35,658 bases of DNA from Alphaproteobacteria bacterium (GTDB lineage Bacteria > Pseudomonadota > Alphaproteobacteria > Elsterales > Elsteraceae): contig RDXE01000065.1 of NCBI GenBank assembly GCA_004292755.1, positions 1 through 35,658 on the forward strand. Direction: 5' to 3'. The notes under the pieces were generated by a model. The model ran no database searches and was not told the origin of the DNA. It worked only from the letters and a program-made list of their open reading frames with translations. Position 1 is the first letter of the stretch; each line of letters begins with the position of its first letter. Shown here piece after piece: positions 1-35,658 of the stretch. The position numbers were made by a program, and so were the translations under genes.

Positions 1-2
1 TG

Positions 3-857
3 ATCGGCGAGCCCTATCAGGTTAACGGCACTTGGTACTACCCCGCCGAGGATTTTTCCTATGATGAGAATGGGATAGCGGCCGTTATTCCAGCAGATCG
101 TGACGGACAGACCACCGCCAATGGCGAGCGCTATGATCCGCAGATGCTGGCGGCCCAGCACCGGACACTGCCCCTGCCCAGCTTTGTGCGCGTAACCAAT
201 CTGGACAATGGCCGCTCGGTCGCTGTGCGCGTGAATGATCGCGGTCCGTTCGAGCCCGGTCGCATCCTCGCTGTCTCGCCACGCACGGCTGAACTGTTGC
301 AGCTGACACCCGAAACCCGCGTGCAGGTGCAGATTCTCCCCGATGAGAGCCGTCAACTGGCGGCCTCTATCCAGCGCGGCGCCAGCACGACGCAGATCCC
401 TGAAGGGCCTGCCCAGGCGGTGCCCCGCGGTGCGGTGACCAGTACGCCGCTGGCCCCACCGGGCGGGGCCAGTGCCGCGCGGCCAACGCCGTCGACAGGT
501 TCCGTGGCCACGGGGCCGATGCCGCCGCCGCCACCCAATCCAGCCCCACCGGCACCAACTGTGGTCCGCCAACCGATTGCCCCCCCCACCGATCCAACCG
601 GGACAGTGACCCAAGGTCGCCCACAGGCGACGCGGCTGTTTGTGCAGGCCGGAGCATTTTCGAGCCGCCCCAATGCGGAGCGGATGGTGGAGCGGCTGCG
701 CAGCTTTGGCCCGACCGTGCTGGCACCGATCAGCGTCAATGGTCGCCAGTTCTGGCGGGTGCGGGTTGGCCCCGTGAACTCGGTGCGTGAGGGGGACCGC
801 CTGCTGGAACGCATGCTGGCTGCGGGGTTTCCAGACTCGCGCCTGATCGCGGATTGA
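3..857 (+). CDS. rlpA: RlpA-type septal ring lytic transglycosylase, 5' end missing
   Basis: RlpA proteins cleave peptidoglycan glycan strands lacking stem peptides and act at the division septum. The frame is open from the left edge, so the start and the signal peptide or lipobox lie outside the window; the first visible ATG at 144 is internal. The RlpA-like double-psi beta-barrel is visible at once: the stretch [13 protein letters not shown] near base 10, then TTANGERYD, then VRVNDRGPF near base 230. A long Pro/Ala/Thr-rich linker follows at about 390-620. The C-terminus, about 630-850, is a SPOR domain ([17 protein letters not shown], then FWRVRVGPV), which binds denuded septal glycan. The dacA-like gene follows after about 80 bases on the same strand, a common cell-wall pairing in alphaproteobacteria. 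Confidence 0.93.
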
Positions 858-936
858 TCGACACTAAGGCTTGCGTTTCAGAGGAAACCAAGTTGTTGCC
901 ACAGGACTGCCACGCTTAGGCACGAGGATCATGCCC

Positions 937-2178
937 ATGTCAGTCTCGCGACGCACCGTGTTGGCTGGATCGGTTGCGACCGGCCTCGTTCTGCCTGTGA
1001 TGGCTGGTGCGCAGCAGCGCCCCGCGGCCCCCGCTGCGCGGCCAGCCGCGCGCGCCGCACCGCCGCCCCCGCCGCCGGAGCCGACGCAGTTGCCGAACGG
1101 GTATCCGTGGATTCAAACTGCGGCCCAGTTTGCCTATGTCGTCGATTTCGAAACCGGTCGGGTGCTGTTGGACAAGAACAGCGAACAGCGGATGTTTCCG
1201 TCCTCGATGACCAAAATGATGACGGCATTCATCGTGTTCGAGAAGCTGGCCCGCGGCGAGTTGCAGTTGACTGAGACGTTTACCGTGTCTGAGCGGGCGT
1301 GGCGTCAGGGCGGCTCCAAGATGTTTGTGGAGGTGAACACCCGCGTCAGCATCGAAAACCTGCTGCGCGGGATCATCGTCCATTCTGGCAATGATGCGTG
1401 CATTGTGCTGGCCGAAGGCTTGGCGGGGTCAGAAGAGGCCTTCGCCAGTCTGATGAATGCCAAAGCAGCCGAAATTGGCATGACCGGCACGCAGTACCGC
1501 AACTCCATGGGGTGGCCTGATCCGAACCATTGGACCACGGCGCGCGATCTTGCCGTGCTGGCGGATCAGACCATCCGGCGCTTCCCGCAATTCTATCCAA
1601 TGTATGCCGAGCGGGAGTTCCGTTGGGGCAACATGGCGCCGCAGCCGAATCGCAATCCGCTGCTGGCGATGGCCGGGCAGGGGGCGGATGGGTTGAAGAC
1701 CGGCCACACCGACGCGTCTGGCTTTGGCCTGACTGGGTCGGCCGTGCGCGATGGCCGCCGGGTGATCCTGGTGATCAATGGCTTGACCTCGATGCGTCAA
1801 CGCGGGGAAGAGGCGGGCCGTCTGATGGATTTCGCCTACTCGCAGTTCGAGAACTTGGTTCTTTTCCGCCCTGGCGAGACGATCACCGAGGCAGCCGTCT
1901 GGCAGGGCGAGCAGCGCACGCTGCCGCTGGTTGCCGCCCGGCCTTTGATCGCGACCATCCCGCGTCGGGTTCGGCGGGATATTGCTGTGCGCGCCGTGTT
2001 CGATGAGCCGGTGGTCGCGCCGATCCAGCAGGGCCAGACCATCGGCAAACTGGTGGTTAGCGCCCCCTCGGTGGAGACGGTGGAACTGCCCTTGATCGCG
2101 GGGGCCAGCGTGGATCGGCTTGGGCCAATTGGCCGGGTTGGAGCGGCCGTCTCGCATTTCGTGTTTGGCAGCCGCTGA
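937..2178 (+). CDS. dacA: D-alanyl-D-alanine carboxypeptidase (PBP5/DacA type) with Tat-like signal
   Basis: This penicillin-binding protein removes the terminal D-Ala from peptidoglycan stem peptides in the periplasm. With the ATG at 937 it has 413 residues and the three serine-peptidase S11 motifs: SxxK at residues 90-93 (SMTK), SGN at 150-152 and KTG at 254-256. A PBP5-type C-terminal domain follows. The start at 937 was chosen because GAGG at 924-927 sits 9 bases upstream; the ATG at 931 and a TTG at 871 are alternatives. The N-terminus SRRTVLAG followed by a mildly hydrophobic stretch ending in AGAQQ resembles a twin-arginine signal, and residues 28-50 are an Ala/Pro-rich linker. The gene ends six bases before the chosen tmk start, so the two are probably co-transcribed. 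The choice of dacA rather than another dac symbol is by family. Confidence 0.92.
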   Translation: MSVSRRTVLAGSVATGLVLPVMAGAQQRPAAPAARPAARAAPPPPPPEPTQLPNGYPWIQTAAQFAYVVDFETGRVLLDKNSEQRMFPSSMTKMMTAFIVFEKLARGELQLTETFTVSERAWRQGGSKMFVEVNTRVSIENLLRGIIVHSGNDACIVLAEGLAGSEEAFASLMNAKAAEIGMTGTQYRNSMGWPDPNHWTTARDLAVLADQTIRRFPQFYPMYAEREFRWGNMAPQPNRNPLLAMAGQGADGLKTGHTDASGFGLTGSAVRDGRRVILVINGLTSMRQRGEEAGRLMDFAYSQFENLVLFRPGETITEAAVWQGEQRTLPLVAARPLIATIPRRVRRDIAVRAVFDEPVVAPIQQGQTIGKLVVSAPSVETVELPLIAGASVDRLGPIGRVGAAVSHFVFGSR

Positions 2179-2184
2179 GTGCGG

Positions 2185-2814
2185 ATGCCTCAGCGCTTTA
2201 TCACGTTCGAGGGTGGCGAGGGGGTTGGCAAGTCCACCCAGCTACGCCTGTTGGCGGCCACCTTGCGCACCCGCGGTCACACGGTCGTGGAAACGCGCGA
2301 GCCCGGCGGATGCCCGGCCGCTGAGCAGGTGCGCACGCTCCTGGTGACTGGCAGTGCGGATCGCTGGGATGCCGTCGCGGAGGCGTTTCTGGTGTCCGCT
2401 GCCCGTCGCATGCATGTGGAGCAGGTGATCCGCCCCGCGCTAGAGCGTGGCGCGTGGGTGCTGTGTGACCGGTTCACGGATTCCACCATCGTGTACCAGG
2501 GTCTTGCAGGAGGGGTTGGAACAGCCGACCTGCAAACCCTCAATCGCCTTGCCACAAATGGCCTAGCGCCTGACCTCACCTTGGTGTTCACCCTGTCGGT
2601 GGACCGCGCGTTGGAACGCGCAACCCGCCGGGCGGCGGCGAGCGGCAGCGCCGAAGATCGCTTTGAAGGCAAAGGCAGGGCATTCCATGACGCGCTGGCC
2701 CGCGGCTTTGACGCGGTGATCCAGGCGGAGCCCAATCGCTGTCGGCGGATCGACGCCGATGGCAGCGTTGAGACTGTGGCGCACCGCGTCCTGGCGGCGG
2801 TGGATGCGGCGTGA
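2185..2814 (+). CDS. tmk: Thymidylate kinase
   Basis: Tmk phosphorylates dTMP to dTDP with ATP in the cytoplasm, an essential step of dTTP synthesis. The 209-residue protein begins RFITFEGGEGVGKST, so the P-loop lies at about residues 10-18. The nucleotide-monophosphate site REPGG, the DRF motif (CDRFTDSTIVYQG, around residue 95) and an Ala/Arg-rich lid region with EDRFE follow in the normal order and length. The usual REPGGTP reads REPGGCP here. A GTG at 2179, directly after the dacA stop, is an alternative start two codons upstream; ATG 2185 was preferred because Tmk proteins usually begin just before RFITFEG. No strong Shine-Dalgarno is visible for either. The stop codon lies one base before the holB start, and tmk-holB adjacency is very common in bacteria. 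Confidence 0.95.
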   Translation: MPQRFITFEGGEGVGKSTQLRLLAATLRTRGHTVVETREPGGCPAAEQVRTLLVTGSADRWDAVAEAFLVSAARRMHVEQVIRPALERGAWVLCDRFTDSTIVYQGLAGGVGTADLQTLNRLATNGLAPDLTLVFTLSVDRALERATRRAAASGSAEDRFEGKGRAFHDALARGFDAVIQAEPNRCRRIDADGSVETVAHRVLAAVDAA

Positions 2815-2815
2815 C

Positions 2816-3886
2816 ATGGCATCCGCGCCCGACCAACCCCATCACCCGCGCCTCACGCTCTCGCTGATTGGTCAAGATGCAGCCGAGCAGCGCTTCCTGG
2901 AGGCTTGGACCTCCGGTCGGTTGCACCACGCTTGGATGCTGGCAGGCCCGCGGGGTATTGGCAAAGCGACGCTGGCCTATCGCATCGCGCGCTTCGTCCT
3001 GGCAAGCAGTGCGGCAGGGGAGGTGGATATGTTTGGCGCCCCTGTGGCGCCAACCTCCCTCGCCCTGCCCGCCAGTCATCCTGTGGTGGCACGCATTGCC
3101 TCTGGCGGGCACAAGGACCTGATTGCGATCGAGCGTGCCTGGGACGCGAAGCGCGGCAAGGCCCGCAGCGAGATCGCAGTCGATCAGATCCGCGCGATTG
3201 CCGACCTGCTGCACCTCACCCCTGGTGAGGGAGGGTGGCGGGTGGTGATCGTTGACCCCGCCGACGATCTGAACACCAACGCCGCCAACGCGCTGTTGAA
3301 GATGTTGGAGGAGCCACCGCGCCAAACCCTGCTCATGCTGGTCACCCACGCGCCCGGAGCCCTGCTGCCAACCATCCGATCCCGGTGCCGCCGCCTGGAT
3401 GTCGCTGCGCTGAGCGAGGGCGAGGTGCGACGCTTGCTGGGCAACCTGCGACCGGACTTGGCAGAGCCGGAAGCCGATGCCCTGGCTGTGCTGGGTGACG
3501 GCAGCATTGGTCGGGCGATGGACCTTGCTGAGCAGGGCGGCGTGGAGTTGTACCGCAGCGTGGTCACCACTCTTGCCAGCGGCCCCGATCCCGAAGCCGT
3601 GATGGCCCTGGGCGACCGGTGCAGTCGTGCCGATGGCAGTTTGGACGTGGTGATCGACTTGATGCGCTGGTGGTTGGCGCGCCTTGCCCGCGCGGCTGCC
3701 CGCGGCAGTCTGCCAGCGCCAGCGATTGAGGGGGAGGAGCGGGCCGCGCGCGCCGTGCTGGCGCGTCTGCCGCCCGACCGGCTGGCTGATGCCTGGACGG
3801 CCATCGGTACTATCTTCGCCCGCGCCGATGGGTTGAACCTGGACCGCCGCCAGACGGTTCTCGACGCCTTCGCCGCATTGCGGTAG
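2816..3886 (+). CDS. holB: DNA polymerase III subunit delta'
   Basis: Delta' is the rigid stator of the clamp loader that opens the beta sliding clamp for loading onto DNA. The 356-residue protein has the AAA+ core with a P-loop-like GPRGIGKA at residues 44-51, a Walker B-like region (WRVVIVDPADDLNTNAANALLK), the LEEPP motif and the SRC sensor (TIRSRCRRLDV). The zinc-binding cysteines found in the E. coli protein between the P-loop and the Walker B region are absent: no Cys occurs there. The start at 2816 is one base after the tmk stop; an in-frame ATG at 2804 overlapping tmk is possible. The C-terminal helical collar region is less conserved, as expected. A 77-base gap separates it from metG. 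Confidence 0.93.
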   Translation: MASAPDQPHHPRLTLSLIGQDAAEQRFLEAWTSGRLHHAWMLAGPRGIGKATLAYRIARFVLASSAAGEVDMFGAPVAPTSLALPASHPVVARIASGGHKDLIAIERAWDAKRGKARSEIAVDQIRAIADLLHLTPGEGGWRVVIVDPADDLNTNAANALLKMLEEPPRQTLLMLVTHAPGALLPTIRSRCRRLDVAALSEGEVRRLLGNLRPDLAEPEADALAVLGDGSIGRAMDLAEQGGVELYRSVVTTLASGPDPEAVMALGDRCSRADGSLDVVIDLMRWWLARLARAAARGSLPAPAIEGEERAARAVLARLPPDRLADAWTAIGTIFARADGLNLDRRQTVLDAFAALR

Positions 3887-3963
3887 GGCTGTGTCGCGGT
3901 GTTCGCTGTCTCTCCCTCTGACGGGGCAGGCGAGGGCCGTCCGGGCAAAGGACTGAGGGCGCA

Positions 3964-5508
3964 ATGAGCGAGCGTGCGGCGATCTATCTCACAACTCCAA
4001 TCTATTATGTGAACGATGTGCCCCACATCGGGCACGCCTACACGACGCTCGCAGTCGATATGCTGGCGCGGTTCCACCGCCTGGATGGTCGACCAGTCAA
4101 GTTCCTGACTGGCACCGATGAGCACGGCCAGAAGGTGGAAAAGGCAGCCGCCCAGCGCGGGCTCGCCCCCCTCGCCTTTTGTGATGAGGTGTCGCAGGCG
4201 TTTCGGGATCTGTGCCCGGCGATGAATTATTCCAACGATGATTTCATTCGCACCACTGAGGCGCGCCATGTCCACGCCTGTCAGGCGCTGTGGCAGCGAT
4301 TGGTGGAGAAGGATCAGATCTACCTCGGTGCCTACAAGGGTTGGTACTCGGTCCGCGATGAAACCTATTTCGCCGAGGATGAGTTGGTTGACGGCAAGGC
4401 GCCCACCGGCGCACCGGTCGAGTGGGTGGAGGAGCCGTCCTATTTCTTCCGCCTGTCCCAGTGGGGTGACCGCCTGCTGCAATGGTATGAGGACAATCCA
4501 GAGTGCGTGGCCCCGCGCTCCCGCCGCAACGAGGTGATCAGCTTTGTGAAGCGGGGGCTGCAGGACCTGTCGGTGTCGCGCACCACCTTCCGCTGGGGCA
4601 TCCCGGTGCCGGGCGACCCGGCGCATGTGATGTATGTCTGGGTCGATGCTCTCACCAACTATCTGTCGGCTGTGGGCTACCCAGACGAAAGCACCGATGC
4701 CTATCAGCTGTTCTGGCCCGCCAGCCTGCACATGGTGGGCAAGGACATCTTGCGGTTTCACGCCATCATTTGGCCCGCCATGCTGATGGCAGCCGACCTG
4801 CCGCCGCCACAGCGGGTGTTTGCTCATGGCTGGTGGACCAATGAGGGCAAGAAAATCTCCAAGTCGCTGGGCAACACCATCGACCCGCTGAAGCTGATCG
4901 ATACCTACGGCTTGGACCCCGTGCGGTATTTTCTGCTGCGCGAAGTTCCGTTCGGTGATGATGGGGATTTCTCCCATGCCCAAATGGTTCGACGCATCAA
5001 TGCCGATCTCGCGAATGATCTCGGCAATTTGGCCCAGCGTTCCTTGAGCATGATCGCCAAGAACTGTGGCGGCGTGGTTCCAACGCCTGGGCCCTTCACT
5101 GCCACCGATCAGGCCTTGTTGGAGAGCGCTTATGGTGTGCTTGGCACGATGCGCGAGCACTTAGCCCAGCAATCCTTCCACCGTGCGTTGGAAGCCGTGT
5201 GGGACGTGATCTCGGCCGCCAATCGATACGTCGATGAGCAAGCGCCTTGGAGCTTGCGCAAGACCGATCCCCCTCGCATGGCGACGGTGCTGTACGTGTT
5301 GGCCGAGGTGGTGCGCTGCGCGGCCGTGCTGGTGCAGCCGGTGATGCCCGACAGTGCCACCAAGTTGCTGCGCCAGTTGGGTCTGGACGCGCCACAGCAG
5401 TTTGACTGTTTGTCGGCTGCGGCCGCTCTGGTTCCGGCTACACCGCTGCCAGCACCGCAGGGTGTGTTTCCGCGCTGGGTGGAACCTGCCACCCCGGCTA
5501 CCTCCTGA
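3964..5508 (+). CDS. metG: Methionine--tRNA ligase
   Basis: MetG attaches methionine to initiator and elongator tRNA-Met. The 514-residue protein carries the class I signatures HIGH (residues 21-24) and KISKS (297-301, a variant of KMSKS). The connective peptide lacks zinc-knuckle cysteine pairs: the region GWYSVRDETYF has none, so this is the zinc-independent form common in alphaproteobacteria. The typical stretch GKAPTGAPVEWVEEPSYFF and the substrate-site WVDALTNYLSA are present. An alpha-helical anticodon-binding domain fills the C-terminal third, and there is no extra C-terminal tRNA-binding (Trbp111-like) domain, in keeping with the length. A GAGGG about eight bases before the ATG supports the start. 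tatD follows after 14 bases. Confidence 0.96.
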   Translation: MSERAAIYLTTPIYYVNDVPHIGHAYTTLAVDMLARFHRLDGRPVKFLTGTDEHGQKVEKAAAQRGLAPLAFCDEVSQAFRDLCPAMNYSNDDFIRTTEARHVHACQALWQRLVEKDQIYLGAYKGWYSVRDETYFAEDELVDGKAPTGAPVEWVEEPSYFFRLSQWGDRLLQWYEDNPECVAPRSRRNEVISFVKRGLQDLSVSRTTFRWGIPVPGDPAHVMYVWVDALTNYLSAVGYPDESTDAYQLFWPASLHMVGKDILRFHAIIWPAMLMAADLPPPQRVFAHGWWTNEGKKISKSLGNTIDPLKLIDTYGLDPVRYFLLREVPFGDDGDFSHAQMVRRINADLANDLGNLAQRSLSMIAKNCGGVVPTPGPFTATDQALLESAYGVLGTMREHLAQQSFHRALEAVWDVISAANRYVDEQAPWSLRKTDPPRMATVLYVLAEVVRCAAVLVQPVMPDSATKLLRQLGLDAPQQFDCLSAAAALVPATPLPAPQGVFPRWVEPATPATS

Positions 5509-5522
5509 TTGCGGGTCTTGCT

Positions 5523-6323
5523 ATGTTGATCGACAGCCACTGCCACCTGGATTTTCCGGATTTCGCCGAGGACCTGGACGGCGTGATCGAGCGGGCAGGG
5601 CAGGCCGGTGTTGGCCTGATGATCACCATCTCCACCAGCATGGCCGGGTTCCCGCGGGTGCGCGCGATCGCCGAGCGGTTCCCGCAGGTCTATTGCACGG
5701 TTGGTGTGCACCCCCACGAGGCGAGCGAGGATTGGGGGCTGGACGCTCAGCGCCTGGTCGAGGCTGCCAGCCACCCCAAAGTGATTGGCATCGGGGAGAC
5801 CGGGCTGGATTTCTACTACGATCAAAGCCCGCGCGACCGGCAGGCGGACAGTTTTCGTGCGCACATTCAGGCCGCGCGCGAAAGCGGCCTGCCGATCATC
5901 ATTCACACCCGCGATGCCGAGCCCGAGACGATCGCCATGCTGGAGGCAGAGTATCGCGCCGGGCCGTTCCCTGGCCTGATCCATTGCTTCACGGGTAGCC
6001 AAGCCTTGGCCGACGCGGCGTTGGGCCTTGGCTTGTCCATCTCAGCCTCTGGTATCGTGACGTTCAAATCGGCCGAGGCGCTGCGTCAGGTGATTGCTAC
6101 CGTGCCCCTGGACCGGTTGCTGGTGGAGACTGACTCGCCCTACCTCGCCCCGATTCCCAAGCGCGGCAAGCGCAACGAGCCCGCGTTTGTGAGCCATACC
6201 GCCGCGGTGGTTGCCGGGCTGAAGGGTGTGTCGGTCGCGGACCTGGCTGCGGCCACCACAGCGAATGTCCATCGGCTGTTCAGCAAGCTGCCAGCCGGGC
6301 AGGGCAAGGCGATCGCCGCATGA
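5523..6323 (+). CDS. TatD family metal-dependent hydrolase (YcfH type)
   Basis: Members of this family are TIM-barrel metalloenzymes with DNase or related hydrolase activity; the physiological substrate of the YcfH branch is not settled. The 266-residue protein begins with the metal-binding DSHCHLD (His6 and His8), followed by VGVHPHE, GETGLDFYYD, IHTRDAE, HCFTGS and ETDSPYLAP, which together give the usual metal ligands. The next gene starts inside its stop codon (ATGA overlap at 6320-6323), so the two are almost certainly translated from one message. The order metG-tatD-metallo-beta-lactamase fold is conserved in many alphaproteobacteria. Confidence 0.93.
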   Translation: MLIDSHCHLDFPDFAEDLDGVIERAGQAGVGLMITISTSMAGFPRVRAIAERFPQVYCTVGVHPHEASEDWGLDAQRLVEAASHPKVIGIGETGLDFYYDQSPRDRQADSFRAHIQAARESGLPIIIHTRDAEPETIAMLEAEYRAGPFPGLIHCFTGSQALADAALGLGLSISASGIVTFKSAEALRQVIATVPLDRLLVETDSPYLAPIPKRGKRNEPAFVSHTAAVVAGLKGVSVADLAAATTANVHRLFSKLPAGQGKAIAA

Positions 6324-7090
6324 AAATCACCGTGCTGGGGTGCGGCGGGTCCCCCGGCGTGCCATCGGTGAGCCACGGCTGGGGTGCCTGCGACCCCACC
6401 AACCCGCGCAACCGGCGGCGCCGGGTCTCGCTGCTGGTGGAGGAGGCGGGCAGGGCGATCCTGATCGACACCTCCCCTGACCTACGCGAGCAATTGCTGG
6501 ATACCGGCATCCGCCGCCTGGACGGCGTGATCTGGACTCATGCCCATGCCGACCATCTGCACGGCATTGATGAACTGCGCGGCATCAATCGCGCGATGCA
6601 CGCGCCGCTGCCGGTGTGGGCCGACGCGGAAAGCCTGGAGATCATTCACCAGCGCTTCGGCTATGTGTTTGAGCCACTGGATGCGTCCCTCGGCAATTAC
6701 TACAAGCCGGTGCTGATCCCGCATTGCATTGATGGTCCGTTTGAGGTGGCTGGCGTGCCGGTGACGCCATTCCGTCAAGACCATGGGTTTTCCACCACAC
6801 TCGGCCTGCGCTTCGGGCAGTTCGCATACTCGACCGATGTGGTGCACCTGGACGCGGCAGCGTTTGCCGCGCTTGCAGGCATTGAGGTGTGGGTGGTGGA
6901 CTGCTTCCGCCATGCACCGGGCCACCTCACCCACAGCTGGCTGGCGCAAACTCTGGACTGGATTGCGCAGGTTGGCCCAAAGCACGCCGTGCTAACCCAC
7001 ATGGGTGAGGACATGGACTATGGAACGCTCGCCAGCGCATTACCGGCGGGCATAGAGCCAGCCTATGACGGCATGGTGCTGACCCTGTAG
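6320..7090 (+). CDS. PhnP-like metallo-beta-lactamase-fold phosphodiesterase
   Basis: This is a 256-residue metallo-beta-lactamase-fold hydrolase of the PhnP-like branch. The glycine-rich opening ITVLGCGGSPGVPS and the metal motif THAHADH (His74, His76, Asp78, His79) are visible, with later metal ligands likely in FRQDHGFSTT, AYSTDV and VLTHMGED. PhnP itself hydrolyses 5-phosphoribosyl 1,2-cyclic phosphate, but no phn genes are nearby, so the substrate here is not established. It overlaps the tatD-like gene by four bases and is the last + strand gene in the window. No clear intrinsic terminator follows its stop; the dif-like site begins 35 bases downstream. Confidence 0.88.
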   Translation: MKITVLGCGGSPGVPSVSHGWGACDPTNPRNRRRRVSLLVEEAGRAILIDTSPDLREQLLDTGIRRLDGVIWTHAHADHLHGIDELRGINRAMHAPLPVWADAESLEIIHQRFGYVFEPLDASLGNYYKPVLIPHCIDGPFEVAGVPVTPFRQDHGFSTTLGLRFGQFAYSTDVVHLDAAAFAALAGIEVWVVDCFRHAPGHLTHSWLAQTLDWIAQVGPKHAVLTHMGEDMDYGTLASALPAGIEPAYDGMVLTL

Positions 7091-7125
7091 CCAGCGCCAG
7101 CCGTGTGCTATCCTGATTGGCGGTG

Positions 7126-7153
7126 TTCTGACATAATCATCATTATGCGACAA
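7126..7153 (-). other. dif-like XerC/XerD recombination site (probable chromosome dimer resolution site)
   Basis: Read on the - strand, the 28 bases form an 11-base XerC-type arm TTGTCGCATAA (7153-7143), a 6-base spacer TGATGA (7142-7137) and an 11-base XerD-type arm TTATGTCAGAA (7136-7126). Against the E. coli dif arms, recalled from memory, the XerC arm shares CGCATAA and the XerD arm shares TTATGT plus two further bases, and arm and spacer lengths are exact. The inner CATAA and TTATG form the expected palindrome. All visible genes to its left run rightwards and all to its right run leftwards, as expected at a replication terminus. Recognition is by pattern; no alignment was run. Confidence 0.8.
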
Positions 7154-7274
7154 CACCATAATCACGGCGACGCCAGCCACGCACCGACAACGACGTGGCG
7201 GCCTTGGTATTGGGCAGCCTTGGTGTTGGTTGGAGTGCTGGTTGGACGGCGGGGCCTGAGCCCTTCCCGTCCCG

Positions 7275-9134
7275 TCACACGCTCACCGCCTCGAAAATCG
7301 CCGCCTTGAACGCCTCAGCAATCACTTTGGGGTCACCAATCGGCGACTGCCGGACCAGCACAGGGAGCCGCCGCCGCAACTCCGCGCGGACCTCCGGCGA
7401 CCGCAACAAATGAATGGCCAGGTCGATCTGGGCGTTGAAGGATGGTGCGATCAGGCTGGACTCGCCAATGGCATCCAGGATCGCAACTGTATGTCGCCCG
7501 GCGATCGTTTCGCCGCGACTGGTGACAACAGGCACGCCCGCCGACAATGCTTGTAACGACGTGAGATTGCCGGTGAAGGGTTGGGTATCAACGACCAAGG
7601 TGTATTTCGCCAGTCTATCGCGGAAGGTCGTGGTACTAACGGACATCGACATCGTTACGCGGTCAGGTTGAATGCCAGCCTTATGCATCGCTCTCTTCAC
7701 CCTGCCCTCAATAAATGGGGAATACTTACTGCAATCAATTGCGAAACGCACCTCTGGCATGGCGTCCAGTATTTCTCTAATCATCTGGAACCATTTATCC
7801 GTGAGTTTGAATTCAGAAGCAATGGAGCCAATGACTAAACGATCTGAGGGTTCCTCGAGTGGATCCAGACAATGACCGTGTAGGGATTCAAAAATTTTCA
7901 ATGGAAACGGAGTTCTGATGATCCTTTCCGAAAACTCCTCAGGGTTAGCATCTCCGAACACTGACTCAGCGAAGATATAGCTGTCTATCCCAATCTCGCC
8001 ACTGGTAAAGAACATGTTCGAGAATGACGCAATGCGCTTCGCTGGTCGAAAGTACAGCACGGAATCATCACCTAAAACTCCAGGATTATCGAAAGTGATC
8101 AGCAGATCGAGCTGGTCGTTCTTGATCGCCTGGGCGCGTTCCAGCGACGTGAGTCCACGCAATCCGCGCAGAGACAGGAGCCAATCAGTTCCTGCTGTGT
8201 CATGATACTTGTCTGGCAAACGCTGCGAGTATCCGAAAAACACTATGTCGTCTTTACTGAGATGGCTTAAACACTGAACATTGACTATTGAGTTGAAATA
8301 CTGCCAGAGAATTCCAACCCGAAGAGGGCGCGCCGGATTGGGTTCGGCATGAACTGGAACTTGCGGTTCTGTTGGCCTCGCCCCACAGAAATCACGTACT
8401 TGGCGACCATACTCCCGGCCTAAAACTGCCAGATCCTGCTGGGACAAATGTCCACAGAACGCAGCAAATAGGACCCAGAGCTGACTAAGCTCAACTCCCT
8501 GACTTCTGTCACGGACATGATGTTGGATGGCATTCCAAAATCTATCCCCGATCTCTAAGTCTGAAAAATTCCAGCATTGCGATAATACAAATAAAGTAAG
8601 GTCATGCCGTGTCGTTTGAGTCTGGATCTCACCTACTAAAGTTGCCGCCTCCTCGATCTTTCCAGAAAACACGAGGCACAAAGTTGACAGAAAATCACCC
8701 GTTTCTCCGTAAGTTTCATCCGATCGCCAAGGTTTCAGCACCTCTAGCGCGGTTTCGTATCGTCCGTAGGCAATGTGTGCGGTTGAGATCACGATCGCCG
8801 TGCCCGCATCGTCAGGCTCGATATCGATTTCTGGGTAGCCCTGCCCATAGGGGAGGATTGTCGATTCCTCAGCCTCCAGCAGCGCGAGCCAGGCTCGCGC
8901 GCGGTTGGAGGATGAGGACTGCTTCAAAAGGTCCCTCCAAGGTGACAAAGAGGAGGGCACTCCGACGCCCGTTGGTGACCAGTTGTCAAACTTCCAGACA
9001 GGAATCACCTGGTCCCAGTCAGCGTCATTGAGCGCCCTGCCCCGGGCGACGTACCGTTGAAGGAGCGAAATGGCACCAGCTTGATATCCGGCATGAATAA
9101 GAGAAAGAGCCGAATCAATCACTGGGGAAGGCAT
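7275..9134 (-). CDS. GT41-like (O-GlcNAc transferase-related) glycosyltransferase
   Basis: The 619-residue protein looks like a divergent member of the SPINDLY/O-GlcNAc transferase group. The N-terminal half is helical and TPR-like, for example AHIAYGRYETALEVLKPW. The catalytic region begins at about residue 270 with LRVGILWQYF, has DLLITFDNPG and then PAKRIASFSN in the place of the family's RPAPIQ segment, and ends with DTQPFTGNLTSLQALSAGVP followed by VVTSRGETIAGR (516-547), which closely resembles the UDP-sugar-binding end of these enzymes. The family's catalytic histidine near the start of the catalytic region is not obvious. GGAG eight bases before the ATG supports the start. The middle is clearly poorer in G+C than its neighbours (about 45% by hand count at 7741-7920). 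Acceptor and donor are unknown; no flagellin or other likely target is nearby. Confidence 0.68.
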   Translation of the reverse strand: MPSPVIDSALSLIHAGYQAGAISLLQRYVARGRALNDADWDQVIPVWKFDNWSPTGVGVPSSLSPWRDLLKQSSSSNRARAWLALLEAEESTILPYGQGYPEIDIEPDDAGTAIVISTAHIAYGRYETALEVLKPWRSDETYGETGDFLSTLCLVFSGKIEEAATLVGEIQTQTTRHDLTLFVLSQCWNFSDLEIGDRFWNAIQHHVRDRSQGVELSQLWVLFAAFCGHLSQQDLAVLGREYGRQVRDFCGARPTEPQVPVHAEPNPARPLRVGILWQYFNSIVNVQCLSHLSKDDIVFFGYSQRLPDKYHDTAGTDWLLSLRGLRGLTSLERAQAIKNDQLDLLITFDNPGVLGDDSVLYFRPAKRIASFSNMFFTSGEIGIDSYIFAESVFGDANPEEFSERIIRTPFPLKIFESLHGHCLDPLEEPSDRLVIGSIASEFKLTDKWFQMIREILDAMPEVRFAIDCSKYSPFIEGRVKRAMHKAGIQPDRVTMSMSVSTTTFRDRLAKYTLVVDTQPFTGNLTSLQALSAGVPVVTSRGETIAGRHTVAILDAIGESSLIAPSFNAQIDLAIHLLRSPEVRAELRRRLPVLVRQSPIGDPKVIAEAFKAAIFEAVSV

Positions 9135-9178
9135 TTCAACTGCTCCATTCTGGGCTGCAGGCCTTTCCGGCTGGCGAC

Positions 9179-9240
9179 GACTGAGTGTTGAGGGTTAAGC
9201 GGTGAAGCGCCACTGCGCTGTGCCGATCCACCACTCAGTC
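9179..9240. repeat. Nested inverted repeat between the DUF1467 gene and the glycosyltransferase gene
   Basis: GACTGAGTG at 9179-9187 is the perfect reverse complement of CACTCAGTC at 9232-9240. Between them AGCGC (9206-9210) and GCGCT (9215-9219) form a second hairpin with a CACT loop. The structure lies just after the last gene of the long nuo-containing unit on the - strand, so it may help end transcription, but no run of T follows it. Its role is uncertain. Confidence 0.45.
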
Positions 9241-9257
9241 ACACACGGCCCCACCAC

Positions 9258-9509
9258 CTAGCCGAGCGGCGCCACCCAGCGACGGAACGACACCATGTCC
9301 GACGCCACAACCGCATAGACGATCAGCCACAGCACGGCTGTGATGATGGTCGTCCACATCGCTTTCCAGGCCAGCCGAGGATGCTCCGGGGCGGAGGTGG
9401 CATGACCCACCACCGGCTCCGCCACTGGCCTCGCCTTCCAGGGCAGGACAGCGAACAGCACTGTCCACCACAGGATCACGAATACAACGATCCCAGAGAC
9501 CACGCTCAT
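9258..9509 (-). CDS. DUF1467 family small membrane protein
   Basis: This is an 83-residue protein of unknown function with two membrane-spanning segments, at about residues 3-22 (VVSGIVVFVILWWTVLFAVL) and 50-68 (WTTIITAVLWLIVYAVVAS), and a short polar loop between. The family is found in alphaproteobacteria directly after mce, which is the arrangement here: the start at 9509 overlaps the mce stop in an ATGA. A longer reading from an upstream frame position is possible but would lie inside mce. It ends the tightly packed gene series that begins with nuoA; in many relatives proS follows, but here the next gene is a glycosyltransferase. Confidence 0.85.
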   Translation of the reverse strand: MSVVSGIVVFVILWWTVLFAVLPWKARPVAEPVVGHATSAPEHPRLAWKAMWTTIITAVLWLIVYAVVASDMVSFRRWVAPLG

Positions 9510-9910
9510 GCTTGCTCGAGCTCCACCAGCGTGCCGCAAAAGTCCTTCGGGTGAAGGAACAGAACGGGCTTGTCGTGCGCGCCGATCCTGGGGTCGCCCG
9601 ACCCCAACACCCGCGCCCCCTGGGCAATCAGATGGTCGCGGGCGGCCAAAATGTCATCCACCTCGTAGCAGACATGGTGCATGCCGCCAGAGGGGTTCTT
9701 GTCCAGAAAGCCGCGGATCGGTGAGTCGGCGCCCAAAGGGTGCAGCAGCTCAATCTTGGTGTTCGGCAAGGAGACAAACACCGTGGTGACACCGTGGGCG
9801 GGCAGGTCAATCGCCTCGGAGACCGTCGCGCCCAGCAGGGTGCGATACGTGGCGCTGGCTGCCGCCAAATCGGGGACGACGATTGCAACGTGGTTCAACC
9901 GACCAATCAT
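9506..9910 (-). CDS. mce: Methylmalonyl-CoA epimerase
   Basis: The enzyme interconverts (R)- and (S)-methylmalonyl-CoA, linking propionyl-CoA breakdown to succinyl-CoA. The 134-residue protein is a vicinal oxygen chelate fold with two beta-alpha-beta-beta-beta repeats: LNHVAIVVPDL at the start (metal ligand His7), GGMHHVCYEVDD (His78 or His79) and GTLVELEQ (Glu130) at the end. The length is typical. A strong GGAGG about nine bases before the ATG supports the start. It overlaps the downstream DUF1467 gene by four bases and follows the small secreted protein gene after 33 bases. No methylmalonyl-CoA mutase or propionyl-CoA carboxylase gene is in the window. Confidence 0.93.
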   Translation of the reverse strand: MIGRLNHVAIVVPDLAAASATYRTLLGATVSEAIDLPAHGVTTVFVSLPNTKIELLHPLGADSPIRGFLDKNPSGGMHHVCYEVDDILAARDHLIAQGARVLGSGDPRIGAHDKPVLFLHPKDFCGTLVELEQA

Positions 9911-9943
9911 GCTGCCCTGCCCTCCTTGCCGTCTTCGGTCCGG

Positions 9944-10339
9944 CTAGCGCCGCACCTGCCATACCTCAATGCCAACCCCCGCCCCAGGGGTGCCGGCCCA
10001 TGCGCCTTGCCAGTCACCCTGCCCGGTTGGGCGGTAGACGGCGATGAACAGAGTGGAGCCTGTCCGATCAATGATCGCGACGGACAGTTGATCTCCCACC
10101 ATCAACCCGATTCCGGCATAGGCATCGGTGCCAATCTGCCAGACCACCTCAAACCGCTGATCTTGGCGGCGCACGGCAACGGTACCCGGACCATAGGCCT
10201 GACCATTGGGCGCGGTGCCTGACACGACATAGGTGCCGCTGGGATCGCGCGTTTGCGCAACTGCCAAAGGGCAGGCCCAAAGACCAGCGATCAACACAGC
10301 CACCAGGACCGCCCGCAGGCGAGTCAACACAGCTGCCAT
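9944..10339 (-). CDS. Small secreted protein of unknown function
   Basis: The 131-residue protein is not recognised as a named family. It has a clear Sec-type signal peptide: Arg at 7 and 9, a hydrophobic core to about residue 22, and a likely cut after AVA at residue 28. The single Cys of the signal is not in a lipobox. The mature part of about 103 residues is beta-rich, with repeated Gly and aromatic positions (GTYVVSGTAPNGQAYGPGTV, FEVVWQIGTDAYAGIGL, STLFIAVYRP, GDWQGAWAGTP), suggesting a small beta-barrel or sandwich. The start lies four bases after the rnj stop and mce follows after 33 bases, so it is probably co-transcribed with both. Its place between rnj and mce suggests a conserved companion but gives no function. 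Confidence 0.75.
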   Translation of the reverse strand: MAAVLTRLRAVLVAVLIAGLWACPLAVAQTRDPSGTYVVSGTAPNGQAYGPGTVAVRRQDQRFEVVWQIGTDAYAGIGLMVGDQLSVAIIDRTGSTLFIAVYRPTGQGDWQGAWAGTPGAGVGIEVWQVRR

Positions 10340-10343
10340 TGGC

Positions 10344-12023
10344 CTAGACCCTTACCACCAGCACCTCCAGGTGCGGCTTCAAGCCAAGCACGGACTTCAC
10401 GGCCCGGCGGAACGCCACCCGACCAGCCTCAGCCACGGCGGCATCATCTTGTCGACGCGCGTCACTGGGAAGCGCCTCCAACGCCGCACGCACGGCGTGG
10501 GACAGCACCTCGGCCTCGGCCGTGCTCTCGGTGTCAACCAGACCTGGAAGACTGACCGCAGGGTCAGCGACCACCCTGCCCTTGCGATCCAGCACCAAGG
10601 TGCAGACGGCAACGCCTTGATTGGCAACGCGTTGGCGCGCCTTCATCTGCGGGCCATCCATCGGGATCAAGCGGTTGCCGTCCACCGCCAGCCGACCGCT
10701 GGTGACCCGATCAATCACAACCGGATCGCCAGGTCCCAGGCGCAGAACCTGGCCGTTTTCCACCACAGGCGCGTGGGGCACCTGACAGCCGAGGGCGAAG
10801 CGCGCATGCTCCACCAAGTGGCGATGCTCCCCATGCACCGGCACGACGATCCGTGGCTTCAGATGGGCGTAGAGCCGGGCCAACTCATCGCGGGCCGGGT
10901 GCCCAGAAACGTGGACGAAGTGATCCCGCTCCGTCAGCACTTCAATGCCCTGGCGGGCCAGTTGGTCGTGCAGCCGCCCAATTGCCTTTTCATTACCCGG
11001 GATGATCCGGGAGGAGAAAATGACGCTATCGCCCTCTTCCAGCACGATGTGCGGGTGATTGTCGAAGGCGATGCGGGCCAGTGCCGCGCGCGGCTCGCCC
11101 TGGCTGCCCGTGCAGATGAGGCAGACCTTATCCCTGGGGAGATAGCCCGCATCCTCCTCACTCAAGAAGGGCGGGCAGTTGGTCAGATAACCATTGGCGC
11201 GCGCCGCATCCACCATGTTGCGCAGCGACCGACCGACCAGCGCTGTTGACCGGTCATGGGCGGCCGCCACCGTCGCGATGGTTTCCAGCCGCGCGATGTT
11301 GGAGGCAAAGCAGGCCACGGCAACCCGGTTCTCCAGCCCCGCCATCAAGTCGGCAAGGCTGGCCCGCACGTCAGCCTCTGAGCCAGACTCTCCCTCCTTA
11401 AACACGTTGGTGCTGTCGCCGATCACCGCCAACACGCCATCGCGCCCGATTTCGGCTAGGCGCTGCTCATCGGCCGTGGGGCCGATCAGCGGCGTCGGAT
11501 CCAGCTTCCAGTCTCCGGTGTGCACCACAGTGCCGACTGGCGTTCGGATGGCAACGGCGTTGGGCTCTGGAATCGAATGGGTCAGCGTGACCAACTCAAT
11601 CTCGAACGGCCCAATGCTCGCCCGGCTGGACATCGGCAGGATGGTAAGCGGCACCTCCTGCTCCAACCCCACTTCGCGCAGCTTGCGTTGCAGAACCGTG
11701 GCCGTGAATGGGGTCGCATAGACCCGGCAGCGCAGGCGCGACCACAGATGCGGCACCGCCCCCAGATGATCCTCATGGGCGTGGGTCAGCACCAGCCCGA
11801 CAAGATCCCGGCGCCGTTCGACAATAAATCCGGGGTCAGGCATCACCACATCGATACCCGGCACGCGGTCATCGCCGAAGGTAACACCCAGATCGACCAT
11901 CAACCATTTGCCAGCATAGCCGTAAAGGTTGAGGTTCATGCCAATCTCCCCTGCCCCGCCAAGGGGTAGGAAGATCAGTTCGCGCTGATTCCACAGCGCG
12001 GTCTCAAGTTGATATCCGTCCAC
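10344..12023 (-). CDS. rnj: Ribonuclease J
   Basis: RNase J combines 5'-3' exonuclease and endonuclease activity in RNA processing. The 559-residue protein has the metallo-beta-lactamase core with FLPLGGAGEIGMN at about 18-30 and the zinc motif HAHEDH at 81-86, then the beta-CASP insert (GDSTNVFKEG, CFASNIARLETI, CTGSQGEPRAALARIA, FVHVSGHPARDELARL, VPVHGEHRHL) and a C-terminal domain ending in EVLVVRV. The start is a GTG at 12023, four bases after the coaX stop; no ATG near the conserved N-terminus fits better. The gene is followed after four bases by the small secreted protein gene. Confidence 0.95.
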   Translation of the reverse strand: MDGYQLETALWNQRELIFLPLGGAGEIGMNLNLYGYAGKWLMVDLGVTFGDDRVPGIDVVMPDPGFIVERRRDLVGLVLTHAHEDHLGAVPHLWSRLRCRVYATPFTATVLQRKLREVGLEQEVPLTILPMSSRASIGPFEIELVTLTHSIPEPNAVAIRTPVGTVVHTGDWKLDPTPLIGPTADEQRLAEIGRDGVLAVIGDSTNVFKEGESGSEADVRASLADLMAGLENRVAVACFASNIARLETIATVAAAHDRSTALVGRSLRNMVDAARANGYLTNCPPFLSEEDAGYLPRDKVCLICTGSQGEPRAALARIAFDNHPHIVLEEGDSVIFSSRIIPGNEKAIGRLHDQLARQGIEVLTERDHFVHVSGHPARDELARLYAHLKPRIVVPVHGEHRHLVEHARFALGCQVPHAPVVENGQVLRLGPGDPVVIDRVTSGRLAVDGNRLIPMDGPQMKARQRVANQGVAVCTLVLDRKGRVVADPAVSLPGLVDTESTAEAEVLSHAVRAALEALPSDARRQDDAAVAEAGRVAFRRAVKSVLGLKPHLEVLVVRV

Positions 12024-12027
12024 GGGA

Positions 12028-12807
12028 TCATGTCACGTTGCGTTTGTGGATGAGAAGCAGTCCGTGCAACGTCAGATCAGCGTCGCTGTGATCGATCACA
12101 TCAGTTGCCTGGGCAAACATAGGGGCAAGTCCGCCCGTGGCAACCACTTTCAGACCAGGGTCACTCTCCTGCCGCTCCTGACGGATGCGGGCCACCACAC
12201 CCTCGATCATGGCGACATAGCCCCAATACACGCCAGATTGCATCGCTTCGACCGTATTGGTTGCGACCACCCGCGTGGTGCGGCGGATTGCCACGCGAGG
12301 AAGCTTGGCTGCAGCCATGTACAGCGCCTGGAGCGACAGGTTGATCCCCGGCACGATCACGCCGCCGCGAAAGTTCCCCTCGGCGTCGACCAGATCGAAG
12401 GTTGTCGCGGTCCCAAAATCGACGACCACGAGCGGACCGCCATAGCGGTTGTGAGCGGCGACGGCATTGACCAGACGGTCCGCCCCGGCCTCCTCCGGTC
12501 GGTCAATAATCGCGCGCATGCCCAGGTCACAATTGGGCTCACCAACCACCAATGGGCGGGTCTTGAAGTATTTGGTGCAGAGTGTGATTAGATTAAACAC
12601 CGCCTCTGGCACCACTGAGGACAGAATGGCGGCAGTAATGTCCTGGCGCTGAAGCTCTTCCAGCTGCATCAATTGCGTAAGCCAGACAGCATATTCGTCA
12701 GCTGTGCGTTTGATTTCTGTGGCAGCGCGCCAGGACCCGCGCAGGCGTTCCCCGTCATAGATGGCAAACACGGTGTTGGTGTTGCCGGCATCAATCGCGA
12801 GCAGCAT
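12028..12807 (-). CDS. coaX: Type III pantothenate kinase
   Basis: CoaX carries out the first step of coenzyme A synthesis, phosphorylation of pantothenate, and is not inhibited by CoA in characterised cases. The 259-residue protein shows the ASKHA-fold motifs: the phosphate loop DAGNTNT at 6-12, GADR at 108-111 with the following LVNAVAA, and DFGTATTFD at 130-138. The start at 12807 was chosen because GGAGG lies just upstream and because [11 protein letters not shown] is the usual beginning; an in-frame ATG at 12831 is less likely. The start overlaps the end of birA by 17 bases, and rnj follows after four bases. Confidence 0.95.
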
Positions 12808-13525
12808 GAACCCCTCCTCCCACACCAACATCGCCAGCGGTGACGCGCACGGGTCCAGTGGCGGTGGTCACCAGCAATGCGCCGTCGCGATCAAGACCTA
12901 GGATCACACCGGAGACCGACCCGGCCTGGACCGTGCGGCCCATCCCCCAGATTCGGCGGGTCCAGTGAGACAGCACGGGCTGCAAGCCCTCCCGCAGCCA
13001 GACCTGGACCCAGGCATCAATGGCGGTGACCAAGTCCGCCAGAAGTTGAGTGCGATCAACGGCATGATCCGCCAGATCAGCCACCTCCCGACCCGGCACG
13101 GCAACGGGGACGAGGTTGAGCCCGATGCCGATCACCACCCACTCAACGGTGGCGCGCGCAGGATCCAAGGCTGATTCGACAAGAATACCGCCCAGCTTGC
13201 CGTCGCCGCGCATCAAGTCGTTTGGCCACTTCAACAGCACTGGTACGGGGCATTGCCGGGCAATCGCCTCACAGGCGGCGACTCCGGCCAGCAACGACAG
13301 TTCCGCCGCGCGCTGAGGTGGCACCCCGGGCCGCAGCAACAGTGAGGCATAGAGATTGCCGACAGGGCTGGTCCAGCCACGGCCAAGGCGCCCGCGCCCG
13401 GCCGTCTGCTGCATTGCGGTGATCACCAATCCGGCAGGCGAGCCGTTGAGCGCGGCCGCCTTGGCCTCATCATTGGTGCTGCCGACGCTGTCCCGTGCGT
13501 CCAGCCGCCACCCGGCAGGAATCAT
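12791..13525 (-). CDS. birA: Biotin--[acetyl-CoA-carboxylase] ligase, without DNA-binding domain
   Basis: The enzyme makes biotinyl-AMP and transfers biotin to carboxylase carrier domains. The 244-residue protein has STNDEA near residue 16, the biotinyl-AMP loop GRGRLGRGW at 43-51, KWPNDLM from 99, GKLGGILVE, and the C-terminal SH3-like domain ([10 protein letters not shown]). It starts directly with the catalytic domain and lacks the helix-turn-helix repressor domain of E. coli BirA, so it should be an enzyme only. Its start overlaps the nuoN stop by four bases (13522-13525) and its end overlaps the coaX start, so translation is probably coupled on both sides. Confidence 0.94.
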
Positions 13526-15003
13526 CCGCCGAACAGCGTCGCCGCAGCCAGCCGGGCAGGCCCAATCAACGCCGACGGCATGGCAATGAACAGCACGGTG
13601 ACCGCCGTGGACAGGCTGATCACCGCTACCACAGCAGTCGATTGACCTGCTTCGAACTGCACCGTGGGTTCATCGAAGTACATGAGCTTGATGATGCGCA
13701 GGTAATAGTAGGCCCCAACCACACTGGCCAACACCCCCAGCACCGCCAGCGTGGTCAAGCCAGCCTCAATGGCTGCCAGGAACACGTACAGCTTGCCAAA
13801 GAACCCGGCCAGCGGCGGGATGCCCGCCATCGAGAACATCGCCACCGCCAGGGCTGCCGCCAAGCCCGGCCGGGTGCGACTCAAACCAGCCAAATCCGAA
13901 ATCCGGTCAACAGGTTGCCCGTCGATCCTCAGGCACAGCAGGATGCCGAAGGTGGCGGCCGTCATCGGCAGATACAGCGCCATATAGAGGGCGATGCCGG
14001 TGACGCCAGCTTGCGAGCCCGCTGCAAGGCCGACCAGCGCATAGCCCATATGGCCGATCGAACTGTAGGCAAGCAGACGCTTCATGCTGGACTGGCTGAT
14101 CGCCGCGAAGGCACCCAGCGCCATCGAGGCAATCGACACCAGCACGATCACCTGCTGCCATTGGGCCACCAGATGCTCAAACGGACCCGCCAGCACCCGC
14201 ACAAACAAGGCAATCGCGGCAATCTTGGGGGCTGCAGCGAACAGCGCCGTCACCGGGGTGGGGGCACCTTCGTAGACGTCCGGCGTCCACATATGGAACG
14301 GCACGGCCGAGACCTTGAACGCCAACCCAGCGATCACGAAGACCAGCCCAACCACCACGCCAACCGAGGGGAGCGTGTGGGCACCATCGCCGTGGTTCTC
14401 CCCGCCATGGTGCAGGGCAGCCGCAATGGCATCGAACCCAGTGGCGCCGGTAAACCCGTAGACCAAGGAGGCGCCATACAGCAGCATGCCCGAGGACAGG
14501 GCGCCAAGGACGAAGTACTTCAACCCCGCCTCAGTTGAGCGGACGTCGTCACGGTGGAATGAGGCGCAGACATAAAGCGCCAGGCTTTGCAGCTCCAGGC
14601 CAACATACAGCGCCATCAAGCTGTTGGCTGAAATCATCAGCATCATGCCGAGCGTGGCGAGCACCACGAGCACCGGGTACTCAAAGCGGGCAATCTTGGC
14701 GCGCTCGAAGTAATCGATGCTCAGCACCAGTGCCGCGGCGGCGCCCAACAGCGCCAGCACCTTCATGAAAACAGTGAAGCCGTCGGTGCGGAATTGGCCG
14801 TTCATGGCCACCCGTACCTCGCCACCCATGCCCATCACCATCACGGCTGTGATTGCCAGCACCAGCACGGCACCCCAGGCGATGGTCCGCGCGGTATCCC
14901 GCCCGCGCCCGAACACCCCCAGCATCAGCAAGCCCATAGCTGAGACTGCTAGGAACAGTTCCGGCAGGATGATGCCGACATCGGCCATTTGGATCGGAGT
15001 CAT
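13522..15003 (-). CDS. nuoN: NADH-quinone oxidoreductase subunit N
   Basis: NuoN is one of the three antiporter-like membrane subunits of complex I that carry out proton translocation. The 493-residue protein is strongly hydrophobic with about 14 predicted membrane helices. Typical segments are LQSLALYVCASFHRD, YFVLGALSSGMLLYGASL, FKVSAVPFHMWTPDVYEGAP with PTPVTALFAAAPKIAA, and RLLAYSSIGHMGYALVG. It is the last nuo gene; it follows nuoM after 10 bases and its stop overlaps the birA start by four. A loop of uncommon content (HHGGENHGDGAH, near residue 200) lies between two helices. Confidence 0.97.
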   Translation of the reverse strand: MTPIQMADVGIILPELFLAVSAMGLLMLGVFGRGRDTARTIAWGAVLVLAITAVMVMGMGGEVRVAMNGQFRTDGFTVFMKVLALLGAAAALVLSIDYFERAKIARFEYPVLVVLATLGMMLMISANSLMALYVGLELQSLALYVCASFHRDDVRSTEAGLKYFVLGALSSGMLLYGASLVYGFTGATGFDAIAAALHHGGENHGDGAHTLPSVGVVVGLVFVIAGLAFKVSAVPFHMWTPDVYEGAPTPVTALFAAAPKIAAIALFVRVLAGPFEHLVAQWQQVIVLVSIASMALGAFAAISQSSMKRLLAYSSIGHMGYALVGLAAGSQAGVTGIALYMALYLPMTAATFGILLCLRIDGQPVDRISDLAGLSRTRPGLAAALAVAMFSMAGIPPLAGFFGKLYVFLAAIEAGLTTLAVLGVLASVVGAYYYLRIIKLMYFDEPTVQFEAGQSTAVVAVISLSTAVTVLFIAMPSALIGPARLAAATLFGG

Positions 15004-15013
15004 TGGCCGGACC

Positions 15014-16537
15014 TCAATTGCTTGCCAGCGAGGCGGGGATCACCGTCGCCGGTGCCGCCTGGGCGATCTGGTACCGTTGGATCAAGTGATCGATCGATGC
15101 CTGCATGGGCACCAGGAACGAGTTTGGATAGATGCCCATCCAGAGCGTGACCGCCACCAGCGGGGCGAACACGGCAACCTCCCGAGGGTTCATATCCAGC
15201 ATCGCCCGCACATCATCGCGCGTGATCTTGCCAAAGCAGATGCGGCGGTAGAGGTAGAGGCTATACGCTGCCCCCAGCACCACGCCCGTTGCAATCAGCG
15301 CTGCAAGCCACGTGGATGCCTGGAAGGCGCCCATCATCACCAGGAACTCGCCCACGAAGCCGGAGGTTCCGGGCAGGCCGATGGTCGCCATGGTGAAGAA
15401 CAAGAACACGACGGCATAGCGGGGCATGGTGTCAGACACGCCGCCATAACGCGCAATCTCGCGGGTGTGCAAGCGGTCATACACAACCCCGACGCACAAG
15501 AACAACGCGCCGGAGACAATACCGTGGGACAGCATCTGGAACACAGCGCCGCTGACACCCTGGCTGTTCAAGGTGAACACGCCCGCCGTCACAAAGCCCA
15601 TATGGGCCACGGAGGAATAGGCGATCAGCTTCTTCATATCCTCCTGCGCCAGCGCAACCAGCGAGGTATAGATCACTGCCACCACCGACAAGGTGAACAC
15701 CAGCGGCGCAAACAGAGCAGACGCTTCCGGGAACAGCGGGATGGAGAAGCGCAGGAAGCCATAGCCACCCATCTTCAGCAACACACCGGCCAGGATCACC
15801 GACCCAGCGGTCGGCGCCTCGACGTGGGCATCGGGCAGCCACGTGTGCACTGGCCACATCGGCACCTTGACGGCGAAGGACGCGAAGAACGCCAACCATA
15901 GCCAAGTCTGCACACCGCCAGGGATCGACTTGGTCATCAGCGTCGGGATGTCCGTGGTGCCAAAGGTCGACCACAGCCAAATGATCGCCAAAAGCATCAG
16001 GACCGAGCCTGCCAGCGTGTACAAGAAGAACTTGAACGCGGCATAGACCCGGCGATAGCCACCCCAGACCCCGATGATGATGAACATCGGGATCAGCACA
16101 CCTTCGAAGAAGATATAGAAGGTGACCAGATCCAGCGCACAGAACATGCCGACCATCAGCGTTTCTAGGACCAGGAACGCCAGCATGTATTCACGCACCC
16201 GCTTGGTCACTGCCTCCCATGACGCCAGAATGCACAGTGGGGTCAGGAAGGTGGACAGCAGCACGAAAAACAGCGAGATGCCGTCAATCCCAACATGGTA
16301 GTTGATGTTGAACTCGGGCAGCCACTGGTAATACTCCACGAATTGGAATTCGTGGGTGCCATTCTCAAACCGCGTCCACAGCGGAATTGAGATCAGGAAG
16401 GTGAGGCCCGACGTCCAGATCGCAATCCAGCGGGCATTGCGGGCCACCTGCTCTTCACTGCCGCGCAGCACCAGGATCGCCAGTGCGCCGACCAATGGCA
16501 AGAAGGTGACGACGGACAGGAACGGAAAGCTGGTCAT
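15014..16537 (-). CDS. nuoM: NADH-quinone oxidoreductase subunit M
   Basis: NuoM is the second antiporter-like proton-pumping subunit of complex I. The 507-residue protein has the family's typical stretches: [19 protein letters not shown] near the N-terminus, [20 protein letters not shown] with the key membrane glutamate, [20 protein letters not shown] with [19 protein letters not shown], and [15 protein letters not shown]. About 14 membrane helices are expected. The start at 16537 lies three bases after the nuoL stop, and nuoN follows after 10 bases. Confidence 0.97.
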
Positions 16538-16540
16538 GGC

Positions 16541-18472
16541 TCAGCGCCCCTGGGTGAAGAGGTAGAGAGACACGATCACCACCACCCCGATCAGCATCGC
16601 AAACGCATAGTGGTAGACATAGCCGGATTGCAGGGCAGCCGCTCGGCGCGAGAGGTTTCGCGTCGCGGCGGCCACGCCGTCCGGGCCAACCCCGTCGATC
16701 ACTGCACCATCGCCGGACTTCCACAGCCCGTAGCCAAGCGCCATCGCCGGTTTGACGAACAACCGGTCATAGAGATCGTCGAAGTACCACTTGTTCAAGA
16801 AGAACAAGTAAACCGGTCGCAGCGCGCGGGCGACGGCACCGGGCAGGCTGGGCACCAGCACATAGGCCAGCCATGCGCCCAGAATGCCGGCAATCGACAC
16901 GATCAACGGCAACAGCTTGACCCAGGTCGGCACGTGGTGAGCCGCCTCAATGGCGTCATTGCCCTCGGCAACGAACAGCGCGGCCCCCCAGAACTGCGCG
17001 CGGTCATGACCAACGAACCACTCATAGGCAACGATGCCGGAGAACAGCGCGCCAAACGCCAGGACCGCCAGCGGCACTGTCATGGTCAGCGGCGATTCAT
17101 GGACATGGTCCATGGTATGGCGGTCGGCCCGGGGGGCGCCGTGGAAGGTCAAGAACAGCAGGCGCCAGGAGTAGAACGCCGTCAAGAACGCCGCTGCGAT
17201 GCCCAGCCAGAAGGCAAACAATCCATGGGCCGAATGGGCGCCGTACGCTGCCTCCAAGATCAAATCCTTCGACCAGAAGCCAGCAAAGAACGGCATGCCC
17301 GCAAGCGCCAACGACCCAACCCACATCATCGCATAGGTGTAGGGGATCTTGCGGTAGATGCCGCCCATGCGGCGCATGTCTTGCTCGCCAGACATGGCGT
17401 GGATCACCGAGCCGGCACCCAAGAACAGCAGCGCCTTGAAGAAGGCGTGTGTCATCAGGTGGAACATCGCGCCGCCATAGGCTGACACACCGGCAGCGAA
17501 GAACATGTAGCCCAGCTGCGAGCAGGTGGAGTAGGCGATCACTCGCTTGATGTCGGTCTGGGTCAGACCAACGGTTGCGGCAAAGATCGCCGTCATGGCA
17601 CCGACCACCGTCACCACTGTCAGCGCGACGGGCGCCAGCTCAAACAGCGGCGACATCCGGCACACCATGAACACCCCGGCCGTCACCATGGTGGCGGCAT
17701 GGATCAGCGCCGACACCGGCGTCGGCCCTTCCATCGCATCGGGCAGCCAGGTGTGCAGACCCAACTGCGCCGACTTCCCCATCGCCCCGATGAACAGCAG
17801 CAGGCAGATCACGGTCAGCGCATGCACCTCCATACCCAGGAAAGACAAGGTCGCGTCAGCCTTGTCCGGTGCAGCCTGGAAGATCGCGTCGAAGCTGACG
17901 CTGTCGAACAGCAAGAACACCCCGAAGATGCCCAAGGCATAGCCGAAGTCGCCAACTCGGTTGACGACGAAGGCCTTGATCGCGGCCGCATTGGCCGAGG
18001 CGCGGTCATACCAGAAGCCAATCAGCAAGTAGGAGGCGAGACCCACCCCTTCCCAGCCGAAGAACATCTGCACCAGATTGTCAGATGTCACCAACATCAG
18101 CATGAAGAAGGTGAACAGCGACAGATAGGCCATGAACCGGGGAACAGACGGGTCCCCGTGCATGTAGCCACAGGCATAGACGTGGACGCAGGCGGAAACC
18201 ACCGTTACCACGACGATCATGACCGCAGAGAGCGTGTCGAACCGCAGCGCCCAACTGACATCGAAGCTGCCAACCGTGATCCAGCGCAGCACCTCGACGG
18301 TGCGCGCCTGACCACCTAGGGCCACTTCAATGAACACGACAATGCCCAGCACGGCCGCCAGGATCAGCGAGCCAGAGGTAACGAGCTGGGCGCCACGATC
18401 ACCAAGGGCGCGGTTCCCGAACCCTGCGATCAGTGCCGCGAGAAGCGGCAGGAAGACGACGGCGGCGTACAC
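16541..18472 (-). CDS. nuoL: NADH-quinone oxidoreductase subunit L
   Basis: NuoL is the most distal antiporter-like subunit of complex I and carries the long lateral helix. The protein is about 643 residues, with MFFGWEGVGLASYLLIGFWY, GKSAQLGLHTWLPDAMEGP, PTPVSALIHAATMVTAGVF and KRVIAYSTCSQLGYMFFAAG, all diagnostic of this subunit. No ATG is available at the start. A GTG at 18472 gives the usual beginning YAAVVFLPLLAAL and lies nine bases after GAAGGG, so it was preferred; a TTG at 18481 overlapping the nuoK stop is the alternative (646 residues). nuoM follows after three bases. Confidence 0.96.
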   Translation of the reverse strand: MYAAVVFLPLLAALIAGFGNRALGDRGAQLVTSGSLILAAVLGIVVFIEVALGGQARTVEVLRWITVGSFDVSWALRFDTLSAVMIVVVTVVSACVHVYACGYMHGDPSVPRFMAYLSLFTFFMLMLVTSDNLVQMFFGWEGVGLASYLLIGFWYDRASANAAAIKAFVVNRVGDFGYALGIFGVFLLFDSVSFDAIFQAAPDKADATLSFLGMEVHALTVICLLLFIGAMGKSAQLGLHTWLPDAMEGPTPVSALIHAATMVTAGVFMVCRMSPLFELAPVALTVVTVVGAMTAIFAATVGLTQTDIKRVIAYSTCSQLGYMFFAAGVSAYGGAMFHLMTHAFFKALLFLGAGSVIHAMSGEQDMRRMGGIYRKIPYTYAMMWVGSLALAGMPFFAGFWSKDLILEAAYGAHSAHGLFAFWLGIAAAFLTAFYSWRLLFLTFHGAPRADRHTMDHVHESPLTMTVPLAVLAFGALFSGIVAYEWFVGHDRAQFWGAALFVAEGNDAIEAAHHVPTWVKLLPLIVSIAGILGAWLAYVLVPSLPGAVARALRPVYLFFLNKWYFDDLYDRLFVKPAMALGYGLWKSGDGAVIDGVGPDGVAAATRNLSRRAAALQSGYVYHYAFAMLIGVVVIVSLYLFTQGR

Positions 18473-18477
18473 GGCGC

Positions 18478-18786
18478 TCAACCCTTCATCATGTTGATGT
18501 CCTCAACCGCGATCGAGCCGCGGTTGCGGAAATAGACCACCAGGATCGCAAGACCAATCGCCGCTTCTGCAGCCGCAACGGTCAGCACAAACAAGGCAAA
18601 CACCTGACCGACCAAGTCACCGAGGAAGCTTGAGAAGGCAACGAGATTGATGTTGACCGATAGCAACATCAACTCCACCGACATCAAGATCACGATAACG
18701 TTCTTGCGGTTCAGGAATATCCCGAAAATCCCAAGGGTGAACAGGATGGCCGAGAGCGACAGGTAGTGCGAAAGACCGATGACCAT
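18478..18786 (-). CDS. nuoK: NADH-quinone oxidoreductase subunit K
   Basis: NuoK is a small three-helix membrane subunit of complex I in the proton path next to NuoJ and NuoN. The 102-residue length is standard. The two conserved membrane glutamates are present at Glu38 ([18 protein letters not shown]) and Glu74 ([15 protein letters not shown]), and the end [13 protein letters not shown] is typical of alphaproteobacteria. It begins three bases after the nuoJ coding end is passed on the upstream side (nuoJ stop at 18790), and its last codons supply the probable Shine-Dalgarno of nuoL. Confidence 0.97.
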
Positions 18787-18789
18787 CGC

Positions 18790-19404
18790 TCAGACCCCTT
18801 GTCCCGGCTTGACCTTGCGGATTTCGATTGTCTGTTCGCGGCGGCGCCCGATCTGGGCCGACACCACTTGGCGCCGCACCCCTGCCCGCTCCCGCAGCGT
18901 CAGCACGATGGCGCCAATCATCGCCACCAGCAGCACCAAGCCGGAGATTTGGAACAGGTAGACATAGTCGTCATACAGGATCAGGCCGAGCGCGCGGGTG
19001 TTGTCGATCGTCGCGGGGTCCGGCGTTGGAGCCGCGCGCAGGCTGGCGGCATCGGGGGCAAACGCCCAAGCTCCCAGCACCACCAGCAACTCAATCGCCA
19101 GGATCAAGCCGATCAGGCCCCCAATCGGCAGATAATGCAGAAAGCCTTGCCGCAGTTCCGTCAGATTGACGTCCAACATCATGACGACGAACAAGAACAG
19201 CACCGCCACCGCGCCGACATAGACGACCACCAGCAGCATCGCCAGGAACTCCGCCCCCAACAACACGAACAGGCCGCCCGCGTTGAAGAAGCAGAGGATG
19301 AGGTACAACACCGAATGCACCGGGTTGCGCGCGGCGATAACCATCACCGCCGCAGCAACCAACACACCGGCAAACAGATAAAAGGCTAGTGCCTGGATGA
19401 TCAT
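18790..19404 (-). CDS. nuoJ: NADH-quinone oxidoreductase subunit J
   Basis: NuoJ is a five-helix membrane subunit of complex I whose third helix helps couple quinone chemistry to pumping. With the ATG at 19404 it has 204 residues and begins IIQALAFYLFAGVLV. The hallmark ARNPVHSVLYLILCFFNAGGL and LLGAEFLAMLLVVVYVGAVAV stretches are present. The frame is open further upstream, but that part lies in nuoI and is not NuoJ-like. The C-terminal tail (RRQVVSAQIGRRREQTIEIR) is long and basic, which is common in alphaproteobacteria. Spacing is seven bases to nuoI and three to nuoK. Confidence 0.96.
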   Translation of the reverse strand: MIIQALAFYLFAGVLVAAAVMVIAARNPVHSVLYLILCFFNAGGLFVLLGAEFLAMLLVVVYVGAVAVLFLFVVMMLDVNLTELRQGFLHYLPIGGLIGLILAIELLVVLGAWAFAPDAASLRAAPTPDPATIDNTRALGLILYDDYVYLFQISGLVLLVAMIGAIVLTLRERAGVRRQVVSAQIGRRREQTIEIRKVKPGQGV

Positions 19405-19411
19405 GATCGGC

Positions 19412-19900
19412 CTACCGGTACGGAGCGTCCTTGGCGATATTGGCGGCAATCTCAGATTCCCACCGGTCGCCATTCGCGAGCAGACGGTCCTTGTTGTAGA
19501 ACAACTCCTCGCGGGTTTCGGTTGCGAACTCGAAGTTCGGTCCCTCAACGATGGCATCCACCGGACAGGCTTCCTGACAGAAGCCGCAATAGATGCACTT
19601 GGTCATGTCGATGTCGTAGCGGGTGGTCCGCCGACTGCCGTCCTCGCGCGGTTCCGCCTCAATGGTGATCGCCTGTGCCGGGCAGATCGCTTCGCACAGT
19701 TTGCAGGCGATGCAGCGTTCCTCACCATTGGCGTAGCGCCGCAGCGCATGCTCCCCGCGAAAGCGCGGCGAGATCGGCCCTTTCTCAAACGGATAGTTGA
19801 CGGTGGCCTTGCGGCGAAACATGTAGCTGAAGGTCAGCTTCATGCCCGCGACAAGTTCCGTGAGCAAGAACCCCCGGATGCTACGATCCATCATGCCCAT
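19412..19900 (-). CDS. nuoI: NADH-quinone oxidoreductase subunit I
   Basis: NuoI carries the two [4Fe-4S] clusters (N6a and N6b) that pass electrons from NuoG to NuoB. The 162-residue protein has both ferredoxin motifs intact: Cys63, Cys66, Cys69 and Cys73 ([12 protein letters not shown]), and Cys102, Cys105, Cys108 and Cys112 ([12 protein letters not shown]). An N-terminal amphipathic stretch with YPFEKGP precedes them. GGGGA about eight bases before the ATG at 19900 supports this start; ATGs two and three codons further in are possible. It is separated from nuoH by 124 bases, the largest gap inside the nuo series. Confidence 0.97.
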
Positions 19901-20024
19901 GGCATTTTCCCCGTCTTAGCGCCACGTTGCCGGAGCCACGGAAGCGACCCCAGCGGTGCGGCGGGCGAACCTTACCCAAGCCCGCGGCCAACTCAACCCA
20001 TCATCCGGACGCGGTGTGCGGAAT

Positions 20025-21053
20025 TCACTGTTGACCTGGCAGCCAACCGAACGCCATCAGCACCCCCGCCGTCAGCACGACCCACAGCAAACTGAGCGGT
20101 AGGAACACTTTCCAGCCCAGTCGCATCAACTGGTCATAGCGGAAGCGCGGCATGGTGGCGCGCACCCACAGGAAGAAGAACAGCACGAAGCAGATCTTCA
20201 ACACGAACCAGATCGGACCGGGAATCCAGGTGAATGGCGCCACATTGAACGGCGGCAGCCAACCCCCAAGGAACAGGATGGTGGTCATCCCGCTCATCAG
20301 GATCATGTTGGCGTATTCACCCAGGAAGAACAGCGCGAAGGTCATCGCGGAGTACTCGGTGAAGTACCCGCCCACCAGTTCCGACTCCCCCTCCGGCAAG
20401 TCAAACGGCGAGCGATTGGTCTCCGCCAGAGCCGAGATGAAAAACACCACCAGCATCGGGAACAAGATCACGCCGTGCCAGCTGAGGAAGGTTGCGCCTT
20501 CCTGATTGCGCACGATCTCACTCAAGTTCAGCGAGCCGACGCACAGCAGCACGGTGATGATGACGAACCCGATCGAAACCTCGTAGGACACCATCTGCGC
20601 AGCCGACCGCAGCGCGCCCAGAAAGGCGTATTTCGAGTTCGAGGACCAGCCAGCGATAATGATGCCGTAAACACCCAGCGAGCTGATCGCAAACAGGTAC
20701 AGCACGCCGACATTGATGTCCGCCAACACCCAGCCATCGCCGACTGGGATCACTGCCCAGGCGACCAGAGCCAGGATGAACGTCATCATCGGGGCGGCCA
20801 GAAACAAACCGCGGTTTGCCCCGGCGGGAATGATGGTCTCCTTGGCGAACAGCTTCAGCCCATCGGCAAAGGGCTGCAACAGCCCCAGCGGTCCCACCAC
20901 GTTGGGGCCTTTGCGCAGCTGCATCGCCGCCAACACCTTGCGCTCAGCATAGGTGAGGTAAGCCACAGCCACCAGCAGAGGCACCACGATCGCCAGGATC
21001 TGGGCGACGATGATCGCGCCCGGCAGGGCGTATCCGTTCAGAAAATCAGCCAT
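20025..21053 (-). CDS. nuoH: NADH-quinone oxidoreductase subunit H
   Basis: NuoH is the membrane subunit that forms most of the quinone chamber and ties the hydrophilic arm to the membrane arm of complex I. The protein has 342 residues with about eight membrane helices. The conserved [20 protein letters not shown] with [13 protein letters not shown], and the loop [20 protein letters not shown] followed by YFTEYS, are all present. The start at 21053 (beginning [11 protein letters not shown]) was chosen over a position 30 bases upstream because it places only eight bases of overlap with nuoG. The 124 bases to nuoI show no clear terminator or gene. Confidence 0.97.
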
Positions 21054-23121
21054 AGCTGCCGGTCCGCTCCATGGTGTCGTCAATCTCGCGACCGTGAATG
21101 TGAAGGTCGGTACACTTCGCCATGGTCACAGACGCGCGGCTGATCGCGCAGGTTTGATAGTAATTCTCGATGGCGCGCCCGAATGGCATCAAATCCACTG
21201 GATCAAGCGTGCCGAAGCTGGCCCATGGGGCTGGCTGGACGACACCCACTGCGCCAAACACTGGATTGGCAGCGGCCAAAGCTGTCCGCAACTGCGCCAG
21301 AGAGTCGAATGGCAGGGGCCGCCCCATCACTTGAGACAGTGCGCGCAGGATCTTCCAATCCTCCCGTGCCTCGCCCGGTGGGAACACCGCCTGCTTGGTC
21401 CGTTGCACCCGCCCCTCGAGGTTGACGTAGGTCGCGTCCTTCTCGGTATAGGCAGCGCCCGGCAAGATGACATCGGCGCGATTGGCCGCCCGGTCGCCAT
21501 GGTGACCCTGGTAGATCACAAAGGCATTGCCCAGGCGCGACGCGTCAATTTCGTCCGCATCCTGCAGCCAAACGACGTCCAGCGAGCCATCGCCAGCCCC
21601 GGCCAGGATGCCAGCCGTATCGCGACCGCCCTGCCCCGGCAGGAAGCCCAGGTCCAGCGCACCCACGCGGCCAGCGGCCGTGTTCAGCACGTTGAAGCCG
21701 TTCCAGCCATCGCGCACCATGTTGGTGGCCTCGGCAATCCGCCGTGCGGCCCCCAGCAGGGCTGCCCCGTCGGGGCGCCGCAATGCCCCCATGCCAAGGA
21801 TCAACATCGGCGCCTTGGCAGCCTTGAGCAGATCGGCAAACGGGTGGTGGCCGTCAGCAATCGCCAGTAGCACCGACGGATCGTTCCCTAAGTGCTGATG
21901 GCGATAGGTTAAGTCGCGCTCAGGTCCAATCAGCCCAACCGTGAAGTTGCGGGCGAGGTAGCGCTTGCGCAGCCGTGCATTCAACAGCGGCGCTTCCCAC
22001 CGCGGGTCAGACCCGATGATCAGGCAGACATCGGCTTGATCAATGCCTGCGATCGTGGTGTTGAACAGGTAGGAAACCCGCGGTCCGCCAATCTTGGCGC
22101 CATCTTGGCGGCAATCGAGCGATTGCACCCCAAGGCCGCGCATCAGATCCCGCAGGGCCAGCACTGCCTCGGCGTCCACTTGATCGCCTGCGATCACGCC
22201 GATCCGCTCCGGCGTGGTGCCCAGCAGCCGCTTTGCCACCACTTCGAATGCTTCCGGCCAGGACGCAGGCTGCAGACGACCGTCCCGGCGCACATAGGGC
22301 CGATCCAGGCGCTGGCGCTTCAAGCCGTCATAGGCGTAGCGCGATTTGTCCGCCAGCCACTCGTCATTCACGGCATCGTTGAGGCGCGGCAGCACCCGCA
22401 ATACTTCGCCGCCCCGGGCATCGACACGAATTGCCGCGCCAACGGCGTCCAGCACGTCAATGCTTTCTGTCTTCGCCAACTCCCAGGGGCGGGAGACGAA
22501 GGCATAGGGCTTGGAGGTCAACGCACCGACGGGGCAGAGGTCAACAATGTTGCCCGACAGCTCAGAACTCAGCGCCTTCTCCACATAGGTTCCCACCTCC
22601 ATGTGCTCGCCGCGGCCCGTCGCACCCAACTCCTCAACGCCTGCCACCTCGGTGGCAAAGCGAATGCATCGGGTGCAGTGAATGCAGCGATTCATGAAGG
22701 TTTTCACCAGCGGGCCAAGGTTCTTATCCTTCACCGCCCGCTTGTTTTCCTCGTACCGACCGCGATCAAAGCCATAGGCCATCGCCTGGTCTTGCAGGTC
22801 ACACTCGCCGCCCTGGTCGCAAATCGGGCAGTCGAGCGGATGGTTGATCAGCAGGAATTCCATCACGCCGCGGCGTGCCTTGCGCACCGTCGGGGTGTCG
22901 GTCTTGATCACCATGCCATCGCCAGCGGGCATTGCGCAGGAGGCAATTGGCTTCGGCGCCTTCTCCATCTCCACCAAGCACATCCGGCAATTGCCAGCGA
23001 TGGACAGGCGCTCGTGATAGCAAAACCGCGGGACCTCTACCCCTGCAGCCTCACAGGCCTGCAGGACAGTGGCGCCCGGCGGAACCTCGACTTCTTTGCC
23101 GTCGATGGTGAGCTTCGGCAT
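21046..23121 (-). CDS. nuoG: NADH-quinone oxidoreductase subunit G
   Basis: NuoG is the large iron-sulfur subunit of the NADH-oxidising arm. With the start at 23121 it has 691 residues. Ligands of three clusters are visible: [2Fe-2S] at Cys34, Cys45, Cys48 and Cys62; [4Fe-4S] N5 at His94, Cys98, Cys101 and Cys107; [4Fe-4S] N4 at Cys146, Cys149, Cys152 and Cys196. The rest is a molybdopterin oxidoreductase-like fold without cofactor, and the extra N7 cluster of some species is not evident. The start lies 10 bases after the nuoF stop, with GGGGAA upstream. The stop overlaps the nuoH start by eight bases. Confidence 0.97.
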
Positions 23122-23131
23122 GCGGGTTCCC

Positions 23132-24430
23132 CTACTCCGCGGCCATCGGCAGCGACGTGCCACCGCGACCCTTGTATGCGTGGATACGGCGCTCTAACTC
23201 TGGGCGGAAATGGCGGATCAGGCCCTGCACCGGCCACGCCGCAGCGTCGCCAAGGGCGCAGATGGTGTGACCTTCAACCTGACGGGTCACATCCTCCAGC
23301 ATGTCGATCTCTTCGATCTCAGCCTTGCCAACCACCAACCGCTCCATCACCCGCCACATCCAGCCGGTGCCTTCCCGGCACGGTGTGCACTGGCCGCAGC
23401 TCTCGTGCTTGTAGAACTTGGACAAGCGCGCAATCGCTTTAACGATATCGGTCGACTTGTCCATCACGATGATGCCGGCCGTGCCGAGGCCAGAGCGAAC
23501 CGCGCGCAGGCTGTCGAAGTCCATCAACACGGTGTCGCAGATCTCCCGCGGCAGCACCGGCACCGACGACCCGCCTGGGATCACCGCCAGAAGATTGTCC
23601 CAGCCACCGCGCACCCCGCCCGCGTGCTTCTCGATCAAGTCTTTCAGCGGGATGCCCATCTCCTCTTCCACGTTGCACGGATTGTTCACGTGGCCGGAGA
23701 TGCAAAAAATCTTGGTGCCGGTGTTCTTGTCGCGCCCCAGGCCTGCGAACCACCCCGCGCCGCGGCGCAGAATCGTTGGGGCAACGGCGATGGTTTCCAC
23801 ATTGTTCACCGTCGTCGGGCAGCCATAGAGGCCTGCCTGAGCGGGGAACGGCGGCTTCAAGCGCGGCTGGCCCTTGCGGCCCTCCAGGCTTTCGATCAGC
23901 GCGGTCTCTTCGCCACAGATGTAGGCCCCGGCGCCGCGATGCAGGTAGAGGTCGAAATCCCAGCCGGAGCCGCAGGCGTTCTTGCCAATCAACCCAACGG
24001 CGTAGGCCTCATCAATCGCGCCCTGCAGGTTGGAGGCCTCGTTGTAAAACTCACCGCGGATATAGATATAGCAGGCCCGTGCTCCGATCGCGAAGGAGGC
24101 AATCAAGCACCCTTCGACCAGCTTATGCGGGTCGTGGCGCATGATATCCCGGTCTTTGCAGGTGCCGGGTTCTCCCTCGTCTGCATTGACCACCAGATAG
24201 TGCGGGCGATCCGATTGCTTTGGCATGAACGACCATTTCATGCCGGTGGAAAACCCTGCCCCGCCGCGCCCGCGCAGTCCGGAGGCTTTCATCTCGTCGA
24301 TGATCCACTCCCGACCCTTGGCCAGAATGGCTGCCGTGCCATCCCAATCGCCACGCGCCTGGGCACCAGCAAGGCGCCAATCGTGGTAGCCATAGAGATT
24401 GGTGAAGATGCGGTCGCTGTCCTTCAGCAT
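23132..24430 (-). CDS. nuoF: NADH-quinone oxidoreductase subunit F
   Basis: NuoF binds NADH and FMN and carries cluster N3, the entry point of electrons to complex I. The 432-residue protein shows the FMN-site GRGGAGF at 54-60, the NADH-binding region with [15 protein letters not shown], and the [4Fe-4S] ligands Cys345, Cys348, Cys351 ([12 protein letters not shown]) and Cys391. The ATG at 24430 shares one base with the nuoE stop; a TTG codon directly upstream is unlikely to be used. The length and C-terminal end are normal for alphaproteobacteria. Confidence 0.97.
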
Positions 24431-25026
24431 CAATCAGTCCCCCCGGTCTGGACGGCGGCATCGGTCAACGTGGTCAGCCCTGGTAGGGGCTCTGACGTCT
24501 TCCGTCCCGACTGCGGCCCCACCCTCGGCTGCCGACCAGCCGCCAGATCATCAAGGATCTGGGTCATGGTCTCCGGCGTCAGATCTTCGTAATAGTCATC
24601 GCCAACTTGCACCATCGGCGCATTCACGCAGGCGCCCAGGCATTCCACCTCCACCAGCGTGAAGGCACCATCGGCCGTGGTGTCGCCCAGACCGATGCCA
24701 AGCCGTTTCTCGCAGGCATGGACGATGGCGTCGGAGCCGCGCAGCCAGCACGGTGTGGTGGTGCACACCTGCACGAAGTGGCGCCCAATCGGCTTCAAGT
24801 TGAACATCGTGTAGAACGATGCGACCTCGTAGACCCGGATCGCGGGCATGTCCAGCCGCTGGGCCACAAAGTCCATCGCCTCGCGCGATAGCCAGCCACC
24901 ATTCTGGCGCTGAACGATGTCCAGCAGCGGAATGACGGCGCTGGCTTGTCGACCGTGCGGATACTTCGCGATGATCCGCTGGGCCAGCGCCTCATTGTCC
25001 GAGGTCAACACAAATGGCGCGCTCAT
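24430..25026 (-). CDS. nuoE: NADH-quinone oxidoreductase subunit E
   Basis: NuoE carries the [2Fe-2S] cluster N1a beside the FMN site. The 198-residue protein has the four thioredoxin-fold ligands Cys88, Cys93, Cys129 and Cys133 ([11 protein letters not shown] and CLGACVNAP). Residues from about 165 form a tail ([20 protein letters not shown] onward) beyond the folded domain that is likely disordered. Its start overlaps the nuoD stop by four bases (25023-25026) and its stop shares a base with the nuoF start, so translation of D, E and F is probably coupled. Confidence 0.97.
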
Positions 25027-26207
25027 CGGTCAATCTCTCCGAACACAATGTCCAACGATCCGATGATGGCGACCGCGTCGGCCAGCATGTGACCGCGGCT
25101 GATCGCATCCATCGAGGACAGGGCGGCGAAGCCCGGCGCCCTGATCTTGCACCGATAGGGTTTGTTGGTGCCATCAGCAATCAGATACACACCAAATTCA
25201 CCCTTGGGCGCTTCGACGGCCGCGTAGGTCTCGCCCGGCGGCACGTGATAGCCCTCGGTGTAGAGCTTGAAGTGATGGATCAGGGCTTCCATCGATTGCT
25301 TCATCGCCGCCCGCGGTGGTGGGGCAACCTTGCGATCCCGGGTGGAGACGGGACCATCCAACTTGGCCAACTTTGCCAGTGCCTGATCGATGATGCGCAC
25401 GCTCTGTCGCATTTCTTCCATGCGCACCAGGTAGCGATCATAGCAGTCGCCGGTCTTGCCAACGGGAATGTCAAAGTCGCATTCAGCGTAGGTGTCGTAC
25501 GGCTCCGCTTTGCGCAAATCCCACGCCAGACCAGAGCCGCGAATGCACGGACCCGACCAACCCCAGGCCTGAGCAGTTGCCGCATCAAACACCCCGATAT
25601 CGACGGTGCGCTGCTTGAAGATGCGGTTTTCCGTCAGCAGGTTCTCCAGATCCTGGATCACCTTTGGGAAGCGTTGATTCCAAGCTGCGATGTCATCGGC
25701 CAAACCAGCGGGCAGGTCCTGATGAACCCCACCGGGACGGAAATAAGCCGCATGGAGTCTGGCGCCGCAAACGCGCTCATAGAACTCCATGATCGATTCC
25801 CGCTCTTCAAAGCCCCACAGGAGCGGCGTGATCGCCCCGACGTCGAGCGCGAAGGTGGTGATGTTCAGCAGGTGGTTGGTGATCCGGCCCAACTCCGCGA
25901 ACAACACGCGGATCCATTGGCCCCGCTCCGGCACCGTCACACCCAACAGCCGCTCAACGGCAAGGGCGTAGGCGTGCTCCTGATTCATCGGCGCGACATA
26001 GTCGAGGCGGTCGAAATAGGGCACGGCCTGCAGGTAGGTCTTGTACTCGATCAGCTTTTCTGTGCCGCGGTGCAGCAAGCCGATATGCGGGTCCGCCCGC
26101 TCCACCACTTCGCCATCCATCTCCAGCACCAGGCGGAGCACGCCGTGGGCCGCCGGGTGCTGGGGCCCGAAGTTCATGGTGTAGGATTTGATCTCTGCCT
26201 CAGCCAT
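25023..26207 (-). CDS. nuoD: NADH-quinone oxidoreductase subunit D
   Basis: NuoD is the 49-kDa-type subunit that forms the quinone head-group site with NuoB. The 394-residue protein begins with the diagnostic [18 protein letters not shown]. The quinone-site His and Tyr fall at His21 and Tyr70, the same 49-residue spacing as in characterised complexes, and HRGTEKLIE and [14 protein letters not shown] are intact. The C-terminus ends ..[12 protein letters not shown] as usual. GGAGG eight bases before the ATG supports the start. NuoC and NuoD are separate genes here, not fused as in E. coli. Confidence 0.98.
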
Positions 26208-26233
26208 CGCCCTGCCCTCCGCTCACCGTTCCG

Positions 26234-26887
26234 TCACTGCGCACGCGCCGCAGCGGGCGGCATCAGCGGCGCCTTCTCGTCGCCCGGCAGTCGCATCTGG
26301 TCGGTCATGCCCTCCCAGGGCGACAGGAAGTCAAAGCTGCGGAAGTCTTGAGTCAACTTCACAGGTTCGTAAACGACGCGCTTCTGCTCGTCGTCATAGC
26401 GAACCTCAACATAACCCGTCAGCGGGAAGTCCTTGCGCAACGGGTGGCCTTCAAACCCATAGTCGGTCAGGATCCGTCGCAGATCGGGGTGACCGGCGAA
26501 GAACACTCCGAACAAATCCCAGGTCTCGCGCTCAAACCAATTGGCACCGGGGTGCACCGAAGTGACCGAGGGCACCGGCGTTGCCTCATCAGTGCTCACT
26601 TTCACCCTGAGACGTTGGTTTCGCGTCAAGCTCAACAGGTGATAAACAACATCGAACCGCTCCGTCCGCTGGGGCCAGTCCACGCCGCAGACGTCCATCA
26701 GTTGGGTGAACTGGCAGCGGCGATCATCCCGCAGGAACGTGAGCGCCTGCACGATGGCCTCCCGGCGGACTTCGACCGTCACCTCACCCCGCACCACCGT
26801 GGTCGACAAAACCACACCGGGCAAACTGCCCTCAATGTGCGCGGCCAAGACGGCGCGCGCGGCATCCGGCGATTCGACGTCACTCAT
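26234..26887 (-). CDS. nuoC: NADH-quinone oxidoreductase subunit C
   Basis: NuoC is the 30-kDa-type subunit of the peripheral arm of complex I. The 217-residue protein has the family signature [20 protein letters not shown] with [20 protein letters not shown] and then [18 protein letters not shown]. The C-terminal Ala/Pro-rich tail ([12 protein letters not shown]) is a usual lineage-specific extension. GAGGTGAC just upstream of the ATG at 26887 supports the start; nine bases separate it from nuoB and 26 bases from nuoD. Confidence 0.97.
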
Positions 26888-26896
26888 GCTGTCACC

Positions 26897-27448
26897 TCAG
26901 CGAGCGAACACAGAGGTCCGCTTGATCTTCTTTTGTAGCTGCAAGATGCCATACAACAGCGCTTCAGCCGTTGGCGGGCAGCCTGGGACGTAGACATCGA
27001 CCGGCACGATGCGGTCACAGCCGCGCACCACAGCGTAGGAGTAGTGGTAGTAGCCGCCGCCATTGGCGCAGGAGCCCATGGACAACACCCATCGCGGCTC
27101 CGGCATCTGGTCGTACACTTTGCGCAGGGCTGGCGCCATCTTGTTAGTCAGCGTTCCTGCCACAATCATGACATCGGACTGGCGTGGGCTGGGTCGAAAC
27201 ACCAGCCCCATCCGGTCAAGGTCATAGCGGCTGGCGGCGGCATGCATCATCTCCACCGCGCAGCAGGCCAGACCAAATGTCATCGGCCAGAGCGAACCTG
27301 ACCGCGCCCAGCGCACCAGCTTGTCCAGCTGTGCGATGACAAAGCCTTTATCCGCCAGTTCATCGGTCACGGTTTTCAGCAGCGCATCCTGCGCGGCGCC
27401 CGGCGGAACCGGCTCGCGCGGGTCGAACTGCGGTAGGGTCACTCCCAT
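26897..27448 (-). CDS. nuoB: NADH-quinone oxidoreductase subunit B
   Basis: NuoB carries cluster N2, the last electron donor to quinone. The 183-residue protein has the ligands Cys62 and Cys63 (tandem, in [12 protein letters not shown]), Cys127 ([15 protein letters not shown]) and Cys157 ([15 protein letters not shown]). The start at 27448 follows GGGAG and was preferred over an in-frame position 21 bases upstream lying deeper in nuoA. Its first 10 bases overlap the end of nuoA. Confidence 0.97.
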
Positions 27449-27804
27449 TCCAGCGCTCCCTTCTTCCACTCGTACACGAAGCCGATCGTCAGAACGCCCA
27501 GGAAGCCCATCATCGACCAGAAGCCAAACGCACCGGTCTCCCCCAGCGATACCGCCCAGGGAAACAAGAACGCGACTTCGAGGTCGAAAATGATGAACAG
27601 AATGGCCACCAGATAGAACCGCACATCGAACTTGGAGCGGGCATCGTCAAATGCCTCAAAGCCGCATTCGTAGGCGGACACTTTTTCACTGTCTGGGTTC
27701 TGATGGCCAACCACCATTGATGCCACGACCATCACCAGCGACAGAGCTATGGCGATGCCGAGGAAGATCAAGATTGGCAGATACTCGCGCAGTAGGTCGT
27801 CCAT
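27439..27804 (-). CDS. nuoA: NADH-quinone oxidoreductase subunit A
   Basis: NuoA is a three-helix membrane subunit at the junction of the two arms of complex I. The 121-residue protein has [20 protein letters not shown] and [16 protein letters not shown], the standard signatures. The start at 27804 has GAGGG six bases upstream. The frame is open for another 95 codons upstream, but that part has no NuoA character and crosses the promoter region. It is the first gene of the nuo operon; the likely promoter lies 68-96 bases upstream of the start. Confidence 0.97.
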
Positions 27805-27871
27805 CCATCCCTCACAGCGACTGTCGCCCACCGTGGCACCGTATTGTGGCGTCGCAGGCACGCTGCGCCGC

Positions 27872-27900
27872 ACTATATCCAGGGGTATCGGGCCCGTGAA
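27872..27900 (-). promoter_or_regulatory. Probable sigma-70 promoter of the nuo operon
   Basis: On the - strand, TTCACG (27900-27895) and TATAGT (27877-27872) are separated by exactly 17 bases. The -10 box matches the consensus at five of six positions and the -35 at four. Transcription would start near 27865, leaving a leader of about 60 bases before nuoA. No operator could be recognised. Confidence 0.6.
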
Positions 27901-28087
27901 GCCACAGCCTTCCGCCCTGACCGAATACCAGCCCGTCAGGCCACGCAGTATTTTCAGGCATCTGCTGCGGCGTCGAGTGCCACCGTGACACCGCGACAGG
28001 CTGCCGCGCCCCCCATCGATCCGCACCGGGATGGCCGAGGCCACCTGCCTCGGCTGTTGCGGCGCGCAGCGGTCAGGCGCCCATAGC

Positions 28088-28122
28088 AAAACAGCCGTCG
28101 ACAGATGTCGACGGCTGTTTTT
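28088..28122. terminator. Strong, nearly symmetrical intrinsic terminator after tRNA-Asp
   Basis: ACAGCCGTCGAC (28091-28102) and GTCGACGGCTGT (28107-28118) form a perfect 12-bp stem with an AGAT loop, flanked by AAAA on one side and TTTTT on the other. It can therefore work in both directions. In context it ends the leftward transcript of the tRNA genes and insulates the nuo promoter, which lies about 190 bases downstream. Confidence 0.9.
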
Positions 28123-28176
28123 GAGACCACCCTTTGCAGGGACTACCTTTGAACCATCCCCCCCTGACAGGGACGA

Positions 28177-28253
<77 letters not shown>

Positions 28254-28273
28254 TTGGTCGTCGGTGGGCCGTC

Positions 28274-28302
28274 TGAATACGTCCGGCCCCCTGCCCTGTC
28301 AA
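28274..28302 (-). promoter_or_regulatory. Probable promoter of tRNA-Asp
   Basis: On the - strand, a perfect -35 box TTGACA (28302-28297) is followed after 17 bases by TATTCA (28279-28274). The start point would fall near 28267, about 14 bases before the tRNA-Asp 5' end. It lies between the two tRNA genes, so tRNA-Asp need not depend on read-through from tRNA-Val. Confidence 0.6.
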
Positions 28303-28324
28303 CACTCGGATTGCTCCGAACCTG

Positions 28325-28361
28325 AAAAAGTTTTGAAGACCAGGGCAGTCAGCCTCAAAAC
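28325..28361 (-). terminator. Probable intrinsic terminator of tRNA-Val
   Basis: On the - strand, GTTTTGA (28361-28355) pairs with TCAAAAC (28336-28330) and is followed by five T residues at 28329-28325. The stem is A/T-rich and the loop is long, so termination may be partial. It begins nine bases after the tRNA-Val 3' end. Confidence 0.6.
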
Positions 28362-28369
28362 CCTAGAAC

Positions 28370-28444
28370 TGGTGGGCGATGACGGATTCGAACCGCCGAC
28401 CCTCTCGGTGTAAACGAGACGCTCTCCCGCTGAGCTAATCGCCC
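28370..28444 (-). tRNA. tRNA-Val (anticodon TAC)
   Basis: On the - strand the gene starts GGGCGAT, pairing perfectly with ATCGCCC. The anticodon loop is TTTACAC, giving anticodon TAC, and the T arm has GGTTCGAATCC. The discriminator is A and CCA is encoded at 28372-28370. No clear promoter of its own was seen in the 95 bases that separate it from the HU gene, so it may be read from upstream. Confidence 0.98.
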
Positions 28445-28491
28445 CCGTGCCTCCCTGCCCGCGGCCCGAGACAGGTGATCGGATAGAGAAC

Positions 28492-28522
28492 AGGCCGCTT
28501 CGCCCAGCTGGCGATGCGGCCT
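28492..28522 (-). terminator. Hairpin after the HU gene, possible weak terminator
   Basis: On the - strand AGGCCGC (28522-28516) pairs with GCGGCCT (28498-28492), with a second inner stem TCGCC/GGCGA. It lies 18 bases after the HU stop codon. The bases after it are only moderately T-rich (GTTCTCTATCC), so it may stabilise the 3' end or end transcription only partly. Confidence 0.45.
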
Positions 28523-28539
28523 GCCCTTGGCGCCGACGG

Positions 28540-28827
28540 CTAGTTCAGCGCGTCGCGCAGTTCCTTGCCCGCCTTAAACTTCGGCTGCTTGCTGGCAGGG
28601 ATTTGGATCTTCTCGCCGGTGCGCGGATTGCGGCCTTCCGAGGCCTTGCGCTCCGCGACTCCGAAGGTGCCGAAGCCAACTAAGCGAACCTCCTCCCCAG
28701 ACTTCAGCGCGCCGATGATGCTGTCCAAGACAACATCGACCAGCTTGGCTGTATCGCCCTTAGAGATTTCAACTTCCTTGCCTTTGGCGGCTTCCCACAC
28801 CTTCACCACGAGTTCGTTCTTGTTCAC
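28540..28827 (-). CDS. hup: HU family DNA-binding protein
   Basis: HU is a small dimeric nucleoid protein that bends DNA with little sequence preference. The 95-residue protein has the full family pattern: N-terminal helices (NKNELVVKVWEAAKGKEVEI), VRLVGFGTFGVAERKASEGR in the body, NPRTGEKIQIPASKQPKFKAG in the DNA-binding arm and the end KELRDALN. The start is a GTG at 28827 with GGGAG seven bases upstream. It lies downstream of lon in the same direction, as in many proteobacteria, but a promoter and a probable lon terminator lie between, so it is likely transcribed on its own. Confidence 0.96.
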   Translation of the reverse strand: MNKNELVVKVWEAAKGKEVEISKGDTAKLVDVVLDSIIGALKSGEEVRLVGFGTFGVAERKASEGRNPRTGEKIQIPASKQPKFKAGKELRDALN

Positions 28828-28929
28828 GTGATCACTCCCTGTCTTCTAGACCACCGTCGAGTCGTGATGCTGTGGGGCAGTGTCGCCATTCAGGCCAACT
28901 CACCGCCGCCTCAGCAGAATTGTGGCAAA

Positions 28930-28959
28930 ACTGTAGATCGCAGCTTGATACGCAGTCAA
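28930..28959 (-). promoter_or_regulatory. Probable sigma-70 promoter of the HU gene
   Basis: On the - strand, TTGACT (28959-28954) and TACAGT (28935-28930) are separated by 18 bases. The start point would be near 28923, leaving a leader of about 95 bases. The rest of the 236-base gap between lon and the HU gene holds the lon hairpin and no gene. Confidence 0.55.
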
Positions 28960-29007
28960 CCGCAGGAACGGCGGAAACCCGCAGAAATCCGCGAAAAATC
29001 ATAGTCC

Positions 29008-29030
29008 CGCCGCTGGGTTTACCAGCGGCG
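29008..29030 (-). terminator. Probable terminator of lon
   Basis: CGCCGCTGG (29030-29022 on the - strand) pairs with CCAGCGGCG (29016-29008) around a five-base loop, giving a perfect 9-bp stem 33 bases after the lon stop codon. The run of T follows only about 10 bases later (ATTTTT), so efficiency is uncertain. Confidence 0.5.
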
Positions 29031-29063
29031 AGACCGATTGAAGGACAAAACAGTCGTTGCAAG

Positions 29064-31466
29064 TCAATGGGTAACGACTGCCTGACGGTCATCACCGGCA
29101 ACAGCTGGTGGTGGTTGATCCTCGCCCTCGGTCCACTCGATCGCGGTCAGCGGTCGCACCAAGGCATGGGTCAGCACCTCGTCGGCTGTGGAGACCGGGA
29201 GAATCGTCAGCCCGCGCTTCACAGTGTCGGGAATCTCCGCCAGATCCTTCTCGTTCTCCGATGGGATCAGCACGGTCTTGATGCCGCCGCGCAACGCAGC
29301 CAGCAGCTTCTCCTTCAGGCCACCGATCGGCAGCACGCGCCCGCGCAACGTGATCTCGCCCGTCATGGCGACATCACGCCGAATCGGAATACCCGTCAGC
29401 ACCGACACGATAGAGGTTACCATGGCGACACCAGCCGAGGGACCATCCTTCGGTGTCGCCCCCTCGGGTACGTGGACGTGGATGTCCTTCTTCTCAAACA
29501 CTGTCGGCTTGATGCCGAACTGGATGGACCGGCTGCGGACATAGGATTCGGCAGCTTGCACGCTTTCCTTCATCACATCGCCCAACTTACCGGTCGCGGT
29601 CATCTTGCCCTTACCCGGCAGCATGACGCTCTCGATGGTCAGGATATCGCCGCCGACTTCGGTCCAGGCGAGGCCAGTGACCACGCCAACCATGTCCTCC
29701 ATCTCCGCTTCGCCGTAGCGGAAGCGCTTAACGCCTGCATACTTTTCTAGGTTGCGGCGGGTCACAGTGACCGTGGCCGACTTCGCCAGTTGGATGTCAC
29801 GCACCGCCTTCCGCACGAGATTGGCGATTTCACGCTCCAGGTTGCGTACGCCAGCTTCGCGCGTGTAGTAGCGGATCAAGTCGCGCAGTGCGTCGTCGGA
29901 CACCTTCCACTCGGTCTTCTTCAAACCGTGATCGCGCATCTGCTTCGGGATCAAGTGTCGGCGGCAGATTTCCACCTTCTCATCCTCGGTGTAGCCGGGG
30001 ATGCGAATGATCTCCATGCGGTCCAGCAACGGCTGCGGCATTCGCAAGCTGTTGGCAGTGGTCACGAACATCACGTCGGACAGGTCGTAATCGACCTCCA
30101 GATAGTGATCCGCGAAGGTGGAGTTCTGCTCAGGATCCAACACTTCCAGCAGCGCCGACGCGGGGTCACCGCGCCAATCGGCACCCATCTTGTCCACTTC
30201 GTCCAACAAGAACAGGGGATTGGAGGTTTTCGCCTTCTTCATGCCCTGGATCACCTTGCCGGGCATGGACCCGATATAGGTGCGCCGGTGACCGCGAATC
30301 TCAGCCTCATCCCGCACACCACCCAAGGACATGCGGACGAACGCACGGCCGGTCGCCTTGGCAACCGACTTGCCGAGCGAGGTCTTGCCAACACCGGGCG
30401 GCCCCACCAAGCACAGGATCGGCCCCTTCAGCTTGTTGATCCGCTGCTGGACCGCCAGGTACTCGATGATGCGTTCCTTAACCTTCTCCAGACCATAGTG
30501 GTCCGCATCCAGCACGCGCTGAGCTTCCTTCAGGTCCTTCTTCACCTTGGACCGCTGCTTCCAGGGGATCGACAGGATCCAGTCCAGATAATTGCGCACC
30601 ACCGTGGCTTCGGCCGACATTGGCGACATGCTGCGCAGCTTCTTCAGCTCCGCCAGAGCCTTGTCGCGTGCTTCCTTCGACAGCTTGGTCTTGTTGATGC
30701 GCTCTTCCAGTTCTTGTGCTTCGTCGCGCCCGTCTTCGGACTCGCCAAGTTCCTTCTGGATAGCCTTCAACTGCTCGTTCAGATAGTACTCGCGCTGGGT
30801 CTTCTCCATCTGGCGCTTCACGCGGTTGCGGATGCGCTTTTCGACCTGCAGAACCCCAATCTCGCTTTCCATGAACTGGAAAATCTTTTCCAGCCGCTCG
30901 ACCACTGTGTCGGTCTCCAGCAGCCCCTGCTTGTCGGCAATCTTTAGGCCGAGGTGGGACGCCACTGTGTCCGCCAGCTTGGCCGAATCGTCGATCTGAT
31001 TGATCGAGACCAGCACCTCCGGCGGGATCTTCTTGTTGAGCTTCAGGTATTGCTCAAATTGCGTGACGACAGCGCGCGCCAGGGCATCCACTTCCTGCTG
31101 CTCACCCTCGCGGTCATCCAAAGCGACGGCGTAGGCCTGGAAGAACCCTGGGTTGTCAGCAAAGCCTTCGATGCGGGCGCGCTTACCGCCTTCAACCAGC
31201 ACCTTTACGGTGCCGTCTGGCAGCTTCAGCAACTGCAGCACCGTGGCAAGCGTGCCGATGCGGTAGATGTCCTCTGGCTGCGGATCATCCTGGGCGGCGT
31301 TTTTCTGCGTCACCAGAAGGATCTGCTTGTCATCCTTCATCACGTCTTCCAGAGCACGCACCGATTTCTCGCGCCCTACGAAGAGCGGCACGATCATGTG
31401 CGGGAAGACGACGATGTCTCGAAGCGGCAGGACCGGATAGAGCGTCCCGCGGGTTGTCTCGAGCAT
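29064..31466 (-). CDS. lon: ATP-dependent endopeptidase Lon
   Basis: Lon is a hexameric AAA+ serine protease that removes damaged and selected regulatory proteins in the cytoplasm. The 800-residue protein has the N-terminal substrate-binding domain (PLRDIVVFPHMIVPLFVGR), a coiled middle region (QREYYLNEQLKAIQKELGE), the AAA+ module with Walker A GPPGVGKT at 355-362 and Walker B LFLLDEVDK at 418-426, and the protease domain with the catalytic dyad Ser677 (KDGPSAGVAM) and Lys720 (GGLKEKLL). The length is typical of the LonA class. AAGGGG before the ATG supports the start. A sigma-32-like promoter lies just upstream, in keeping with heat-shock control in related bacteria. Confidence 0.98.
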   Translation of the reverse strand: MLETTRGTLYPVLPLRDIVVFPHMIVPLFVGREKSVRALEDVMKDDKQILLVTQKNAAQDDPQPEDIYRIGTLATVLQLLKLPDGTVKVLVEGGKRARIEGFADNPGFFQAYAVALDDREGEQQEVDALARAVVTQFEQYLKLNKKIPPEVLVSINQIDDSAKLADTVASHLGLKIADKQGLLETDTVVERLEKIFQFMESEIGVLQVEKRIRNRVKRQMEKTQREYYLNEQLKAIQKELGESEDGRDEAQELEERINKTKLSKEARDKALAELKKLRSMSPMSAEATVVRNYLDWILSIPWKQRSKVKKDLKEAQRVLDADHYGLEKVKERIIEYLAVQQRINKLKGPILCLVGPPGVGKTSLGKSVAKATGRAFVRMSLGGVRDEAEIRGHRRTYIGSMPGKVIQGMKKAKTSNPLFLLDEVDKMGADWRGDPASALLEVLDPEQNSTFADHYLEVDYDLSDVMFVTTANSLRMPQPLLDRMEIIRIPGYTEDEKVEICRRHLIPKQMRDHGLKKTEWKVSDDALRDLIRYYTREAGVRNLEREIANLVRKAVRDIQLAKSATVTVTRRNLEKYAGVKRFRYGEAEMEDMVGVVTGLAWTEVGGDILTIESVMLPGKGKMTATGKLGDVMKESVQAAESYVRSRSIQFGIKPTVFEKKDIHVHVPEGATPKDGPSAGVAMVTSIVSVLTGIPIRRDVAMTGEITLRGRVLPIGGLKEKLLAALRGGIKTVLIPSENEKDLAEIPDTVKRGLTILPVSTADEVLTHALVRPLTAIEWTEGEDQPPPAVAGDDRQAVVTH

Positions 31467-31534
31467 GGTACCCCTTTCGCTGTCGCAAGACCCGAGGCCC
31501 CATCATGGGCACCTGAGTGACAGCCTAAAGACAA

Positions 31535-31562
31535 ACATGGAGGCCAACCACCAGTGATCAAG
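31535..31562 (-). promoter_or_regulatory. Sigma-32 (RpoH)-like heat-shock promoter before lon
   Basis: On the - strand, CTTGATC (31562-31556) is followed after 13 bases by CTCCATGT (31542-31535). This is close to the RpoH pattern CTTGAAA, 13-17 bases, CCCCATNT. The start point would be near 31528, about 60 bases before the lon start. Confidence 0.55.
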
Positions 31563-31611
31563 ACGTGACAGATAGCCCCATGCGAATTATGGCCTTGAGT
31601 TTGGGACGATG

Positions 31612-31633
31612 GGTCAGCGCTTAGGCGCTGACC
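31612..31633 (-). terminator. Hairpin spanning the clpX stop codon
   Basis: GGTCAGCGC (31633-31625 on the - strand) and GCGCTGACC (31620-31612) form a perfect 9-bp stem with a four-base loop that contains most of the TAA stop codon. No run of T follows, so it is better seen as a 3'-end or translation-end structure than as a classical intrinsic terminator. Confidence 0.45.
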
Positions 31634-32895
31634 GCACCGCCGCCAGCCTCGGACCGACGTTCGGAATAGATGTAGAGGGGCTTGGCGCGGCCCTCTACCA
31701 CCTCTTTGTTGACCACGATCTCGTCCACACTGTCCAAGCCTGGCAGGTCGAACATCGGGTCAAGCAAGATCGCTTCCATGATCGAGCGCAAGCCACGCGC
31801 ACCGGTCCGCCGTGCCAAGGCCTTCTGAGCAATGGATTTCAGTGCCTCGTCCTGGAACATCAGGCGGACGTCTTCCATCTCAAACAAGCGCTGGTATTGC
31901 TTGACCAGAGCGTTCTTCGGCTTGACCAGGATTTCCACCAGAGCGGCTTCATCCAGGTCTTCCAGTGTCGCGATCACCGGCAGACGCCCGATGAATTCTG
32001 GAATCAAACCGAAGCGCAGCAGATCTTCGGGCTCCACCCCGCGCAGAATTTCACCAGTGCGACGTTCATCGGGGCTGCGGACGTCGGCGCCAAAGCCGAT
32101 CGAGGTGCCCTTTGAACGATTGCCGATGATCTTCTCCAGGCCCGCAAACGCACCACCGCAGATGAACAGGATGTTGGTGGTATCCACCTGCAGGAACTCC
32201 TGCTGAGGATGCTTGCGCCCGCCCTGTGGCGGCACCGAGGCGACGGTGCCTTCCATGATCTTCAACAGCGCCTGCTGCACCCCTTCGCCCGAGACATCGC
32301 GGGTGATGGACGGATTGTCAGACTTGCGGCTGATCTTATCGACTTCGTCGATGTAGACGATGCCACGCTGGGCGCGTTCCACATTGTAGTCCGCCGCCTG
32401 CAACAGCTTCAGAATGATGTTCTCGACATCCTCACCAACGTAACCAGCCTCGGTCAGGGTGGTGGCGTCAGCCATCGTGAACGGCACATCCAGAATGCGG
32501 GCGAGGGTTTGAGCCAGCAATGTCTTGCCAGAGCCGGTCGGCCCAATCAGCAAGATGTTGGACTTGGCCAACTCCACATCGTTGTTTTTCTGGCCGTGCG
32601 CCAATCGCTTATAGTGATTGTGGACAGCCACGGCCAGAACACGCTTCGCATGCTCCTGTCCAATGACGTAATCGTCCAGAACTTGGCGGATCTCCCGCGG
32701 GGTCGGCACACCATCCCGGCTTTTCACCAGAGTGGTCTTGTGCTCCTCCCGGATGATGTCCATGCACAATTCGACGCATTCGTCGCAGATGAACACCGTC
32801 GGTCCGGCAATCAGCTTGCGGACCTCATGCTGGCTCTTGCCGCAGAAGGAGCAGTAGAGCGTGTTCTTAGAATCGCCGCTGCCCGCCTTGGTCAT
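31621..32895 (-). CDS. clpX: ATP-dependent Clp protease ATP-binding subunit ClpX
   Basis: ClpX is the AAA+ unfoldase that recognises substrates such as ssrA-tagged proteins and feeds them to ClpP. The 424-residue protein has the N-terminal zinc finger (Cys15, Cys18, Cys37, Cys40), Walker A GPTGSGKT at 118-125, the pore loop GYVG at 151-154, Walker [10 protein letters not shown] at 179-187, a second pore segment GRKHP, and the IGF loop (266-268) that docks on ClpP. The ATG at 32895 was chosen because the next residues lead directly to the zinc finger and GAGGAAGG lies about ten bases upstream. The reading frame is open for 28 more codons upstream, without family character. Confidence 0.98.
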
Positions 32896-33259
32896 GACGA
32901 ACTCGCCTTCCTCTCGCTTGCAGCCGATGGCAGACCCACCGCGCTGCGGGAGCGACCGAAAGAAAGACGCTGCGGGCAATACCCCCGCGATCCCTCACTC
33001 GGCCCCCCAGTTGTCTCGTGACACGGCCCCAACGGGAGCCGCGCCTTGGTGCCCTTTCGTGGGGTGATCTGGGTGGAGGCCCGATCATCCGGGAAACGGC
33101 ACATGGTTGTGGGCACTGTCCAGCGCCCACGCCCGTTCCGAAGATTGAATACCAGAGATGCCGTGGGATCAACTGCCAGCGGCACACACCGCTCCCACAC
33201 TCTATCCGGCACGCGGTGTGACCGCGGCCCATCGTCTCGCACCTGCAGTGGCTGACGGT
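32896..33259 (-). other. 364-base gap between clpP and clpX with a weak promoter candidate
   Basis: No gene was recognised here. An inverted repeat CACACCGC (33185-33192) / GCGGTGTG (33213-33220) could fold at the 3' end of the clpP message, but no T run follows. A possible promoter on the - strand is TTGATC (33172-33167), 17 bases, TTCAAT (33149-33144), which would give a leader of about 240 bases before clpX. The length of the gap suggests that clpX has its own promoter. Confidence 0.35.
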
Positions 33260-33913
33260 TCAAGCGCCCTCTTTGGCGGGTTCGCCCTGCCGGGAGGCCA
33301 CAACCTGATCGACCAGCCCAAACTCCTTGGCTTCCTCGGGCGACATGAACTTGTCGCGCTCCATTGATTTTTCAATCACTTCAATGGATTGGCCGGTGTG
33401 CTTCACGTACATCTCGTTCAACCGGGCGCGCAGGCTCAAAATCTCGCGGGCCTGGATTTCGATGTCCGCCGCCTGCCCCTGGGCACCGCCCGAGGGCTGG
33501 TGAACCATGATGCGAGAGTTGGGCAGCGCAAACCGCTTGCCAGGTGCGCCGGCGGTCAACAGCAAGGAGCCCATGCTGGCAGCTTGGCCGATGCACAGGG
33601 TCGACACGTCCGGCCGGATGTACTGCATCGTGTCGTACATCGCGAGGCCGGAGGTGACGTAGCCCCCTGGTGAATTGATGTACATGGCAATGTCCTTGGT
33701 CGGATTCTCCGCCTCCAAGAACAGCATTTGAGCGCAGACCACGCTCGCCATGTAGTCGTTCACGGGGCCAACGACAAAGATGATCCGTTCCTTCAGCAGG
33801 CGCGAATAGATGTCGTAAGCCCGCTCGCCGCGGGCGGTTTGCTCCACCACCATCGGGACCAGGGTGTTCATTGTGAACGCGTATGGGTCGCGCTCGAAAT
33901 CCTTGATCAGCAT
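33260..33913 (-). CDS. clpP: ATP-dependent Clp protease proteolytic subunit ClpP
   Basis: ClpP forms the tetradecameric peptidase chamber that works with ClpX or ClpA. In the 217-residue protein the catalytic triad is Ser113 (GQAASMGS), His138 (MVHQPSGG) and Asp187 (MERDKFMS), with the same spacing as in E. coli ClpP. The segments [17 protein letters not shown] and [10 protein letters not shown] are standard. The start at 33913 has GAGGG six bases upstream; a later ATG at residue 15 could mark an alternative. It follows tig after 41 bases, so the two are probably co-transcribed. Confidence 0.98.
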
Positions 33914-33954
33914 CGGTTCCCTCGTCGCTGGCCGACGCGATCGCGCCCGGCCGG

Positions 33955-35280
33955 TCAGTCCGCCGCCGGCTCCTCGAACAGCTCCGCCGGCGTCATCGAT
34001 TTGTCGGTCAGCTTGGCGATGTCCAGGATGAAGTCCACCACCTTCTCTTCCAGGACCGGCGCTTTCAGGCTTTCCATAGCGTCGCGGTTCTTCTGGAAGT
34101 ACTCGATCACCGCGCGTTCCTGTCCGGGATAGCGAGTGGCCTCGCGGATCGCAGCGCGGCGCAACTCATCCTCGCTGACCCGGATCTGGTTGATCCGGCC
34201 CACTTCCGCCAGCAGCAGGCCAAGGCGCACCCGACGGGTGGCGATGGCGCGATACTCGGTCTTCTGCTCGTCGTCCGACTTGCCTTCCATGTCCGGGTCG
34301 GTGACGCCCCGACCACGGGCTTCTTCCACGCGCTTCCAGATGCCCTCGAACTCAGCCTCAACCATACCCGCTGGCACTTCGAAATCGTGGGTCTCGGCCA
34401 GCTTGTCCAGCAGTGCGCGCTTCAGCCGCATGCGGCTGGCGTTGGCAAACTCCCGCTCGATCTCGCCGCGCACGGCCTCGCGCAGCTTCTCGGCACTCTC
34501 TGCACCGACGGAGGTGGCGAAGGCATCGTCGACCACCTGCTCCACCGCAGTGCGAATTTCTGTGGCGGTCACCGTGAACACGGCATCTTTGCCAGCCACC
34601 TCGGCCGATGGGTAATCAGCCGGGAAGGCAACCTTGATGTCACGGGTCTCGCCCGCGTTGATGCCCAGCAGTTGCTCTTCAAAGCCGGGGATGAAGGTGT
34701 TGGAGCCCAGCTCCAACCCATAGCCCTCACCCTTGCCGCCTTCGAACGGCACACCGTCGATCTTGCCCTCGAAATCAATCAACACGCTGTCGCCATTGGC
34801 AGCCGGACGCGCCTCAGTGATTGGCTCAAAGCGCTTGTAGCGCTGCTTCAGGCGATCGAGCGCATCCTCAATCTCCTTGTCAGTGACGTCTGCGACGGGG
34901 CGCTCCAGCTCCAGCGTGGCGAAGTCGACCGGGGTGATCTCGGGGATGACCTCCAGGCTCATGCTGTACTCAAGGTCCGCACCCTCATCGAATTGAGTAA
35001 CCTTGATCTTTGGCATCATCGCCGGGCGCAGTCCGCGCTCCTCCAGCGCCTTGGCGGAGGAGGTTTCAACCACCTGCTCCAACACCTCACCCATGACGGA
35101 GCGCCCGTAGCGCTGGCGCAGCATCGTCATCGGCACCTTGCCAGGACGGAACCCAGGCACCTTCACAGTCGTGCCGAGCGCGGTCAGCCGCTCATCGACC
35201 TGGGCAGCGATGTCCGCTGCCGGAACCAGAATCGTGAACTCGCGCTTGAGGCCTTCGGCCAGGGTTTCGGTGACCTGCAT
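33955..35280 (-). CDS. tig: Trigger factor
   Basis: Trigger factor is the ribosome-bound chaperone that meets nascent chains at the exit tunnel. The 441-residue protein has the N-terminal ribosome-docking signature GFRPGKVP at 43-50, a middle FKBP-type peptidyl-prolyl isomerase domain at about 150-240 ([34 protein letters not shown]) and a long helical C-terminal chaperone domain. The end is acidic ([11 protein letters not shown]). No strong Shine-Dalgarno is visible before the ATG at 35280, but the start residues [15 protein letters not shown] are typical. tig-clpP-clpX-lon is a common order in proteobacteria. Confidence 0.97.
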
Positions 35281-35346
35281 GGGAAACGGGATCCGTCACG
35301 GCTCGTGGAAGACGAGGGGCTCAATGCGCCCCCAAGAGACCGGCGG

Positions 35347-35375
35347 TGCTACCGCCTTTGCCCCCGGCCCGTCAA
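35347..35375 (-). promoter_or_regulatory. Candidate promoter of tig
   Basis: On the - strand, TTGACG (35375-35370) is followed after 17 bases by GTAGCA (35352-35347). The -35 box is strong and the -10 box weak. It would start transcription about 60 bases before tig. The rest of the 273-base gap between tRNA-Leu and tig shows no gene and no clear terminator. Confidence 0.4.
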
Positions 35376-35553
35376 GCAGCCGCTCGTCGCTGGTGCATCA
35401 ATCCGGGGGTTAGGGGTCGACATAGATAGCCGCGACCCTGCGAAGTGATCCGCAAGCCCTTGGTTTTACATTGGTATCGGAAACACCACGCGATCTGCCA
35501 GTGGCAGCCAAATCGCTCCGGGCCAAGGGCGGCCCAACCCGGCATCTTTGCAT

Positions 35554-35638
35554 TGGTACGGGTGACAGGACTTGAACCTGCACTCCTTTCGGAACCGGAA
35601 CCTAAATCCGGCGCGTCTACCAGTTCCGCCACACCCGC
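35554..35638 (-). tRNA. tRNA-Leu (anticodon TAG)
   Basis: On the - strand the gene starts GCGGGTG, has the class II layout with a long variable arm, and the anticodon loop TTTAGGT (anticodon TAG) sits on the stem CCGGA/TCCGG. The T arm reads GGTTCAAGTCC. The acceptor stem closes with a G-T pair, the discriminator is A and CCA is encoded at 35556-35554. The total length is 85 bases. Confidence 0.97.
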
Positions 35639-35658
35639 CCAAATGCAAACCAGAGCCT

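Follow-up and report, generated by a model that had tools for sequence, protein, structure and literature searches.

The window analysed here, 35,658 nucleotides of DNA, is one entire contig of the draft genome of an alphaproteobacterium (4.21 Mb, 4,210,169 bases, in 95 contigs; 99.9% complete). Seven identified genes on its left, ending with an MBL-fold hydrolase gene, all run rightward and form a set that is a conserved neighbour of dif in Alphaproteobacteria. All identified genes on its right, from a GT41-like glycosyltransferase gene through to tig, run leftward, as do three tRNAs (Table 1). The reversal of gene direction that an earlier note had described at this point is thus confirmed. 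Between the two groups lies a 28-mer, which begins 36 bases past the stop of the MBL-fold gene and stands 122 bases from the end of the glycosyltransferase gene. The GC content of the latter gene is 53%, against about 64% in its neighbours, and it is probably a recent, lineage-specific insertion that separates dif from the rnj-nuo block.

Table 1. Features of the window around the putative dif site.
Feature	Position	Strand	Evidence
rlpA-like/SPOR, dacC (PBP5-type), tmk, holB, metG, tatD, MBL-fold hydrolase	144..7090	+	Pfam, tblastn synteny map
MBL-fold gene, last rightward	6320-7090	+	Pfam
Putative dif site	7126..7153	-	Sequence, genome-wide uniqueness, 29.2-bit matrix score, position and orientation as canonical dif of relatives
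Predicted XerD arm TTATGTCAGAA	7126-7136	-	Sequence
Predicted 6-bp central region TGATGA	7137-7142	-	Sequence
Predicted XerC arm TTGTCGCATAA	7143-7153	-	Sequence
Cumulative GC-skew maximum (window)	7254..7254	.	GC skew
GT41-like glycosyltransferase gene, first leftward	7275..9134	-	Pfam PF13844 E 8e-11; GC
RNase J, coaX, nuoN...nuoB, lon, clpX, tig	10344..35280	-	NCBIfam, ORF list
GGGNAGGG (KOPS-type) octamers converging on dif	1675..28460	.	Strand counts

dif is a 28-base spot at which XerC and XerD separate joined sister chromosomes when replication ends. On the plus strand the 28-mer at 7126-7153 reads TTCTGACATAATCATCATTATGCGACAA; the XerC/XerD reading offered earlier therefore belongs to the minus strand, where the reverse complement of TTCTGACATAATCATCATTATGCGACAA gives TTGTCGCATAA-TGATGA-TTATGTCAGAA. 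The plan is that of an XerCD-type dif, an 11-bp XerC arm, a 6-bp centre and an 11-bp XerD arm, with the inner core conserved. The core CGCATAANNNNNNTTATGT (CGCATAA-N6-TTATGT) was found with zero mismatches only once in the 4,210,169 bases, at this site. A dif matrix was trained on 32 dif sites from relatives, with the own genome left out. It gave 29.2 bits for the 28-mer and 20.4 bits for the runner-up in the own genome (1.5 Mb scanned), in which the XerD arm is broken, while the maxima in ten random sequences of 4.21 Mb were 5.6 to 14.8 bits. Within their scope, these searches support both the dif-like site claimed in the earlier note and the expectation that it would be the sole strong match. 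The best other sites carry one mismatch and poor outer arms, which, within the limits of a draft assembly, agrees with one dif per replicon. Four candidates (C41:56465, C25:41407, C58:3598 and C2:323485) were rejected on account of poor outer or XerD arms.

The dif sites of the 32 relatives (consensus TTGTCGCATAATGTATATTATGGAAAAT) scored 32.1 to 54.5 bits, all above the window site, because TGATGA here replaces TGTATA and the outer XerD arm TCAGAA replaces GAAAAT. The window copy is therefore real, but its central hexamer and outer XerD arm have degenerated somewhat. An identical TGATGA centre occurs in another member of the class (G060). Separately, the same-genus genome G001 carries an identical dif-like CGCATAATGCAATTTATGG on two contigs, L040 (G001:C29:2441) and G001:C74:1799; this may be a repeat, an assembly duplicate or the dif of G001 itself.

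Three polarity signals switch at the site: gene direction, GC skew and the octamer GGGNAGGG, which orients FtsK in E. coli. GC skew is positive to the left and negative to the right, and its cumulative curve over the window peaks 101 bases from the site, the left-side contrast resting on 7 kb. At the level of the window curve, the site is therefore at a local shift point from positive to negative skew. The octamer is present in 21 copies, compared with 7.25 expected from shuffling. It can be seen that these copies converge on the site, with 4 plus and 2 minus copies to the left and 0 plus and 15 minus copies to the right (Fisher p 0.0025); the last plus copy is at 6448 and the first minus copy at 7261. 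Among all rearrangements of its letters, the polarity of GGGNAGGG ranks 1 of 56. The GT41-like gene, directly beside dif, nonetheless bears GGGNAGGG octamers in the correct orientation.

Since the genome is in 95 contigs, skew and octamer polarity were taken per 20-kb piece, over about 1.5 of 4.2 Mb, instead of from a whole-genome cumulative skew. Within these contigs no second switch from plus to minus comparable to that of the window was found. A single octamer polarity was kept throughout C1 and C72 (plus) and throughout C2, C36, C11 and C35 (minus). C57, which bears dnaA, was minus across 100 kb with the skew becoming positive near the contig end, and this would fit a nearby origin. Three further contigs, C26, C41 and C58 (L241-L248, L254-L258), were without clear octamer or skew polarity and may represent a secondary replicon or DNA that was acquired recently.

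Of the 80 loci that a MetG search returned from other Alphaproteobacteria, 32 have a canonical dif, always in the orientation of the window site, downstream of the rlpA-dacC-tmk-holB-metG-tatD-MBL operon; some of the remaining loci stop short of the dif position or bear near matches. The distance from metG to dif in the 32 loci is mostly 1.6-2.7 kb, which puts dif immediately behind the MBL gene, and the loci include those of Novispirillum itersonii, Stella sp. ATCC 35155, Roseospira visakhapatnamensis, Terasakiella brassicae and Magnetospirillum fulvum. Local GC skew is noisy in many relatives, so for these the octamer polarity served better; the pooled plus and minus counts at the 32 sites were 108/17 on the left and 2/82 on the right (Fisher p 4e-38). 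In a second sample, 11 members of the class picked via dif and lon and without reference to metG, 9 had the operon no more than 10 kb from dif, and the octamer counts were 31/4 on the left and 0/31 on the right. The only same-genus genome, G001, was rejected for this comparison, having no detectable MBL gene and being too fragmented. With dif after the same operon, and orientation and octamer flip alike, the window site is the positional orthologue of the canonical dif. No description of a linkage between dif and the metG operon was found in the literature searched.

Another possibility is that the site is a true dif on a chromosome whose replication now ends elsewhere, for example because an inversion has left arms of unequal length. 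For a P. aeruginosa strain whose arms are unequal, dif has been reported as the end point of segregation but not of replication (PMC6199493), and Kono et al. have argued that termination takes place near dif, not strictly at it (PMC3025954). However, the skew is an accumulated record of replication direction and changes sign no more than about 100 bp from the site, and we consider this possibility improbable. An attachment site that resembles dif but belongs to an integrative element exploiting Xer (IMEX) would account for the imperfect sequence, as such elements bear imperfect dif copies, and for the AT-rich gene directly adjoining it. In contrast, the site is single: no second zero-mismatch dif copy was found beside the low-GC gene or anywhere else in the genome, and no repeats surround the site. 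It also stands in the ancestral dif position with its left neighbours conserved, and skew and octamers switch there, so that this explanation is largely refuted and seems very improbable. Least probable of all, to the point of being negligible, is a chance AT-rich palindrome or a bidirectional terminator, which would be expected between converging operons but leaves unexplained a matrix score far above the random maxima, a canonical dif at the equivalent place in many genera and the octamer flip.

The genome encodes an XerD-like recombinase of 295 aa (C9) and an XerC-like one of 319 aa (C36); both candidates match Xer models best, yet score below the NCBIfam equivalog cut-offs. The gene beside that for the XerC-like protein presumably encodes a member resembling the DUF484 family. 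Two proteins with an FtsK-gamma domain are present, L168 (C83) and L169 (C71). There is also a third, divergent Xer-like tyrosine recombinase (L053, C49:15411-15869), possibly from a mobile element. The XerCD/dif/FtsK system resolves chromosome dimers at division. By analogy, the two replication arms would end in the neighbourhood of dif, where the forks are presumed to meet. FtsK would load on the GGGNAGGG octamers aimed at dif on both arms and pump DNA at division until the dif sites of both sisters are brought together at the septum. XerD would then be activated by FtsK-gamma, and XerC and XerD, bound to the two dif copies, would recombine them and turn a dimer into two monomers.

Taken together, the unique match, the nearby skew maximum, the octamer flip and the orthology in dozens of relatives support the reading of the earlier note that this is a dif at the terminus. 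With very high confidence, on sequence grounds, we assign 7126-7153 as the dif of the primary chromosome. As the positional orthologue of a known dif, it is almost certainly the dimer-resolution site and terminus marker of the chromosome. A genuine chromosomal dif at the terminus is of an already-known kind and of little surprise.

It had also been proposed that the terminus is an unusual address for complex I, Lon and ClpXP, and this did not hold. Across the 33 genomes, the own included, in which lon and dif share a contig, the median distance between them was 121 kb, although requiring a shared contig biases towards short distances in fragmented assemblies; in seven single-contig chromosomes it amounted to 4.5-31% of the half chromosome. 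lon was transcribed towards dif in 32 of the 33 (binomial p 8e-9, the genomes not being independent). Proximity of clpX, the neighbour of lon in the window, to ter has been published for Rhodospirillales, Caulobacterales and Rhizobiales (Tomasch et al. 2021, PMC8116508), and in Gemmatimonadota a region centred on ter has been reported to hold core genes and complex I (NADH dehydrogenase) (PMC11237797). The address is therefore an ordinary one. What is peculiar to the window genome is that the spacer and XerD arm are somewhat degenerate and that the gap between dif and rnj-nuo-lon is unusually short, about 3 kb: lon is 22 kb from dif, the shortest of the 33 distances, and rnj 3.2 kb, compared with about 75 kb and about 54 kb in G005, a genome of the same family.

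One lead alone deserves to be kept, the long-lived anchoring of dif to the metG operon. Tentatively, and with more doubt than conviction, we suggest that in many alphaproteobacterial orders dif has stayed for a very long time beside rlpA-dacC-tmk-holB-metG-tatD-MBL, opposite a tig-clpXP-lon-nuo block whose transcription runs towards it, as a conserved terminus architecture in which proximity to the terminus may set the dosage or timing of the proteases and complex I. In practice, the site gives an unplaced draft chromosome a fixed terminus, from which the origin-terminus polarity of its contigs is easier to read. A dif beside one operon, with lon pointing at it, supplies a simple synteny guide by which dif can be located in alphaproteobacterial drafts; the pattern also allows conservation of gene order at the terminus to be tested.

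In Rhodospirillales-type relatives such as Novispirillum itersonii (L061), Stella sp. ATCC 35155 (L062) and Magnetospirillum fulvum (L119), dif likewise lies immediately or shortly downstream of metG-tatD-MBL, and its orientation and octamer flip are identical to those at the window site. In contrast to the window genome, with its rnj so close, these loci have no rnj or nuo within the 6-8 kb examined to the right of dif. Compared with the two-recombinase dif of Proteobacteria, that is, that of E. coli and those predicted in Alphaproteobacteria (PMC3025954), the window site differs in its TGATGA centre, where a TGTATA-type hexamer is usual, and in its divergent outer XerD arm. It shares with them the 11+6+11 plan and the CGCATAA/TTATG core. 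Like the dif served by XerC, XerD and FtsK in Proteobacteria, it is present in a single copy at a skew shift point, with converging GGGNAGGG octamers and with genes for XerC, XerD and FtsK-gamma encoded in the same genome.
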